Assembly (NCBI GenBank): GCA_025351425.1 | Contig: JANXVY010000071.1 | Span: 1-64,000 of the forward strand | Direction of reading: 5' to 3' | Source: Hyphomicrobium sp. | GTDB lineage: Bacteria; Pseudomonadota; Alphaproteobacteria; Rhizobiales; Hyphomicrobiaceae | Length of the DNA stretch: 64,000 nt | In this document: in pieces, positions 1-64,000 of the stretch | Numbering within the stretch: position 1 is the stretch's first letter | Layout of the letters: every line of letters begins with the position of its first letter | Program-made: the position numbers and the translations under genes | The notes under the pieces: generated by a model | The model's database searches: none | Told to the model about the DNA's origin: nothing | The model's input: the letters and a program-made list of their open reading frames with translations, nothing else

Positions 1-194
1 GCCTTCCCCGCCGCACAGGCGGCTGAGAGAGAGAAAGAAACCCGCGCTGATGCTGCCGACCACTTCCCCGCTGCACAGGCGGCTGAGAGACGCCATGAAT
101 GCCATGAGCTTAACCCTGAGTTCTTCCCCGCTGCACAGGCGGCTGAAAGATGATCCGATGGATGTTCGCTGTATGCTCGCGCCTTCCCCGCCGC
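1..194 (+). CRISPR. Leader-distal end of a type I-F-like CRISPR array
   Basis: Three 28 bp repeats start at 3, 63 and 123 with an exact 60 bp period, leaving 32 bp spacers at 31-62, 91-122 and 151-182. A fourth, degenerate repeat starts at 183 and keeps only about 12 matching bases. The repeat contains the stem CCGCC-GCACA-GGCGG followed by the tail CTGAGAGA. This matches the I-F layout (GGCAG stem, CTTAGAAA-like handle), so crRNA would be transcribed left to right. The decayed last repeat on the right agrees with this being the leader-distal end. Positions 1-2 are the end of another spacer, so the array continues outside the window. No cas gene is present here. Confidence 0.9.
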
Positions 195-349
195 GTCAAA
201 TGTACCTAATTCACCGCGTTGCCTTCACTCCACACCTCGTGCGGACAAGACACGACCACTGTCCCAACAATTGTCCCAACTCCAGAGGCGCGCCGGACGC
301 GTCTGTCGCGAAGGGCGCATCCACATTCGTTGATTTCGCTGCAAAAATT

Positions 350-423
350 TGGAGGCCTCGCCCGGAATCGAACCGGGGTGCGCGGATTTGCAGTCCGCTA
401 CGTCACCACTCCGCCACGAGGCC
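350..423 (-). tRNA. tRNA-Cys(GCA)
   Basis: On the minus strand a cloverleaf begins GGCCTCG at 423 and closes with CGAGGCC, discriminator T and an encoded CCA ending at 350. The anticodon loop reads CTGCAAA, giving anticodon GCA. The T-loop GGTTCGATTCC is standard. Length is 74 nt with CCA, as usual for tRNA-Cys. Confidence 0.95.
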
Positions 424-618
424 ATGCCATCACGTCGTCCGGTGGTGTCGGATGACCCGTCTTGAGGTGTTTCACTCTCAAGCAAGCGCGTCAGCTAACA
501 CGCTCTCCGCGCTGGCACAAGTTTCGAGTTTGAGCCGTGATGTCGCCCCGGCTTGCGTTCGCGGAATGATGCTGTTAACAACGCCGCTTACACGGTGCCG
601 CACGGCTGCGCACGGCGA

Positions 619-692
619 TGGGGAATCGTCTAACGGTAGGACTGCAGACTCTGACTCTGCCTGTCTAGGTTCGAATCCTAGTTCCCCAGCCA
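619..692 (+). tRNA. tRNA-Gln(CTG)
   Basis: The acceptor stem TGGGGAA pairs with TTCCCCA, followed by discriminator G and encoded CCA (689-692). The anticodon stem GCAGA/TCTGC encloses the loop CTCTGAC, anticodon CTG. The T-arm GGTTCGAATCC is canonical. It is 74 nt and points away from the tRNA-Cys gene. Confidence 0.95.
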
Positions 693-772
693 CTACTTTT
701 GCGGGCCCAAAATCCTCATAATGTCAACAACGTAACCACCCCGCCTTGATGGGTGCGACACCATGGTGATGG

Positions 773-1576
773 ATGGACAGGAACGCGCTCTACACGAGGA
801 TCAATGCCAATGTTGCCCACATCGTTGTCTTGGAAGATGGCACCCGGGTTACTACCGGCTCCGGCGTTTGTTGTGGTCCACACGGCGAACTAATAACAGC
901 GGCTCATGTGGTTACAAATGGGTGGCCAATTAGGGCTGACGTTTTGCAACTACCCGATTGGCAGATAATTGCCAGCATTGGCGCAGTCGGAAAACCGGTG
1001 AGTTATCAGGCTGTCTATTGCCCCATAGTCATCAACTTCGAGATGCCTGACATCGCGCCTGTGGTCATCGATCTCGCGCTTTTGCGGCCAACTGATGAAG
1101 CGACGCCGACGAGTTCGCATCTCATGTTTGATCCGACCCCGCCTAAACTAGGCGATGAAGTCTTCATTGCGGGGTATTCTGAGGAGCTTGAGTTTCCATT
1201 CGGCCTGGATCGGCTGATCGCATGGAACGTCGAAGGGATCAACTCGCTCAAATCCCAATTCGAATTTGGGATCAAATCCCGCATCGCAGGTCCCATGATC
1301 AAGCGGGGCATCGTCGGCAACGTAATTCAGGGCGTTGCTCAGCAAGGCGAGAAAACAGTCATGACAGTTACCGTGTTCTTCGTGGACAACCACCTTCACA
1401 AGGGTGCCAGTGGCGGTCCAATTGTAAGCGCTGAGGGGAAAGTCAAGGGCATCATTATCAAGGCGGCTATGACTTCAGAGGAACCAAGGGTGCCGTCGGG
1501 CTCCTGTATCGGTTTGGGCCTAGATGCCTTGATCGCCTTGCCTTGGGATAAGCCTATTGTAGCAAGCCAATCATAG
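773..1576 (+). CDS. Trypsin-like serine protease domain protein
   Basis: A 267 aa protein that looks like a compact chymotrypsin-fold peptidase (HtrA/trypsin_2 type). The putative catalytic triad is visible: His in TAAHVV (about residue 45), Asp in VIDLALLRP (about 103) and Ser in GASGGP (about 214). There is no signal peptide, transmembrane segment or PDZ domain, so it is probably cytoplasmic and unlike full-length DegP. The start ATG at 773 has no strong ribosome site, and upstream ATGs at 763 and 769 are in other frames. It stands alone between tRNA-Gln and a minus-strand operon, close to the CRISPR array. Such solitary trypsin-like proteins occur in accessory and defence neighbourhoods, but a role here is unproven. 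Substrate unknown. Confidence 0.75.
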   Translation: MDRNALYTRINANVAHIVVLEDGTRVTTGSGVCCGPHGELITAAHVVTNGWPIRADVLQLPDWQIIASIGAVGKPVSYQAVYCPIVINFEMPDIAPVVIDLALLRPTDEATPTSSHLMFDPTPPKLGDEVFIAGYSEELEFPFGLDRLIAWNVEGINSLKSQFEFGIKSRIAGPMIKRGIVGNVIQGVAQQGEKTVMTVTVFFVDNHLHKGASGGPIVSAEGKVKGIIIKAAMTSEEPRVPSGSCIGLGLDALIALPWDKPIVASQS

Positions 1577-1665
1577 GACCGCATTCGTGCACCGTGTCGC
1601 CGCCGATGCGCGGCAGGGGGCCGCCACGCCAGGATCGATAACTGATCGCACGCGGGCTGGCCGTG

Positions 1666-3285
1666 TCAGAGGCAATCGACATAGGCTTGCGCTTCGATTT
1701 CGCAAACGATGAGCGTAAAGCTGCTGCCGCCAAAGGCCGCTCGGAGGGCAGCCTCAAGCGCTGCACGATCGCAGACCCGTACGCCCGTGCCGGAAAACGC
1801 AGCCGCAATTTCCTCATAGCGGGTTCGCCCGAGCCGCACGCCCGCCCGCGCGAGCCCCGCCTGGCGTTGCTTTAACTCGATCAGCGCCAGGCTCTCGTCT
1901 TGCAGCACGAGGATGACGACCGGCAGATTCTGGTCGCGGATCGTGCCAAGTTCACCAAGACACATTTCGAGCCCGCCATCGCCGAGCACCGCAACGACGG
2001 GCGAGCCGGGCTTGCCCACCGCGTGGCCGATCGCCAACGGAATGGCGGCGCCCATCGTGCATAACCCGGCCGATTGCAGCAGAGCGTTGGGGCGCGTGAA
2101 CCGCATCTGCTGGCTGAGCAGGATCCGATGCGCACCGCTGTCGACCGTCACTGTCGCGTCCTTCGGCAAGGCCCGCTGAAGCCCATCGAACACGGCACGT
2201 GGGCCCCAAGCGCTGCGAGGCGCAAACAACTCCGCAAGCCGCGATCTGGTTCGCCCAGGCTCACCGTCTGGCCAGGTCGCGCGTCGAGCGCAGCCAACCA
2301 GCAGCGCGTTGGCGATATCGCGGACGTTGCCATGCACGCAGACGTCCGTGCGATGCATACCGTGATCGGCTGGATGCGCCGAAAGCTCGATCACGTTCGT
2401 GCCGGGCGAGAACGGATCGAGCCACCCCGTCCGCATCTCGATTGGGTCGTATCCCGCCAGAACCACAACGTCGGCGGCCTTGATCAGCGGCAGCAGCGCG
2501 CTATCGGCCAGCGGCGACAGCCCGGCTGCGCCCATGGATTGCGGGAGGTCCTCCGAGACGAGCCCCTTGGCCTTGTAGGTCGTGATGATCGGCATTCCGA
2601 GCCGCCCGGTCAGCTCCGTGAGGCTGTCCCCCGCGCCGGCCCGGACGGCCTCGTTGCCGGCGATGACGAGCGGCCGGGCGGCAGCGGCAAGAAGGCCTCG
2701 GATCTCCGCAACGCCCGGATCGGATGCGGCCGGCACGGGCGTGATGGCGCGCGCAAGATGCTGAACTTCGTCGCCCATCAGAGCGACGCCAGCCGTCCCG
2801 GGCGCAAGATCGATGTGCACCGGCCCCATGGGTTCCGCCAGGGCAAGGCGGATCGCCCGCGCGATCGCAGCCGATGCGCCTTCCGCCTCGATTTCAAAGC
2901 TTGCCTTCACGAGCGGCCGCAGCAGCGCTGCATGGCTGAACACCTGATGCGTATACCGCGCGCGGTGCGCATGATCGACGACGCCGGAAATGACGATCAG
3001 CGGCACACGCTCCTGAGCTGCATCGGCGATACCGTTGACGGCATTGGCGAGCCCCGGCCCCACCGTGGTGACGAGCAGACCTGGCGCGCCGGTGCTTGCA
3101 AACGAACCCGCGGCCATGATCGCGGCCGACGTTTCTTGCCGCGCGAGTACGAAGCGTATGCCGGCAAGGCCAAGCGCATCGACCAGCGTTACGACCTCGC
3201 CGCCCGGCATACCGAACGCGTGTGAGACCCCATGCGCAGCCAACGTCTGCGCCACGACGTCAGCGACCCGAAGTCGTTTGCTCAA
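1666..3285 (-). CDS. Thiamine-diphosphate-dependent enzyme, acetolactate synthase-like
   Basis: A 539 aa protein with the three-domain layout of the ALS/benzoylformate decarboxylase superfamily: N-terminal PYR domain with the cofactor-activating Glu51 in ARQETSAA, a central domain at about 190-330, and a C-terminal PP domain with GDGG at 435-438. The Mg2+-binding NN or ND pair that normally follows is Gln462-Asp463 here; the D436-to-D463 spacing of 27 matches the family, so Asp may replace the usual Asn ligand. Many members decarboxylate or ligate 2-oxoacids, but the substrate cannot be assigned. Its ATG overlaps the stop of the upstream TTC38-like gene by 4 bp (ATGA), implying translational coupling. 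No small regulatory subunit (IlvN) is adjacent, so biosynthetic acetolactate synthase is unlikely. Confidence 0.8.
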   Translation of the reverse strand: MSKRLRVADVVAQTLAAHGVSHAFGMPGGEVVTLVDALGLAGIRFVLARQETSAAIMAAGSFASTGAPGLLVTTVGPGLANAVNGIADAAQERVPLIVISGVVDHAHRARYTHQVFSHAALLRPLVKASFEIEAEGASAAIARAIRLALAEPMGPVHIDLAPGTAGVALMGDEVQHLARAITPVPAASDPGVAEIRGLLAAAARPLVIAGNEAVRAGAGDSLTELTGRLGMPIITTYKAKGLVSEDLPQSMGAAGLSPLADSALLPLIKAADVVVLAGYDPIEMRTGWLDPFSPGTNVIELSAHPADHGMHRTDVCVHGNVRDIANALLVGCARRATWPDGEPGRTRSRLAELFAPRSAWGPRAVFDGLQRALPKDATVTVDSGAHRILLSQQMRFTRPNALLQSAGLCTMGAAIPLAIGHAVGKPGSPVVAVLGDGGLEMCLGELGTIRDQNLPVVILVLQDESLALIELKQRQAGLARAGVRLGRTRYEEIAAAFSGTGVRVCDRAALEAALRAAFGGSSFTLIVCEIEAQAYVDCL

Positions 3286-4616
3286 GCTGCACCCCTCGCC
3301 TGACCGATTGTGCGGGCCGCGGCTATGTTCCGGGCGAAGCGGTCTTCTTGGCGAAGATTAGCTCGTAGCCGTGCGATGTGCGAGAGCGCCAGTTCGTTGC
3401 CGCCTTCGGCCGCCGCAACCAGCAGGATGCGCATGAAGAGATCGCGTTGTGCGTTGCTGCCGCCAAGCCGGGACAGGAGCGGGGCAATCCGCGCTAGTCC
3501 CGAGGTGTCGACCGTTCCTGAAGTCGCTATCACCTTGGCAAGCTCCAGGCCCAACTCTCTCGCAACTTGGCCCTGGTCGCAGCCTTGCTCACCGGCCCGC
3601 GCCGCCAGCCCGTTGATCAGCCGTGCCGCGGCCTCGCGTTCGCCCGTCGCGACGAGCGCCAGCAGGTAATGCAGCGACGCGAAGACGTAGGTGAGATCCT
3701 GGTGGCGCTTCAGCGCCAAGTCCCGCAGTTGCCCCCAACGGGCGCCCACATCGATCCCCGATTGCTTCAGCCGCCAGAGCAAGGACACAGCGTTCGCTAT
3801 ATCGCGGAAGTCGTCGCTCGCAGCCGGCATCACGTCCGTATCGTATAGCTTCAAAACAGCATCGGCATCTCCCGCCTCAAGCTGGAACAAACCCAAGTGC
3901 CAGGCGAGATGAAAGCGGAAATTATTGCAGCCGGGCCAGAGCGGCCGCGACCCCTCGAGCCAGACAATCCCTTCGGCGGTGCGGCCCGACATCTCCATGA
4001 CATGGGAGACCGCATGAAGTCCCCACGCGTCCGTGGGCTCGAGCGCGACGGCGCGGCGGCCGGCAGCCTCGGCATCCCTGTAGCGGCCGATTTCCTCTAG
4101 CCCGAACGCGTGACAACCAAGGAGAAACCCATAGCCTGGATCGCTTTCCCGCCAGTTTGTCAGCGCCAAGCCCGATATCGCCAGCATGTGCTCCGGCTGC
4201 CCACACATGAACCTCATGGAGTGGGCGATCTTAGCCGCTAGAAAATCGGCTGGATCGTTCCGCAGATGATCCTCGAGCGTTTTGGCGGACGCCTGCAAGT
4301 GTCCATCGGCGGCTTGACTTGCCGCCTGCACGATCGCGCGTTCCGATCGCGTACCTTCACCCGACCGCGCCAGCGCATCTTGCGCGCCCTTGGCGCGTGC
4401 CTTGGCCACGGCCACGGCTTCGCTACGCCCCAGGAGGGCATTGCCGATCGACAGCAGCGCCCACGCCGATGCCATGTCTGGTTCAAGGGCTAGGGCACGA
4501 TCGATGCTGTCGCCGATCGGCTGATGCGCCGCAACAGCGAGCGTTGCCTCCTCAAACGCCTGGACGGCGGCGGGCGTGGTTACCGAGTGGCTACTCCCGT
4601 ATCGGTCGGTGATCAT
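3282..4616 (-). CDS. TTC38-like tetratricopeptide repeat protein
   Basis: A 444 aa helical repeat protein resembling the TTC38 family, widespread in bacteria and animals and of unclear function. The segments HAFGLEEIGRYRDAEAAGRR and HAVSHVMEMSGRTAEGI (about residues 170-215) are the typical family core with TPR-like helices. No signal peptide or membrane helix is seen, so it is probably a cytosolic scaffold. I start at ATG 4616 because family proteins begin with a short segment before the first helix; an in-frame upstream start at 4649 would add 11 residues. It is the first gene of a two-gene operon with the ThDP enzyme (4 bp overlap), suggesting the two proteins act together. Confidence 0.75.
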   Translation of the reverse strand: MITDRYGSSHSVTTPAAVQAFEEATLAVAAHQPIGDSIDRALALEPDMASAWALLSIGNALLGRSEAVAVAKARAKGAQDALARSGEGTRSERAIVQAASQAADGHLQASAKTLEDHLRNDPADFLAAKIAHSMRFMCGQPEHMLAISGLALTNWRESDPGYGFLLGCHAFGLEEIGRYRDAEAAGRRAVALEPTDAWGLHAVSHVMEMSGRTAEGIVWLEGSRPLWPGCNNFRFHLAWHLGLFQLEAGDADAVLKLYDTDVMPAASDDFRDIANAVSLLWRLKQSGIDVGARWGQLRDLALKRHQDLTYVFASLHYLLALVATGEREAAARLINGLAARAGEQGCDQGQVARELGLELAKVIATSGTVDTSGLARIAPLLSRLGGSNAQRDLFMRILLVAAAEGGNELALSHIARLRANLRQEDRFARNIAAARTIGQARGAA

Positions 4617-4897
4617 CGTTGTTCTCGTCCATTCCGGCTGGCGGCTCACCGCATCACTAAGACTTCACGATGACGCCCATGCGCTGCTTGAGGGGCTCGG
4701 ACACATTTCTCCCCGTCCGAAGGCGGCAAGAGAACGTCCTCCAAGGTCATACGCAGGCAGCAGCCCTGGAGTTACACACTTCAGAACAGAAAACCCTTTT
4801 TAAGCCGGCCTCATGCGCGTTGTTGCCAGCTGCGGCAGGATGTTGCATCGCAGAAGTTCCAGAGCGAAAATCAAAGTCAAAATTGTAACTGCTCGAT

Positions 4898-5206
4898 ATG
4901 AACGGCATTACCGATACGAACTTCTGGTTGGTTGTTGATGGCATAATAGCTCAAGCTGGGAACAGTTATGAAGACCAAGAACGGCAATTTTCGGGCCCAA
5001 TACAGATCAGATATCTAATCTCGCTCCTCCCCTGGAATTCAGCGGGCGTCGTTTGGGCTTTCGAGCGCCAATATAGAAATGTTCTTTGGTATTGTTTCGA
5101 TGCCTTAGAATTATGCCTTCAAATATTGCGTGGCGGTTCACGTATTATGGTCCCTGATTGGGGGCGATCATCGCAAAGCTCATGTGGTCTGCGTGCGGAA
5201 ACATAA
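4898..5206 (+). CDS. Hypothetical protein, possible DUF4240-like fragment
   Basis: A 102 aa frame starting MNGITDTNFW, followed by a hydrophilic helix containing EDQER and a segment with WAFERQYRN. The first 55 residues resemble the start of DUF4240 proteins (an initial FW, an acidic helix, then F-R-Y), but the conserved middle and end of that family (GGCSDD, WLI) are not recognisable in any frame. It may be a decayed or frameshifted remnant. The surrounding 280 bp (4617-4897) is AT-richer than the flanks. No clear ribosome site. Coding status is uncertain. Confidence 0.3.
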   Translation: MNGITDTNFWLVVDGIIAQAGNSYEDQERQFSGPIQIRYLISLLPWNSAGVVWAFERQYRNVLWYCFDALELCLQILRGGSRIMVPDWGRSSQSSCGLRAET

Positions 5207-5252
5207 GTCACGGCTGCCCGCCGAAGTGGCAAAACGCGCGCTTTTGCCACCG

Positions 5253-5495
5253 TCACTTCGCCGGCGCGTTGCGACCCTCGTTGAGATCCGCGCAGCACTT
5301 GTGCAGTCGATCCGCCACGGCGTGTACCGCGGTCAGATACCCGAACACGGCCACGAGTGGGGTCACGATGGGAAACTCTGCAAACAGCGAAGACTGCAGC
5401 AGTGCTGGCAGGCTCACAAAGATCCAGTAGACCCCGCCCAAGAGCAGCCCGAGAAACGACACGCGTACTGGCAGGCTATCGTGCCACGCCGTCAT
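5253..5495 (-). CDS. Small membrane protein, last gene of a redox cassette
   Basis: An 80 aa protein with two hydrophobic segments (about residues 12-32 and 42-60) and a charged C-terminus, so probably two transmembrane helices. Its ATG at 5495 overlaps the TGA of the upstream gene (ATGA), the same coupling used between the neighbouring genes, which supports it being real. I do not recognise a family. It closes a seven-gene minus-strand unit running 9481 to 5253 with a cupin, a SnoaL-like protein, a DoxX-like protein and a Rieske/ferric-reductase fusion, so a role in membrane electron transfer or its assembly is inferred. Confidence 0.65.
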   Translation of the reverse strand: MTAWHDSLPVRVSFLGLLLGGVYWIFVSLPALLQSSLFAEFPIVTPLVAVFGYLTAVHAVADRLHKCCADLNEGRNAPAK

Positions 5496-6253
5496 TTTTT
5501 GCCTCCGAACGCTTTCCAGTCGAGCCGCAGGATCAGCAGGTCGCCGCGCCGTTCCAAGGCGCCCTCGAGGGTGACCGGAACGGCTACGTTGTCCTCCCAC
5601 GTTCCAGCCCGTAGCGGCCCGCCATCGTCGCTCGCCAGCAAAACAAAGTTGGTTCCTTCGACCGGCTCCGCCGTCACCAGCAGCGGCGGCAATCCGCCGG
5701 CAATGCATAGGTTTGCGCAGCCCTTGTGAGCCAATCCGGTACCGGGCTTCATCGCGCCAACAGCACACTTGCCATCGCACACCTCGCCGCTGATCTGCCA
5801 ACGGCCGAGTTGGACCGGGCCGGCAAGGGCCGCAACGGTCGAACCCGCATCGCTGAAGTTCTCGACGATCAGCATGTCGATCGTTCCGCGCTTGAGCAGA
5901 TCGCCTGTTACCTTGACAGCCTTGCCATCGAACGGTGCCCCGGCCTGCTGTGCGCCACGTTTGCCGTTGCCCGAGAGCAGCAACGTGTGGCCTTCCCGAT
6001 GGTTGGCGTCAGACGCCATCCATATCAGGGGATAGGGCTTGGACTGGTAGACGCCTGCGACGTCTTTTCCGGGTAGGAAGGCCGCCGCTTGGGGGGCGTC
6101 GGTGCTGATCGCCAAGAGGTAGCCCGCGGCAGCGAACGCTGCGACCGCAAACGACCCGACGGCGACCGCAAAATGCGCAAGGCTCGGTGGTACTTTCGAA
6201 AAGTAGCCAACGAAGAAGCCGTAGTCCTTGGGCGGCGGCGCGTTTTGGGTCAT
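5492..6253 (-). CDS. Membrane-anchored protein of unknown function
   Basis: A 253 aa protein with a cytoplasmic N-terminus of about 25 residues, one hydrophobic helix (about 26-50) and a large presumed periplasmic domain. The domain contains cysteines in CDGKC (about 158-162) and HKGCANLC (about 176-183), which could form disulfides or bind a cofactor, although no CxxCH haem motif is present. It overlaps the upstream Rieske gene by 4 bp and the downstream small membrane gene by 4 bp. I recognise no family. The tight coupling to a haem/Fe-S membrane reductase suggests it is a periplasmic partner or assembly factor. Confidence 0.65.
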   Translation of the reverse strand: MTQNAPPPKDYGFFVGYFSKVPPSLAHFAVAVGSFAVAAFAAAGYLLAISTDAPQAAAFLPGKDVAGVYQSKPYPLIWMASDANHREGHTLLLSGNGKRGAQQAGAPFDGKAVKVTGDLLKRGTIDMLIVENFSDAGSTVAALAGPVQLGRWQISGEVCDGKCAVGAMKPGTGLAHKGCANLCIAGGLPPLLVTAEPVEGTNFVLLASDDGGPLRAGTWEDNVAVPVTLEGALERRGDLLILRLDWKAFGGKK

Positions 6254-7314
6254 TGAGCAAAATCCGCAAGTTTGAGTGGCTCGACCCGCGTGCCGGGCGG
6301 ATTAGGCCGGCGATCGACGAAAAGCCGTCCGTCCTCGAGCTTCAAATTGTAGGTCGCGATACGTTCGGTGTAAGGGGCTGGCGCGCATCCGTCCTCGGCG
6401 CGGTATTGAAACCCGTGCCACGGGCAGGTCACTTTGCCGCCGAGAATACGGCCTTCGCCCAGCGGCCCGTTCTGGTGCACGCAAACGTTGGTGACGGCCG
6501 AAAGCTTTCCGTCATAACGGAAAACGGCGACCCGGTTGCCGTCGGGCAAGACGACGATCCGGGCCCGCTTGTCGGCGATGGTAGCAGCATCGCCAGCCTC
6601 GATCCAAACATCCAGATCGCGACCGACCGCCGGCACGCTCCCTGCCGGCATTCCCTCCCGGCCCGCGGCAGCCCAATGCAACCCGCCGACAGTCATCGCC
6701 GAACCAAGCGTCATCAACGACAAGGCGGGATGTGCGGTTGCCTGGAGCGCGCCAAATGCCAAGTGCAGCATCACCGACGCATATGCTGCATAAACCAGCA
6801 GGTGAATGGACTTCCACACCGGTGGCGTCAAAAAGTTGAGCCAGAAATCATGGCTCGTCGCCGCGAGCAGGATCAATATCGTCAGTGCAACGACACCAAA
6901 GAGTTCAAACGGAAAGCCAAGCAGTTGCCCAAAACTGGTATTTGCCGAAAGCAGCGCCACGGCCGGCGGAACAGGGCTCAACGAGGCATAGTGGCCGGCA
7001 ACGAACGACAGGTGGGCGCTTGCGACGGCAGCCGTCATGACGCCGAAGTGGCGCCGGTTGTAGAGCACCGGCAGCCAGCGCGGGTCGAGCCGTGTCAGCG
7101 GACCGATGCACAGGACAAAGGTCAGCATGAGAAACGCGCAACTACCGAATGCGCGCATGCGAATGATCGCATCGTCGGTGCCCGCAGCGCTGGGCGAGAC
7201 GAGGGGCGCGAGGCGCGCGAACGCAAGAATATATGCGGCGACTGCACCAAGCAGGAACAGATCGTAGATGGCCTTGTTCCGGTTCCAGCCGACGGGGGTA
7301 TATTTGACGCTCAT
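6250..7314 (-). CDS. Ferric-reductase-like membrane protein fused to a Rieske [2Fe-2S] domain
   Basis: A 354 aa fusion. The N-terminal 210 residues carry about six hydrophobic helices with two His pairs, H89/H101 and H171/H184, spaced 12-13 apart as in ferric-reductase/MsrQ-type b-haem binding bundles. The C-terminus (about 230-335) is a Rieske-type domain with Cys278-x-His280 and Cys297-x2-His300 (CPWH). It probably moves electrons between membrane haems and a [2Fe-2S] centre; donor and acceptor are unknown. The start at 7314 is chosen because the ATG overlaps the TGA of the upstream gene and the preceding in-frame sequence is antisense-like and low in hydrophobicity. It overlaps both neighbours by 4 bp. 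Confidence 0.8.
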   Translation of the reverse strand: MSVKYTPVGWNRNKAIYDLFLLGAVAAYILAFARLAPLVSPSAAGTDDAIIRMRAFGSCAFLMLTFVLCIGPLTRLDPRWLPVLYNRRHFGVMTAAVASAHLSFVAGHYASLSPVPPAVALLSANTSFGQLLGFPFELFGVVALTILILLAATSHDFWLNFLTPPVWKSIHLLVYAAYASVMLHLAFGALQATAHPALSLMTLGSAMTVGGLHWAAAGREGMPAGSVPAVGRDLDVWIEAGDAATIADKRARIVVLPDGNRVAVFRYDGKLSAVTNVCVHQNGPLGEGRILGGKVTCPWHGFQYRAEDGCAPAPYTERIATYNLKLEDGRLFVDRRPNPPGTRVEPLKLADFAQ

Positions 7315-7697
7315 CGGGTGCCTTCGGCTGACGGAGGGGCCAGCCGGATCGGCGGCTTGGGCGAGGGCTGCGCAGCTTTCAGCACGAGGCCTGCTACGAC
7401 GATCAGCGGCAGCACAACCGCCAGCCGCCGCCAGACCATCCCATGGGCTCGCAGCGGCGGACGGTCGACTGGATGCTTCCGGCACCGATCGTGCAGCGTC
7501 TCGAGTATGCGCCAGCGCCAAACAACGAGCGGCCAGAGCAGAATGAGGCCTGGCGCCAGCAGTGGGCGGAAAGAGTAGGTGCCCGCCGCTGACGGGTCGA
7601 TGCGATCGATCCCGTACGTCAAGAACACAGCTGCCACCACGCCCCCGATGGCGGCGTAGACTTCGGCTAAAAAAACTAGATACGATGCGACGAGCAC
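7311..7697 (-). CDS. Small integral membrane protein (redox cassette)
   Basis: A 128 aa protein when started at GTG 7697, which has a GGGAG ribosome site five bases upstream. An alternative in-frame start further upstream would run through the DoxX-like gene and is unlikely. Three hydrophobic helices are seen (about residues 4-25, 42-56 and 88-108), with a basic loop RCRKHPVDRPP. I recognise no family. It sits 31 bp after the DoxX-like gene, and its stop overlaps the Rieske-fusion start. It is probably a subunit or insertion factor of the same complex. Confidence 0.6.
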   Translation of the reverse strand: MLVASYLVFLAEVYAAIGGVVAAVFLTYGIDRIDPSAAGTYSFRPLLAPGLILLWPLVVWRWRILETLHDRCRKHPVDRPPLRAHGMVWRRLAVVLPLIVVAGLVLKAAQPSPKPPIRLAPPSAEGTR

Positions 7698-7728
7698 ACG
7701 TGCTCCCAACGGGTTGCTTGTTATTATT

Positions 7729-8337
7729 TCAACGCGCAAAAACGCCTGGGAACAGTTGACCGAGCCGTTCGGCAAGGAGTTCCAACTGGCCGCGCCGCCA
7801 CCATATGACGATGAGCGAGGATAGCCAGACCGAACAGGCTTCCTTGAAGAGAATTCCACCGTCGTGATACGGGTCGACACCGAGTGGGGTGACGAGATGG
7901 AAGAAGATCGCACCCGACATCAACATGAGAGCGCCCACCGCGCCGAGCCCCTGCAAGGCGGGCGTCAAGACGAGCAGAGCAGCGGCGACCTCGCACAGAC
8001 CGACGCCGATCCGCATGAATTTTTCGTACCCATGCAGCCCCGCCCAATCGGTCAGCGTTGTGAACAGCTCGACGCTGCCGGGGTGGCCCGTGAGCTTGTA
8101 TTGTTCATACCAAAGGAAAATGAAGGCGATATAGAGCGCCGCGAGCCAAGGCATGCCAGCAATCACGCGCTCCGTCGTCAGATCGTCGAGACCGACGAAT
8201 ACAGCGAAGAGTGCGGCGAGCAGTACCGGAAGAATAATAGATGCAATGCCGAAATCAGCCAATGCCGGATTTCCGGTAGCGATAGCCGCACCTAACAGAA
8301 AAATTGCGAGAACATCGCGCCCACTGACCGGGTTCAT
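7729..8337 (-). CDS. DoxX-like integral membrane protein
   Basis: A 202 aa protein with about five transmembrane segments. The region LHGYEKFMRIGVGLCEVAAALLV and the following hydrophobic helices resemble DoxX/DoxD-like quinone-associated membrane proteins. The start at 8337 is preceded by GGAG at a good distance; an upstream in-frame start would add 17 residues. DoxX family members couple to quinone-linked oxidation reactions in some organisms, but function is not uniform in the family. It stands 31 bp upstream of the next membrane gene in the cassette, with a 152 bp gap to the SnoaL-like gene, where an internal promoter could lie. Confidence 0.7.
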   Translation of the reverse strand: MNPVSGRDVLAIFLLGAAIATGNPALADFGIASIILPVLLAALFAVFVGLDDLTTERVIAGMPWLAALYIAFIFLWYEQYKLTGHPGSVELFTTLTDWAGLHGYEKFMRIGVGLCEVAAALLVLTPALQGLGAVGALMLMSGAIFFHLVTPLGVDPYHDGGILFKEACSVWLSSLIVIWWRRGQLELLAERLGQLFPGVFAR

Positions 8338-8489
8338 TACTGGTCTCCATGAAAGTGCCAAAACGGGTGCAGCAATCTTGTGCCACAACCCAACTACGCA
8401 CGATCCGGCGCGCGCGTTACGCGATGGGCCACGCTCCGTTTCGGCGGCTCAGTCCCGCGCTCACGTGTCGCTCTCAAGCCCGTCGCGCT

Positions 8490-8957
8490 TTATGGCTTGC
8501 GTGCCGTTGTGAACAGCGCGGCGATTTTCCAATCGGCGTGATCCTTGACGCACAAGATGCTGACCAGGAAAGCCAGACGATCGGGCTTGGCAGCGGCTCC
8601 GATAACCAGCTCGAGCGGCATGTGAAGGAATGCCGTTTCCGCGTTGACTTCGACCACGTCCGCTTGTTCGAGATTGGGCTCGACGCGCCACACCTCCGAA
8701 GCCTGGAACATGCTCATCCGCTCGATCGATGCGGCGGTTCCCCAGATTGATTTGCCATCGCTAACCCAGAGAAACTTCGGTGACTGAATGAGTTGCGCAG
8801 AAATGGCTTTCGCATCGTGTGCGTTTTGGGCCGCGGCGAACCGTGAGTAGAGCGCCAGCACGTCATCGGCGGTGGCAGCCGCTGCTCCAAAAGGAGCAGC
8901 AGCCAGCCATAACAAAGATACCACCAGAAAGCAGACACAGCTCACATTCGTTCGCAT
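8490..8957 (-). CDS. Secreted SnoaL/NTF2-like protein (DUF4440 type)
   Basis: A 155 aa protein beginning with a clear signal peptide (basic start, hydrophobic core to about residue 28, AAAA cleavage region). The mature part has the alpha/beta cone layout of NTF2-like/SnoaL proteins: helix LALYSRFAAAQNAHD, a SPKFLWVSDG strand and a C-terminal DWKIAALFTTAR strand. These folds bind small molecules or act as isomerases, but no catalytic residue pattern is decisive. Start at ATG 8957 is chosen for the signal peptide. It follows the cupin gene by 32 bp and belongs to the same exported/membrane cassette. Confidence 0.7.
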   Translation of the reverse strand: MRTNVSCVCFLVVSLLWLAAAPFGAAAATADDVLALYSRFAAAQNAHDAKAISAQLIQSPKFLWVSDGKSIWGTAASIERMSMFQASEVWRVEPNLEQADVVEVNAETAFLHMPLELVIGAAAKPDRLAFLVSILCVKDHADWKIAALFTTARKP

Positions 8958-8989
8958 CGGCGCCCGCTTTCTTGGTTGTAATCGAGCCG

Positions 8990-9481
8990 TCACATATCCG
9001 GCATGGGCTTGTCGAGCTGGCCGGTCTCGACGATATCGGACGACGTCAATATAACTTCCTCGGTTCCCTTGTTTTCCCACCAGTGCGCGTGGTTGGGGCC
9101 GAACTCCGGCGTCGTCTCGCCCGCCTTGTGAAGAATGGGCACCGAGCACAGCGCATTAAACTCGAAAATCTCGCCTTTCAGAATGTGAACAATCGAAGGG
9201 CGATCGCTGTGCTCGTGCGTGGGCACCACGCCGCCGACTGGTATTGTGAAGTAGCGGATGCGCAGGTTGAGATCATTGAGATTGCGCCAGCCATTCAAGC
9301 TGATAACCGTCAGCGTCTTCTTGGTGACGAGATTGTTCTTATGGTCGCCGATATCGCGCGGCTGAGTCAGAACCTTGTCTTTTGGACACTCCCCAGCTGT
9401 GGCGGCCGAGGCGAGCGACAGGGCCACAATCGAAATCGACGTCAATACAGCCACGGAATTCAAGCGACTCAGCGTCGTCAT
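8990..9481 (-). CDS. Secreted cupin-domain protein
   Basis: A 163 aa protein with an N-terminal signal peptide (about residues 1-30, ending before GECPKD) and one cupin fold. The metal-binding motif PTHEHSDRPSIVHILKGEI (about 90-110) gives two His and a downstream Glu, and a second motif HAHWWENKG (about 133-141) supplies a further His. This suggests a periplasmic metal-containing cupin; activity is unknown. The start ATG at 9481 has GGAAGG upstream. It is the first gene of the seven-gene minus-strand cassette, so its promoter should lie in 9482-9771. Confidence 0.75.
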   Translation of the reverse strand: MTTLSRLNSVAVLTSISIVALSLASAATAGECPKDKVLTQPRDIGDHKNNLVTKKTLTVISLNGWRNLNDLNLRIRYFTIPVGGVVPTHEHSDRPSIVHILKGEIFEFNALCSVPILHKAGETTPEFGPNHAHWWENKGTEEVILTSSDIVETGQLDKPMPDM

Positions 9482-9771
9482 TGGGAGATTCCTTCCTATA
9501 TACTTCATTGCGAATTGCCTGCTCGATCCAGTGGAGGCGAGATTAGGAGCCTGTCCACCAAGCCACGCAATCGGCCCTTTGTAAGCGCAACCCGTTGACT
9601 GAACCCCAACAACTCCTACGGAGACGATCTCAAGTCGCGCACCTGAAGGCGATAGTGCCTCCAAGCTAAAAATGACAATGCCGTTTGGCTATGGACTCGA
9701 TAGCTGGAGCAAGCTGGCATCCGGCTTCAGCGGCACGATACGTGCCCGTGCTGTTACGTAGACCAGCGGGC

Positions 9772-10977
9772 TCAAAGCTTCACCCAGGCAGCAAGAAGGT
9801 AGGCGAATACAAGCGACAGCCCGACTCCGCCCACACAGGCTGGCCAGCCATAGGCGACGAAAGCCTGGCCGAGCAAGGCGCTGCCCACCAGGCCGCCAAG
9901 AAAATACGACGCCAGATACAATCCGCTTGCGGAACCTGCCTCGCCATGCGCCGCACGGCCGACGAAACCAGTAGCCGTGGCTTGTGCCAGGAAAGTGCCA
10001 ACGCCCACCAATGCCATACCGATCAGAACCGGCCACAATGCCGGTGCAAGCAACAGGGGCAGGCCGGCAATTGCGATTGCAAGGCCCGCTCGTAAGGTGG
10101 CCTGGGCGCCGAAGCGCGCAACGAGTTTCCCCGCGATCGGTGTGGTCACGATTGCAGGGAGAAACACGAAATACACGAAACCGAGCGCCATCATCCCAAG
10201 GCCGATCGGCGGCCGGACAAGAATAAAATTGACGTAGGTGAAGGTTCCAATGAAAGCAAAAAGGATACAAAAGCCGATAGTGAAGCTGGCGCGCAGTGGC
10301 GCAGACGCCAAATGTCGCCGCCAGACATCGAATTGAGACCGGGGCGCGCCCATTTGGACGCTCATATGGCTCATGCGGGTGAGCGTCAGCGCGACGACGA
10401 GGGCGCCCAAAAGATTGAGACCGGAAAAAATATAGAAATTTGCGGGAAGCCCGAGCGAATCGGCAATCGAAGCCGACAGCAGCCGGCCGAACAGATTGCT
10501 CGCAACGTTTCCGGTGATGTAGGCCGCAAAAGCAGCCGAAGTCGCCGTGCCGCAGGTTTCTTCGGCAAGATATGCAAGCGTGAGAGTGAACGCTGCAGAC
10601 ATGCACAGTCCCTGCAGAAACCGCAGCAAGGTGAACGTGGTGAGATCTGGTGCGTGGGCGAGTAGCGCTGTTGGGAGCGAGAGCAGCGCAAGGCTCACGA
10701 TAATGCCAGCTCGGCGATCAATCGAATGGCTGTAATAAGCGATCACGAGCCCCGAAATCGCCATCCCGAGGGTGCTGGCGTTGACTGCGGTCCCCATCAC
10801 CCCCGGACTGACGCCATATGCTTTGACGAGCGTCGGCAATATCGCTTGGGTGGCAAACAGATCGACCACCGTTAAGAACGCGATCACGGCAATAACCGTC
10901 TGCCGCCACAATTCCTCGGCGACAGTATAGGGTGCAGGCTGATCTGCAGAGGCGGCCATACTAACCTCGGACATCAT
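9772..10977 (-). CDS. MFS transporter, YnfM-like
   Basis: A 401 aa protein with twelve predicted hydrophobic segments. The MFS cytoplasmic loop between helices 2 and 3 reads HSIDRRAGII, and GTAVNASTLGMAISG is typical of the YnfM/DHA1 group. Substrate cannot be deduced. The start has AAGGAGG one base before the first ATG (10977) and four bases before a second ATG (10974), so the second may be used. It is the last gene of the hydroxybutyrate dehydrogenase–patatin–MFS unit, 95 bp after the patatin gene, so export or import of a small organic acid is possible. Confidence 0.8.
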   Translation of the reverse strand: MMSEVSMAASADQPAPYTVAEELWRQTVIAVIAFLTVVDLFATQAILPTLVKAYGVSPGVMGTAVNASTLGMAISGLVIAYYSHSIDRRAGIIVSLALLSLPTALLAHAPDLTTFTLLRFLQGLCMSAAFTLTLAYLAEETCGTATSAAFAAYITGNVASNLFGRLLSASIADSLGLPANFYIFSGLNLLGALVVALTLTRMSHMSVQMGAPRSQFDVWRRHLASAPLRASFTIGFCILFAFIGTFTYVNFILVRPPIGLGMMALGFVYFVFLPAIVTTPIAGKLVARFGAQATLRAGLAIAIAGLPLLLAPALWPVLIGMALVGVGTFLAQATATGFVGRAAHGEAGSASGLYLASYFLGGLVGSALLGQAFVAYGWPACVGGVGLSLVFAYLLAAWVKL

Positions 10978-11072
10978 GCCTCCTTTTGCGTTTGCTTGGC
11001 GTACCCGCCTTCACGGCAACTGAGAAAATTAGGAAGCGATCGTTCCTGCTCGAATTTGGCCCTGACCACGCG

Positions 11073-12308
11073 CTAACTCGGGGCGCTCATCCTTCCGGCG
11101 AAATCCGATCCCGTCGACGATGCCCTTTCGGGCCCGCTGCGTTGCCAGCCGCCAGGACCCGGCTCATGAAGAAGCACCCCTTCGTGCGCCGCAAACGATC
11201 GCTTCCATGGCGCCGCTTCAATGGCCGCGCGCGTATTGATGTAGCCCGCCTCGCGACGCCGGGCGATACCTGCAGGGCTGAAGTCGATGTCCTTCGTCTG
11301 GTCTTCCCGGTCGAGCCGCGGCGCGAGCAAACGGACGACATGCATTCTCGTGAGGCAGCCGTGGCCGGCCAGGTTTTTAAAGGCTTGCGAATTCTGCAGT
11401 TGTTCTGGCACCAACGCCGCCAGTTCAGCGACGGCATGGCGCAGACGATGGGTTTCCGCCTGCCGTGCAATATGGCCCGCAACGCGGCTGGAGTATTGGA
11501 TGTCCTTTTGCCGGTGGGTGACCTCCAGTATCGAGCGCGGCTCGGGTCCATCCGGGTTCCACATATGCACGGCAAATATGAGCGAGCTGCGCCGCTGAGG
11601 ATCATCGAAGACCGCTTCGGTCGGTGTATTTGAAACGATGCCGCCATCCCAGTAGAGTTCCCCGTCGATCCGAACGGCAGGGAAGGCTGGAGGCAACGCC
11701 CCCGATGCCATGATGTGCTTGATGTTGAGTTCGCTCTCGCGGCTGTCGAAATAGCGCATTTGGCTGCTGCAAACATGGGCAGCGCCGACCGTCAGCCGTG
11801 GCGATTTTGAATTGAGCCTCTTGAAATCCACCAGGTCCAGAAGTGTCTTCTCAAGGGGCATTGTGGAATAATATCCGGCCTGTTCGGCCTCCATGGGGAC
11901 ATGCGCACCGAGAAAGGCCTGGGGGTTGGGTTCAAAGAAGCCCGGCACGCCCGTTATAACCGTGTTGGCATAAGACAGGGACTGTGACAGCTGCAGCCAC
12001 GGTGACCATGTGTGCCAGGAGGATTTGTCTTCGATGCGACCCCAGAATGCGTCAAGCGCGGCGAGCCTGTTCTCCGGGGCGTTGCCGGCGATCAAGCTGG
12101 CATTGATCGCTCCAATCGAGGTTCCGATGATCCAGTCGGGCTCGATCCCCGCTTCATGCAACGCCTTGTAAACGCCAACCTGGTAGGCGCCGAGCGCTCC
12201 CCCGCCCTGGAATACCAGAACGATTTGCCCCGGCCCAGACGTGTCGTCGTGCGCACCGCAAACATGGTGGCCCGTCCCGTTTGCGCTTTGCTCTGAGGAA
12301 ATGGCCAT
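11073..12308 (-). CDS. Patatin-like phospholipase / esterase
   Basis: A 411 aa patatin-family hydrolase. The oxyanion motif GGGALGAYQVG (about residues 34-44), the nucleophile GTSIG (about 63-67) and the catalytic DGG in YWDGGIVSNTP (about 220) are all present, giving the Ser-Asp dyad. The C-terminal region resembles the DUF3734 extension often found in this subgroup. It is encoded 45 bp after a 3-hydroxybutyrate dehydrogenase gene in the same direction. This pairing recurs in alphaproteobacteria and suggests turnover of polyhydroxybutyrate or lipid esters, but depolymerase activity is an inference. No signal peptide. Confidence 0.85.
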   Translation of the reverse strand: MAISSEQSANGTGHHVCGAHDDTSGPGQIVLVFQGGGALGAYQVGVYKALHEAGIEPDWIIGTSIGAINASLIAGNAPENRLAALDAFWGRIEDKSSWHTWSPWLQLSQSLSYANTVITGVPGFFEPNPQAFLGAHVPMEAEQAGYYSTMPLEKTLLDLVDFKRLNSKSPRLTVGAAHVCSSQMRYFDSRESELNIKHIMASGALPPAFPAVRIDGELYWDGGIVSNTPTEAVFDDPQRRSSLIFAVHMWNPDGPEPRSILEVTHRQKDIQYSSRVAGHIARQAETHRLRHAVAELAALVPEQLQNSQAFKNLAGHGCLTRMHVVRLLAPRLDREDQTKDIDFSPAGIARRREAGYINTRAAIEAAPWKRSFAAHEGVLLHEPGPGGWQRSGPERASSTGSDFAGRMSAPS

Positions 12309-12353
12309 TTCAGTATCCTTTAGGTTGCTCTACTTGAACCGTTCGGTGGAATT

Positions 12354-13181
12354 TTATTGCGCCGTCCAACCGCCCTCGACGGGTAAGGCCGCTCCGGTTA
12401 TGGACGCCGCCGCAGTCCCGCAGAGGAATACGGCCAATGCGCCCAATTGTTTCGTGGTCACGAATTGGCGCGTCGGCTGAGCGTGCAGAAGAACATCTTT
12501 GATAACCTGCTCTTCGGTGAGACCACGGGCTTTCGCCGTCTCGGGGATTTGCTTTTCTACCAACGGCGTCATGACGTATCCAGGACAGATCGCATTGACC
12601 GTGATGCCGAATTCAGCCGTTTCGAGAGCGACGGTTTTTGTCAACCCGAGGACACCATGCTTGGCGGCCACATACGCCGACTTGTAGGGCGACGCCACGA
12701 GAGCGTGCGCCGACGCGACGTTGATGATGCGCCCCCACTTGCGCGCCTTCATTTCCGGCACCACGGCGCGGATCGCGTGAAAACTGGATGAAAGGTTGAT
12801 CGCAATGATGGCATCCCACTTCTGCGGCGGAAACGTCTCGATCGGTTCCACATGCTGGATACCGGCGTTATTGACGAGCACGTCGACCTGGTTGAAGGCC
12901 GATCGGGTGTCGGCAACCATTTGTACGATGTCGCCGGCTTTGGACATGTCGGCCGGCGAGTAGGCAACGCGTACGCCATGCCGCGCCTCGAGGTCTCTGC
13001 GTATCTGCTCAATCTCGTCCGCGTTCCCAAACCCATTCAGCATGATGTTCATGCCGGCGGTGGCAAAGGAGTCCGCGATCCCCAAGCCGATGCCACTCGT
13101 GGATCCGGTCACGATCGCAACTTTACCGGCAAGTTCGCGTGCAGCTTCGGTAGAACCGGTGAGCGTGCTTGTGGCGTGCAT
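12354..13181 (-). CDS. 3-hydroxybutyrate dehydrogenase (SDR family)
   Basis: A 275 aa short-chain dehydrogenase. The NAD-binding TGSTSGIG (about residues 26-33), NNAG (about 105), and catalytic Ser with YVAAKHG (about 170) are present, as are the diagnostic HVEPIE and CPGYVMTPLVEKQI segments of bacterial D-3-hydroxybutyrate dehydrogenases. It would interconvert 3-hydroxybutyrate and acetoacetate with NAD. Start ATG 13181 has GGGAG seven bases upstream; an in-frame TTG at 13193 is less likely. It leads a minus-strand operon with the patatin and MFS genes and is divergent from a LysR regulator. Acetoacetate links it to C3/C4 catabolism near the propane locus. Confidence 0.9.
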   Translation of the reverse strand: MHATSTLTGSTEAARELAGKVAIVTGSTSGIGLGIADSFATAGMNIMLNGFGNADEIEQIRRDLEARHGVRVAYSPADMSKAGDIVQMVADTRSAFNQVDVLVNNAGIQHVEPIETFPPQKWDAIIAINLSSSFHAIRAVVPEMKARKWGRIINVASAHALVASPYKSAYVAAKHGVLGLTKTVALETAEFGITVNAICPGYVMTPLVEKQIPETAKARGLTEEQVIKDVLLHAQPTRQFVTTKQLGALAVFLCGTAAASITGAALPVEGGWTAQ

Positions 13182-13486
13182 GGTCGCTCCCAAGTTGAAT
13201 GAGGATGGAAGGCTGTGGGCTTATTGTGCGCAAGCTAAGCGACTTTGGAGGGCGGCTGAAATGCCAAATGCCCCACGTGTTGATGCCTTTAGAACATAGC
13301 GTTCCGGGACTGCTGAAGCATACGGGCCTGGACTTGGGTGATGGCACGCAGCCGTGCCCACCGCTGGAGGTCGATGCTGGCAACCGAAAAAATGCTGACA
13401 TTACTCAGGCAGTTGCACTAATTTCATTCAGCGAACCCGACGCCATGAGCTTTGGCACAGCAGAACACTGATTTGGCACACCTCAC
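13182..13486. promoter_or_regulatory. Divergent intergenic region hbdH-like / lysR
   Basis: This 305 bp stretch separates the divergently transcribed 3-hydroxybutyrate dehydrogenase and LysR genes and should hold both promoters and the LysR operator. A 90-codon open frame on the plus strand inside it has no ribosome site or recognisable motif, and I do not call it. I see no strong hairpin. Confidence 0.5.
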
Positions 13487-14419
13487 ATGTTGCAAATTCA
13501 CGAAATTCGCTATTTTCTAGCGGTGAGTGACACACTTAATTTCACGCGGGCAGCCGAACGCTGTAACGTCACGCAACCGGCACTGACGCGCGCCATCAAG
13601 AGCCTTGAGGATAAGCTGGGCGCCGGCCCGCTGATCCTGCGTGATCGTGGCAATACGCGGCTGACCGAGCTGGGCAGCATGATGAGGCCCCACTTCGAGC
13701 ATATGCAATCTGAGCTGGAGAGTGCGCGGACGCGCGCCAAGGATTATGCGCGCGTGGTTGAAACCTCGCTTCGGATCGGGCTCATGTGTACGATCGGGCC
13801 AGCGCGGTTGGTGGATTTCTTTTCTCGATTTTCCCAAGATTATCCCGATATCGATATCAATCTCGCCGACGGCCCGGTGCCCGTGATCGAGGCCAAGCTT
13901 GAGAATGGCGAACTGGACGGCGCAATCTATGCGTGCCCCGATGAACTGGACGCGAGATTTCACGGCGTACCCCTCTTCGAGGAACGTTTCGTGGTGGCGG
14001 TCCCACCTCTCGATCCGCTCGCCCAACAGAATTCCATCCGCATTCCTGATCTTAATCAGAAGCATTACCTCGGACGCGCAAGTTGTGAATTTTACGATCA
14101 CCTGCGTCGCATTCGACTGGAAATCGGCGGCATCGAATTCAAGCGACGATATGTGAGTGATCGGGACGACTGGGTTCAAGCCATGGTGGTCGCTGGATTG
14201 GGCTTCACCTACCTTCCAGAGTTCGCGGTCATGATGCCGGGCCTTGTCGTTCGTCCGCTTGTGGACCCCGAGGTGCGTCGCACGGTGCAGTTTGTCACGA
14301 TGCGCGGGCGGCAACATTCATCCGCAGTTGGTGCTTTCGTGCGTAAGCTGCGCAGCCACGCTTGGGCGGGCAAACTGCCGCCGCCTGCAACACCTGAGTT
14401 GATGGGGCAATCCATGTGA
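13487..14419 (+). CDS. LysR-family transcriptional regulator
   Basis: A 310 aa regulator. The winged helix-turn-helix lies in residues 3-62, with FLAVSDTLNFTRAAERCNVTQPALTRAIKSLE compressing the family's signature (helix, A-A, S/TQPALT-AIK-LE). The effector domain covers about 90-300 and has the periplasmic-binding-protein-like layout. It is divergent from the hydroxybutyrate dehydrogenase–patatin–MFS operon, the classic position for a LysR controlling that operon, although control is inferred. It converges on the E1 gene at 14519, with 99 bp between the two and no clear terminator there. Confidence 0.9.
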   Translation: MLQIHEIRYFLAVSDTLNFTRAAERCNVTQPALTRAIKSLEDKLGAGPLILRDRGNTRLTELGSMMRPHFEHMQSELESARTRAKDYARVVETSLRIGLMCTIGPARLVDFFSRFSQDYPDIDINLADGPVPVIEAKLENGELDGAIYACPDELDARFHGVPLFEERFVVAVPPLDPLAQQNSIRIPDLNQKHYLGRASCEFYDHLRRIRLEIGGIEFKRRYVSDRDDWVQAMVVAGLGFTYLPEFAVMMPGLVVRPLVDPEVRRTVQFVTMRGRQHSSAVGAFVRKLRSHAWAGKLPPPATPELMGQSM

Positions 14420-14518
14420 ATGCTGACCCGTGCCCCAACTTTCATCCGCTTATGGACAAAGTCCGAGAGTGCTTGCTTTGCGCCCCAATGTGCCCTCGCC
14501 GGAAATTTGATTTTCTTG

Positions 14519-17188
14519 TCAGCAGGTCCAGGGGGCGGGGCGGTCCGGCTTAACCTGATAGCGCGCGATGGCTTGTTCGAGCAGGGCCGGTTTGGCGCGG
14601 CCCTCCTGGATGAGGGCGTCGAGGCTTGCCAGCACGATTGAGACGCGGTCGACTTCGAAAAAGGAACGCAAGCGGGCGCGTGTATCGCTGCGGCCAAAAC
14701 CGTCGGTGCCGAGCGCTATGAAGCGTGCATCCAGATAAGGTGCAATGAGGCTCGGGTAGGCGCGCACGTAGTCGGTGGCGGCAATCACCGGCGCACGGCC
14801 GGAAAGGCACTGCGCCAGATGGGATAACCTGCGGGTCGCGCCCGGGTTGAGGCGATTTTCGCGTTCGATCAGCTGGGCCTCGCGCGCCAGTTCGCTGAAG
14901 CTGGTGGCGCTCCAAAGCTCAGCATCGATCCCGAAATCGGCCTTCAGAAGCTTTGCCGCCTCGATGGCTTCACGCAAGATTGCGCCTGACCCGACCAGCC
15001 GGATCGGATCCTTCGCGCCGGCTGCGGCGGGGGCAAAGCAGTAGAGCCCTTTGATGATCGCAGCCTCGCTTCCAGGGGGCAAAGCGGGCTGGGCGTAGTT
15101 CTCGTTCATGACGGTAACGTAGTAGAAAACGTCCTGCTGGCGTTCGACCAGTTCTCGCATTCCGTGGTCCATGATCACGGCGAGTTCGCAGGCGAACGCT
15201 GGATCGTAGGCGCGGCAGTTGGGGACGGTTGCGGCGAGAACGTGGCTGGAGCCGTCCTGGTGCTGGAGGCCTTCGCCGCCCAGCGTGGTCCGGCCGGCGG
15301 TGGCGCCAAACAGGAAGCCGCGGGCACGCTGGTCGGCGGCGGCCCAGATTAGATCGCCGACGCGCTGGAAGCCGAACATCGAATAATAAATGTAGAACGG
15401 CAACATCGTCAGGCCGTTGACGCTGTAGGATGTGGCGGCTGCAACCCAGGACGACAAAGCGCCTGCTTCGGTGATGCCCTCTTCGAGCAACTGGCCGTCC
15501 TTGGATTCCTTATAATACATCAAAGAGCCGGCATCCTCGGGCTCATACAGCTGGCCGACCGGGGAATAGATGCCGACCTGACGGAACAGGTTCGCCATGC
15601 CGAAGGTGCGGGCTTCGTCGGCGACGATGGGTACGATGCGGGGGCCGAGCGCCTTGTCTTTCAGCAGCGCACCGAACATGCGCACCAGCGCCATGGTCGT
15701 CGACATCTCCTTGCCGTCGGGATTGAGCGCAAAGCCGGCATAGGATGCGAGCTTCGGCACCGGCAGGGGATCGGCTTTGGTGCGCCGCGCGGGGAGTGCG
15801 CCGCCAAGCGCCTGACGGCGCTCGCGCAGATACGTCATCTCGGCGCTGCCGTCCGCGGGCTTCCAGAATTTCAAGGCGGCGATATCGGCATCGGGGATGG
15901 GCAGGCTGAAGCGGTCGCGGAAGGCGAGCAACGCTTCTACATCGAGCTTTTTGGCCTGATGGGAGGTATTGCGGGATTCCCCTGCCGCGCCCATGCCGAA
16001 GCCCTTCTTGGTCTTGGCCAGGATCACCGTCGGCTGGCCCTTATGAGCCTTGGCGGCGGCAAACGCTGCATGTAGCTTGCGCATATCGTGGCCGCCGCGG
16101 CGCAACACGTCGATGTCGCCTTCAGACATGTGGGCCACGAGGGCTTTCAATTCCGGGTTCTGGCCGAAGAAGCGCTCGAGATTGTAATGGCCGTCCTTGG
16201 CGCCCAGCGTCTGGTACTGGCCGTCCACGGTCGCGGCAAAAATCTTCAGCAGGGCGTGATGCCTGTCGGCTGCAAACAGCTTGTCCCAGTCGGAGCCCCA
16301 CAGCACCTTGATGACGTTCCAGCCCGCGCCCGTGAACAGCGATTCCAGTTCCTGGATGATCTGGCCGTTGCCGCGCACGGGGCCATCGAGGCGTTGCAGA
16401 TTGCAGTTGATGATGAAGGTGACATTGTCGAGGTTTTCGCGGGCAGCGAGGGTCAGGGCGCCGATAGATTCGGGCTCGTCCATCTCGCCGTCGCCGAAAA
16501 TGCCCCAGACATGTCGGTCATCGGTTGCCGCGAGGCCGCGGTCGCGCAGGTAACGCTGGAAGCGCCCCTGGTAGATCGCGCTGATGGGGCCTAAGCCCAT
16601 AGAGCCCGTGGGAAATTGCCAGAAATTGGGCATCAGCCAGGGGTGTGGATATGAACAAAGCCCGTTTCCGCCCACTTCCTGCCGGTAATTGGTGAGTTGC
16701 TCGTTGGTCAAGCGGCCTTCGAGGTAGGCGCGGGCATAGACGCCGGGCGCGGAATGGGGCTGGAAGAACACCAGATCGCCGCCCGCTCCCGCTGACTCTG
16801 CACCGCGGAAAAAATGATTACAGCCGGTTTCGAAAATTTCGGCGGCCGAGGCGAAGCTTGCAATATGGCCGCCGAGATCGCCGTACGCTGCGTTGGCGCG
16901 CACGACCATCGCAAGGGCATTCCAGCGCACGAGGCCGGTGATGCGCTCCTCGAGTTCGAGGTTGCCGGGATAGGGCGCCTCCATCTCGGAGGGGATTGTG
17001 TTGCGATAGGCTGAAAACGGCGGGACGTGGGTCAGGAAGCCTAGTTGCTGGCCCTGCTCTTCCAATTGGCGCAGCAGGTAGAGCGCGCGCTCGTGGCCGC
17101 TGGTGTCGACCACCGAGCCGAGCGATTGCAGCCACTCGCGGGTTTCCTGAGGGTCGGTGTCTTTGGCGTCCAGATCGAGATGGGTCAT
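14519..17188 (-). CDS. aceE: Homodimeric 2-oxoacid (pyruvate) dehydrogenase E1
   Basis: An 889 aa protein, the usual length for AceE-type homodimeric E1. The ThDP motif GDGEMDEPES (about residue 232) runs to INCNLQRLDGPVRG, which is diagnostic for this family; the second ThDP domain and transketolase C-terminal domain follow. It decarboxylates pyruvate or a related 2-oxoacid and acetylates E2 lipoyl groups. No E2 or E3 gene is adjacent. Alphaproteobacteria normally use the alpha2beta2 PdhAB, so this extra E1 may be specialised (compare MdeB, a 2-oxobutyrate dehydrogenase E1). It lies 57 bp downstream of an SseB-like gene and a sigma-54 activator gene in one direction, suggesting a tie to C3 catabolism. 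ATG 17188 is preferred to TTG 17191. Confidence 0.9.
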   Translation of the reverse strand: MTHLDLDAKDTDPQETREWLQSLGSVVDTSGHERALYLLRQLEEQGQQLGFLTHVPPFSAYRNTIPSEMEAPYPGNLELEERITGLVRWNALAMVVRANAAYGDLGGHIASFASAAEIFETGCNHFFRGAESAGAGGDLVFFQPHSAPGVYARAYLEGRLTNEQLTNYRQEVGGNGLCSYPHPWLMPNFWQFPTGSMGLGPISAIYQGRFQRYLRDRGLAATDDRHVWGIFGDGEMDEPESIGALTLAARENLDNVTFIINCNLQRLDGPVRGNGQIIQELESLFTGAGWNVIKVLWGSDWDKLFAADRHHALLKIFAATVDGQYQTLGAKDGHYNLERFFGQNPELKALVAHMSEGDIDVLRRGGHDMRKLHAAFAAAKAHKGQPTVILAKTKKGFGMGAAGESRNTSHQAKKLDVEALLAFRDRFSLPIPDADIAALKFWKPADGSAEMTYLRERRQALGGALPARRTKADPLPVPKLASYAGFALNPDGKEMSTTMALVRMFGALLKDKALGPRIVPIVADEARTFGMANLFRQVGIYSPVGQLYEPEDAGSLMYYKESKDGQLLEEGITEAGALSSWVAAATSYSVNGLTMLPFYIYYSMFGFQRVGDLIWAAADQRARGFLFGATAGRTTLGGEGLQHQDGSSHVLAATVPNCRAYDPAFACELAVIMDHGMRELVERQQDVFYYVTVMNENYAQPALPPGSEAAIIKGLYCFAPAAAGAKDPIRLVGSGAILREAIEAAKLLKADFGIDAELWSATSFSELAREAQLIERENRLNPGATRRLSHLAQCLSGRAPVIAATDYVRAYPSLIAPYLDARFIALGTDGFGRSDTRARLRSFFEVDRVSIVLASLDALIQEGRAKPALLEQAIARYQVKPDRPAPWTC

Positions 17189-17245
17189 CAAAGGTCACCA
17201 GAACATCTTCAAATCACGTTTGGAACTTTGGCGGGGAAGCCGCAG

Positions 17246-17662
17246 TCAGCTCGCAGGAACTTTGGAAAACATCTGGCCGTTGAGCAGTTTGCCTATTTCG
17301 TCGGCAGTCAGCGGCTTTTGGCATTCCGATAGCGGATTGAGCCAGAAATTCGAGCCCGGCAGCATTTCGAACAGATTGCGGGCTTTGGCGCTAAGGCAGG
17401 TCTCGGGTTCCTTGACATAGGCCGAGACGCGCTTGGGTGCGGTGAACGCAGGATGCCATTTCATCCCCTGAAATTCGACGGTCGCGATGTTGATGGCTTC
17501 CTTGTATTTCAGCGCACGGCGGCGGCCCGGCTCCATCGTGGCTCCAGGCGTGAGGATGATGAGCTCGCTATCGAGCAGTAAGCGGTAGAAATCCTCGATG
17601 CGCTTTGGGTCGCGAACCGCTTCCTCCATCAGGGTCTCTAGTGGATTCAAGGCCTCGAACAT
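17246..17662 (-). CDS. SseB-like protein
   Basis: A 138 aa single-domain protein resembling the SseB N-terminal family: N-terminal helix LEEAVRDPKRIEDFYRLLLDSELIILTPG, followed by the conserved strand and the FTAPKRVSAY motif and the C-terminal segment with LNPLSECQKPLTADEI. SseB affects serine sensitivity in E. coli, and its biochemical role is unclear. The start ATG at 17662 has GGAG eight bases upstream; the GTG at 17668 is too close. It sits between the sigma-54 activator (49 bp) and the E1 gene (57 bp), all minus strand, so it is probably cotranscribed with them. Its link to the E1 is unexplained. Confidence 0.75.
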   Translation of the reverse strand: MFEALNPLETLMEEAVRDPKRIEDFYRLLLDSELIILTPGATMEPGRRRALKYKEAINIATVEFQGMKWHPAFTAPKRVSAYVKEPETCLSAKARNLFEMLPGSNFWLNPLSECQKPLTADEIGKLLNGQMFSKVPAS

Positions 17663-17711
17663 CGTCACGTCTCCTGGTCTCTTCCGGCAAGTCGTTACGC
17701 AGGCGCGGGGC

Positions 17712-19595
17712 TCACGCCTTGTTCGCCCGTTCGCCCAAGGCGCGGTAAATCGTGTTGCGCGACACGCCGAGCCTGCGCGCCGTTTCGCTGATGTTGTTTC
17801 CGGTGGCGGCGTAGGTTTTGAGTATTTGCTCCACGTGCTTGTCGTGCAGCGTCGAAACCGGCTTGCCAGGGGCGTGGGCGCTGATCTCTGGCGGCAGCAC
17901 GGCCTCGGCGAGCGTGTGATCGATGAACCGCGCCTCGTCGTGAAGGGTCAAACGGGAGAGCGCGTTGCGAAGCTCGCGGATGTTGCCGCGCCATTCGCGC
18001 TTCGACAGGTAGTCGACCGCGCAGGGCGTGAGCTGGCGCAATGGGTCGATCTTAGCCATCACGTATTCGGCAATCGCCTGAAAATCCGAGCGCTCCCGAA
18101 GCGGCGGGAGGGTGACTTCCAGCGTGTTCAAGCGGTACAGCAAGTCGGAGCGAAACCGGCCGGCCGCGATTGATTTGGCGAGATCGGCGTTGGTCGCCGA
18201 GACGAGCAGTACGTCAACCTGGCGGTTCACGCCGCCAACCGGACGCACGGTCCAATCGTCGAGAAAGCGCAACAACACCGATTGCAGGGCGAAGGGCATA
18301 TCGCCGATTTCGTCGAGGAACAGCGTGCCCTTATCGGCTTCCTGGAACAAGCCGCCGGATCCGCCCTTGCGGGCACCGGTAAAGGCGCCTTCGCCATAGC
18401 CGAACAACTCGGCCTCGATCAGCGTTTCTGGAAGGGCTGCGCAGTTGACTGGGACGAAAGCGCCGGTGCGGCCGCTGGCGAGATGGGCGTGGCGGGCAAG
18501 TTGCTCCTTGCCGGTTCCGGTTTCGCCGCGGATGAGGATTGGCATCTTGCGCTGGGCTGCAGCTTCCGAGCGCCGCACAATGGCCGTGACACCAGCGTCG
18601 GCGCATACGAAGTTCGCCTTGGCGTGGACAGGCGCGCGCGATCTGGGCTGCGTCTGCATCATCATCGGTGTGATGGAGGGGTGCTCCACGGTCGCCACGT
18701 AACTGCTGCCCACAAGATCTTGCAGGCGGCCGCGCTGGTTCTTGGCGGCCGTATCCATCAAAACGCCGAACGGGGTGCGGAAAATCTGATGGAAGTCACT
18801 GCCGGGCGTAGCCGGCAGGCCGTGGAGAAGGCCGCGTGCCGATTGATTGGCTGCCAGCACTTGCCCGTCTCTGTCGACGGCGAGCAGGCCGGCACTGAGC
18901 GTGTGCAAGAACTCGCCGCGGGTGTGAAAGGCAATCAACAGGTCGCTGCGATGGCGCTCGCGCAACAAGCCATTCTCGATCTGGGTTGCCGCCATGGCGA
19001 CTAGAGCTCGGGTATGGGATTGCCGCGAGAGGCAATCGGACGACGCATCGAGGATCCCCGCCATCGAGCCGTCCGGGGCAAACACCGGCGAGGCGGCGCA
19101 GGTCAGCGGCGAAAAACATGGAAAAAAATGCTCGTTTCCATGCACGACCACCGATCTCTTGAGGTGTGCGACTGTCCCTAACCCATTAGTTCCGCATAAC
19201 GATTCCGACCATATGCTGCCCGGCCTGATGCGCGATGCGTGGGCGGATTGTGCAAAGCTGGTGTCGGCGACGAAATCGAGCAGAAGTCCCTCTGGGGTCG
19301 CGAATGCGATCAGAAAATTCGAGCCCGAGATTTGCTGGTGCAGTGTCTGCATCTCGGCCAGTGCCAGGCCACGAACGAGGTTATGCCGATCCTGTTCGGT
19401 TTTCAGGACCGCAGCGCTCGCCATCTCGATCGGCGGCGGCTTGAGCATGTCGAGGCCGTAGTCGACGCAACGAACCCAGCTGTCATAAATATCGGGGGCC
19501 AAGAGCTCAGCAGGTGGCGAACCCCGAGCCCCGAGAGTCACGTGGGCCGGGCTCATGGGGGCCGGACTCATAGGATTTGTGACAGAAAAATGCAT
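17712..19595 (-). CDS. Sigma-54-dependent activator, AcoR/MimR type
   Basis: A 627 aa bacterial enhancer-binding protein. The N-terminus holds a GAF-like sensor (about residues 80-215) and a PAS-like segment (about 225-290). The AAA+ domain (about 335-560) has Walker A GETGTGKE, the sigma-54 contact loop GAFTGA and Walker B LFLDEIGD. A Fis-type helix-turn-helix ends the protein (NISETARRLGVSRNTIYRAL). This architecture matches AcoR and the regulators found beside propane/acetone monooxygenase operons (MimR). AGGGAGG precedes the ATG. It faces the monooxygenase operon across a 566 bp region containing a -24/-12 promoter and palindromes, so it very probably activates that operon in response to a substrate or intermediate. 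Confidence 0.9.
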   Translation of the reverse strand: MHFSVTNPMSPAPMSPAHVTLGARGSPPAELLAPDIYDSWVRCVDYGLDMLKPPPIEMASAAVLKTEQDRHNLVRGLALAEMQTLHQQISGSNFLIAFATPEGLLLDFVADTSFAQSAHASRIRPGSIWSESLCGTNGLGTVAHLKRSVVVHGNEHFFPCFSPLTCAASPVFAPDGSMAGILDASSDCLSRQSHTRALVAMAATQIENGLLRERHRSDLLIAFHTRGEFLHTLSAGLLAVDRDGQVLAANQSARGLLHGLPATPGSDFHQIFRTPFGVLMDTAAKNQRGRLQDLVGSSYVATVEHPSITPMMMQTQPRSRAPVHAKANFVCADAGVTAIVRRSEAAAQRKMPILIRGETGTGKEQLARHAHLASGRTGAFVPVNCAALPETLIEAELFGYGEGAFTGARKGGSGGLFQEADKGTLFLDEIGDMPFALQSVLLRFLDDWTVRPVGGVNRQVDVLLVSATNADLAKSIAAGRFRSDLLYRLNTLEVTLPPLRERSDFQAIAEYVMAKIDPLRQLTPCAVDYLSKREWRGNIRELRNALSRLTLHDEARFIDHTLAEAVLPPEISAHAPGKPVSTLHDKHVEQILKTYAATGNNISETARRLGVSRNTIYRALGERANKA

Positions 19596-19738
19596 TCGCC
19601 CTCCCTGTAGAGCGACTTCGCTTAATCCATGTGTCGTCAGGTAGCTAAGATATTCTCATGCCGCTGATCCGACATCGTATTTGATCACCATAATCTGCGC
19701 GACTGAAAATTCCACCATGCGCTGCACCATCATATGAC

Positions 19739-19764
19739 GCATCGCAAACTGTTCGTTGCGATGC
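19739..19764. promoter_or_regulatory. Inverted repeat, candidate enhancer site 1
   Basis: Perfect 9 bp arms GCATCGCAA / TTGCGATGC separated by 8 bp. It lies about 145 bp upstream of the activator gene and 340 bp upstream of the -12 element, a workable distance for an enhancer-binding protein. Binding by the neighbouring activator is inferred. Confidence 0.55.
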
Positions 19765-19862
19765 TTTCAAGTTTCTGCGGCATGCCATCCTGTGCCGTAA
19801 TATCTAATCGGAGGCAAAAAATGGAATAGTCATTTTGTTCGCATTGCAGCATAAATTTTGCG

Positions 19863-19880
19863 CCGCAACATTTGTTTCGG
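19863..19880. promoter_or_regulatory. Near-palindrome CCGCAACA-TT-TGTTTCGG, candidate enhancer site 2
   Basis: Eight-base arms with one mismatch flank a 2 bp centre. The AACA…TGTT core recurs at 19987-19997 (AACA-AAA-TGTT), 124 bp nearer the promoter. Repeated dyads upstream of a -24/-12 promoter are what an AcoR-type activator normally binds. Confidence 0.5.
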
Positions 19881-20076
19881 AGTTGCCTTAATCCGCGGTC
19901 TTATGGTAACAAATCGTGGCCTCGTCGAATGCTTCCGAGCAGTTTTTTGCTTCAGTCAATACCTTGTTGTTATCGTTCCGAGACGCAACAAAATGTTCAG
20001 TGGCGTTGTTAAGATGCGAAGCAGACAAATAGCACGCGGTAATAAAAAATCGTACGAAAACAGGGGCTTGTAATGT

Positions 20077-20092
20077 TGGCACGGACGTTGCT
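20077..20092 (+). promoter_or_regulatory. Sigma-54 (-24/-12) promoter of the monooxygenase operon
   Basis: The sequence TGGCACGGACGTTGCT matches the RpoN consensus TGGCACG-N4-TTGCW. The invariant GG (20078-20079) and GC (20090-20091) are separated by exactly 10 bp. A transcript starting near 20103 would have a leader of about 60 nt before the dehydrogenase ATG at 20162. The divergent sigma-54 activator gene supports function. Confidence 0.9.
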
Positions 20093-20161
20093 ATTAACAC
20101 CCTAGATCGCCGATAGTGTGGTCGCCTAAAAAATGAACAGGGACGGAAGCGGAGAGATGTT

Positions 20162-21205
20162 ATGCAGGCAGCAGTACTGCACGCATACGACACGGCTCTA
20201 ACAGGAAAAGAATTTGTAAAGTTCGAAGATGTTCCCGATCCCAAGATTACGCGCCCGACGGACGTCATTGTACGTATTGGAGGTGCGGGCGTATGCAGGA
20301 CAGACTTGCACATCGTCGAGGGGATTTGGCGGGATAAGGTCGACATAAAATTGCCCTACATCATGGGGCATGAAAATGCTGGCTGGATCGAGGCCATTGG
20401 AAATGGTGTCGACGGATTGAAAGTCGGTGACTCCGTTATATGTCATCCACTGGTTACGAGCGGGCACTGCCTAGCGTGCAGGCGCGGCAACGATATGCAT
20501 GCAACGGAATCGGCCTTTCCGGGGATTAATGCCAACGGTGGATACGCCCAGTATCTTCTCACAGGGCAGCGTTCGATCATCAAGTTGCCGAAGACGCTCG
20601 CCCCCAAAGACGTGGCGCCGTACACCGACGCGGGGCTCACCGCCTACAGGGCGGCAAAGAAAGCGTCGCGGCACCTCCTGCCCGGACAGAAAGCGGTCGT
20701 CATCGGGGCCGGCGGACTGGGACACATCGGCATCCAGGTGCTGGCGGCCTTGTGCGCAGCGGATATCATCGTCGTTGACCGTTCGCCCCAGTCGCTGGAA
20801 CTCGCCAAATCGTGCGGCGCGCACCACCTGGTGTCGGCTGACGGCAATGAAGTCGAAGCTGTGAAGGCATTGACCGGCGGCCATGGCGCCGAAGCGGTGA
20901 TTGATTTTGTCGGCGAGGGCGATGCGATTGCCCGCGGCTTGGCGATGACGCGAAACGACGGGTACTATTATATCGTCGGCTACGGCGGTAAAATCGATAT
21001 CCCGACGATTGATATGGTCGTTTCGGAGAAAACGATTGTCGGCAATCTCGTTGGCACTTACGCCGAGTTGGTCGAGTTGATGGAGCTTGCCGACCGCGGC
21101 AAGGTTCAATTGCGGACACGGGAATACAAATTGAGCGAGGCGAATACGGCCTTGCACGATCTGCACGATGGCAAAATCCACGGACGTGCGGTGTTGATCC
21201 CATGA
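20162..21205 (+). CDS. Zinc-dependent secondary alcohol dehydrogenase
   Basis: A 347 aa medium-chain dehydrogenase, likely oxidising 2-propanol to acetone with NAD. Catalytic-zinc residues Cys44 (GVCRTDLH) and His69-Glu70 (GHEN) are present, and Asp155 may be the third ligand. The Rossmann motif GAGGLGHIG is at 181-189. The structural-zinc loop is degenerate: only Cys102 and Cys105 remain of the usual four, with Ser99 and Ala113 at the other positions. It is the first gene after the sigma-54 promoter, with GGAGAG upstream of the ATG. Its stop overlaps the next start (ATGA). Position and similarity to NAD-dependent Adh1-type enzymes fit secondary alcohol oxidation in propane catabolism; activity on primary alcohols cannot be excluded. 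Confidence 0.85.
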   Translation: MQAAVLHAYDTALTGKEFVKFEDVPDPKITRPTDVIVRIGGAGVCRTDLHIVEGIWRDKVDIKLPYIMGHENAGWIEAIGNGVDGLKVGDSVICHPLVTSGHCLACRRGNDMHATESAFPGINANGGYAQYLLTGQRSIIKLPKTLAPKDVAPYTDAGLTAYRAAKKASRHLLPGQKAVVIGAGGLGHIGIQVLAALCAADIIVVDRSPQSLELAKSCGAHHLVSADGNEVEAVKALTGGHGAEAVIDFVGEGDAIARGLAMTRNDGYYYIVGYGGKIDIPTIDMVVSEKTIVGNLVGTYAELVELMELADRGKVQLRTREYKLSEANTALHDLHDGKIHGRAVLIP

Positions 21206-21570
21206 ATGCAGGTAAGCAAGGCGAGAAATTGACTGCAGAAGAGGCCGCCATCGTCGAGGCGGCAAGGGAGCAGATGATTGCTCGGCACAAGCTTATCGAA
21301 GGCATGATTCACAACAACCAGCTCCAGCTGAAGAATGAAGCGGCGCGCGGCGGGGCTGAGATTGAACGAGAGTGCGCCCGGCGGGATGCGGCCCTGCCGG
21401 GGGCAGGACCGGAAGCCCTTGCCGCGGTCGAAGAGGCTAATCAACGCCTCAGGGCGCTGGACGATGAGCATCGCAGGCTTGTGGCCGAGCGGGAGTTCTT
21501 GAACACCTCCCTGCTCGAGTTCGAAAGCGGCACTTCGGTTGAAAACCATAAACGCTCAGGGCATTCGTGA
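21202..21570 (+). CDS. Small helical protein of the monooxygenase operon, unknown
   Basis: A 122 aa protein rich in Glu, Ala and Arg, with long predicted helices at about residues 10-60 and 66-105 that look coiled-coil forming. There is no signal peptide or membrane segment. It starts on the stop codon of the alcohol dehydrogenase (ATGA) and ends on the start of the next small gene (TGATG), so it is translationally coupled on both sides. I recognise no family. Its position between the dehydrogenase and the hydroxylase suggests an accessory role in monooxygenase assembly or as a scaffold, but nothing in the sequence proves this. Confidence 0.65.
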   Translation: MNAGKQGEKLTAEEAAIVEAAREQMIARHKLIEGMIHNNQLQLKNEAARGGAEIERECARRDAALPGAGPEALAAVEEANQRLRALDDEHRRLVAEREFLNTSLLEFESGTSVENHKRSGHS

Positions 21571-21776
21571 TGGCGACAGCAACAGATACACAAACCTCCC
21601 CTCAGCCGCAGTTGAGCGAAGAGGATCTCTCAAAAGATGCATTTTACGTGCAGCTCGGCGATTTGGCAGACGCCATGATCGCGAAGCACGGCAAGGAATT
21701 CGCCATGGGGACACTTCTTCTTTCGGCGCGCTTTATCGCCGAAGGAAAGTCCCTCACGGGGCGAACGGGAGGGTGA
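21570..21776 (+). CDS. Short protein of the monooxygenase operon, unknown
   Basis: A 68 aa protein from ATG 21570 (a GTG at 21567 is in frame). A disordered start rich in Thr, Ser, Gln and Pro precedes a helix with the segment FYVQLGDLADAMIAKHGKEF and then LLSARFIAEG. The charge is mixed and no cysteines are present. Its start overlaps the stop of the preceding gene (TGATG). I recognise no family. With its partner it forms a conserved-looking pair just upstream of the hydroxylase gene; a small chaperone or subunit-like role is possible. Confidence 0.6.
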   Translation: MATATDTQTSPQPQLSEEDLSKDAFYVQLGDLADAMIAKHGKEFAMGTLLLSARFIAEGKSLTGRTGG

Positions 21777-21835
21777 GCGGACAAGCCGGAGCACCATGCG
21801 CCGGCGGGAATGCAAGGCCTTCCAGGACTTTTACG

Positions 21836-21879
21836 CCTAAAGTGAATAATCACCTAAAGTGACTTAGCACCTCAAGTGA
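21836..21879 (+). promoter_or_regulatory. Three direct repeats CCTAAAGTGA phased at 17 bp
   Basis: Copies start at 21836, 21853 and 21870: two exact CCTAAAGTGA and one CCTCAAGTGA, with a perfect 17 bp period. They lie in the 204 bp gap before the hydroxylase gene, about 100 bp from its ATG. Such phased direct repeats usually mark cooperative protein binding. The factor is unknown, and an internal promoter here is possible. Confidence 0.5.
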
Positions 21880-21980
21880 ATTTTCCGGCTCGGACATTTA
21901 TTTCAAAGCGACACGCGATCGACCAGTCAATTATTTCGGCTGACGATTGAAAAAGTAGGAACAACTCCAAGGAGCCTAAT

Positions 21981-23645
21981 ATGTCGTTAACGCTAAATAA
22001 GATTACAGCCCAGAAGGGCATCTCGATCGGAGAGGCCGTAAGCCGGGTCGCAGACCTCGGCTGGACACCAAGCTATGTTCAGGAAGCGATGACCTTCCCG
22101 ACCGACTACAAGATCACGAAGACCCCGCGCGACCCGATGAAACAGGTCCTGCGGTCATACTTCCCGATGCAGGAAGAGAAAGACAATCGCGTCTATGGCG
22201 CGCTTGATGCTGCTCTTCGCGGCGACATGTTCCGTAACGTGGAACCGCGCTGGATCGAGTGGATGAAGCTGTTCCTGGCCATCATCCCCTTCCCGGAAAT
22301 CTCCGCCGCTCGCTCGATGGCCATGGTCGCTCGTCTGGCGCCAGGCGAAGAACTGCGCACGGGAATGGCCATGCAAATGGTCGACGAATTCCGGCACTCC
22401 ACCATTCAGATGAACCTGAAGAAGTGGTACATGGAAAACTACATCGATCCCGCCGGGTTCGATATCACTGAGGCCGCATTCGGCAAGTGCTACGCCACCA
22501 CCATTGGCCGGCAGTTCGCAGAAGGCTTCCTCACGGGCGATGCCATCACGGCGGCCAACATCTACCTCACGGTGGTTGCCGAAACGGCCTTTACCAACAC
22601 GCTGTTCGTCGCCATGCCGTCGGAAGCCGCTCGTAACGGCGACTACGCATTGCCGACGGTGTTCCTCTCCGTGCAGTCGGACGAAGCGCGCCATATCGGC
22701 AATGGTCACTCCATGCTGATGGCGATGATCAACGATCCCTCGAACCATCAGCTGCTTGAGCGCGATCTGAAGTACGCATTCTGGCAGAACCACGCGATCG
22801 TCGACGCCGCTATCGGTACCTTCATCGAGTACGGCACGACGAACCGCGACAAGACCAAGGAATCCTATGCGGAAGCGTGGCACCGCTGGATTTATGAAGA
22901 CTACTATCGGACCTATATGCTGCCGCTCGAAAAATACGGCATCAAGATCCACCACGACGACGTCGCCGAAGCCTGGAACCGCATCGTCAAGAAGAACTAC
23001 GTCCACAAGACCGCTCAATTCTTCACGGTCGGCTGGTCATTCAACTTCTGGCGCATCGAAGCCCAGACGGAGAAGGACTTCGAGTGGTTCGAGCACAAGT
23101 ATCCGGGTTGGTACGCCGAGTTCGGCGACTTCTGGAAATGGCACGAGAAGCTGTCGCATCCGGGCGAAAAGAACATCGCCTTCAACGCCGATGTTGGATA
23201 CATCTATCCACATCGCTGCTGGAGCTGCATGGTCCCGTGCCTGATCCGCGAAGACTTCTGCTTCGACGAAGTCGACGGCAAGATCTATACCTACTGCTCG
23301 GAAGGTTGCCGGTGGACCCACAAGGTCGCCTTCGCCGCCGAGTACGAAGGCCGTCCGACGCCTGCGATGGGCCGCTTCAGCGGCCGCCGCGAATGGGAAG
23401 ATTGCTACCATGGTTGGGACCATGCCGATGCCGTCAAGGATCTCGGCTTCCTCCGCTCCGATGGCAAGACGCTCATCGCCCAGCCGCACCTGCGCTTCGA
23501 CGCGAAGGATATGTGGACACTCGACCACATCCGCGGCAACACGCTCGGCAGCCCGCTGCGCGGGTTCCGTGCGCTGTCCCCGGCAGAACGTGAAGTGGCG
23601 GCGGCTGAGTACCGCAAAGGGTACAAGATCAATCCCTGCCACTAA
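21981..23645 (+). CDS. mimA: Soluble diiron monooxygenase hydroxylase, alpha subunit (propane/acetone type)
   Basis: A 554 aa catalytic subunit. The diiron ligands are all present with the spacing of MmoX: Glu106, Glu136 and His139 (DEFRH), Glu201, Glu235 and His238 (DEARH). A C-terminal Cys-rich segment (HRCWSCMVPC…YCSEGC, about 410-445) is typical of this subgroup and may bind zinc. Gene order alpha–reductase–beta–coupling protein, followed by amidohydrolase, DUF59 and GroEL, matches the MimABCD/PrmABCD group, which hydroxylates propane at C2 and acetone at the methyl group. It is not a methane monooxygenase arrangement (no MmoY/Z/C order). AAGGAG precedes the ATG. Substrate range is inferred from family and neighbours. 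Confidence 0.92.
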   Translation: MSLTLNKITAQKGISIGEAVSRVADLGWTPSYVQEAMTFPTDYKITKTPRDPMKQVLRSYFPMQEEKDNRVYGALDAALRGDMFRNVEPRWIEWMKLFLAIIPFPEISAARSMAMVARLAPGEELRTGMAMQMVDEFRHSTIQMNLKKWYMENYIDPAGFDITEAAFGKCYATTIGRQFAEGFLTGDAITAANIYLTVVAETAFTNTLFVAMPSEAARNGDYALPTVFLSVQSDEARHIGNGHSMLMAMINDPSNHQLLERDLKYAFWQNHAIVDAAIGTFIEYGTTNRDKTKESYAEAWHRWIYEDYYRTYMLPLEKYGIKIHHDDVAEAWNRIVKKNYVHKTAQFFTVGWSFNFWRIEAQTEKDFEWFEHKYPGWYAEFGDFWKWHEKLSHPGEKNIAFNADVGYIYPHRCWSCMVPCLIREDFCFDEVDGKIYTYCSEGCRWTHKVAFAAEYEGRPTPAMGRFSGRREWEDCYHGWDHADAVKDLGFLRSDGKTLIAQPHLRFDAKDMWTLDHIRGNTLGSPLRGFRALSPAEREVAAAEYRKGYKINPCH

Positions 23646-23694
23646 TCGTTGCAACTAACCCGTTGAACTAACAGCTCAACAGAGCCCGACCCAA

Positions 23695-23722
23695 GGTGGG
23701 AGCCATTAAGTTGGCTCCCACC
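23695..23722 (+). other. Intercistronic stem-loop between hydroxylase and reductase genes
   Basis: Perfect 10 bp arms GGTGGGAGCC / GGCTCCCACC enclose the loop ATTAAGTT. No T-tract follows, so it is not a standard terminator. It may protect the 3' end of the hydroxylase message or lower expression of the downstream reductase, which is needed in smaller amounts. Confidence 0.7.
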
Positions 23723-23755
23723 ACACGAAGAACTGTGCGCCGTTACTTGAGGTTT

Positions 23756-24802
23756 ATGATGTCGGGAACCGCCGTACACAATGTCCGTTTCGAGCCGCTC
23801 GGAGTCGAAATGGAAATCGAAGAGGGAGAGACGGTGCTCGACGCTGCGTTCCGCCAAGGCGTCTCACTGATGCACGGCTGCAAGGAGGGCCAGTGCGGGA
23901 GTTGCAAGGCGCGTCTGTTGGACGGCGACATGGAACTTATGAAATATTCGACGTTCGCGCTCCCGGAATACGAAAGCGAGACCGGCCATGTGCTGCTGTG
24001 CCGAACGCACGTCTTCAGCGACGCGAGTTTCGAGCTGCTGAATTACGATGAGGATCTGCTCAGCCGCTCGATTGCCGTCAAGACGTTCGAGGGGAAGGTG
24101 AAACAGATTTCCCAGCTCACGCACGATATTCGGCTATTAGAAGTCGAAATCGACCAGCCGCTGCGGTTTTGGGCCGGTCAATACGTCGATTTGTGCATTG
24201 CCGGAAAAAACATCACACGCGCCTATTCAATGGCGAGTCCTCCCGCTGATGGGACCCAGCTGAAATTCATCATCAAGAAATACCCGAACGGAGCGTTTTC
24301 GGCTCTGCTCGACGGCGAGTTAAAGCCAGGCGATGCGGTAACGGCCAAGGGACCTTATGGCACGTGTTTCCGGCGTGAAGGACGCCCGGGGCCGATGCTG
24401 CTGATTGGCGGCGGATCAGGGATGTCCCCGCTGTGGTCGATCCTGAACGATCACATTGCGAGCGGGGAGCAGCGGCCGATCCGGTTCTTCTATGGGGCTC
24501 GCACCAAGGCGGACCTGTTTTATTTGGCGGAATTTGCGGCGCTGACGGAAAAGCTGAATGATTTTAGGTTCATTCCGGCTTTGTCGCATGCTGAGGCGGG
24601 TCAGGACTGGGCGGGCGAGCGGGGCTTCATCCATGAGGTCGTACAGCGCACGCTTGAAGCGGAAAAGCTTGCAGGACAGATGGATGCCTTCGGTTGCGGG
24701 CCCACCCCGATGATCGATGCGCTCCTGCCGGTGCTGATGAAAATGGGCGTGGAGCCTGAGCGGATCTACTTCGACAAATTCACGCCAGCGACGAAACCCT
24801 AA
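23756..24802 (+). CDS. mimB: Monooxygenase reductase, [2Fe-2S]/FAD
   Basis: A 348 aa NADH-dependent reductase that delivers electrons to the diiron centre. The N-terminal ferredoxin domain has CKEGQCGSC and a fourth Cys in LLCRTH. The FAD-binding motif RAYSMASPP and the NAD-binding motifs GGGSGMSPLW and GCGPTPMID follow, giving plant-type ferredoxin–FNR order. I start at 23756; the next codon, ATG 23759, lies six bases after GAGG and may be the true start. A longer frame to 23696 would cross the intercistronic hairpin and is unlikely. The downstream gap of 164 bp to the beta gene has no recognised element. Confidence 0.9.
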   Translation: MMSGTAVHNVRFEPLGVEMEIEEGETVLDAAFRQGVSLMHGCKEGQCGSCKARLLDGDMELMKYSTFALPEYESETGHVLLCRTHVFSDASFELLNYDEDLLSRSIAVKTFEGKVKQISQLTHDIRLLEVEIDQPLRFWAGQYVDLCIAGKNITRAYSMASPPADGTQLKFIIKKYPNGAFSALLDGELKPGDAVTAKGPYGTCFRREGRPGPMLLIGGGSGMSPLWSILNDHIASGEQRPIRFFYGARTKADLFYLAEFAALTEKLNDFRFIPALSHAEAGQDWAGERGFIHEVVQRTLEAEKLAGQMDAFGCGPTPMIDALLPVLMKMGVEPERIYFDKFTPATKP

Positions 24803-24966
24803 ACCAGGAGACCTAGACCTATAGTGAGTGGACGGAGTGGGTTTTGGTACGAGCAGGAAAGTCGCGAAAGCAAGAACCGCTCTGGCAACATTTTGGCGGT
24901 CAACCACAATAAGAAACGATGACGGACACGAGCAATAAACCAATAAACGAACCAAGGGAGAAAACC

Positions 24967-26043
24967 GTGAAACAAGAAGACGTCAAGCCGGTCAAGTCGG
25001 GCGCTGCAGGCGCTGCCGTATTTCCGGGCTCGGATAGCCGGAAGTACAACTACTTCGAGCCCAAGGGCCGCAAGGCGACCCATTATGAAGATATGACCGT
25101 CGACGTGCAGCCGGATCCGGAACGGTATCTGCTGCAGGATTGGATTATCTCGTTTCCCGACGGCACGCCGACTTATTCGAAGGATTGGACTGCCGCGCGC
25201 AGCTCTGACTGGCACAAGTTCCGCGCCGTCGACCAGGAATGGGAACGGACCCACTATCAGCGCCAGTCGACGATTTGCGGCATGGTGCAGAGCACGATTG
25301 AAAACGGCCGCAAATCGGGTGCGCCCTCCCGCTTCGACCCAGCCTGGGTCAAGGTTCTGCAGGACCATGTCGGAGCCTACAAGCATGCAGAATTCGGTCT
25401 TGGCACCTCGACCATGCAGGCGCAGCGCTACGGTTATACGCAGATGGTCAACAATGCCATTTTAACCAACTCTTCCTATAAGCTGCGTTTTGCGCAGGAC
25501 ATTACGCTCTACCTGAGCGAGATCGGCCTGGATATCAAAGGGTTCGACCCGTTGGCCGGCAAGAAGCATTGGCTCGACGACCCGATCTGGCAGGGTACGC
25601 GTAAGTCGATCGAATCAATCATGGGCTCGAGCGACTATCTGGAGCAGTATTTCGCCACCAATATCGTGTTCGAACCATTGGTCGGCGAGTTGTTCCGGTC
25701 CGGTTTCGTCATGCAGGCGGCTGCTGCACAGAACGACTTCATTACCCCCGCTGTCTTCTCGGCGGCCGAAGCCGATTACGAGCGCAATCTGGCCAATACG
25801 GTAGAATTGGCGCACCTCTTGGCGACTGATCCGACGCACGCCGAAAAGAATAAGGCCTTGTTCAACGGCTGGCTTGAAAAGCATTGCGGACTAGCGCTGG
25901 AAGCAGCGCAAAACCTGCAACCGATCTGGTCTCAGCCGCGTGTAAAGGTTGCGGTATTTAGCGATGCCCTGGCGGCAGCGAAAAACCGCGTGAAGGCCAT
26001 CGCCTCCGAGATCGGGCTGAAAGTTCCAGCCAAGCTCGCCTAG
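24967..26043 (+). CDS. mimC: Monooxygenase hydroxylase, beta subunit
   Basis: A 358 aa protein of the non-catalytic hydroxylase subunit family, structurally like alpha but without iron ligands (no paired ExxH). Recognisable parts are the N-terminal segment SRKYNYFEPKGRKATHYEDM, the DWHKFRAVDQEWER helix and the long helical core with SDYLEQYFATNIVFEPLVGE. GTG 24967 is chosen because GGGAG lies six bases upstream; an in-frame ATG at 24919 has no ribosome site but would give 16 more residues. It pairs with the alpha subunit in an (alpha-beta)2 hydroxylase. Confidence 0.88.
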   Translation: MKQEDVKPVKSGAAGAAVFPGSDSRKYNYFEPKGRKATHYEDMTVDVQPDPERYLLQDWIISFPDGTPTYSKDWTAARSSDWHKFRAVDQEWERTHYQRQSTICGMVQSTIENGRKSGAPSRFDPAWVKVLQDHVGAYKHAEFGLGTSTMQAQRYGYTQMVNNAILTNSSYKLRFAQDITLYLSEIGLDIKGFDPLAGKKHWLDDPIWQGTRKSIESIMGSSDYLEQYFATNIVFEPLVGELFRSGFVMQAAAAQNDFITPAVFSAAEADYERNLANTVELAHLLATDPTHAEKNKALFNGWLEKHCGLALEAAQNLQPIWSQPRVKVAVFSDALAAAKNRVKAIASEIGLKVPAKLA

Positions 26044-26076
26044 TCCATTCAGCCATTCCCGAGATAGGAGACGTCC

Positions 26077-26436
26077 ATGTCAGCAGTAGTCCATGGCAAT
26101 ATTTTCAAGGATATGAAGCACATCGACTTCAAGGATACGATTTCGCATCAATGCGGGTTGACTTTGAACGACAGCGTCGAGGCGCGGGCAATCGCCGACG
26201 TCATGGGGCGGAAAAAGGGGATTACGGTCACCTTCATGCCGGCCATGATCCGTATCGACGGCGAAGGCCTGATCGAGTTCAAAATGGATGAAATATCCGA
26301 GGAACTCGGACGAACAATGACGCCGTATCTGTTCGAAATCTCGACGTCGACATTCTATGGCCGCATGGTGATGGTCGACGAAAACACCGTTACGCTGTTT
26401 GGCGATATGGATGCGATGCGCTCCTTTATCGAATAG
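26077..26436 (+). CDS. mimD: Monooxygenase coupling/effector protein
   Basis: A 119 aa protein of the MmoB/DmpM regulatory family. Typical features are the central VGVTIADVMG-like helix with VEARAIADVMG, a strand FMPAMIRIDGEGLIEF and the following acidic helix. Such proteins bind the hydroxylase near the active site and tune substrate access and electron transfer. A GGAG site precedes the ATG. It is the last structural component of the four-component monooxygenase, and a hairpin follows it at 26464-26494. Confidence 0.88.
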   Translation: MSAVVHGNIFKDMKHIDFKDTISHQCGLTLNDSVEARAIADVMGRKKGITVTFMPAMIRIDGEGLIEFKMDEISEELGRTMTPYLFEISTSTFYGRMVMVDENTVTLFGDMDAMRSFIE

Positions 26437-26463
26437 GACGGCATCGACTGAGACTGCACCCGC

Positions 26464-26494
26464 CGGTGGACTGTTCCCCAGGAGCTGTCCACCG
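26464..26494 (+). other. Intercistronic stem-loop after the coupling protein gene
   Basis: Eight-base arms CGGTGGAC / GTCCACCG surround a 15 nt loop. The next gene starts 34 bp later. The only following A/T tract is a purine-rich AAAGATAAAAAAA, not a T-run, so this looks like a processing or stability element rather than a terminator. Confidence 0.6.
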
Positions 26495-26527
26495 CTGGGC
26501 GAAAGATAAAAAAATCCGGAGGACGCC

Positions 26528-27538
26528 ATGTATAAGACCGCTACGGGGCAAGAGATTTTTGTCATCGACGGCCATACCCACTTCTGGGATGGTAGCCCCG
26601 CCAATCAGAAGAACATACACGGCAAGCAATTCATCGAGTGTTTTTATGCCTATCATCAAAACCTGAGCCCGCCAGCCGAACGCTGGGAAAAAAGCAAGTT
26701 CGAAAAATATGATGCCAAGACGATGCATGACGATCTCTTCGTGCACGGCTACGACGACATGGCGATCCTTCAGCCGACCTACCTGACGGATTTTTATAAG
26801 CACGGCTTCAACACCACCGAACGCAACTCGGCACTGAAGAAGGCGTATCCAGACCGCTTTATCTTGAACACGGCCTTCGATCCCCGTGACGGAACCAAGG
26901 GGCTCGAGCACCTGCACGAGATGGCGGAAAAGCACAAAATTCAGGGTGCAAAGCTATATACCGCCGAGTGGAAGGGCGAGTCCAAAGGCTATAAGCTGAC
27001 CGACAAGGAGTCCTATCGATTTCTGGAAGCGGCTCAAAAGCTTGGGATCAAGAACATCCATGTCCACAAGGGCCCGACGATCATTCCGTTGAACAAAGAT
27101 GCGTTCGACGTAGGTGACATCGACGATGTGGCGACGTCATTTCAGGATCTGAATTTCATTGTGGAACATTGCGGTCTGCCGCGCCTCGATGATTTCTGCT
27201 GGATCGCCACCCAGGAAACCAATGTCTACGCCGGGATCGCAGTCGCGCTGCCCTTCATTCACTCGCGGCCTGCCTATTTCGCCCACGTCATGTCCGAACT
27301 TCTGTTCTGGATTGGCCCGGACAAGATTTTGTACGGCAGCGACTACGGTATCTGGACGCCGAAATGGCTGATCGACAAATTCATGGCGTTTGAAATTCCT
27401 GCCGACGTCACGAAAGAAACGGGCTCGGTGCTGTCGCTCGAAAACAAGACCAAGATCCTGGGCCTCAATGCGGCGCGGCTGTATGGGATCGATATCGAAG
27501 CACAGAAGAAGAAGCTCAAAACGGCCGTTGCCGCGTAA
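26528..27538 (+). CDS. Amidohydrolase_2-family protein of the monooxygenase operon
   Basis: A 336 aa TIM-barrel metal hydrolase/decarboxylase. HTH in DGHTHFW (about residues 15-20) gives the first metal ligands; KLYTAEWKG, HVHKG and HCG then GSDYG in the C-terminal half are in positions typical of amidohydrolase_2 proteins. GGAGG lies before the ATG. Homologues sit in the same place in propane/acetone monooxygenase operons of actinobacteria and alphaproteobacteria, yet their reaction is not established as far as I know. It may hydrolyse or decarboxylate a pathway product or help metal loading of the hydroxylase. Fourteen base pairs separate it from the next gene. Confidence 0.85.
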   Translation: MYKTATGQEIFVIDGHTHFWDGSPANQKNIHGKQFIECFYAYHQNLSPPAERWEKSKFEKYDAKTMHDDLFVHGYDDMAILQPTYLTDFYKHGFNTTERNSALKKAYPDRFILNTAFDPRDGTKGLEHLHEMAEKHKIQGAKLYTAEWKGESKGYKLTDKESYRFLEAAQKLGIKNIHVHKGPTIIPLNKDAFDVGDIDDVATSFQDLNFIVEHCGLPRLDDFCWIATQETNVYAGIAVALPFIHSRPAYFAHVMSELLFWIGPDKILYGSDYGIWTPKWLIDKFMAFEIPADVTKETGSVLSLENKTKILGLNAARLYGIDIEAQKKKLKTAVAA

Positions 27539-27552
27539 CGCGAAGGTGTATC

Positions 27553-28332
27553 ATGACGATCCAAATTTGCGGGATGGATCGGCAAAGTGAGGTTTGGGCA
27601 CGGTTGGAAACTGTGACTGATCCAGAGCTCGACGAGTCGGTAACGGATTTGAAATTCGTGACCGGCGTCGATGTGGACGCGCAAAATCGCGTCCACATCG
27701 GTTTTCGTTTGCCGACCTATTGGTGCGCGCCGAACTTTTCTTTCCTCATGGCGGATGATATGCGGCGCGCCGTGCTGGAGTTGCCCTGGGTAACGGGTGT
27801 GTCCGTTGTCCTCGGCGAACATATGTACGCCGACAAAATCAATGCTGGGCTCGCGGGCGGGCTGTCGTTCCAGGACACGTTCGGTGCTGAGGCCGACGGT
27901 GATCTGGAAGATCTGCGCCAGACGTTCCTCGTCAAGGCGTTTCAGCGCCGGCAGGTAGCATTGCTCGATCATATGCTCGCCGCCGGGTTCCAGCCTATTC
28001 AGATCGTCGAGGTAACGCTTGCACAACTCGACCTGCTCGGGCTGGACGCCCAGGGCGCGCGGCTTCGTGACCGCTACCTTGATCGGCGCGCTGTCGTTGG
28101 CCGAGCATTGCCCACGATGCGCGCGTTCGTCGATGCCAAGGCCGAGCCTTTGACGGCAGATGGCCTTGCTGCCTACGTCAAAGCTTTGCGGCGGGTGTGT
28201 ATCAACGCGGAATTCAACGGTGCGCTGTGCCGGGGGCTTTTGTCCGTTCGCTTCGACCTCGAAACCCCCTTCGTTCCGAGCCAAACCAAAAACAGTTCCG
28301 ACAACAAGACCGCGCTAGAGCCGCAGCATTGA
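27553..28332 (+). CDS. MIP18/DUF59-family protein
   Basis: A 259 aa protein. The N-terminal 100 residues show the DUF59/MIP18 fold: VWARLETVTDPELDESVTDL, a strand region and the conserved segment LPTYWCAPNFSF with one cysteine. DUF59 proteins (for example SufT and PaaD) assist Fe-S cluster assembly or iron enzymes. The C-terminal 150 residues are helical and not recognised. It ends 18 bp before the GroEL gene. The position suggests maturation of the hydroxylase diiron site or the reductase cluster. The GAAGG site supports the ATG. Confidence 0.75.
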   Translation: MTIQICGMDRQSEVWARLETVTDPELDESVTDLKFVTGVDVDAQNRVHIGFRLPTYWCAPNFSFLMADDMRRAVLELPWVTGVSVVLGEHMYADKINAGLAGGLSFQDTFGAEADGDLEDLRQTFLVKAFQRRQVALLDHMLAAGFQPIQIVEVTLAQLDLLGLDAQGARLRDRYLDRRAVVGRALPTMRAFVDAKAEPLTADGLAAYVKALRRVCINAEFNGALCRGLLSVRFDLETPFVPSQTKNSSDNKTALEPQH

Positions 28333-28350
28333 CCGCAAGAGGATTGTACG

Positions 28351-29988
28351 ATGCCTAAGATGATGTTGCACGACGAAGCGGCCCGCGAAGCGCTCGGCAG
28401 GGGTGTCGCCAAATTGACCAAGGCCGTCAGCGGGACGCTGGGCCCCAAAGGCATGAACGCGATCATGGACCGGCCGCAAGGTACGCCGCTCGTCTCGCGT
28501 GACGGCGTCAGTATCGCGAGCGAAATCGAGCTGGAGTGCCCCTTCGAGAACATGGGCGCACAGGTGCTGCGGGAAGTTTCCAAGCAGACCAACGAAGTCG
28601 CGGGCGACGGCACGACGACGGCGACGGTGCTGGCCAACGTCCTGGTGCAGGAGGGGCTGGCGCGCCTCAAGGCAGGCGCCAATCCCGTCGAACTGGTCGA
28701 GGGATTGGAACTGGCGGTTACCGAGACCATCGAAGCGCTCAAGAAATCGGCCAGGCCGGTTGATGGCCCAAAGGGGATCCGCGCCATAGCGAGTATCGCG
28801 GCCAACGATAGCAAGCTTGGCGAAATGGTGGCCGAGGCGTTCGAACGCGCGGGCAACCAAGGCATCGTCGCGGTGGAGTTCGGTTCGACGGTCGAGACGA
28901 CGCTCGAAGTCATCGAGGGCATGGCTTTCGACCGCGGGTATCTTTCGCACCACATGGTCACCGATGTCGAGCGGATGCAGGTCGTGTTGGACCATCCCTA
29001 CATTCTGATGACTGACAAGAAGCTCCAGAGCGCATCCGAGCTCGAGGGGCTGTTTTCTCTGATCGACAAGAGCGGTCGTCCGCTCTTGATCATCGCCGAA
29101 GAAGTGGCGCCGTCCGTGATCATGTCGCTTTTGGCGCGCCGTGAGAAAAACAACTTCAAAGTCGCCGCCATCCATCCGCCGGAATACGGCCACTGGCGCA
29201 AGGCCTTGCTAGAAGACATCGCGATCACGACCGGGGGGCGGGTCATTTCCGGCGAACTCGGCGGGTCGGTCGACAAGGTAACGCTTGCTGATCTCGGCGG
29301 CGCACGGCAGGTGCGGATCTCATCCAACAAAACGCTCATCACCGCCGGCGAAGGCAAGTCTGCACATATTGAGGCTCGGCGCGAGCAGGTCGAGCGTCAA
29401 TTCGAGGCGGCACCCGACAATATCGAACGCGACAAGTTCACCGAGCGGCTGGCCAAGCTGTCGGGGGGAACGGCGGTCATTCTGGCAGGCGGCGCAACGC
29501 CGGTCGAGCAGAAGCGCCGGACGCAGATGATCGAGGATGCCATCAACGCAACGCGAGCTGCAATCGAGGAAGGGATCGTTCCTGGCGGTGGTGTGGCATT
29601 CGTCAAGATCGCGCCTGAACTCGACGGGCTCATCAAAAAACTGAAGGGCAGCGCCAAGCAGGGGGCCGAACTCGTCCAACACGCGCTCAGTCAGCCGCTC
29701 TTCCGGATCGCCGCAAATTGCGGCCTGGACGGACAGGCTGAGGTTGCCAAGGTCGCCAAGGCCAAGAACGGCCATGGCCTCGACGCCCGGAACGGTGAAA
29801 CGGTCGATATGTTCAAGGCCGGTATCATCGATCCGGTCAAGGTCAGCTACTGCGCGGTGCGCAACGCCGGCTCCGTCGCGGCCTTGATCCTCACAACGCA
29901 GACCCTCATCGCCAAGAAGCCTGATAATTTCGATCCGACAGCAGGTCCTGCCCTTGGCGGCGGCGCCGAGCTGCTGGGCCGGCCGTAA
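28351..29988 (+). CDS. mimG: Operon-dedicated GroEL-type chaperonin
   Basis: A 545 aa group I chaperonin. ATPase motifs VAGDGTTTATV (residues 83-93) and the EDAINATRAAIEEGIVPGGG segment with its catalytic Asp are intact. The usual C-terminal GGM repeats are missing: the protein ends LGGGAELLGRP. No groES lies nearby, so it either uses the housekeeping GroES or works alone. Homologues (MimG) beside propane/acetone monooxygenase genes are needed for folding the hydroxylase large subunit. AGAGG precedes the ATG, and the spacing to the upstream gene is only 18 bp, so it is in the same operon. Confidence 0.9.
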   Translation: MPKMMLHDEAAREALGRGVAKLTKAVSGTLGPKGMNAIMDRPQGTPLVSRDGVSIASEIELECPFENMGAQVLREVSKQTNEVAGDGTTTATVLANVLVQEGLARLKAGANPVELVEGLELAVTETIEALKKSARPVDGPKGIRAIASIAANDSKLGEMVAEAFERAGNQGIVAVEFGSTVETTLEVIEGMAFDRGYLSHHMVTDVERMQVVLDHPYILMTDKKLQSASELEGLFSLIDKSGRPLLIIAEEVAPSVIMSLLARREKNNFKVAAIHPPEYGHWRKALLEDIAITTGGRVISGELGGSVDKVTLADLGGARQVRISSNKTLITAGEGKSAHIEARREQVERQFEAAPDNIERDKFTERLAKLSGGTAVILAGGATPVEQKRRTQMIEDAINATRAAIEEGIVPGGGVAFVKIAPELDGLIKKLKGSAKQGAELVQHALSQPLFRIAANCGLDGQAEVAKVAKAKNGHGLDARNGETVDMFKAGIIDPVKVSYCAVRNAGSVAALILTTQTLIAKKPDNFDPTAGPALGGGAELLGRP

Positions 29989-30042
29989 CCAGTTTTATCC
30001 GGCGTACGGCCGTTGCGGCTGACCCATCAATAGGAGGAGCGT

Positions 30043-30537
30043 TTGACCAGTTCTCAGTCTACTGCGCAGCATGAGGCCGGAAATCGCCCTCTCGCAACGG
30101 AGCCGCTATACGTGTTGGTATATCGCAGTCACAGTGCGTTATCGGCGCATACTGTGGATGCAGAATTGGCTAATATTCTGCGCGCAGCGCGGGCCAAGAA
30201 TTCGGCACTCGATATAACCGGTGCGTTGTTGCTATACGACGATTGGTTCGCACAGGTTCTGGAAGGACCTGAAAAGGCGGTGCTCGCGTTGTTCGAACGG
30301 ATCAAATCCGACAGTCGCCACAATAGCATCGAGGTTATGGAGCAGCGGCCCGCTCCAGCCCGTGCTTTTGCGCGGTGGGCCATGGCCCATGTGGGCGAGC
30401 ATGGAGACCCGGACATCCCCCTGATGGCTTCGGGGGACAAGCTCGTTCCAGCCGCCGCTTGGAAGCCAACGGGGGAGCAAGAGCTGTTGCTTGCTCAATT
30501 GCGGCAGGCGACCCGGGGGTACGGGCGGGGATCCTAG
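30043..30537 (+). CDS. BLUF-domain blue-light receptor
   Basis: A 164 aa protein made almost entirely of a BLUF domain, which binds FAD and senses blue light. All key residues are present: Tyr27 (LVYRS), Asn53 (AKNSALDITG), Gln71 (FAQVLEG), and Trp112 with Met114 (RWAM), aligning with Tyr21, Asn45, Gln63, Trp104 and Met106 of AppA. No output domain follows beyond about residue 125, so it is a short BLUF protein acting by protein contact. It starts at TTG 30043, preceded by a perfect AGGAGG; no in-frame ATG lies upstream of the domain. It lies 54 bp after the GroEL gene in the same direction and before the first terminator, so it is probably part of the monooxygenase operon. Confidence 0.88.
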   Translation: MTSSQSTAQHEAGNRPLATEPLYVLVYRSHSALSAHTVDAELANILRAARAKNSALDITGALLLYDDWFAQVLEGPEKAVLALFERIKSDSRHNSIEVMEQRPAPARAFARWAMAHVGEHGDPDIPLMASGDKLVPAAAWKPTGEQELLLAQLRQATRGYGRGS

Positions 30538-30641
30538 AATTGGGCAGTGATTCGGCTGGTTGGCCGCAAGAATGCAAGCTGCCTCGACCGTCGCCGCAAT
30601 TGAACAGCCATCGAATAGGTTGTTGGAATGCGCCCAAAAAC

Positions 30642-30667
30642 AAAGCCGCCTCACAGGGCGGCTTTTT
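30642..30667 (+). terminator. Rho-independent terminator of the monooxygenase/BLUF operon
   Basis: Arms AAAGCCGCC / GGCGGCTTT around TCACAG are followed by a T-tract to 30667. It is the first strong terminator after the alcohol dehydrogenase start, supporting one transcription unit of about 10.5 kb including the BLUF gene. Confidence 0.9.
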
Positions 30668-30816
30668 GCATTTCTGGCCGGAGCCCTCAATGGTGCAACT
30701 GGCCTGAGACGAGGTGATCTAGCCGCTGCCCTGCGGTCAGTCGCAGCGGCGACGGCGAGCTGTTCTCTGAAGTGAAATATCGTGGTGCAAGTTGGCAGCG
30801 AACAGCCGAAGGACAT

Positions 30817-30848
30817 AAAAAAAGAGCCACCCGATAGGGCGGCTCTTT
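30817..30848 (-). terminator. Rho-independent terminator of the porin gene
   Basis: On the minus strand AAAGAGCCGCCC pairs with GGGTGGCTCTTT (one G-T wobble) and is followed by TTTTTT, 22 bp after the porin stop codon. Confidence 0.85.
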
Positions 30849-30869
30849 CTTTTGGAGTCTTGCGCGAGA

Positions 30870-32243
30870 TCAGAAGGCGATCAAGCCACCGACCTTGAAC
30901 ACATCGATATCCTTGAAGCCAACCTTGCCACCGAGCGGCGCGCCGGCAAGGCAGTTTACGTCAGCAGCGCCGGCCCGGCAGGTTTGGTCAGCCGAGAAGT
31001 TGCGATAAACGAACCAGGTCTGCATCGCGGCAGCATCGATCTCCTGCACCACGCCCAGGCCCCACTGAGTGAGGTTCGACGATGAAACGCCGTTGTTCCA
31101 AAGCGCAACCGACTGCTTGTCGTTGTTCTCGCCGTATTCGCCAAACAGCACCGTGTGCCCAAGGCCGCTCCACTTCTGACGGATACCAGCCTTCAGATAG
31201 AAGTTATCGCCGTCCGTCTTCTTCCCATTGGCCGCAACCTCAATCGGCGTCAGCAGGCTGTCGTTATAGTCCTTCGCGTAGGCAGCGTAGAAGAACAGAC
31301 CGGTCGGCACGTGCTGAACGTAACCTGCCATCTGCAACGCACCCGCTTCACGACGGAACAACCCAGCCGGGGTGACCTGAGGGTTGGTGATGCCGATGAC
31401 ACCGATAGAGTTATCGTTGGTATCGAAGTAAGCGATGGCAGCTGCCACCTTGACCGAGTTGAATTCGCCGGCATAACGGCCCGAAAGCGCCCATGCGTCG
31501 TTCTCGCCCCAAGAGGCCGAGCCCGAGAACCCGCCGAAGGTCGGCGTGTCGTAGCGGACGTTGTTGGCGGGAATGCCTTCGCAGTCGGCGCCAAGACCAA
31601 CGCCGTTGAGATTGCCGCACGAGGCGAATTGGCCCCACGTGGTGCTGGTACGGGCGTTCGTGGGATCGCCCGCGCGGATCATGGCGAAGTTGTTGTTGTC
31701 AAAGAGAACGTAGTTGGCAGGAACGGACGATCCCGAGCCGTCAACCAGGAAGGCTGCGTTATCGGCAGCACCCGACTGTTGGCCGATCCCGAGTTTACCG
31801 AGCGTGTTGCTCTTCAAGAACCAGTAAGACTGATAAACGTTCACAACCTTGGAGTTGGCGTTGTCGGCCGTTTGGCTCAGCAGGATGGCTTCATTGCTGA
31901 TGGCTTCGATGTAGAGCACGTAGCCAGCCGACCAATCGGAATTGATCTTGGCCTCACCCGTGAACGTAACGTGAGATGCCAGCGAGTCGCCGGGATCGCC
32001 GACGTAAGCGTTCTTGGTCCGGCCGTCGTCCCAGAAGGTGACCTGCTGAGAGACCCAGCCCGTAATCGTCAGACTGACTTTACGGTTTCCCTTGCGGGCT
32101 GTGGTGGCTTCGAGTTCGGCAATACGCTCTTCGAGGTCGGCGCAGCAGTTGCCGCCAACGCCCAGGTCGGCCGCGCTTGCCGTGCTAATGCCGCCGGCGA
32201 GAACGCCCGCCGCCAGTAGAGCGCTAAGGCTCAGGGTTTTCAT
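30870..32243 (-). CDS. Outer-membrane porin
   Basis: A 457 aa alphaproteobacterial porin. A signal peptide covers residues 1-24 (ALLAAGVLAGG…ASA/ADL), followed by a short coiled-coil with NCCADLEERIAELEAT, as in many rhizobial porins. The rest is alternating beta-strand sequence, with glycine-aromatic pairs and a C-terminal LIAF ending in Phe, the usual barrel-assembly signal. It would form a diffusion channel. The start ATG at 32243 follows AGAT, a weak ribosome site. It is monocistronic with its own terminator and is transcribed toward the monooxygenase operon. Closest subgroup cannot be named. Confidence 0.88.
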   Translation of the reverse strand: MKTLSLSALLAAGVLAGGISTASAADLGVGGNCCADLEERIAELEATTARKGNRKVSLTITGWVSQQVTFWDDGRTKNAYVGDPGDSLASHVTFTGEAKINSDWSAGYVLYIEAISNEAILLSQTADNANSKVVNVYQSYWFLKSNTLGKLGIGQQSGAADNAAFLVDGSGSSVPANYVLFDNNNFAMIRAGDPTNARTSTTWGQFASCGNLNGVGLGADCEGIPANNVRYDTPTFGGFSGSASWGENDAWALSGRYAGEFNSVKVAAAIAYFDTNDNSIGVIGITNPQVTPAGLFRREAGALQMAGYVQHVPTGLFFYAAYAKDYNDSLLTPIEVAANGKKTDGDNFYLKAGIRQKWSGLGHTVLFGEYGENNDKQSVALWNNGVSSSNLTQWGLGVVQEIDAAAMQTWFVYRNFSADQTCRAGAADVNCLAGAPLGGKVGFKDIDVFKVGGLIAF

Positions 32244-32799
32244 GTAAATCTCCGTATACGGGTGCTAGTTTTTTTCTACTCAGAACACACGGTCGTCCCA
32301 GGCAGTTGCCGGGATTGCTGAGACGGAAAAACACGTAGGCGCCGCCCATTGACGGGCATCACTCGGTGATTCGGCAGAATGCAGCAAACAGTGTTAGCTA
32401 ATGTTGCAGTGCAAGCCGGGTTGGAGTAACGAAGTTGCCACACAGGAATCGCGACTTTTGCGCAGTCCCAGTTAAAAAATAAACGCGACATTAAATTTCA
32501 AGCGAGCGGCTTTATTTGTTTTAGGAAGCGGCCGATATTCGTTCGACTGAATTTGGCAGCTTGTTCCCAGGATGTTCCGGCCCCTTTTTGCATGTCACGA
32601 GTTCACAGGCCGGCTGCAAACGCCAAGGGCAACCAGCCCGCTAGGCTGCACAGGTGTGGCAACCAAGTGTTTCAGCAGCGTTTGCCAGCGTGCCATCCCT
32701 GAGATAAGTCCAAGGCACGCCTCGCAAATGGCCGGATCTGGTGTGTGAGCGCTCCAGCGTAGCGTTCGTGCGTGGCAACCGGGGTTTAGGAGTTTCGAA
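32244..32799. other. Gene-free stretch between porin and methyltransferase
   Basis: A 556 bp intergenic region with divergent genes at each end. It should contain the porin promoter (AT-rich near 32250-32280) and the methyltransferase promoter. I see no convincing coding frame, hairpin or repeat. Confidence 0.5.
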
Positions 32800-33510
32800 A
32801 TGGGCGCGCTTGAGCAAAATATCTACGAAGACGGCTCGTATCTGGCCAATAATCCGACTTGGCATGAAGAGGATGCCCCCTTCAAGGCCAAGTATGTTGC
32901 GCAACTGCTGACGCGTAACGCCGTGGCGTTCAAAAGTGTCGCGGAAATCGGTTGCGGGACGGGTGCGGTGCTCAAACAGCTAGCCGGGCTGACGGGACGC
33001 GGTGATGTGGTCTGGAAAGGCTTCGACATAGCGCCGGCTGCGATCGCCATGGCGCAGCGCCAGATCAGTCCCAATATGACGTTCGTAGAGCAGGATTTGT
33101 TGGAGACGGACGAGCAGTTCGATGTGCTGCTGATCATCGACGTCATCGAGCACATCCCCGATTACATGAGTTTCGCGCGGCGCTGCGCGCAAAAAGCACG
33201 TTACAAAATCTATCATATTCCGCTCGATCTCCATGTTTCGGCGATCCTGCGGGACAGCCTGCTGCATGGGCGTGACACGGTCGGCCACCTGCATTATTTC
33301 ACCCAGAGCACGGCGCTCGCCACGCTGCGCGATACGGGCCATAAGGTGATCGATTCAGTCCTGACGCCGGGCGCGCTTGAGACGGCCGCGCTGCATCCCT
33401 CGCTGAAAATCTCGATCGCAAACGTGCCGCGAACAATCGTTGGTTCTGTCAGTCCAGCCTGGTCGTCCCGCCTGTTTGGCGGCTATTCGCTCATGGTGCT
33501 GGCCGAGTAG
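32800..33510 (+). CDS. Class I SAM-dependent methyltransferase
   Basis: A 236 aa Rossmann-fold methyltransferase. Motif I is VAEIGCGTGAVLKQL (about residues 47-61), followed by the acidic residue of motif II in FDIAPAAIAMA (about 75), and motif IV in LLIIDVIEHIPDY (about 110-122). It resembles Methyltransf_11/23 proteins that modify small molecules or glycans; the substrate is unknown. TAGGAG precedes the ATG. It appears monocistronic, followed directly by tandem hairpin repeats that may act as its terminator. The N-terminal segment YEDGSYLANNPTWHEEDAPFKA resembles glycan- or nucleotide-sugar-associated methyltransferases. Confidence 0.8.
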   Translation: MGALEQNIYEDGSYLANNPTWHEEDAPFKAKYVAQLLTRNAVAFKSVAEIGCGTGAVLKQLAGLTGRGDVVWKGFDIAPAAIAMAQRQISPNMTFVEQDLLETDEQFDVLLIIDVIEHIPDYMSFARRCAQKARYKIYHIPLDLHVSAILRDSLLHGRDTVGHLHYFTQSTALATLRDTGHKVIDSVLTPGALETAALHPSLKISIANVPRTIVGSVSPAWSSRLFGGYSLMVLAE

Positions 33511-33540
33511 CGTGTCCAACGTCAGCGCAACGTTGCGGGA

Positions 33541-33788
33541 GTGCTTCTGAGGAAAAGTGTGCAGCGGTTTTCCTCAAAAAGAAGCACGACCAAGCAAAGA
33601 AAGTGCTTCTGAGGAAAAGCGTGCAGCGGATTTCCTCAAAAAGAAGCACGACCAAGCAAAGAAAGTGCTTCTGAGGAAAAGTGTGCAGTGGTTTTCCTCA
33701 AAAAGAAGCACGACCAAGCAAAGAAAGTGCTTCTGAGGAAAAGTGTGCAGCGGTTTTCCTCAAAAAGAAGCACGACCAAACAAGGACT
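33541..33788 (+). repeat. Four tandem 62 bp hairpin repeats
   Basis: Copies begin at 33541, 33603, 33665 and 33727 with an exact 62 bp period and few substitutions. Each can fold: GTGCTTCT-GAGGAAAA pairs with TTTTCCTC and, across a four-A bulge, AGAAGCAC. The fourth copy is truncated. A fragment of the 50.6 kb repeat family (GCGGAAAATGCTCTAG) follows at about 33817. It matches the dispersed palindromic repeats seen in Hyphomicrobiales; no coding content. Confidence 0.85.
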
Positions 33789-33827
33789 TAGAGTCTTGCC
33801 GTAAGTCTATTTGAAGCGGAAAATGCT

Positions 33828-33907
33828 CTAGCAGCGTCCGCGGCTACCAGAGGTCGCGCCAGATGGGCTAGCAGCGTCCGCGGCTACCAGAGGTCGCGCC
33901 AGATGGG
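33828..33907. repeat. 40 bp tandem duplication covering the 3' end of the next gene
   Basis: Copies at 33828-33867 and 33868-33907 are virtually identical and start CTAGCAGCGTCC. The right copy holds the last eight codons and stop (33884-33886) of the minus-strand exported protein; the left copy is a non-coding duplicate downstream of that stop. Confidence 0.85.
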
Positions 33908-34597
33908 GTAGACGCCGATGACGAGCTTGGTGCCTTTGAGTTCGCGCGTTGAAGCGTTGAGGTACGTCAGGCCGAACTTGGCCTGGAAGGTCTTGGTGAC
34001 CTGCGCTTGGACAGTCGCCTCGAGCGCCTTGGGGTTATCCTTGTTGAAGTTGACCGTGTAGGTCACGTCGCCGATGGCATAACGCTGATTTTGAAACAGC
34101 CCCGCCTTGCCGCCGTTGTAGTCGCGCATGCGATAGCGGGGGTTGCGGACTTCTTCGGCGCAACCGGGGCGGTTCAGGATTTCCTTGCGCAGCTGGCGGA
34201 GGTCTTCGGCTGAGTATTCGTAAACGGTCACGTTGTCGACGGTCATCGTCACGCTGTCGACGAAGTTGCCTTTGAAGGCGGCGTTGAGCGTCGTCGAGAC
34301 GGTCGCACCGGCGTCGAACTGCCAGCCGGAGGTGGTGCCAAGGCCTGTCTGTTGGACGCCAGCCTTGAGTATGTTCTCGTTATTCTCGATGTCGACTTTG
34401 TTTTTGCAGACCATTTCGAGGCGCAACACGCCCTTGTAGGTCCAACCCATAATGAGCGAGCCAGGCGTGAAATAGGAGGCCGCCGGCGAAACCCGGTAGA
34501 CGGTGTATTCGTTGAGGACGACCTCAGCGGCCTTGTCCTGGGCGTGTGCGCCCGTCGACAGGAATACCAACGCCGTGAAAGTAGCCCAAAACCGCAT
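33884..34597 (-). CDS. Exported protein of unknown function
   Basis: A 237 aa protein starting with a signal peptide (MRFWATFTALVFLSTGAHAQ, cleavage after AHA). The mature part is beta-rich, with a repeated polar pattern and several aromatic strands; one cysteine pair (about Cys64 and Cys145) may form a disulfide. I recognise no family. ATG 34597 is chosen for the signal peptide; a longer in-frame start at 34699 lacks it. Its 3' end is part of a 40 bp tandem duplication. It seems monocistronic. Confidence 0.65.
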   Translation of the reverse strand: MRFWATFTALVFLSTGAHAQDKAAEVVLNEYTVYRVSPAASYFTPGSLIMGWTYKGVLRLEMVCKNKVDIENNENILKAGVQQTGLGTTSGWQFDAGATVSTTLNAAFKGNFVDSVTMTVDNVTVYEYSAEDLRQLRKEILNRPGCAEEVRNPRYRMRDYNGGKAGLFQNQRYAIGDVTYTVNFNKDNPKALEATVQAQVTKTFQAKFGLTYLNASTRELKGTKLVIGVYPIWRDLW

Positions 34598-34722
34598 CAC
34601 ATCACCCAACTCACCCGACTGAAATATGGCGCTAAAGGAAGCTTTGAAGGTTCCCGCGTCAACCGGGTCGCAGCGTTCGGCGGCACGAGTGTTGGGCAAA
34701 TGTCACAGTGGGATGTGCGGTT

Positions 34723-35604
34723 CTACCGGCTGGCCAGCCAGACCCCCGAGAGGATAAGGGCAAAACCGGCGATGTGGAAAGCATGGAGGGGTTCGCCCAG
34801 CGTGAAATAGGCCAGGATCGCCGAGATCGGTGGAATGAGATGCAGCGTGACGCCCGCGCGCACGGGTCCCAAGTCTTCGACACCACGGGTCCAGCAGGCA
34901 TAGGCGACAATGCTGGGAAAGACCGCGACGTAGGCCAACACCGCGAGCGTGAAAAGATCGAGATTGAGCGTCAGTCCCGAAAGTTGTTCGGCCAGAAAGA
35001 ACGGAAACGTCGCCAGCGTGGATATGGCGGCCAGCATGTACATGAACGTGAGCCAGTGCAGTTTGGGGCGCCAGCGCAGGCAGCAGGAGTAAAGTGCGAA
35101 CAGAGCCATGTTTGCGAGGATGATCAGATCGCCCCAATTGAACTTGAGCTGAGCGATGCGGCCTACGTCGGCCTGGGTCACGATCACCAGCACGCCCAAC
35201 AACGAAACACCGATACCCACCATCTGCCGGCCCGTCAGACGGTCGCCGAACAACGCGCCGCCCACTGCCGAAATCGCGACCGGCCCCAGCGAGTTGAGCA
35301 ACGAGACGTTCAGCGCACTCGTATATTGCAGGCCGATATATTGAATGACGCCAAACATCGCCCCGCCCGTGACCGCCAGGAACGTGAGCGTGCGCCAGTG
35401 GCTCCTGATCTGCGGCCAGTCAACTCTCACGTGCGCGCGGGCGAACGGCCACAGCAACAGCGCAGGGATGCCCCAGCGGAATAGCGAAATCGCGAACGGA
35501 GGGACGTGTCCCGCAGCCGCGCGCCCCAGCACGTGGTTGCCCGACCAGCACGCCATCGCCAACGCGAGCAACAGGTAGGGCGTAAGCGTGCCGGAGGATT
35601 TCAT
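34723..35604 (-). CDS. EamA/DMT-superfamily transporter
   Basis: A 293 aa protein with ten hydrophobic helices arranged as two EamA repeats (about residues 10-135 and 150-290). Typical RhaT/EamA features are MACWSGNHVLGR in helix 1, the ALNVSLLNSLGPVAISAVGG segment and LGEPLHAFHIAG near the end. These export or import small metabolites; the substrate is unknown. It has no obvious operon partner: a strong palindrome separates it from valS downstream of that gene. Confidence 0.85.
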   Translation of the reverse strand: MKSSGTLTPYLLLALAMACWSGNHVLGRAAAGHVPPFAISLFRWGIPALLLWPFARAHVRVDWPQIRSHWRTLTFLAVTGGAMFGVIQYIGLQYTSALNVSLLNSLGPVAISAVGGALFGDRLTGRQMVGIGVSLLGVLVIVTQADVGRIAQLKFNWGDLIILANMALFALYSCCLRWRPKLHWLTFMYMLAAISTLATFPFFLAEQLSGLTLNLDLFTLAVLAYVAVFPSIVAYACWTRGVEDLGPVRAGVTLHLIPPISAILAYFTLGEPLHAFHIAGFALILSGVWLASR

Positions 35605-35655
35605 GGATGGACCGGCCCTCGTCGCTCGCTTCGCTCAGCGGACGCCGTCCGCGCC

Positions 35656-35683
35656 AGCTTGGGGGAATATGTTCCCCCAAGCT
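35656..35683. other. Perfect 12 bp inverted repeat between valS and the DMT transporter
   Basis: Arms AGCTTGGGGGAA / TTCCCCCAAGCT with loop TATG lie 85 bp past the valS stop. There is no T-tract on either strand. It could terminate or protect the valS message; a smaller GGGGC-GATA-GCCCC hairpin lies at 35738-35751. Confidence 0.7.
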
Positions 35684-35767
35684 CCCTCCCCTTTTGATAG
35701 CTAAGGAAACTGAGGGTTCGGGAGCAGCCCTCCAGGATGGGGCGATAGCCCCTCGCGCGCAGCGCCC

Positions 35768-38425
35768 TCATCCCAGCCGTTTCATGGCGGCTGAGAGGCG
35801 TTTGACCTGGCCGGCGAGTTCGGCCTTGCGCGCCTCGGCTTCCTCGATGGCTTCGGGCTTGGCACGGCTCATGAAGTTCGGGTTTTCGAGTTTGGCATTC
35901 ATCTTGGCGATGTCGCTCTCGGCGGCCGAGATTTCCTTTTCGAGCCGCTTTTTCTCGGCTGCCATGTCGATCAGGCCTTCGAGCGGAATGGCGGCCGTGG
36001 TCTCGCCCACGACGAGCACAGCGGCGGCTTTGGGCGCGGTCTTGGCGAAGGCGATGCCGTCGAGGCGGGCCATGCGGGAGATGGTTTCCTCGTGACGCGT
36101 GGCAAAGGCGTGCACGTCCTTGCTGGCGCCGACGAGCACCAGCGGCACCTTGGATGCGGCCGGAATGTTCATTTCCTGGCGCACCGAGCGTATCTCGGAG
36201 ATGAGGGCTACGACGAAGCCGATTTCTTCGTCGATCTTCGGGTCGGCGAGCCCTTCGAGCACCGGCCACTGGGACAGGCACAACAGGTTTTCGCGGGCAA
36301 CGCCGTGCTCGACCATGTGCGTCCAGAGTTCCTCGGTGAGGAATGGCATGAACGGGTGCAGCAGTTTCAGGATCTGGTCGAGCACCCAGGCGACAGTGGC
36401 GCGGGTTTCCTGCTTCTCGCCCTCGTCTTCCGAGGCGAGCAGCGATTTAATCAGCTCCAGGTACCAGTCGCAGAAAATGCCCCAGGTGAATTCATAGACG
36501 GCGGTCGCCGCGTCGTTGGGGCGGTTGGCCTCTAAGGCTTCGGTCACGGCTTTGGCCGCGCGTTCGGTTTCGCCCGCGACCCAGCGGTTGATCGGCTCCT
36601 TGATGTTTGCAGGCTTGAAATCCTTGGCGCGGACGCACTCGTTCATTTCGGCAAAGCGGGCCGCATTCCACAGCTTGGTCGCGAAGTTGCGGTAGCCCTC
36701 GACGCGCTGGGTGGAGAGCTTGATGTCGCGCCCCTGCGTCGACAACGCGGCCATGGTGAAGCGCAGGGCGTCCGCCCCGTACTGATCGATGAGGCCCAAC
36801 GGGTCCATCACGTTGCCCTTGGATTTGCTCATCTTCTGGCCCTTGTCGTCGAGAACGAGGCCGTGGATGGCAACTTTCTTGAACGGCACATCGCCCATGA
36901 AGTGCAGCCCCATCATCATCATGCGGGCAACCCAGAAGAAGATGATGTCGCGACCAGTGACGAGCACCGACGTCGGGTAATACTTCTCGAGCTCCGGCGT
37001 TTTCTCGGGCCACCCCAGAGTGGAGAACGGCCACAACGCGGATGAGAACCACGTGTCGAGCACATCGGGATCGCGGTTGAGGGGGGTGTCCGTCTTGTAA
37101 TGGGCCTTGGCGGCGGCCTTGGCGTCCGCCTCGTTGCTCGCAACGAAGATTTCGCCGTCCGGGCCATACCACGCCGGGATCTGATGGCCCCACCAGAGCT
37201 GGCGCGAGATGCACCAGGGCTGGATGTTGTTCATCCACTCGAAGTAGGTCTTTTCCCAGTTCTTAGGGACAAACTCGGTGCGGCCGTCAGCAACCGCAGC
37301 GATGGCGGGCTTCGCAAGTTCGGCGGCGTTGCAATACCACTGCTCGGTCAGCCACGGCTCGATCGGCACGCCCGAGCGGTCGCCGTGGGGCACGGTGTGG
37401 AGATGATCCTCGATCTTCTCCAGCAGGCCGAGCGCCTCCAGGTCGGCAACGATGCGCTTTCTTGCTTCGAACCGTTCGAGCCCGCGGTAAGCCTCGGGCA
37501 CTTCGGCGTTCAGCTTGGCAAAGGCATCGAAAATGTTGATCTGCGCAAGGTTATGCCGCCGGCCGACTTCGAAGTCGTTGAAGTCGTGTGCGGGCGTGAT
37601 CTTGACCGCGCCCGACCCCTTTTCGGGATCGGAATAGGTGTCGCCGATGATCGGGATTTCGCGCCCCACCAGCGGCAGCACCACCATCTTACCGATCAGC
37701 GCCTTGTAGCGTTCGTCGTCGGGGTGGACCGCAACCGCCGTATCGCCCAGCATCGTTTCGGGCCGCGTGGTCGCGACCGTGATGAAGTGTGCCGGATCGT
37801 CCTTCAAGGGATACTTGAAGTGCCAAAGATGGCCCTTGACCTCGGTCGGGATCACCTCGAGGTCGGAGATGGCGGTCTGGAACTTCGGGTCCCAGTTGAC
37901 GAGGCGCTTGTCCTTGTAGATCAGCCCCTTGCCATGCAACTCGACGAACACCTTCGTCACGGCGATCGACAAACCCTCGTCCATCGTGAAACGCTCGCGG
38001 CTCCAGTCGCAGGAAGCCCCCATGCGCTTCAGCTGGTTGACGATCTGGCCGCCGCTTTCGGCTTTCCAGGTCCAGACCTTTTCGAGGAATTTCTCCCGGC
38101 CCAACTCGCGGCGGCCGGGCTCTTTGTTCTTGGCCAGTTCACGCTCGACGACCATCTGGGTTGCGATGCCGGCGTGGTCGGTGCCGGGCTGCCAGAGGAC
38201 GTCTCGGCCACGCATGCGCTCGAAGCGGACCAGCACGTCCTGCTGGGTGTTGTTGAGCGCATGGCCCATGTGCAGCGAGCCGGTGACGTTGGGCGGCGGA
38301 ATGACAATGCAATAGGGCTGGTTGCCAGCCCCCGTGCGCGGGCCGCACTTGAACGCGTTGGCCTTGTCCCATTCGGCGGCGATGCGCGGCTCGATAGCGG
38401 CCGGTTGGAACGTCTTTTCAAGCAT
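35768..38425 (-). CDS. valS: Valyl-tRNA synthetase
   Basis: An 885 aa class I aminoacyl-tRNA synthetase charging tRNA-Val. The HIGH motif is PNVTGSLHMGHAL (about residues 45-57) and the KMSKS motif KMSKSKGNVMDPLG (about 530). The editing domain, anticodon-binding domain and a C-terminal coiled-coil (AEKKRLEKEISAAESDIAKMNAKLEN) typical of ValS are present. Start ATG 38425 fits the family N-terminus (LEKTFQPAAIEPRIAAEW); an extension to 38542 is less likely. It follows popZ in the same direction, an arrangement conserved in alphaproteobacteria. Confidence 0.97.
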   Translation of the reverse strand: MLEKTFQPAAIEPRIAAEWDKANAFKCGPRTGAGNQPYCIVIPPPNVTGSLHMGHALNNTQQDVLVRFERMRGRDVLWQPGTDHAGIATQMVVERELAKNKEPGRRELGREKFLEKVWTWKAESGGQIVNQLKRMGASCDWSRERFTMDEGLSIAVTKVFVELHGKGLIYKDKRLVNWDPKFQTAISDLEVIPTEVKGHLWHFKYPLKDDPAHFITVATTRPETMLGDTAVAVHPDDERYKALIGKMVVLPLVGREIPIIGDTYSDPEKGSGAVKITPAHDFNDFEVGRRHNLAQINIFDAFAKLNAEVPEAYRGLERFEARKRIVADLEALGLLEKIEDHLHTVPHGDRSGVPIEPWLTEQWYCNAAELAKPAIAAVADGRTEFVPKNWEKTYFEWMNNIQPWCISRQLWWGHQIPAWYGPDGEIFVASNEADAKAAAKAHYKTDTPLNRDPDVLDTWFSSALWPFSTLGWPEKTPELEKYYPTSVLVTGRDIIFFWVARMMMMGLHFMGDVPFKKVAIHGLVLDDKGQKMSKSKGNVMDPLGLIDQYGADALRFTMAALSTQGRDIKLSTQRVEGYRNFATKLWNAARFAEMNECVRAKDFKPANIKEPINRWVAGETERAAKAVTEALEANRPNDAATAVYEFTWGIFCDWYLELIKSLLASEDEGEKQETRATVAWVLDQILKLLHPFMPFLTEELWTHMVEHGVARENLLCLSQWPVLEGLADPKIDEEIGFVVALISEIRSVRQEMNIPAASKVPLVLVGASKDVHAFATRHEETISRMARLDGIAFAKTAPKAAAVLVVGETTAAIPLEGLIDMAAEKKRLEKEISAAESDIAKMNAKLENPNFMSRAKPEAIEEAEARKAELAGQVKRLSAAMKRLG

Positions 38426-38590
38426 GGGATGATCGATCGATTTCTTTAAAGGATAAGAAGGGCGGTAGGTTTCGCGCTTTGACGCCAAAATGGCAAGCGT
38501 GCTGGCGCAACTGAACCCGAGGCTGGAAATGAAGAAGGGCACCCGTGGCGCCCTTCCGTATCAAGCCGATGACCGGTGTTCCCGCATCGT

Positions 38591-40141
38591 TCAGTGTTCG
38601 CCGTCCGTTTTGGTCGGAATGAGCGGCACCTGTGCCATCTCGATGCGCAGCGCTTTTTCCACGATGCGCGGCATGTTCTCGTCGAGCCAGTGGCGCAGCA
38701 TCGGACGGAGCAATTCGGCCGCCGTATCGTCAAGCGTGCGCATCGGCATCGGCGTCAGGGCGACGCCACCGACGAAGCTATCGGGCGAGGTGAAGACGGA
38801 CACCGAGGCGGCATCCTTGGAAAGCGCTGCAGCGGGTGCTGCAACCGGAGTTTCCAAGTCAACGTCCGTGGCCGAGACTGGTCCATCGACCGTGGCAGAT
38901 GGCTGCGTGACCTCGACGGCCATGGCTATGATCTCGGGGGCAGGCGCTGCAACCGACGGGCTGGCAAGCCGGGCAGCAAGGGCTTCGAGCGCCGAAGTGA
39001 CAGCGTCGTTGGTGGGCGTGGGCTCTTGAAACGGGGGGTCAAGGCGTTGCGAGGCCGTATCCAGGCCGATCGCCATCGCAGCGACTGTGGGTGCGGGCAC
39101 CCAAGCCGGTGTAGGTGCGGCTTCGGCAATGGGGCCCGGGGCATCCGTTTGTGCCAAAGCCGGTTCGGGCAGCAGGGTCGCGGATACGTTGGGCTCGGCC
39201 GCCTCGAACATTTCCACCGCAGGGATCGTCGGTGGGGTTTCCGAGGTAATGACGTGCGCTGCGGGCGGGAGATCGAAGCCCGCTAAAGGTGCGGCTTCGG
39301 CGGCGGTACGGGCGTCGCGTGCGGGCATTGCGGCGAGAACCACCGGCTCCGACAACCGCTCAGACGGCCGCTCCAACGGGTCTTCAGCCGGCTGGGGCTG
39401 CCAAGCAGTCGTGGTTGCGGGAGCTTCGGTTAGGGCCTGCGCGGTCACGACAGGCGGCGAGCTTTCGTGTTCGGCCGCTCGACCCGTTGGTCCGTATGAG
39501 GGAGATTTCGCGTAAGGCGCCGGGCCATTGAATTCGGCCGTGCGTGGCGGCGGCGTGGGCGCGGGGGCGAGCACTGCTGCCGGGGATGGCATGGCGGCTA
39601 TGACAATGGGCTTGGAGCGGGGTTGGCCCGGTTCGATCGACGATGCCGAGTGGAACGGATCGGGTCCAGCTGCCGGGCGCGCAAGGGCGGGGCCGGGCGC
39701 TTCAAAGGGATCGCCCTTTGTAGGGGAGGCCGGGCGGCTCATCATCGGTGTCTGCAAAGACGGGAGCGGGCGCGCCGGTTGTGTGGGGAGCGTCCTCGGC
39801 GTAGCAGCGCCGCCGTTAGGTAACACGGGGTCGGCGAGCAGATCATCCAAGTCGTCGTCGGTGGATAATTTCGCCAGGGACATGCGCGGCTTCAAGGGCA
39901 ACGCTGGGTCCTGTCCGAAGGCGTCGTTCAGGCGGGCCGACAATTTCGACGGCGGGGCCGCTGGTTGGGCCGCGAGTGCGGGCTGATCCCGCGCAACGGA
40001 TTCCCGGATCGGCATGGTGAGCTTTGGCAGCGGCCGAGTTTCCGGGGTCAACTCGCGCGAAGGCTCGTCGGCGATGATCTTGCGGATGGACGCAAGTATC
40101 TCTTCCATGCTCGGCTCGTCGGCCGTTTCACGTCGATTCAT
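38591..40141 (-). CDS. popZ: Polar organizing protein PopZ (DUF2497)
   Basis: A 516 aa PopZ-type protein. The N-terminal helix DEPSMEEILASIRKIIADE (about residues 8-26) and the C-terminal helices from LTPMPMRTLDDTAAELLRPMLRHWLD to the end are the two conserved parts. Between them lies a long, disordered stretch rich in Pro, Ala and acidic residues (about 60-430). PopZ makes polar condensates that anchor centromeres and signalling proteins. The linker is longer than in Caulobacter PopZ. The ATG has AGGG upstream. It sits directly upstream of valS, 166 bp, as is usual in alphaproteobacteria. Confidence 0.9.
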   Translation of the reverse strand: MNRRETADEPSMEEILASIRKIIADEPSRELTPETRPLPKLTMPIRESVARDQPALAAQPAAPPSKLSARLNDAFGQDPALPLKPRMSLAKLSTDDDLDDLLADPVLPNGGAATPRTLPTQPARPLPSLQTPMMSRPASPTKGDPFEAPGPALARPAAGPDPFHSASSIEPGQPRSKPIVIAAMPSPAAVLAPAPTPPPRTAEFNGPAPYAKSPSYGPTGRAAEHESSPPVVTAQALTEAPATTTAWQPQPAEDPLERPSERLSEPVVLAAMPARDARTAAEAAPLAGFDLPPAAHVITSETPPTIPAVEMFEAAEPNVSATLLPEPALAQTDAPGPIAEAAPTPAWVPAPTVAAMAIGLDTASQRLDPPFQEPTPTNDAVTSALEALAARLASPSVAAPAPEIIAMAVEVTQPSATVDGPVSATDVDLETPVAAPAAALSKDAASVSVFTSPDSFVGGVALTPMPMRTLDDTAAELLRPMLRHWLDENMPRIVEKALRIEMAQVPLIPTKTDGEH

Positions 40142-40360
40142 TTTCGGCCCTTGCTCAATGGCGCCCGCGGATGTGCGTGTGAGTTCGCGATAGGATCATA
40201 ACCTGGATGATCCGGTGCGCTCAAACACAACATCTAACCACGATATACCCGCATCCGGGGCGAGTATGTGGCAGCGCACGCCTCCGCGAAGCACTGCGCA
40301 CCTTTTTCTGCCGATACTAAGGCCGCGTCCGATAAGTCCCATCAATCCCGCGGCTCGGCG

Positions 40361-41866
40361 TTATTTCATCGAGTCGTGCTGCTCGCCGACCGTACGCCAC
40401 GTGTCCAGGCGCTCGTGGCGGCCATCAGCATGAGTGATATCGAGGCCCCACCATTTGCGGCGGACTTCAAAATAATGCTCTTGCACATCGTAGACTTGAC
40501 CGGACGCAGCCAACTCCTGGACGTTGAGCCGGCCGATCGCCTGGATAACGGTATAATCGTTGACGACGACGTTGTGACGGGTGGTGACAAAATTGACCTG
40601 GGCGTTCAAATAGGCCTGTTCGGCATTGAGAACGTCGAGCTTAGTGCGCTGGCCGACTTTTTCTTCCTCGCGCACCCCGGTCAATGCCACGCGGTTGGCT
40701 TCCACCGCAGCCTGGTCTGAGGCCAACTGGGCACGGGCAGCCTTATGCTGCGACCATGCGGAAACGACGGCAGCCTGAGCTTCGGTCCGCGCCCGCTGAA
40801 TTTCCTGAATGGCGGCGAGCTGGGTATGCTTGGCGGCGCGCACCCGCGAATAAACGATGCCCTGCTCATAGATAGGCACGGTCAACTGACCGGTGACGGT
40901 GGTCGTGCGCGTCTCGCTCGGGTTGTTGCCGCCGATGCCGAGGGTGTTTGCCAGTGCAGAGCCCCCGCCGTTCTTTGTGTCGGGGTAGCTGTCGGTAAAG
41001 CTGCCCTGAACGCTGACAGTCGGCAGCAATTCACCGCGAATAAGATCGATGTTGAAGCGGGCACTCTGCTCGTTGTACAGCGCCGCAACGACCGCTGGAG
41101 CCTCCTGTGTGCCGATGGCGACCGCGGCGTCCAGGGTAGGCGGCAAAACCTTACCGAGCGGTTTGGCTTCGACAAGGCTGGACGGCGGGTGCCCGATAAA
41201 ACGCTCGTAGGTGGCGCGGCTGGACTTCAAGTTGGCCCGAGCAAGCTCGATGGCCGACACGGCAGCGGCGAGGCTGGCTTCGGCCTGCGCCACGTCGGTG
41301 CGTGTAACTTCGCCCACCTTGAACTGGTCCTGCGTGGAGCGCAGCGTATCGGCAAGTACTTTTTGGTTGTTCTCGCGTAGTTTCAGGATCGCCTGATCGC
41401 GAACAACATCCATAAAGGCCGTAATGGCGCCGATGAGAACGGTCTGTTCGGTATTGCGCAAAGTTTCTCGACCGGCGCGAACCTGGGCTTCGGCGACGTT
41501 GATGCCGTTGATGGTTCGGAATCCGCGAAACAACGGCTGCGAAAACGTCACGCCCAAGCTCTTGGGGTGGTTTGTGCCGTTGTTGTTCTGCGAAGGGCTG
41601 GATTGTTGGAATTGATAGCCGGTCTGGGCGTTGCCGGTGATGGTCGGGCGGAACTGTCCTTCAGCCTGGGACACGCCCTCGTCGGTGGCGCGCAAGCGGG
41701 CGCGCTCAGCGTCGAGCTGGGCGTTGGTGGCGTAGGTCGAGGCGAGCGCGTCCATCAGTGTTTCAGCTGACAGGGAAGCCGGTGCAACAAGGCTCCCCAC
41801 TGCAACACCCAGAGCAAGGACAGATGCCTGGGCGCGCTTCAACCCGTGTAACCGGAAGGTGGGCAT
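40361..41866 (-). CDS. tolC: TolC-family outer-membrane efflux protein
   Basis: A 501 aa outer-membrane channel. A signal peptide ends near ASLSAET (about residue 34). Two OEP repeats of long helices and strands follow, with IRGELLPTVSVQGSF and the EEKVGQRTKLDVLNAEQAYLNAQV helix typical of the TolC family. It forms the outer component of type I secretion or RND efflux. ATG 41866 is chosen over TTG 41887. It follows the Pcm-like methyltransferase gene by 264 bp; this pair is common in alphaproteobacteria. Confidence 0.92.
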   Translation of the reverse strand: MPTFRLHGLKRAQASVLALGVAVGSLVAPASLSAETLMDALASTYATNAQLDAERARLRATDEGVSQAEGQFRPTITGNAQTGYQFQQSSPSQNNNGTNHPKSLGVTFSQPLFRGFRTINGINVAEAQVRAGRETLRNTEQTVLIGAITAFMDVVRDQAILKLRENNQKVLADTLRSTQDQFKVGEVTRTDVAQAEASLAAAVSAIELARANLKSSRATYERFIGHPPSSLVEAKPLGKVLPPTLDAAVAIGTQEAPAVVAALYNEQSARFNIDLIRGELLPTVSVQGSFTDSYPDTKNGGGSALANTLGIGGNNPSETRTTTVTGQLTVPIYEQGIVYSRVRAAKHTQLAAIQEIQRARTEAQAAVVSAWSQHKAARAQLASDQAAVEANRVALTGVREEEKVGQRTKLDVLNAEQAYLNAQVNFVTTRHNVVVNDYTVIQAIGRLNVQELAASGQVYDVQEHYFEVRRKWWGLDITHADGRHERLDTWRTVGEQHDSMK

Positions 41867-42130
41867 GCTTCGATATTTCCTGCTCAAATAGCGTCGTTAG
41901 GATCCAGCGGAGGGATCGCGATACGTCTACCTGTTAGCCGATTCGGTTAACGACAATTTCTGAAGTTGAGTTTGGCACATCCCAACGTGGCAGTGCGTGT
42001 TCAAAAACCCACACTTTTGAATAACTGGGCGCAGGGCAAGACAGAATGCACAGTCAAGATCAACGCCCAGGGTTCGCTTCGCAACTGGCGGTATAAACGG
42101 ACAGTTGGGATAAAATCTGTTCGCGACGGC
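41867..42130. other. Intergenic stretch between pcm-like and tolC genes
   Basis: The 264 bp gap probably carries the tolC promoter. A TTTGGCAC near 41970 resembles a -24 element, but no GC follows at the right distance. No open frame here appears coding. Confidence 0.4.
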
Positions 42131-42802
42131 TCAGAATACAAAGCTAGGGCTGCGGTTGAAGCCGGGAAGCACCGGTAAGGTTGCTTCAAACAACGAGCGC
42201 TGGCCGTAATGTTCGCCAGTCCGCTGCCACAGACAAGCGCCGCCGACGGAAGCCTCCTGAAGAACGCCGACCATGCGGCCGCCCGGGGCCAGTTGCTTCA
42301 GCAGATTCATAGGCTGTCCGGCCACGGCGCCTTCGAGGAGAATGACGTCGAAGGGAGCGTGGGTGGGTGCGCCCTCGTTCAATGCGCCTATTGCCAGCGT
42401 CACCTTCTTTTCCGAGGCGAGGGCGGCCCTCGCTGCGTCGGCAAGGGCAAGGTCGCATTCTAAGGCAACCACGGACTGAGCGATTTGGGCCAGAATAGCT
42501 GCGCCATAGCCGCGTCCGGCGCCGACGACCAGGACCCGATCAGTCTCGTTGACGGCCGCGGCCTGCAAGAGCTTGGCAAGTGCGCGCGGGCTCATCAGGC
42601 TGCGTTCGTTGGCCGGGCGGGCGCCGCTTGCGACGAGTAGCGGGACCTGATTATCCATGTAGGCGATGGCGCTCAACTCGGCCGGGACGAAGCGCTCGCG
42701 GGGAATGGCCTGCATGGCGCGCAGAATGCGGCGGTCCGTTACGTCGCTCGGACGGATCTGGCTTTCGACCATGTTCGTGCGTTGCTGAGCGGTGTCGGTC
42801 AT
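42131..42802 (-). CDS. pcm: Protein-L-isoaspartate O-methyltransferase family protein
   Basis: A 223 aa PIMT-type methyltransferase. The N-terminal MVESQIRPSDVTDRRILRAM (about residues 11-30) is the usual PIMT start, then MSPRALAKLL and the SAM motif VLVVGAGRGYGAA (about 90-102; canonical members have GTGSGY). The aspartyl-repair activity needs check because the SAM loop reads GAGRGYG. It may repair damaged proteins or have another substrate. It lies upstream of tolC in the same direction, an arrangement found repeatedly in alphaproteobacteria. Confidence 0.88.
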   Translation of the reverse strand: MTDTAQQRTNMVESQIRPSDVTDRRILRAMQAIPRERFVPAELSAIAYMDNQVPLLVASGARPANERSLMSPRALAKLLQAAAVNETDRVLVVGAGRGYGAAILAQIAQSVVALECDLALADAARAALASEKKVTLAIGALNEGAPTHAPFDVILLEGAVAGQPMNLLKQLAPGGRMVGVLQEASVGGACLWQRTGEHYGQRSLFEATLPVLPGFNRSPSFVF

Positions 42803-42952
42803 CGCGGGTCCCTTGGCAGGTCCAGAACGTGGAGCGTCCGTCGCGGGCGCTGGTCACGGGTACGGTTAGCCATGTGAACGATCAAAGCCGCAGGGTCAAT
42901 CCCGTCAAAGTGCGGATGGCCCGTCAAAGTGCGCACGTGCTGGCAAAAACCG

Positions 42953-43768
42953 TTATGGCGGCCTGCGCGGGAGGAGTTCGGGGCGGTACTCGAAATGCAT
43001 GGTGTCGAAGTGCGACCAGCGGCCGCCCCAGATGAAGCCCTCCGCTTCGAAGGCCTCGACGATTTCAGGGGGGAAGTCGTTGCGATAGGCGGGCGGTGTA
43101 TCGGAATAAGGGGATACCCAGCGCCAGTAGTGGGCCTGGGCAGGGGCGAGATCGATCGCAATGCCGTAGCCGTGGGCCGACAGCTGCTTCGTGCCAGCGA
43201 TTGTGCGGCAGCTGTAGGTTCCACCGGTCGGCAGCAGGAATTTGTCGAAGTGGGCGGGCAGGGCGTCCAGCCTGGCCGAAACCGCCTGCAGGCGAACGGC
43301 AGCGCCTTGAAGAGCGTTGAAGTTGATCTGACGGCCGGATTTCTTAGGGAGCCAGACCACGTTGACGAGGTTCGGCGTCACCCCCCCACTGCGGCAGTTG
43401 CCATACAACTTGTCGAATAGAGCCGGGGGGCGGGCGCGGCCGGGGTCGGTGCCGGCCGGCGGCGGAACGAGCGGGTTGCCTGCCGGATAGGGGTAGGCGA
43501 AGATATCCTTGATGTCGGGTTCGGCAAGCCACGCATCATAAGACTTCACGCCTTTACCGTCGTCGATTTGCATCCGCGCGCCGTCTCGCCAGACGATTTC
43601 GCCACCCTCGACGCGGTCCAGCGCGGCGGGATAGGCAGCCACCAAGTCCGAAAGCGAACGTTCGAGAGTTCCAGCGTCTGGCGCCTGTGCCGCCGCCGGG
43701 CTGATCAGTAATGGGCCAGCGGCCAGGATCGTCAGTGCCAATCGCACCAGGCTTTGCCTTCCATTCAA
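42953..43768 (-). CDS. Exported M15-type peptidase (D-alanyl-D-alanine carboxypeptidase-like)
   Basis: A 271 aa protein with a signal peptide (to about residue 28, AAAQA) and a C-terminal M15/VanY-like domain. The zinc-binding motif SAHGYGIAIDL (about 196-206) and FIWGGRWSHFDTMHFEY (about 250-266) give the His, Asp and His ligands. It would act on peptidoglycan peptides in the periplasm. The start is TTG 43768 or GTG 43747; the latter has GGAAGG nine bases upstream and would give the signal peptide MRLALTIL. It seems monocistronic and divergent from the ppx/gppA gene. Confidence 0.8.
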   Translation of the reverse strand: MNGRQSLVRLALTILAAGPLLISPAAAQAPDAGTLERSLSDLVAAYPAALDRVEGGEIVWRDGARMQIDDGKGVKSYDAWLAEPDIKDIFAYPYPAGNPLVPPPAGTDPGRARPPALFDKLYGNCRSGGVTPNLVNVVWLPKKSGRQINFNALQGAAVRLQAVSARLDALPAHFDKFLLPTGGTYSCRTIAGTKQLSAHGYGIAIDLAPAQAHYWRWVSPYSDTPPAYRNDFPPEIVEAFEAEGFIWGGRWSHFDTMHFEYRPELLPRRPP

Positions 43769-43922
43769 GATCTGCCGCAGGAGTATTTGACCAACGGTCG
43801 CGACCTGCTAAACTCGACCTAACTGTAACCAGATTACCGCCCGAAGTCGTGGCAAGCATCCGCTCGCAAGCATCCAATCGCGAGCGGATTGCGACCCTAA
43901 AGCCGGGCACTGGGGTATTGAC

Positions 43923-45221
43923 GTGGAGGGTTCTCCCGCAGAACCAGGCGCACCTGAAGCGCCAGATTCGGACGCGACGACGGACGCGCTTGATGGCGTG
44001 GGCGAAGGTGCGCCAGTTTTTTCGGAAAGCAATTTAGAAAGCAATTTAGAAAGTGGTGCCAACGGCCCAACTGCGGCTCAGTCCCTACATGGGCTAGAGC
44101 TTACTGTGCAAGAGCCGGCTTCCTCTACAGTACGGCCTGCGGCGCGGGGACAACGGGTGGGCGTCTCGTTTGAAACCTCGATGACCGGCAACGATATCTA
44201 CGGTGCTCTCGATCTCGGCACCAACAATTGCCGCTTGCTGCTGGCGCGACCCTCCAGGCGCGGGTTCCGCGTGGTGGATGCGTTTTCGCGCATTATCCGG
44301 CTGGGAGAAGGTGTGTCGCAATCGGGCACGCTGAGCGAACCGGCAATGTCGCGCACGATCGACGCGCTACGGGTGTGCGCGGGCAAGGTGCAGCGTCACG
44401 GCGTGGCCCGGGCCCGATTTGTTGCGACGGAAGCTTGCCGGGTAGCCTCGAACGGGCCTGAGTTTCTGCGGCGCGTGGAACGCGACCTCGGGCTGAAACT
44501 CGAAATGCTGTCGCGCCACGACGAAGCGCGGCTGGCGGTTGCCGGGTGCGCATCACTCATCGATCCGAATTCGGAATTTGCCCTGGTGTTCGATATCGGC
44601 GGGGGGTCATCGGAACTCGTCTGGCTCGATCTCACCAAACGGGCCCAGCCTTGGCGGGCCCCGTTCGCGAACCGGCGCGAGGCGGACGACGCCATGATGG
44701 CGTGGACATCGCTGCCGGTCGGCGTGGTGACGCTCGCGGAAACCTTCGGCGGACGCGAAGTCAATCCGGACGTTTTCGAGGCGATGGTGGATCATGTAAC
44801 CGCCATGCTGCTGCCGTTCGAGGCGACGCACGGGGTTACGCAGAAAATCATGGGCCGTAAAGTTCATCTGTTGGGGACGTCGGGGACCGTGACGACGGTG
44901 GCCGGTATCCAGCTGGGGCTGCAGCGATACGACCGCTCGGCGGTCGACGGGTGCTGGCTCAAGGTCAAGGACGCTCAGGCGATTACCTACAACCTCCTGG
45001 CTCGGACCTATGAACAGCGCGTTGCCGAGCCCTGCATCGGCCGCGACCGCGCGGATCTGGTGTTGGCGGGATGCGCCATCTTGGAGGCGCTGCTGAGGCA
45101 ATGGCCCTGCGAAAACCTGCGGGTGGCGGACCGGGGCTTGCGCGAAGGCATATTGACCACGTTGATGGCGGAAGACGGCGTCTATCGGCCCGGCCGCCGC
45201 CGGCGTGGTACACGGACATAG
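43923..45221 (+). CDS. ppx: Ppx/GppA-family phosphatase
   Basis: A 432 aa protein. After a disordered, acidic N-terminal extension of about 85 residues comes the actin-like fold: phosphate-1 motif YGALDLGTNNCRLL (about 93-106), then FALVFDIGGGSSELVWL (about 220-236) and LLGTSGTVTTVAG (about 319-331). These enzymes hydrolyse polyphosphate and/or pppGpp. The GTG start at 43923 gives the extension; ATG 44181 would begin just before the fold and is the alternative. The gene is followed 76 bp downstream by rlmE, probably in the same operon. Confidence 0.85.
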   Translation: MEGSPAEPGAPEAPDSDATTDALDGVGEGAPVFSESNLESNLESGANGPTAAQSLHGLELTVQEPASSTVRPAARGQRVGVSFETSMTGNDIYGALDLGTNNCRLLLARPSRRGFRVVDAFSRIIRLGEGVSQSGTLSEPAMSRTIDALRVCAGKVQRHGVARARFVATEACRVASNGPEFLRRVERDLGLKLEMLSRHDEARLAVAGCASLIDPNSEFALVFDIGGGSSELVWLDLTKRAQPWRAPFANRREADDAMMAWTSLPVGVVTLAETFGGREVNPDVFEAMVDHVTAMLLPFEATHGVTQKIMGRKVHLLGTSGTVTTVAGIQLGLQRYDRSAVDGCWLKVKDAQAITYNLLARTYEQRVAEPCIGRDRADLVLAGCAILEALLRQWPCENLRVADRGLREGILTTLMAEDGVYRPGRRRRGTRT

Positions 45222-45297
45222 AATTTGGTTCTCGCCTGCGGGTGCGCTTTGCGCTTCTGAGAGCGTGGATGCACCGCTTAGATGAAGGTTTCAAACG

Positions 45298-46059
45298 TTG
45301 AGTACGTCCAAAAAAGGCGGCGGCAAATCGCCAGGTGGCGGGCAGCACGCTCTGCACGTGCGGGTGAAGACCGCCAAGAGGCGGACGGTATCGTCCGTGC
45401 GCTGGCTCGAACGCCAGTTGAACGACCCGTATGTCGCGGCGGCACACCGGGAAGGCTACCGCTCGCGGGCGGCCTACAAGCTCAAGGAAATGGACGACAA
45501 GTATCACCTGCTGCGCCCGGGAATGCGGATTATCGATCTCGGCGCTGCACCGGGCGGCTGGAGCCAGATCGCTGCCGACAAGGTCAAGTCGCTCGACGGC
45601 AAGGGCGCGCACCGCGGGCAAGTGATCGCAATCGATATCGATCCGATGGGGGAATTGCCGGGCGTCGAGGTGCTCCATCTCGATTTCACGCTGCCCGAGG
45701 CCGAGCCGCTGCTCAGGTCACTGCTGCGGGACGGCCGCGCGGATGGGGTGCTGACCGACATGGCGGCGCCGACTGTCGGGCATACGCGCACGGACCATCT
45801 GCGCATCATGGGGTTGGCGGAGGCGGCGGCGGTGTTTGCAGCCGACGTGCTGGAGCCGGGCGGGTGGTTTCTCGCCAAGGTGTTTCAGGGTGGCACGGCC
45901 AACACGCTGCTCGACATGCTGAAGCGCGATTTTGCGACCGTGCGCCATGTGAAGCCGCCGGCCAGCCGGTCCGACAGCGCCGAACTCTATGTCCTTGCAA
46001 CGGGCTTCCGAGGGCGGGCGAAGGACGAGCGAGCGAACCGCGACGGCGTATCGGATTGA
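45298..46059 (+). CDS. rlmE: 23S rRNA (uridine-2'-O-)methyltransferase RlmE (FtsJ/RrmJ)
   Basis: A 253 aa FtsJ-family methyltransferase that modifies U2552 of 23S rRNA. The substrate-binding YRSRAAYKLKEMD (about residues 55-67), SAM-binding IIDLGAAPGGWSQIA (about 78-92), catalytic Asp region MAAPTVGHTRTDH and Lys in FLAKVFQGG (about 183) form the K-D-K-E tetrad layout. A basic N-terminal tail precedes it. TTG 45298 is preceded by GAAGG. Its last 73 bp overlap the convergent minus-strand gene ending at 45987. Likely cotranscribed with ppx. Confidence 0.93.
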   Translation: MSTSKKGGGKSPGGGQHALHVRVKTAKRRTVSSVRWLERQLNDPYVAAAHREGYRSRAAYKLKEMDDKYHLLRPGMRIIDLGAAPGGWSQIAADKVKSLDGKGAHRGQVIAIDIDPMGELPGVEVLHLDFTLPEAEPLLRSLLRDGRADGVLTDMAAPTVGHTRTDHLRIMGLAEAAAVFAADVLEPGGWFLAKVFQGGTANTLLDMLKRDFATVRHVKPPASRSDSAELYVLATGFRGRAKDERANRDGVSD

Positions 46060-46331
46060 GCGGTGTCCTTGGGCGCATTCTTGCGACGGCGGCGCTGGAT
46101 ATCCTTGAACCGCGAGACGGCTCCCGCGAGGTCTTTGATGATGGGGTCGTCGCTGCCTTGCTTTTTCAAGCGCGCGCGCCAGAGCGTCAGAACGCGGATC
46201 GCATTGGCAATATGATCGTCCGTCATCTCCTCGAGCGGGATCTCACGGCCGTCACGCGTGGTCCAGAGCAGAATTTCGCGCTCTGCCTCGCGGGCAGCGT
46301 AGGCAACGCCGGTCGATCGGACGAGGGACAT
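45987..46331 (-). CDS. Conserved hypothetical protein downstream of queC
   Basis: A 114 aa basic protein. A short acidic segment (DGREIPLEEMTDDHIANAIRVLTLWRARLKKQ, about 28-60) forms two helices, and the C-terminus is rich in Arg and Lys. It resembles small conserved phage- or rhizobial-type hypothetical proteins without assigned role. Start ATG 46331 lies five bases after the queC stop, with GGAGG upstream, so it is likely coupled to queC. Its 3' end overlaps rlmE by 73 bp on the opposite strand. Nucleic-acid binding is possible but unproven. Confidence 0.6.
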   Translation of the reverse strand: MSLVRSTGVAYAAREAEREILLWTTRDGREIPLEEMTDDHIANAIRVLTLWRARLKKQGSDDPIIKDLAGAVSRFKDIQRRRRKNAPKDTAQSDTPSRFARSSFARPRKPVART

Positions 46332-46335
46332 GAAT

Positions 46336-48552
<2,217 letters not shown>

Positions 48553-48585
48553 GTCCCAAGGCCGGCGCCAAAATATGTTGAGATT

Positions 48586-48996
48586 GTGACGCCGCTTTAC
48601 ACGGCCTTAAGGATCGCAGGGCTATATCCTTGGGCGTTCCTTGTGGTTCCAGCTTTGACATCGAACACTGTGCAGCGTCATCCAATACAACGTGATCGTC
48701 GGTCCTGGTCGAGACAGCTCCCTGTGCTGCTCTGCTTCCTCTTGGCCACGGGATATTTCGCCTATCACGTCATTCATGGGCGGCACGGTTTTGAGGCGCG
48801 CGCAAGATTGATTGAACGCTCCAGTGTACTGGAGTTCGAGATCAAGAGCCTCGAAGCCGTGCAGTCGCATTTGGCGAGCGATGTTGCGCTGCTGTCCCCT
48901 GAAATGCCGGCTGCCGATCTCGTTGAGGAGATTGCGCGCGACGCGCTGGGCTTTTCACGGCCTTCGGATCGGATTTTCAAACTCCAGCCTCAGTAA
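48586..48996 (+). CDS. ftsB: FtsB/DivIC-type septum formation initiator
   Basis: A 136 aa single-pass membrane protein of the divisome. One hydrophobic helix (PVLLCFLLATGYFAYHVI, about residues 45-62) is followed by a coiled-coil (RARLIERSSVLEFEIKSLEA) and the typical C-terminal EEIARDALGFSRPSDRIFKLQ. FtsB joins FtsL and FtsQ in septal peptidoglycan synthesis. The GTG start at 48586 is uncertain; a TTG at 48655 would remove about 23 residues and give a more usual length. It sits between eno and an unknown gene, in the typical place. Confidence 0.85.
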   Translation: MTPLYTALRIAGLYPWAFLVVPALTSNTVQRHPIQRDRRSWSRQLPVLLCFLLATGYFAYHVIHGRHGFEARARLIERSSVLEFEIKSLEAVQSHLASDVALLSPEMPAADLVEEIARDALGFSRPSDRIFKLQPQ

Positions 48997-49076
48997 CGGC
49001 TGACGCTGCGGTTTTTTTCTCCTAACATGACCTCTTGTTCGCATGCGGATCTGTCCGGTTGCGGGAGGAGAATGTC

Positions 49077-49406
49077 ATGGCCGTTAAACCCGAAAGAGCA
49101 GCACCGCTCGAGTTGGATCCGCCGGCAGAAGCACTGGACGCGCAATCCGCATCAGAGGTCATGCGGGCCTGGATCGCTGATGGGCGGTTGCACGTGACGT
49201 TTCATGCCGACACGTTTTCGCACGACGTTTCCGAATGGGGGCGGATGCTCGCCGACATCAGCCATCATCTGGCGCGCGGGGTGTCGCTTGGCGGACTGTT
49301 GACCGAACGGGAAGCGCTGGCAGCAATCACGGAAGCCTTTGACCGGGGCGCCAACGGAGCTTCAACCGTGACCGGCGGGCGGGTGGAGGGGCGCACGAAA
49401 CATTGA
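49077..49406 (+). CDS. DUF5076-like protein
   Basis: A 109 aa cytosolic protein with ATG 49077 behind GGGAGGAG. Its central domain (VMRAWIADGRLHVTFHADTF, then EWGRMLADISHHLARGV) matches the DUF5076 pattern found in rhizobial genomes; the function of the family is unknown. The C-terminus is short and basic. It lies 80 bp after ftsB; cotranscription is possible but not required. Confidence 0.7.
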   Translation: MAVKPERAAPLELDPPAEALDAQSASEVMRAWIADGRLHVTFHADTFSHDVSEWGRMLADISHHLARGVSLGGLLTEREALAAITEAFDRGANGASTVTGGRVEGRTKH

Positions 49407-49624
49407 ATTTGCGGCAGCCACGGGTTGCAGGGCCTTGCCATCAGCCGCAATACAAAGTGACCAGTGTGGCAAATCGGCCGTATTTCCACAGCATTCCGAC
49501 TGGTCTACACACAAGCTAGGGCATAACTGGGGCTCAACTTATTGTCGTAATCGCATCCGAGGAATAGAGGCCTTAGGAACTGGTTCCGGCGTTATCATAA
49601 ATTCGTTGTAAAGGGATGCACTCT

Positions 49625-50026
49625 ATGCTGGTCCGTTCGCTCATGATTTCTAGCCTGGCTGCAGGGTCCGCGCTGCTGGCCGGTTGCGCCGACACCGCCT
49701 CGATGTTCGGCAACAGCGCCAACCTGACGACGTCGTCGGTGGCTCCCACCGCTGCCGCCAAGGCAGACCCGGTTTGCTCTTCGCTCACCTCGCAGATCGA
49801 TGGCCTTCGCAAAGAAGGCGTCGCCGACAAGATCGAAAAGGCGTCGCTCAAGAAGTACAAGATGACGACCGCGGAGCTGGTCAAGGCTGATCAGCTGAAC
49901 AAGGCCAACGCTGACTTCCAGAACAAGTGCTCGACCTACAAGCCGACGACAGCAGCCGTCACTGCGCCTGCCGCTGCCGTTGGTGCGGTCAAGGAAGCGG
50001 CCAACACCGCTGTCGCCAAGCCCTGA
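49625..50026 (+). CDS. Small lipoprotein
   Basis: A 133 aa exported protein with a lipobox LLAGC (Cys about residue 21) after a hydrophobic signal. The mature part is short and Ala/Lys rich (helix SLTSQIDGLRKEGVADKIEKA), suggesting a helical, possibly cell-wall-associated lipoprotein. ATG 49625 is preferred because AAGGG lies eight bases upstream; ATG 49616 is too close. The same architecture recurs in the next gene (a second lipoprotein with a CQSVKAELDRL helix), so the two may be functional or evolutionary relatives. Confidence 0.75.
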   Translation: MLVRSLMISSLAAGSALLAGCADTASMFGNSANLTTSSVAPTAAAKADPVCSSLTSQIDGLRKEGVADKIEKASLKKYKMTTAELVKADQLNKANADFQNKCSTYKPTTAAVTAPAAAVGAVKEAANTAVAKP

Positions 50027-50120
50027 TCGAGGCCTGCGACGAGCATTTGCTTCCGTCACATGAGTTTGCGTTTGCCCGATCCGAGCGAAGCGGGCCTGGG
50101 CATTAATTGGAGGACTTCGG

Positions 50121-50441
50121 GTGGTGCAGATGGTCATGTGGTCAACGCGTGCTAATTGGCGCGCGCAGATCGTGCCAACGGTCGTGATTGCCGGCATTCT
50201 GGCGGGTTGCGCGGGCGGGGGCTCGTCGACGGGCGGCGACCCCGGCGCTAAGCAGTTGCCGCCGGGTTCAAGCTGTCAGAGCGTCAAGGCTGAACTCGAC
50301 CGGCTTGTCGGCAGCGGGGTGCAAAGTTCGGTCGAAGCGCAGACGGCCGGGCGTAAGCTTGCACCCGCGCAAAAGGCGCAAGCCGACCGCTACAATCAGT
50401 TGTTGGAACAGTATTTGGGCGCACGCTGCCACGTCGCCTGA
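50121..50441 (+). CDS. Small lipoprotein
   Basis: A 106 aa exported protein with a lipobox ILAGC (Cys about residue 30) after the signal helix. The mature part contains a short helix with CQSVKAELDRLVGSG and QTAGRKLAPAQKAQADRYNQLLEQYLG, ending in a cysteine-containing tail. Starts at GTG 50121, 50124 or ATG 50130/50136 are possible; GGAGGA upstream supports 50121-50124. It shares layout (lipobox, conserved Cys, helical body) with the preceding lipoprotein, and a terminator follows. Confidence 0.75.
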   Translation: MVQMVMWSTRANWRAQIVPTVVIAGILAGCAGGGSSTGGDPGAKQLPPGSSCQSVKAELDRLVGSGVQSSVEAQTAGRKLAPAQKAQADRYNQLLEQYLGARCHVA

Positions 50442-50465
50442 ACGGGTGCAGCAAAGCACTTTCCA

Positions 50466-50502
50466 GGGGCCGGCGAGCGATCGCCGCGCCCCGCTTTTGT
50501 TT
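50466..50502 (+). terminator. Rho-independent terminator after the lipoprotein pair
   Basis: GGGGC-C-GGCGA pairs with TCGCC-G-CGCCCC with small bulges, followed by GCTTTTGTTT. It is 24 bp after the lipoprotein stop. Confidence 0.75.
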
Positions 50503-50572
50503 GGGGAGCAGCCTGGGCTCTCGACAGCCGGGGGAATTCACGCCAAGTGTTCAGCTTAGCTACGCAAGACAA

Positions 50573-50742
50573 CTAGAGCATTTTCCGACGAAGTGGATGC
50601 CGGTTCGTCGAAGAAAATGCGACAAAATCAGAAACCTAGAGCATTTTCCGACGAAGTGGATGCCGGTTCGTCGAAGAAAATGCGACAAAATCAGAAACCT
50701 AGAGCAAAATTCCGAGTCCGTAGGATCGGAATGTGCTCTAGG
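50573..50742 (+). repeat. Two tandem 63 bp hairpin repeats and a related palindrome
   Basis: Copies start CTAGAGCATTTTCCGACG at 50573 and 50636. Each contains AGCATTTTC…GAAAATGC and GACGAA…TTCGTC arms. From 50698 a third, diverged palindrome runs CTAGAGCA…ATTCCGA / TCGGAAT…TGCTCTAG to 50742. This is a dispersed repeat family typical of Hyphomicrobiales; a fragment occurs at about 33817. Confidence 0.85.
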
Positions 50743-50764
50743 CCATCCCCAAAAGGAGCGACTC

Positions 50765-51019
50765 ATGGACCGGCAGACGCGTGATCTGGTGATGTTGGCG
50801 GTGATTGGTTTGGTGGCGGGTTACTTGGCGTCCGTCATCGTCGGGGGCACGGGGCTCATTCGCTATCTCGTCTCCGGGGTGATCGGCGCGTTCGTCGGCC
50901 CGATGCTGCTGGGCGCGCTAAAGGTCGACCTCGGAATACGCAACACGTTGGCGGCGCAGATCGTGACTGCGACAATCGGGGCGATCGTTGTCGTAATCCT
51001 GGCGCGGTTGATCGGTTAA
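50765..51019 (+). CDS. GlsB/YeaQ/YmgE-family membrane protein 1
   Basis: An 84 aa protein with three transmembrane helices. The glycine-rich motif LVAGYLASVIVGGTGLIRYLVSGVIGAFVGP is typical of the transglycosylase-associated/YeaQ family of stress-linked membrane proteins; the biochemical role is unknown. ATG 50765 has AAGGAG upstream; the longer frame through the repeats is spurious. It is followed 60 bp later by a paralogue, so it is likely a tandem duplication. Confidence 0.85.
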   Translation: MDRQTRDLVMLAVIGLVAGYLASVIVGGTGLIRYLVSGVIGAFVGPMLLGALKVDLGIRNTLAAQIVTATIGAIVVVILARLIG

Positions 51020-51079
51020 GACGCACGGCATGCTGAGCCTGAAAAATTCAGCCAGCATTTCACAACGAGGAGAGACGCC

Positions 51080-51367
51080 ATGACCTTAGCTCAAATTGAG
51101 CCCTACAAGATCTACATCATTCTGGGCGTGATCGGCTTGATCGCAGGTTGGCTTTCTGGCCTGCTGCTCGGCGGCGGCGGTTTGATCCGCAACCTGATCG
51201 TGGGCGTGCTCGGTTCGATGGTCGGCGGATTGCTGATCAACATGGGCTGGCTCAAGCTGCCATTCACGGTGCCGCCGGTCATTCCGTACGGAACGGAAAT
51301 CGTGGTCGCGACGATCGGTGCGGTCATCGTCACCATCCTCGCGCGGTTGCTTGCCGGGCGAGCCTGA
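51080..51367 (+). CDS. GlsB/YeaQ/YmgE-family membrane protein 2
   Basis: A 95 aa paralogue of the preceding protein. Three hydrophobic helices with GLIAGWLSGLLLGGGGLIRNLIVGVLGSMVGG and a short extra segment (WLKLPFTVPPVIPYG) before the last helix. GAGGAG precedes the ATG. Tandem YeaQ-like genes occur in several alphaproteobacteria; membrane stress protection is inferred from relatives. Confidence 0.85.
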   Translation: MTLAQIEPYKIYIILGVIGLIAGWLSGLLLGGGGLIRNLIVGVLGSMVGGLLINMGWLKLPFTVPPVIPYGTEIVVATIGAVIVTILARLLAGRA

Positions 51368-51456
51368 CGGCTCGACGACGCGCCGAAGGGCGGGCTTGAT
51401 CTTCGAGGGCCGCCGGGGCAGCTTAGCTGCGTCGTGTTTCACCTCTGGGAAAGCCT

Positions 51457-52407
51457 ATGGTCACCGTCTTAGATGCGGGCGCGGCGCGTCCGCGTCACCC
51501 CGAAAAAGCCCTCAATCCGGATACACCGCGGCTCGAAAAGCCGGCTTGGCTGCGCGTGCGTGCGGCCGGGTCGCCAGAATACGCGCGCACTGCCGAGATC
51601 GTCCGAGAGCACGGGCTGTCGACCGTGTGCCGGGAGGCAGCATGCCCCAATATCGGCGAGTGCTGGTCGAAAAGGCATGCGACCATGATGATCATGGGCG
51701 AAATCTGCACGCGGGCGTGCGCGTTTTGCAACGTCGCGACGGGCAAGCCTGCGGCGCTTGATGCGACCGAACCGCAGAGGGTCGCTGATGGGGTGGCGAA
51801 GCTTGGGCTTGAGCATGTTGTTATCACGTCGGTCGACCGGGATGACCTGCCAGATGGCGGCGGCGCGCATTTCGGCGCGGTGATCCGAGCGGTGCAAGCT
51901 GCGGCGCCTGGCACGACCATTGAGGTGTTGACGCCGGACTTCCTGCGCAAGGAGGGCGGTTTGGAGTCGGTGATCGCCGCGCACCCCGATGTGTTCAATC
52001 ATAATCTGGAGACGGTGCCAGGACGTTACCTGGAGATCCGCCCGGGCGCGCGGTATTTTCACTCCGTCCGTGTGCTGCAGCGGGCCAAAGAACTGGACCC
52101 CGCCGTGTTCACCAAGTCGGGCCTGATGGTAGGCTTTGGCGAAACGCGCGAGGAGATCATGCAGGTGATGGACGACCTGCGGTGTGCAAACGTCGATTTC
52201 CTCACCATCGGGCAATACCTGCAGCCGACGCCCAAGCATGCGCCGGTTGCCAGGTTTGTGACGCCGGCGGAGTTCGAGGAATTGGCCCGGATCGGGATGG
52301 CCAAGGGCTTCGCGCTGGTTGCAGCGTCGCCGTTGACGCGGTCTTCTTATCATGCAGGCGAAGATTTCCAGCGCTTGCGGGCTGCTCGTCAGCGCGCTCT
52401 CGCCTAA
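51457..52407 (+). CDS. lipA: Lipoyl synthase
   Basis: A 316 aa radical-SAM enzyme inserting sulfur into octanoyl groups. The auxiliary-cluster cysteines CPNIGECW (about residues 56-62) and the radical-SAM motif CTRACAFC (about 82-89) are present, as is the C-terminal [10 protein letters not shown] segment. It makes the lipoyl cofactor of E2 subunits, so it also serves the 2-oxoacid dehydrogenase E1 encoded in this window. ATG 51457. It is followed 18 bp later by a COQ10-like gene, an order typical for alphaproteobacteria. Confidence 0.96.
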
Positions 52408-52425
52408 CTTACCGGGAGCGCCAGC

Positions 52426-52914
52426 GTGCCGACCTTCGATAGCGTTCGCCGGGTGCCGTATTCACCTCAACAGATGTACGCGCTGGTCGCGGACGTGGAG
52501 CAGTATCCGCAGTTTCTGCCGCTGTGCGAGGCACTGACCGTGATCTCACGGTCGAGCGTAGACGGGCGCACCGTCATCGTGGCGGCGATGGAAGTCGGCT
52601 ACAAGGCGATCCGCGAAAAATTCACGACACGCGTTCAACTGAGCCCCGAGGTGCCGCAGGTGACGGTGAGCTATCTCGACGGGCCGTTCCACCATCTGGA
52701 AAACCGCTGGCGGTTTCTGCCGGTCGCGGGCACCGGCGGGTGCGACGTGAGTTTCTGGATCGATTATCAGTTCAAGTCGCCACTGCTGGGGCTGTTGATG
52801 GGGGCGATGTTCGACAAGGCGTTCCATAAGTTCTCGGAAGCCTTCGAGCAGCGTGCGCGTGAAGTCTACGGGCCGCCTGTGGCTGCAGCAGGATCGGTGT
52901 CGACCAGCGCCTGA
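52426..52914 (+). CDS. COQ10/RatA-type START-domain protein
   Basis: A 162 aa polyketide-cyclase/START-like protein. The N-terminus MPTFDSVRRVPYSPQQMYALVADVEQYPQFLPLC is the family signature, followed by the beta-sheet with VSYLDGPFHHLENRWRF. Eukaryotic COQ10 binds ubiquinone; bacterial relatives (RatA) were linked to ribosomes, so function is uncertain. GTG 52426 has GGGAG upstream. It follows lipA by 18 bp, as in many alphaproteobacteria. Its last 49 bp overlap the convergent cinA gene. Confidence 0.9.
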   Translation: MPTFDSVRRVPYSPQQMYALVADVEQYPQFLPLCEALTVISRSSVDGRTVIVAAMEVGYKAIREKFTTRVQLSPEVPQVTVSYLDGPFHHLENRWRFLPVAGTGGCDVSFWIDYQFKSPLLGLLMGAMFDKAFHKFSEAFEQRAREVYGPPVAAAGSVSTSA

Positions 52915-53390
52915 TGGCAGAGCTGGAGGGCGACTCGAACGGTTTCCATGCGGATGGCGCTGCGGCCGATGTCGCCCAAGTTCAACACGGTATGCAGGGG
53001 ATGCTGTCCCCGGCGCTTGGCGGCCAGATGAACAAGGCCGACGGGTTTTTCCGGCGTGCCGCCGCCGGGACCCGCAACGCCCGTGACGGCGACGCTCAGG
53101 TTGGCGGTCGAGGCGCGGATCGCGCCACCCGCCATGGCGAGGGCCACCTCGGCGCTGACCGAGCCATACCGCCCGATCAGCGTGGCAGGAACCCCTAGCA
53201 GGTCGCATTTGGCGCCGTTCGAATAGGTGACAAAGCCGCGATCGAAGGCGTCGGAGGAGCCTGGAATTTCGGTCAGAAGGCCCGCGATGAGGCCGCCGGT
53301 GCAACTCTCGGCTGTGCACATCATGAGCCGTCTGGCGCGCAGCGCAGCCAACAAGTTTCGGGCCGCTGTCAGGTCGTCTGGATCGAACAT
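52866..53390 (-). CDS. cinA: CinA C-terminal-type amidohydrolase
   Basis: A 174 aa CinA-family nicotinamide mononucleotide deamidase-like protein. The motif TAESCTGGLIAGLLTEIPGSS (about residues 26-46) and the TGVAGPGGGTPEKPVGLVHLA segment (about 105-125) are diagnostic. It lacks the N-terminal MoaB/MptA domain of longer CinA. It likely scavenges NMN. ATG 53390 is chosen over 53501. It overlaps the COQ10-like gene by 49 bp on the opposite strand. Confidence 0.9.
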   Translation of the reverse strand: MFDPDDLTAARNLLAALRARRLMMCTAESCTGGLIAGLLTEIPGSSDAFDRGFVTYSNGAKCDLLGVPATLIGRYGSVSAEVALAMAGGAIRASTANLSVAVTGVAGPGGGTPEKPVGLVHLAAKRRGQHPLHTVLNLGDIGRSAIRMETVRVALQLCHQALVDTDPAAATGGP

Positions 53391-53403
53391 CGGGCCCCCG
53401 AAC

Positions 53404-53444
53404 GAAAAAGGGCCTGCCGCAGGGATATCCCCAAGGCAGGCCCT
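53404..53444 (-). terminator. Rho-independent terminator of the marR-like gene
   Basis: On the minus strand AGGGCCTGCC pairs with GGCAGGCCCT (perfect 10 bp), followed by TTTTTCG. It lies 26 bp past the MarR stop and upstream of cinA. Confidence 0.85.
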
Positions 53445-53469
53445 CACGAGGTTACGCGGTCCGTGCCTA

Positions 53470-53961
53470 TCAGGCCACGACAAGTTTTTCGGCCTGGTCA
53501 AGCAGGCGATCGAGCGTCGCCCGGCAATCGGTGCCCATCACGGCAGTGGTCCGCGACTGCGACAGCTGCCAGATGGGATAGGCTTCTTTCAGAACGGCCA
53601 TGCCCTTGGGCGTCAGGTGCAATCCGCGCCCGCGCCGGCCGGCAGGCGGGTCCATGACGATGTGGCCGAGCGCGAGCAGGCGTTTTAGGTTACGTGAGAG
53701 CGTTGATTTTTCGATGTCGAGATCGTAGCCGATTTCGACCGCCGTGATGCCGTCGCGCGAAGCGAGCTGCGCCAACAGCGTATATTGGCTGGCCGTGATT
53801 CCAAGCGGTCGCATCGCGTCGTCGTAAACTCGGGTGATGATGCGGGACAGCTGGCGCACACGGGTCGCAAGGCAGGTCGCGCCCGTGTTTTCCGCGATGT
53901 CGTGGATCAAATTCGGATCGGCGATGGCGGGGCGATGCTGTGCGGGAGCCATGATATTCAT
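53470..53961 (-). CDS. MarR-family transcriptional regulator
   Basis: A 163 aa winged-helix protein. The DNA-binding core with LGITASQYTLLAQLASRDGITAVEIGYDLDIEKSTLSRNLKRLLALGHI (about residues 50-98) and the wing with GRRGRGLHLTPKG is characteristic. It probably regulates itself or a nearby gene in response to a phenolic or other ligand. ATG 53961 is preferred because GGGG precedes it; two other in-frame ATGs exist at 53952 and 53985. It has its own terminator. Targets unknown. Confidence 0.88.
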   Translation of the reverse strand: MNIMAPAQHRPAIADPNLIHDIAENTGATCLATRVRQLSRIITRVYDDAMRPLGITASQYTLLAQLASRDGITAVEIGYDLDIEKSTLSRNLKRLLALGHIVMDPPAGRRGRGLHLTPKGMAVLKEAYPIWQLSQSRTTAVMGTDCRATLDRLLDQAEKLVVA

Positions 53962-54130
53962 TGAGTAACCCCAAGGTCTTGGCAACGCGGGACAGGATTA
54001 TGGTCATACAACCGTTGAGACGACTAGGCCGCGATTCGGCGGTCAGGGTCAAACGGGGCCACCACGATTTTGCGGCTGTGTGACATGAGGTTTCTGACCA
54101 TCGTTAGGCGGCGTCTGGCGGACGTAACAC
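53962..54130. other. Promoter region of the marR-like gene
   Basis: A 169 bp stretch with an additional GGCGGTCAGGG sequence near 54037 that resembles the start of the 80 bp units downstream. No coding content seen. Confidence 0.4.
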
Positions 54131-54290
54131 CGGCGGTCAGAAGTTGCGACCGCTGGTATTCGCGCGCGGGGTTGGTGGGGCGGCCGCGCGCAAAGCAGAG
54201 ACCCTTATATCGGCGGTCAGAAGTTGCGACCGCTGGTATTCGCGCGCGGGGTTGGTGGGGCGGCCGCGCGCAAAGCAAAGACCCTTATCC
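54131..54290 (+). repeat. Two tandem 80 bp hairpin units
   Basis: Units start CGGCGGTCAGAAGTTGCGACC at 54131 and 54211 and differ at only a few bases. Each folds twice: GCGGTC…GACCGC, and GCGCGCGG…CCGCGCGC. The period of 80 is not a multiple of three and no gene is seen. A third copy of the opening bases forms the left arm of the hairpin at 54282-54324. Confidence 0.85.
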
Positions 54291-54324
54291 CGGCGGTCAG
54301 AATGTCTGACCGCCGGGATAAGGG
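54282..54324. terminator. 20 bp perfect hairpin at the tusA 3' end
   Basis: Arms 54282-54301 and 54305-54324 (CCCTTATCCCGGCGGTCAGA and its complement) are perfectly complementary around ATG. It begins 4 bp after the tusA stop. There is no T-tract, so termination might be by stem alone or the element could have another role. Confidence 0.6.
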
Positions 54325-54328
54325 GGCA

Positions 54329-54565
54329 TCAGCCGCGCTCGATCGTGAAGCGAAAAACGCCGCCGGTTGTGCTCTGGGTGCGTAATTTGTGGCCGCCGAC
54401 GGAGCATAAGACTACGAAATCGGCGGGGCTTTGTGGGTCGGTCGCGATCACCTCCAGGAGTTGGCCCGGACGGAGAGCCGCGAGGGCCTTGCGGGCTTTG
54501 AGGACGGGGAGCGGGCAGGCCAAGCCGCTGGTATCCAGGAGCGAATTTCCCATCTGTGGTTCCAT
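54329..54565 (-). CDS. tusA: TusA-family sulfurtransferase
   Basis: A 78 aa TusA-like sulfur carrier. The catalytic Cys is in the CPLPVL motif (about residues 17-22), and the conserved segment GGHKLRTQSTTGGVFRFTI ends the domain. It would pass persulfide sulfur to other proteins (tRNA thiolation, molybdenum cofactor). Starts at ATG 54565 or 54553 are possible; TTG 54571 is less likely. It is divergent from the RND-like gene. Confidence 0.9.
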   Translation of the reverse strand: MEPQMGNSLLDTSGLACPLPVLKARKALAALRPGQLLEVIATDPQSPADFVVLCSVGGHKLRTQSTTGGVFRFTIERG

Positions 54566-54670
54566 TCCCAATGGTTGTGCTGGTGGCCTGGGAGAAATAC
54601 GCTACAACGTCGCACCGGGGCCGTTAATCCAGCACGGGGCCGGGGCGTGTCAAGGGCAGGTGTATAACGC

Positions 54671-57052
54671 ATGGCAAGCGCTGACGATGCGCAGAAAACC
54701 GTCCTGTATGCGGGGGGACTGCAGCGCCTGGGGCTGCTGGGGCTGCGCTTGCCGTGGCTCGTGGGGATGCTCGTTCTGGCCGTGACTGCGGTGGCGGGCT
54801 TGGGGATCAGCATGCTGCGCGTCGACGACAGCCTGTCCGAGCTGTTCCGCACGAATACAGAAGAATTCCACCGCTACGAAGATATCGACCGGCGCTTTCC
54901 CTCTAGCGAATACGATGTTCTGGTGGTCGTCGAAGGGCACGATCTGCTGGCACGGCCGCAGCTGGAAGCCTTCAGTCACGTGGCGACGGAGCTCCAACTG
55001 ACTGATGGGGTGGCCGGGATCGTCTCCATGCTGTCGGCGCGGCAGAAGCCCGATGCGTCGGGGTATGCAGCGCCCGTCGTTCCCGACGAACTGCCCGCCG
55101 GAACGGCCTATGACGAGGTCGTCAAGACGTTGCGCGGCAACGAGATCGTTTCGGGGAAGTTCCTGTCGGCGGACGGCCAGCTCGCGATGATCGTGCTGTC
55201 GCTCGACCGGGCGATGGTCGCAGATAAGTCGGCCAAGACGATCATCGGCGGCATCACCGAAGCGGTCGAGAAGGAAATCAAAGGCTCGGGGCTGACGTTC
55301 AAACTGGCCGGCGCACCCGTCATGCAGCTCGAAATCCGTAATGCGGTCGAGCGCGACCAGCTGCTCTATAACGGCCTCGGGCTGCTTTTTGGCGCGTTGA
55401 TCGCAGTGATCTTCTTCCGGCGCTTCTCGCTGATGCTGGTGGCCGCTCTCCCGCCGGTGCTGGCGGTGACGTGGTCGCTCGGTTTGCTCGGGTGGATGGG
55501 GGTCAAGCTCAACCTGTTCCTCAATGTCATGACGCCGCTCATCATGGTGATGGGGTTTGCCGACAGCATGCAGATGGTGGCGGCGATCCGCATCCGGTTG
55601 CGCGAAGGCGATACGCGTTGGGAGGCGGTGCGGTTTGCGGTCAATGTAGTGGGGCCGGCGTGCGTGCTCGCGCATGGCACGGCCCTCGTCGCGTTTCTGG
55701 CGCTGCTACTGTCGGAATCGGGGCTTATCCGCACCTTCGGCATGGCGGGGTCGCTGTCCGTCGTGATTTCGTTCGTGGCGGTCATTCTGGTGCTGCCGCT
55801 ACTTGGCGTGCTGCTGATCCGCAACGAGGCGACGCTTGCGCGCGACCGCAGTCCGGGAGACGCACTGATGGATGGGTTGGGGACCATGGTCGGCGGCATC
55901 GTCGATCATGTGGTGCACCGCTCGGGCGCCTATTCGGCGCTGGCGCTGTCGTTGTTTGCACTATTGGCGGCGGCACACCTGCAACTGCAGCCGCGCTACC
56001 GGCTGGCCGACCAGGTGCCCGACCGGGAACAGGCTCTGAACGCCACTGCGCGCATCGACCAGAAGCTGACCGGGGCCAATCCCGTGCACATCATGATCGA
56101 GTGGGGCGATGCGGCGCCGCTGTTCAGCCCCGTACCGATGGCGGTGATAGCCGAGACCCACAAGATCCTCGAACAGACGGCGGGGCTCGGGAATGTTTGG
56201 TCGCTCGACAGTCTGCGGCGGTGGCTGCGCGAAGCCGGCGACGACCGTATCGAGACGGTCGCGAAATACGTCGGCATTCTCCCCGAGCATCTGGTGCGGC
56301 GGTTCATCGCCAAGGAGCAGAATGCGGTGCTCGTGACGGGCCGGCTGCCCGATATCGACAGCAGTCAGATTTTGCCCGTGGTCGCCAAGGTAGATGCCGC
56401 ACTCGACCCCGTGCGGGCAGCGCATCCGGGCTACCGGATTTCGGTAACGGGATTGCCTGCGATCGCTGCGCGCAACTCCGCGCGTATGATCGGGCAATTG
56501 AACGAAAGCCTGCCGCTGTGCGTGGCGCTCGTGTCGGTGCTGCTGGGCCTCGCGTTCTGGTCGCCGTTCGTGACGCTGATCGCGATTCTACCCGGCTTGT
56601 TCCCAGTGGTGGCGGCGGGCGCGTGGCTGTGGGCGAAGGGGGCGGGGCTCGAGTTTGCTTCGGTGGTCGCGCTGCTCGTCGTGTTCGGGCTCGGCATCGA
56701 TGCGCTCATTCATTTCCTCAACCGGCTGCTGATCGAAGAAGCGCGGCATGAGCCGGCGGGCGCGAGCGGCTATGAACAGCAGATGGATGCGATCAAGCGC
56801 GCCCGCGTACTGGTCGGGCCGGCGATCATCCTGACCACGATTGTGCTCGCCTTCGGGCTGGGCGTCACTGTGTTTTCGGATCTGCCATCGCTGCGCACGT
56901 TCGGGCTGGTGTGCGGGATTACGCTGCTGGCGTCGCTGATCGCCGATCTCGTGTTCCTGCCGGCGACCATTATGCTGGCGCGGCGCATCTGGCCGTTGCC
57001 GACGCCGCCAGCGGACCCGGTGTTTCCGCCGTTCAAACGGGTGGACGTCTAA
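54671..57052 (+). CDS. RND-superfamily (MMPL/HpnN-like) transporter
   Basis: A 793 aa membrane protein of 12 helices in two repeats, each with one TM1 then a large periplasmic loop (about 60-240 and 430-580). The sterol-sensing-domain-like segment LLFGALIAVIFFRRFSLMLVAALPPVLAVTW and the GLGIDALIHFLNRLLIEE segment with Asp (about 670) fit Patched/MMPL RND pumps such as the hopanoid transporter HpnN. The cargo may be a lipid or hopanoid; no adjacent gene settles it. ATG 54671 follows GCAGGTG. It overlaps the convergent DMT gene by 20 bp. Confidence 0.85.
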   Translation: MASADDAQKTVLYAGGLQRLGLLGLRLPWLVGMLVLAVTAVAGLGISMLRVDDSLSELFRTNTEEFHRYEDIDRRFPSSEYDVLVVVEGHDLLARPQLEAFSHVATELQLTDGVAGIVSMLSARQKPDASGYAAPVVPDELPAGTAYDEVVKTLRGNEIVSGKFLSADGQLAMIVLSLDRAMVADKSAKTIIGGITEAVEKEIKGSGLTFKLAGAPVMQLEIRNAVERDQLLYNGLGLLFGALIAVIFFRRFSLMLVAALPPVLAVTWSLGLLGWMGVKLNLFLNVMTPLIMVMGFADSMQMVAAIRIRLREGDTRWEAVRFAVNVVGPACVLAHGTALVAFLALLLSESGLIRTFGMAGSLSVVISFVAVILVLPLLGVLLIRNEATLARDRSPGDALMDGLGTMVGGIVDHVVHRSGAYSALALSLFALLAAAHLQLQPRYRLADQVPDREQALNATARIDQKLTGANPVHIMIEWGDAAPLFSPVPMAVIAETHKILEQTAGLGNVWSLDSLRRWLREAGDDRIETVAKYVGILPEHLVRRFIAKEQNAVLVTGRLPDIDSSQILPVVAKVDAALDPVRAAHPGYRISVTGLPAIAARNSARMIGQLNESLPLCVALVSVLLGLAFWSPFVTLIAILPGLFPVVAAGAWLWAKGAGLEFASVVALLVVFGLGIDALIHFLNRLLIEEARHEPAGASGYEQQMDAIKRARVLVGPAIILTTIVLAFGLGVTVFSDLPSLRTFGLVCGITLLASLIADLVFLPATIMLARRIWPLPTPPADPVFPPFKRVDV

Positions 57053-57929
57053 GCGCGCGCCAGAGGCGACCGTCGATGATGAGGAGCGCGCCCGCGATCA
57101 GCAGGCCGCCGGCGATTTGGTTGGCGGACAGCGGCTCATGCAGGATCAACACGCCGAGCAGCGTCGCGCTGACGGGGACGAGCAGCGTCACCAGCATCGC
57201 ATTGGTCGCGCCGGCCTCGGCCATGATCTGGAAGAAGATCACGAAGGCAAGCGCGGTCGAGAGGACGGCAAGTCCTGCAATGGAGCCGAGGGCAGCAAGG
57301 CTCGGTAACGTCTGCCGCCACGGCTGATCGAAAGCAATCGCGAAGGGCAACAGCAGCAGGGACGAACAGGCGAGTTGGGCGGCGGCCGTCATGAGGGGCG
57401 GATTGGCCTTGAAGCGGCGGCCCCACAGTCCAGCAAAGCCGTAGCACAGCGTCGCGCCGATCATGGCGGCCATGCCGAGGCCGTTGGCTTCCTGCGGATC
57501 AAGTGCGGCCGGTCCCACCAGCGTCGTGACGCCGGCGATGCCCACCGCGACGCCGAGCGCGCGCTGCGGCGTCAGCCTGTCGTCGGAGGTGAATGCGTGG
57601 GCGATGAGCACGGTCCAGAGTGGGGTGGACGCGTTCAGGACCGAGGCGATGCCGCTGGTGATGCGGGTTTGGGCGAACGCGATCAGGACGAAGGGGATGG
57701 CGTTGGCAAGCGCCGCCATGACGGCGTAGTCGCGCCACTCTTTCGCGGTGCGCGGCCAGCTGTGGCCGAGCACTGCGGCGACTGCGGTCAAGACGAGCGC
57801 GCCACCGGCCACGCGTATGAGCACGAGCGTAAACGTCGGTACTTCATGGGCCGCTATTGCAGTGAAGAAGAACGATCCGCCCCACAGCAGCGACAGGAAT
57901 GCGATCAGGGTCCATTGGCGCGCCGTCAT
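57033..57929 (-). CDS. EamA/DMT-superfamily transporter
   Basis: A 298 aa ten-helix transporter with two EamA repeats. The FLSLLWGGSFFFTAIAA start and the GRRFKANPPLMTAAAQLACSS segment are typical. Substrate unknown. ATG 57929 has GGAG upstream; a longer start at 57962 would add 11 hydrophilic residues. Its last 20 bp overlap the convergent RND gene on the other strand. A second member of the family is at 34723-35604, but the two are not close relatives by eye. Confidence 0.85.
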   Translation of the reverse strand: MTARQWTLIAFLSLLWGGSFFFTAIAAHEVPTFTLVLIRVAGGALVLTAVAAVLGHSWPRTAKEWRDYAVMAALANAIPFVLIAFAQTRITSGIASVLNASTPLWTVLIAHAFTSDDRLTPQRALGVAVGIAGVTTLVGPAALDPQEANGLGMAAMIGATLCYGFAGLWGRRFKANPPLMTAAAQLACSSLLLLPFAIAFDQPWRQTLPSLAALGSIAGLAVLSTALAFVIFFQIMAEAGATNAMLVTLLVPVSATLLGVLILHEPLSANQIAGGLLIAGALLIIDGRLWRALRRPPV

Positions 57930-58010
57930 ACCGTCTCCGGAGGGCTGGTCCGCAGACGGCATACGCGTTCGGTGCGCCGGTGGCGATGGATTTACGCCGC
58001 GCGGCGTCCG

Positions 58011-58418
58011 TCAGCGGCTGAGATTGAAGAAGGCCGCGCCGCCGCCGCCCCGGAGCTGAGCGCTGAGGCTCGAGCCATTGACCGTGATATTGATCGAGCC
58101 GGTCACGCCGTATTCGGCGTTGTTGAACTCGCCGGAATACCGATTGGCGCCGACCTGTTCCAGCGTTGCGGTCTGGGCCGCGCGCGCCGAACTGGACGCG
58201 CAAACGGCATTCATGGCGTAGCTCTTGCCGCCCTGTTTCTGGAACGAAACCTTGCAGCGGGCCTTTTCCGTGGCGCCGGAGGGCAGTTCGACGGAACCGC
58301 TGCCGCTCCATGAGCCCTGCAGCCCTTCGGCCGCCGCGGAAACGGCACTTGTCATGGCGAGGAGCGCGACGCCTGCTGCCGCGAACAAACCCAACGGGGC
58401 CGACGAATTTTGGTGCAT
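58011..58418 (-). CDS. Exported protein of unknown function
   Basis: A 135 aa protein with a signal peptide (MHQNSSAPLGLFAAAGVALLA, cleavage after AVSAAA). The mature domain is beta-rich: LQGSWSGSGSVELPSG…EKARCKV, one Cys pair (about Cys54 and Cys72), and a GYSGEFNN-like strand, ending LRGGGGAAFFNLSR. The arrangement looks like a small lipocalin- or beta-barrel-like domain found in rhizobial hypothetical proteins. ATG 58418 has GGAG upstream. No assigned function. Confidence 0.65.
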   Translation of the reverse strand: MHQNSSAPLGLFAAAGVALLAMTSAVSAAAEGLQGSWSGSGSVELPSGATEKARCKVSFQKQGGKSYAMNAVCASSSARAAQTATLEQVGANRYSGEFNNAEYGVTGSINITVNGSSLSAQLRGGGGAAFFNLSR

Positions 58419-58763
58419 CTGGGAATCTCCGGTTCGTTCAGGCATGCTGGCGAACGATTGCCTCTGATTTGTGACAACAGATTACTTGCGGCGAAATAAA
58501 ATGCCAGAGGTTGAGCTGGCACAATAGTGCATTTAGGTGGACTGTGGCTTCCAGTGCTCAGTGTTACCCGCTTTCAGGCTCTCGTTGAGTGCCCGACGTC
58601 ATATGCAGCTGCGCCGGAAATGTTCCGCGCGGGCACCAGCGGACCTTCGACACTTTTCGGAGAGTTGACTCGCGCCGCATCAAACCGCCAATTCTCCTAA
58701 GACGACGTCGAGATGGGGATTCGGCGTCCAATCGGCAACACGAGCGAGAGGCGGCAGCAGTCG
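58419..58763. other. Gene-free stretch before the HIT gene
   Basis: A 345 bp region. A CTGGCACAATAGTGCA near 58516 looks like a sigma-54 element but the spacing between GG and GC is 9, one short. No coding frame, repeat or strong hairpin is evident. Confidence 0.5.
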
Positions 58764-59192
58764 ATGACGTACGAAAGCGGCAATGTGTTTGCAAAAATTC
58801 TGCGCGGAGAAATTCCGAGCCAACGCGTTTACGAGGACGCCCACTGCGTCGTTTTCATGGATGTGATGCCGCAATCGCCCGGACATGCGCTCGTGGTGCC
58901 GAAGGCTGCGAGCCGCAACCTGCTGGATGCCGATCCGGCAACGCTCGCTCATGTTCTGCCGCTGGTGCAGAGGATCGCGCGGGCGTCGAAAGCGGCGTTT
59001 GCCGCCGATGGTATCAGCGTGATGCAATTCAACGAGGCAGCCGGTGGCCAATCGGTGTTCCATCTGCATTTCCACGTTATTCCCCGGTTCGACAGCGTCC
59101 CCCTGAAACCGCACACGGGGAGCATGGAGAAGCCCGAGATTCTGGCGCGGCACGCGGAGGCGCTCAAAAAGGCACTTGCGGACATGACATAG
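58764..59192 (+). CDS. HIT-family hydrolase
   Basis: A 142 aa HIT (histidine triad) protein. The motif QSVFHLHFHVIPR (about residues 94-106) gives the HxHxHxx nucleotidyl-binding site with the catalytic middle His. The rest matches the HINT branch (AKILRGEIPSQRVYEDAHCVVFMDV). It likely cleaves nucleotide phosphoramidates or adenylates. ATG 58764 fits the family; an upstream in-frame start at 58713 is possible. It converges with gor (2 bp gap). Confidence 0.92.
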   Translation: MTYESGNVFAKILRGEIPSQRVYEDAHCVVFMDVMPQSPGHALVVPKAASRNLLDADPATLAHVLPLVQRIARASKAAFAADGISVMQFNEAAGGQSVFHLHFHVIPRFDSVPLKPHTGSMEKPEILARHAEALKKALADMT

Positions 59193-59194
59193 CG

Positions 59195-60574
59195 TTAAGC
59201 GCGCGGCGCAACCCACTTGTCGCGGAGCGTGACGAGTTCTTCCGCAGCGCTCGGATGGAGCGCCATGGTGCCATCGAACTCGGCCTTGGTCGCGCCCATG
59301 CGCATGGCGATGGCAGCCATCTGGACGATTTCTGCGGCATCCGCGCCGAGCACATGGCAGCCGAGCACGCGATCGGTTGCCGCGTCGACGACGAGCTTCA
59401 TCAACATGCGTTCGTCGCGACCGGCCAATACGGCCTTCATGGGGCGGAAACGAGTTTTGTAGACGTCGACCTGCGGGTACTGGGCGTGCGCCTGTTGTTC
59501 GCTCAGGCCTACGGTGCCGATTTCGGGCGTGGAAAAGACCGCCGACGGGATCATTTCGTGGTCGGTCACCCAGGGTTTGGACCCATAGACGCTGTCGGCG
59601 AACGCATGGCCCTCGCGAATGGCGACTGGCGTCAGGTTCACGCGGTCCGTGACGTCGCCGACGGCATAGACGGAAGGGGAGGACGAGCAGGACTGCGCGT
59701 CGACCACAACGCGACCGTTGGCGCCAAGGGTGACGCCGGCGGCTTCGAGGCCGATGCCGTGGGTGTTGGGCAGGCGGCCGGTGGCGCACATCACGGTGTC
59801 GCACCGAAGTGTTTCGCCCGTGGTGAGGGTAACGGTCAGCCCGTCTGCTGTTTTGGCAATGCCCGACAGCTTGGCGTTGAGTTTGAGTTCAACGCCGCGC
59901 TTCTGCATGTCGACTGCGAGATCGTCGCGCAGATCGTCGTCAAACCCACGCAGGAGCTTGTCGCCGCGATGGACGAGTGTAACGGCGCTGCCGAGCCCAT
60001 TGAAGACGCATGCGAATTCAACCGCGATATAGCCGCCACCGACGATAACGATGCGGCCCGGCTGTTTGGGTAAATGAAACACCTCGTTGGAGGTGATCGC
60101 GTGTTCGATGCCCGGGATCGTTTTATCAAGAGCTGGCCGCGCGCCCGTCGCAACCAGGATCGTTTTTGCTTGCGCGCACTCACCTGTGGCGGGGAGGGCG
60201 ATGCGGCCGGGCGCTTCGAGAATTGCGCGGCTCTCGTAGAGGGTCACGCCGTTGCGGGACAGCGTGGCGCGATAGAGACCCTCGAGCCGGGCGATCTCGC
60301 GGTCCTTGTTGGCGATCAGGGTCGCCCAGTCGAAGGTGGGGACTGCGCCGAGTGTCCAACCGAAACCTGAAGCGTCTTCGAATTCGTCGCGGAAGCGGCT
60401 GGCATAGACCATCAGTTTCTTAGGGACGCAGCCGCGAATCACGCAAGTGCCGCCCACGCGGTATTCTTCGGCAATCGCAACCTTGGCGCCGTAGCTGGCG
60501 GCAATGCGGGCGGCCCGGACGCCGCCCGAGCCAGCGCCAATGACAAAGAGGTCGAACTCGGGAGTGGCGGTCAA
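59195..60574 (-). CDS. gor: Glutathione-disulfide reductase
   Basis: A 459 aa flavoprotein disulfide reductase. The FAD-binding GAGSGG (about residues 13-18) and redox-active pair GGTCVIRGCVPKK (Cys about 44 and 49) are present. The NADP-binding motif is GGGYIAVEFA (about 180) with a downstream HRGDKLLRGFDD that carries the basic residues typical of NADPH use. The C-terminal His-Pro (LHPSAAEELV) completes the active site. TTG 60574 is preceded by GAAGGG. It is followed downstream only by the convergent HIT gene. It maintains reduced glutathione. Confidence 0.93.
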   Translation of the reverse strand: MTATPEFDLFVIGAGSGGVRAARIAASYGAKVAIAEEYRVGGTCVIRGCVPKKLMVYASRFRDEFEDASGFGWTLGAVPTFDWATLIANKDREIARLEGLYRATLSRNGVTLYESRAILEAPGRIALPATGECAQAKTILVATGARPALDKTIPGIEHAITSNEVFHLPKQPGRIVIVGGGYIAVEFACVFNGLGSAVTLVHRGDKLLRGFDDDLRDDLAVDMQKRGVELKLNAKLSGIAKTADGLTVTLTTGETLRCDTVMCATGRLPNTHGIGLEAAGVTLGANGRVVVDAQSCSSSPSVYAVGDVTDRVNLTPVAIREGHAFADSVYGSKPWVTDHEMIPSAVFSTPEIGTVGLSEQQAHAQYPQVDVYKTRFRPMKAVLAGRDERMLMKLVVDAATDRVLGCHVLGADAAEIVQMAAIAMRMGATKAEFDGTMALHPSAAEELVTLRDKWVAPRA

Positions 60575-60640
60575 GGTCGGTGCCCTTCGTTGGAGTGAGT
60601 TGCCGGAGGCCGAGGGCCGGTGTGTCGCAAGGCGCGGAGC

Positions 60641-61372
60641 TTAGGCATCCAGGCCGTCGTCCAGTGCGAACAGGTTTTCGGCCTGCAGGACTTCGACGCC
60701 GTCCGGGCCAGCCAGGATTGCGGTATCGCAGATGCCGAGGAACAAGCCGTTCTCGACGACACCCGGGATCTGGCGCAGCACGTCATCGAGGGCTTCCGGG
60801 TCCGGGAGGCGGCCGAAGGCGCAGTCGAGGATGACGTTGCCGTTGTCCGTGACGAAGGGCTGGCCGTCCGCCTTCAAGCGAAGCGTTAAGGGGCCTTCGC
60901 AGCCGATGTCGGAAGCCAGCGCTTCGATCATCTGGCGGGTCGAGGCGAGGCCGAAACGGACGACTTCGACAGGGAGCGGGAACGCCCCGAGCATCGCGAC
61001 GCGCTTTTCCGCATCGGCGATGACGATAAGCCGGTCGGAGGAAACGGCGACGATCTTCTCGCGAAGCAGGGCGCCACCGCCGCCCTTGATAAGGCGCAGA
61101 TCGCCGTCAATTTCGTCGGTGCCGTCGACGGTCACGTCGAGGATCGGCTCTTCGTCGAGCGTGGTCAACTTAATGCCGAGCGCGCGCGCCTGGGCGGCGG
61201 TGGCCTCTGACGTCGGCACGCAGACGACTTCGAAGCCGGCCTTTACCTTTTCGCCAAGCAAGGCCACGAAGTGGGCGGCCGTGGAGCCGGTTCCCAGGCC
61301 GAGCTTCATGCCGGGCTCGATGAATTCGAGGGCGCGGGCTGCGGCGGCGCGCTTATAGTCGTCTGCGCTCAT
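60641..61372 (-). CDS. rpiA: Ribose-5-phosphate isomerase A
   Basis: A 243 aa isomerase interconverting ribose-5-phosphate and ribulose-5-phosphate. [12 protein letters not shown] (about residues 27-38), DGTDEID (about 85-91), [11 protein letters not shown] (about 98-108) and the C-terminal [16 protein letters not shown] form the RpiA signature. ATG 61372 is preceded by a perfect GGAGGTGAT. Gor starts 66 bp downstream in the same direction, so the pair may be an operon. Confidence 0.95.
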
Positions 61373-61609
61373 GATGAATATCACCTCCGATTGTTCGACA
61401 CGATGTGTCACGGTAAACAGGAAATCGCAAGGCAGCACCGAACGAGCGCTGTGTACTTAGTCGCAGGGTCCACGGAACAATTCTGCCATCAAGTTCGTAT
61501 AACCGACAGGCTCGGCATCTGACTGGTTGCGCCATGCAGGTGGGCCACATAGCTTCACACAAAGCCTACGGAGGTTTTCATTTCGTCTCCTGACCTCAAG
61601 CTGCACGTT

Positions 61610-62752
61610 GTGGACCGGGCAGAGGATCTGACTGGGCTGGACCACGCTTGGCGGGCACTAATGGCGCAGAGCGCCTCGGCTGAGCCAATGCTCGATCCCG
61701 ATTGGCTGTTTACCTGGTGGACCATCTACGGGGCATCACGCCGCCTTGCTGTCGGGCTGTTTTATGAGGGTGAGCGGCTGGTCGCCATCGCGCCTTTTTG
61801 CCATCGCGTGCACAAATACGGAGGGGTGGTTCCGTTCCGGCGGCTGGAATTCATGGGTGCGGGCGATGAGCCGGACCGGGTGTGTTCGGAGTATCTCAAT
61901 CTGATCGTTGCGCGCGGCTTTGAGCGGGCGGTCGCGTTCAGCGTCGTCAAGGCGCTGAAGGATGGGGCGTTCGGCGTATGGGACGAATGTGCGCTCGAAA
62001 TGATGCATGGCGACGACCCTATGGTTGCGCTGCTGGCCGAGGCCTTCGGCGGCGTTGGGCTGGTGCCGGAACAGACCGAATTGACGGAAGCGCCGTTCAT
62101 TGCGCTACCGCGGGATTGGGATGCCTACCTTGAGACGCTGGATAGCTCCAAACGAAAGCGGTTCCGGCAGATCCTGCGAAAGTTCGAGGCCTGGGCCGGG
62201 GATCGGGGCTACCGGCTCAATCGCGCCCACGACCAAGCTTCGCTGGACGAGGGCTGGCGCATTTTGCAAGCCCTTCACGGCCAGCGGTGGAATGAACAGG
62301 GAAGTGCGGGGGTTTTTGAAGCCGAACGGTTCCGGAATTTCCATCGAACCTATCTGGAGCGGGCTCTGGAGCGCGATAAGGTCGAGCTGTTATGGCTCAC
62401 GGTCGGCGAACGCCCCGTTGCTGCCATGTACAACATCAACAGCGGCGGTTGCCTTTACTTCTATCAGTCGGGACGCGACGTGTCGGTGCCCGACGATTTG
62501 AGCATCGGTTTCGTGATGATTTTCCTGGTGCTTCAAGACGCGATGGCGCGCGGCTTGAAGGAGTTCGATTTTCTCGGCGGGGATACGGGATACAAGCAGC
62601 GTTTTACGGCGAAGACCCGGCCGCTTGTGCAGCTGCGCGTCGTGCGATCAAAGTTGCTGGAGGCCGCCCGCAAGGGACTGACTGCAACCAAACGGGGCTT
62701 GCGCAAACTACAGGGGTCGGCGGCAGTATCGCGACTGCCTACGCAGGCGTAA
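61610..62752 (+). CDS. GNAT/FemAB-like (BioF2-like) acyltransferase
   Basis: A 380 aa protein of the acetyltransferase-6/CelD-like group. An N-terminal GNAT-like part (LDPDWLFTWWTIYG to EYLNLIVARG, about 27-100) is followed by the typical second half with KRKRFRQILRKFE and LLWLTVGERPVAAMYNI, then EFDFLGGDTGYKQRF. These are often found with polysaccharide or cell-wall genes. GTG 61610 is annotated; an ATT codon at 61580 lies five bases after a perfect GGAGG and is in frame, giving ten extra residues (see findings). Its end overlaps the convergent glycosyltransferase by 14 bp. Confidence 0.8.
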   Translation: MDRAEDLTGLDHAWRALMAQSASAEPMLDPDWLFTWWTIYGASRRLAVGLFYEGERLVAIAPFCHRVHKYGGVVPFRRLEFMGAGDEPDRVCSEYLNLIVARGFERAVAFSVVKALKDGAFGVWDECALEMMHGDDPMVALLAEAFGGVGLVPEQTELTEAPFIALPRDWDAYLETLDSSKRKRFRQILRKFEAWAGDRGYRLNRAHDQASLDEGWRILQALHGQRWNEQGSAGVFEAERFRNFHRTYLERALERDKVELLWLTVGERPVAAMYNINSGGCLYFYQSGRDVSVPDDLSIGFVMIFLVLQDAMARGLKEFDFLGGDTGYKQRFTAKTRPLVQLRVVRSKLLEAARKGLTATKRGLRKLQGSAAVSRLPTQA

Positions 62753-63818
62753 TCGCGCCGCGCCCGCTGAGAACGGCCTTGATGCGGCGGGCCTTCGCAA
62801 CGATTGCGGGCGGCAACCACGACATGGCGAGCAGCATCGCGACGCGCAGAGCGGGTTTATGGTGCAAGCTCGTCCAAAGATAATGGCGCGCGTCCGGCAA
62901 GTTGCCTGTCTCCATCGAGGCTTCACCGAGCCAGCCCATCGACCGAGCCAAGCGCTCGCGAACATCGGCAGGGGGAAGCATCGCGCCGGCACGCTCGTGG
63001 TTGATGTAGCGCATAACGGTCGTCAGATTGTTGCGGGCGATTGTCACTTGCAGCTCGGGACGGGTCAGTTGGTCGCCAGCGCCGACGCGGTACAATATAC
63101 TGGGCGCGTCCAAGAGGGCGACCGGGCCGTTCATCGTCGTACGCATGTGGAATTCATAGTCCTCACCTGTTTGACGCAAGCTGAGGTCGAAGAGGCCGGT
63201 ATCGACCAGGCGGCGGCGGGTGAGCATCACTGTCGAAGTGTGGACGAGACTGCCATAGAACATGGCCGCAAAGATATCGCCTGAGCGGATCTGGTCGCCG
63301 GCGATGGCGGCAGGCGCCTGTCGCCAGACATCGCCCACGCGGGCGACCGGCGGGCAGTACTTGTCGAAATCGATATGGCTGTAGCAGGAATAAAAGTGGC
63401 GGAGGTAGCGCTGCTCGACTTCAGCGCTATTGGGGTCGATTGCGGTCATGTCGGTCCAAACCATGCCGACTTGGGGCATGGCACGAAACACCGCGAGCTG
63501 AGCCTCGACCTTCCAGGGCAGCCAGGCATCGTCTGAATCAAGCAGGGCGATGAATTCGCCGCGGGCTTGCCGCAGACCTAGGTTGCGCGCTGATGACACG
63601 CCGCCATTCGGCTGGTGGAAGTAGCGCACCTTGGGGCCATAGCCCGCCACCGCCTGCGCAGTCGCGTCTGTCGAGCCGTCGTCGACGACGAGAATTTCGA
63701 TGTTCTGATAGGTTTGGTTCAAGACGCTGTCGATGGCGGTCCGTAGGATATAGCTGCGGTTAAAGGTGGGAATGACCACGCTTACCAAGCCAGGCTCAAA
63801 CTGCTCCGGGATGCCCAT
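62739..63818 (-). CDS. Family 2 glycosyltransferase
   Basis: A 359 aa GT-A glycosyltransferase. VSVVIPTFNRSYIL (about residues 11-24), the VDDGST motif (about 44-49), LDSDD (about 92-96) as the DxD, and a C-terminal GEDYEFHMR (about 187-195) fit the GT2 family. It adds sugars to a glycan or lipid; cargo unknown. ATG 63818 is chosen over TTG 63902. It overlaps the GNAT-like gene at its 3' end and may belong to a surface polysaccharide locus continuing beyond the window. Confidence 0.9.
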   Translation of the reverse strand: MGIPEQFEPGLVSVVIPTFNRSYILRTAIDSVLNQTYQNIEILVVDDGSTDATAQAVAGYGPKVRYFHQPNGGVSSARNLGLRQARGEFIALLDSDDAWLPWKVEAQLAVFRAMPQVGMVWTDMTAIDPNSAEVEQRYLRHFYSCYSHIDFDKYCPPVARVGDVWRQAPAAIAGDQIRSGDIFAAMFYGSLVHTSTVMLTRRRLVDTGLFDLSLRQTGEDYEFHMRTTMNGPVALLDAPSILYRVGAGDQLTRPELQVTIARNNLTTVMRYINHERAGAMLPPADVRERLARSMGWLGEASMETGNLPDARHYLWTSLHHKPALRVAMLLAMSWLPPAIVAKARRIKAVLSGRGAITPA

Positions 63819-64000
63819 AATATGCCTTGCTTCTTGGTCGCGCTGCCTTAGGAGCGCCTCTGAGGCTTCCTGCCGAGCGCATGCTGACAGAAGGTCAGCC
63901 AATTAACGGAACAGTCGTAGCGGTTCCGTCGGGCGGGGATAGAACGGGTTGGTTTCTCGGTAAACGCGGAGAGGACGCTAGAGCCAGACGCGGGTGCTGG
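63819..64000. other. Window edge, no feature
   Basis: The last 182 bp contain the probable promoter of the glycosyltransferase. A gene may begin or end beyond 64000. No feature is seen. Confidence 0.4.

Follow-up and report, generated by a model that had tools for sequence, protein, structure and literature searches.

A short BLUF photoreceptor is encoded at the end of a putative propane/acetone monooxygenase (mim) operon in Hyphomicrobium sp., and proteins of the same subfamily recur at mim loci of other Alphaproteobacteria. The window (the whole 64,000-nucleotide stretch of DNA that was analysed) also holds a divergent regulator gene beside this operon, and light-dependent binding of the BLUF protein to that sigma-54 activator is our leading model, advanced tentatively and at somewhat less than even confidence. 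It takes this place because the BlsA-AcoN system offers a precedent and because the BLUF gene is clustered here with a regulator of the same type. The wider proposal, that a dedicated short-BLUF subfamily with its own effector tail was recruited several times to the propane/acetone monooxygenase loci of Alphaproteobacteria and makes the oxidation light-controlled, we regard as close to an even call. Light may well control propane/acetone consumption in these bacteria.

The BLUF gene and its product

The gene (30043-30537, +) starts with TTG and encodes 164 amino acids. A ribosome binding site, AGGAGG (30032-30037, +), lies 5 nt ahead of the start and bears out the ideal site described in the first-pass annotation. 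The protein matches the Pfam BLUF domain (PF04940, E=1.2e-27) over residues 22-115, and the profile is covered end to end (positions 1-92 of 92). The photocycle set of Tyr27, Asn53, Gln71, Trp112 and Met114, with the Trp and Met in strand 5, is complete, as had been noted from the sequence at first sight, and is invariant in the seven aligned tailed proteins; the stretch that carries these residues aligns to BlrB (2byc) and further BLUF structures. Close BLUF pairs give dN/dS values of 0.05-0.12, which indicates purifying selection. The protein would be expected to bind FAD and to undergo a BLUF photocycle.

BLUF is the sole Pfam domain in the protein, and with no enzymatic output domain it falls among the short BLUF proteins (range ~140-165 amino acids). 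Residues 120-164 (30400-30534, +) form a C-terminal tail, ending in RGYGRG, that is conserved in the subfamily alignment (A1) and common to all eight known members, including those at loci L122 and L059. Its conservation throughout the subfamily and its place beyond the BLUF core are what would be expected of an effector surface, which is the role proposed for it here. The protein is most likely a single-domain (short) photoreceptor with a subfamily-specific C-terminal tail. An AlphaFold model built from a 6-row alignment has a mean pLDDT of 73.5, that is, moderate confidence, and the same grade applies to the predicted fold of the tail. The model has a ferredoxin-like fold plus two helices and superposes on the AppA BLUF domain (1yrx) with an rmsd of ~2.1 A over 98 columns; it also matches the BLUF structures of PixD, BlrB and BlsA.

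Among solved structures, the best sequence match is to BlrB of Rhodobacter sphaeroides (2byc; E 4e-13), itself a short BLUF protein, but the match stops at the BLUF core (residues 22-118), which leaves the tail without a counterpart in sequence. BlsA (6w6z) likewise matches in the BLUF core only. The cyanobacterial PixD proteins (Slr1694, Tll0078) have the same fold (Foldseek E ~1e-8) and the same domain layout, yet they lie outside any catabolic operon; PixD works with PixE in phototaxis. No second BLUF gene was detected in the genome from which the window comes, which is 98.7% complete.

The mim operon

Pfam searches of the open reading frames gave the gene order ADH-orf122-mimABCDEFG-BLUF, with all genes on the forward strand. 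The operon begins with a zinc alcohol dehydrogenase gene, ADH (20162-21205; ADH_N 4.6e-26, ADH_zinc_N 1.3e-23), whose stop is overlapped by orf122 (21202-21570), a small protein gene without a Pfam match. The monooxygenase genes follow: mimA for the hydroxylase large subunit (21981-23645; Phenol_Hydrox 3.2e-63), mimB for the reductase (23696-24802, with a start possibly further downstream; Fer2, FAD_binding_6, NAD_binding_1), mimC for the hydroxylase small subunit (24919-26043; Phenol_Hydrox 2.4e-76) and mimD for the coupling protein (26077-26436; MmoB_DmpM 9.3e-24, and NCBIfam MimD 9.4e-28, which is under that model's cut-off). Behind these lie the amidohydrolase-like mimE (26528-27538; Amidohydro_2 2e-48), the FeS-assembly-like mimF (27553-28332; FeS_assembly_P 3.8e-13) and mimG (28351-29988; Cpn60_TCP1 1.6e-70, NCBIfam GroEL), for a GroEL-like chaperonin serving the monooxygenase. 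The cluster therefore has the marks of a mim-type operon, namely MimA, MimB, MimC and MimD together with a dedicated GroEL-like MimG, and its relatives keep the same order. MimA is 76-90% identical to other MimA proteins of Alphaproteobacteria. The orf122 product is hydrophilic and probably a coiled coil, and small ORFs superficially like it occur upstream of mimA in Rhodobacteraceae.

MimABCD-type enzymes are known to hydroxylate propane. They also hydroxylate acetone, and MimG matures the hydroxylase (PMC7176365). By family membership, the substrate of the window's operon would be propane/acetone (or phenol). The mim clusters of Mycolicibacterium and Amycolatopsis share the hydroxylase, reductase, coupling protein, amidohydrolase-like protein, GroEL-like MimG and ADH with the window, but the available part of the same source names no BLUF gene in them, whereas the window's operon ends with one (PMC7176365).

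The stop of mimG and the start of the BLUF gene are separated by 54 bp, in the same direction, as had been reported at first reading. A consensus scan found no promoter-like or terminator-like site in this gap, and its RNA fold is unremarkable (z -0.92). The terminator earlier placed behind the BLUF gene was recovered as a stem-loop with a T tail (30642-30665; fold z -2.5), with the caveat that this terminator-like element scores on both strands; it lies between the operon and a convergent porin gene, which it faces. Membership of the BLUF gene in the operon, which the first-pass annotation had proposed, is argued by the gene order, by the signal-free gap and above all by the relatives found at mim loci elsewhere. 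The BLUF gene is accordingly expected to be co-transcribed with the mim genes.

Candidate promoter and divergent activator

A candidate sigma-54 (-24/-12) promoter, TGGCACGGACGTTGC (20077-20091, +), lies ahead of ADH and is the window's only perfect match to TGGCAC-N5-TTGC. Several relatives have similar perfect sites ahead of ADH or mimA. Divergent from the operon lies a gene (17712-19595, -) for a sigma-54-dependent activator of 627 amino acids, a candidate partner of the BLUF protein, with GAF (7e-9), AAA+ (Sigma54_activat 2.8e-56) and Fis-type helix-turn-helix (HTH_8 1e-7) domains and a GAFTGA motif at residue 403.

The regulators at BLUF-bearing Rhodobacteraceae operons are only ~30% identical to this activator, and the DNA ahead of mimA in those operons showed no clear sigma-54 site; a single conserved interface between BLUF and activator is therefore not obvious. 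Most mim loci with this type of activator are without a BLUF gene, so the activator does not need BLUF.

BLUF relatives at other mim loci

The BLUF protein alone was used as the query against genome contigs of one genome per species (84,980 species), in a scan that works by short peptide patterns and may miss members. The five closest relatives that it returned (52-57% identity) all belong to Rhodobacteraceae (Tabrizicola, Cypionkella and others), and each is encoded directly behind mimABCDEFG-ADH. There ADH sits between mimG and the BLUF gene, whereas in the window the BLUF gene directly follows mimG. The Rhodobacteraceae loci come from metagenome-assembled genomes, and the five separate assemblies agree.

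A profile built from these sequences gave two strong matches among 390 Rhodobacteraceae genomes (E<1e-80, next 2e-23), both in mim operons. In the window's order, where 297 genomes were scanned, it found the window's protein and one in genome G139 (1e-63, next 8e-28); the next-best BLUF proteins scored at least 35 orders of magnitude worse than members. In the sampled genomes, the subfamily was found only together with mimA (2/390 in Rhodobacteraceae, 2/297 in the window's order). Genome G139, of another family in that order, carries mimA and has its BLUF gene on a different contig, but the ends of the two contigs share an exact 141-bp overlap, which falls within a WD40 gene that runs divergently from mimA. 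An unlinked BLUF gene in G139 is ruled out by this overlap and by the splitting of the WD40 gene over both contig ends. The restored order is the mim operon (-), the WD40 gene (+), a small ORF (+) and the BLUF gene (+), which places BLUF in a separate unit divergent from the operon.

As such, seven of the eight known members of the subfamily are at mim loci. The eighth, in G088 (44% identity), is a solitary BLUF gene with no mimA detected in a genome that is 78% complete. The first-pass annotation had proposed a search next to homologous loci, and this search turned up relatives at the mim loci of other families and of another order, with nothing to refute the association. Viral contigs and plasmids yielded no tailed-subfamily BLUF, and none accompanied the 19 plasmid records that hold most of a mimA. 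Replacement of BLUF by a LOV-type photoreceptor at other mim loci was also considered, and a simple motif scan found no such case.

Frequency and evolutionary history of the association

When loci were sampled by mimA, a BLUF gene was found at ~3/31 readable mim loci, which makes it a minority accessory. The rate was 1/17 in the sample from the window's order (leaving out the window itself and four loci cut at contig ends), 0/2 elsewhere in the class and 2/12 in Rhodobacteraceae. The overall rate is rough, since the Rhodobacteraceae were sampled around G479, which had first come to light via its BLUF gene. Most mim loci thus go without BLUF, and the earlier remark that such a gene is no usual member of them holds. 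Co-occurrence of the BLUF subfamily and mimA gave p = 0.002 by Fisher's test on the pooled samples minus the window and G479, a value that rests on two genomes and takes the number of mim genomes for the 297-genome sample from a larger sample of 397. The physical linkage of BLUF and mim genes is stronger evidence than this co-occurrence. No open-access paper was found with both "BLUF" and "propane monooxygenase", and a wider search of the open-access literature on the association, in which an earlier report could be missed, gave nothing relevant past BlsA/AcoN.

In a tree of MimA+MimB+MimC+MimG, the grouping of all BLUF-bearing operons as one clade is rejected (p-AU 1e-43), and with it a single origin of such operons; at least three changes in BLUF presence or absence are needed. 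G139 was scored as BLUF-less in this tree, its linkage having been found afterwards, but as it sits in yet another branch the number of changes is not lower. Since the BLUF-bearing operons are not one lineage, the link must have arisen several times, or several times have been retained in the face of losses. At one Rhodobacteraceae locus (L035), MimA, MimE, MimG and ADH resemble those of BLUF-less operons, while the BLUF protein groups with the other four from Rhodobacteraceae, a gene-by-gene mismatch which argues for gain or loss of the BLUF gene by itself. Support for the whole subfamily is strong (99/99), and a clade of the six operon-end BLUF proteins apart from those of G139 and G088 gave a p-AU of 0.55.

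Possible mechanism and alternative roles

In Acinetobacter baumannii, acetoin catabolism is released from repression in blue light, when the short BLUF protein BlsA binds AcoN, a protein described as a match to sigma-54-dependent regulators of the Fis family (PMC6595428). Like the window's protein, BlsA has one BLUF domain with the photocycle residues and a C-terminal part, and it controls a small-molecule catabolic cluster through a regulator of the type that is also encoded in the window. It differs in being a global regulator according to its authors, not a dedicated member of a catabolic operon, and in that its target is acetoin and not propane/acetone. The earlier suggestion that light tunes the monooxygenase or its activator fits both the anatomy of the locus and this precedent.

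In our leading model, transcription from the sigma-54 promoter at 20077 would run through the mim operon as far as the BLUF gene, its last member, and the BLUF protein would sense blue light through bound FAD. The C-terminal part would then bind the divergent GAF/AAA/Fis activator in a light-dependent manner, which would raise or lower transcription of the operon. As the amount of BLUF protein would be proportional to the operon's own expression, it could serve as a feedback switch. If this is true, blue light gates the use of propane/acetone by some soil and water bacteria, and the turnover of these trace gases is tied to daylight. Few targets of short BLUF proteins are known, and the locus would also give these proteins a compact genetic setting that unites the receptor with a candidate activator, a promoter and the output enzymes; it could provide a blue-light switch for sigma-54 promoters.

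The BLUF protein could instead be co-expressed with the Mim proteins and act elsewhere during growth on these substrates; photosynthesis genes, photo-oxidative stress and motility are examples of what it might affect. Reaction-centre genes (PufLM) are present in the host and no other BLUF was detected there, BlsA is termed a global regulator (PMC6595428) and the G088 member has no mim locus, all of which would suit such a role. A general role would leave the repeated mim linkage in different lineages unexplained, and PufLM is present in 5/7 BLUF-bearing against 7/10 BLUF-less mim genomes, with two BLUF-bearing genomes lacking it; phototrophy as an explanation was rejected as PufLM does not separate the two groups. 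We consider action elsewhere a lesser possibility and one of the two main rivals of the leading model. The other, rated about as high, is post-transcriptional control, in which light would alter assembly or activity of the monooxygenase through binding of BLUF to a Mim protein (the hydroxylase, MimG or the flavin reductase MimB). Against it, most Mim systems function without BLUF, ADH separates mimG from BLUF in Rhodobacteraceae, and the G139 gene is in a separate divergent unit. On the other hand, BLUF would be made together with the Mim proteins and its gene is directly behind mimG in the window; moreover, among BLUF-bearing operons MimA is ~80% identical but the regulators differ strongly, so that a partner among the Mim proteins would vary less. 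No BLUF protein with a monooxygenase as its target is known to us.

It is rather improbable that the BLUF flavin senses redox, oxygen or temperature and not light, reporting the oxidative load of monooxygenase turnover. BlsA responses are temperature-dependent (PMC6595428), and uncoupled MimABCD may yield reactive oxygen (PMC7176365), but the full set of photocycle residues is retained under purifying selection and the 164 residues include no Cys-rich or haem-binding part. Least probable is a passenger gene that was inserted by chance at the operon end and has no role there. Although the rarity of BLUF among the readable mim loci would agree with this, the members linked to mim are spread over several operon lineages and two positions, and in a genome of 4 Mb the chance that a gene lies no more than 25 kb from mimA is roughly estimated at ~1/100.

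Other observations

PufL and PufM are encoded outside the window in the same genome (G000:C66:50541-52225), which makes the host a probable anoxygenic phototroph with a propane/acetone monooxygenase besides; counting the window's genome, 12 of the 17 mim genomes tested have PufLM. A WD40-repeat gene of ~370 codons lies near mim operons at L126:749-1858 and ~30 other alphaproteobacterial mim loci, often divergent from mimA, and is absent from the window's own operon lineage. Near the mim cluster, the window encodes a pyruvate-dehydrogenase-E1-like protein of 890 amino acids (14519-17191, -) and a ThDP enzyme (1666-3285, -), which are perhaps part of the metabolism of the cluster's C3 products. 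Tandem repeats are also present: a 62-bp unit in 3.9 copies with 96% matches (33540-33783) is followed by a 40-bp repeat (33828-33911), and shorter arrays lie at 50573-50706 and 54129-54302.
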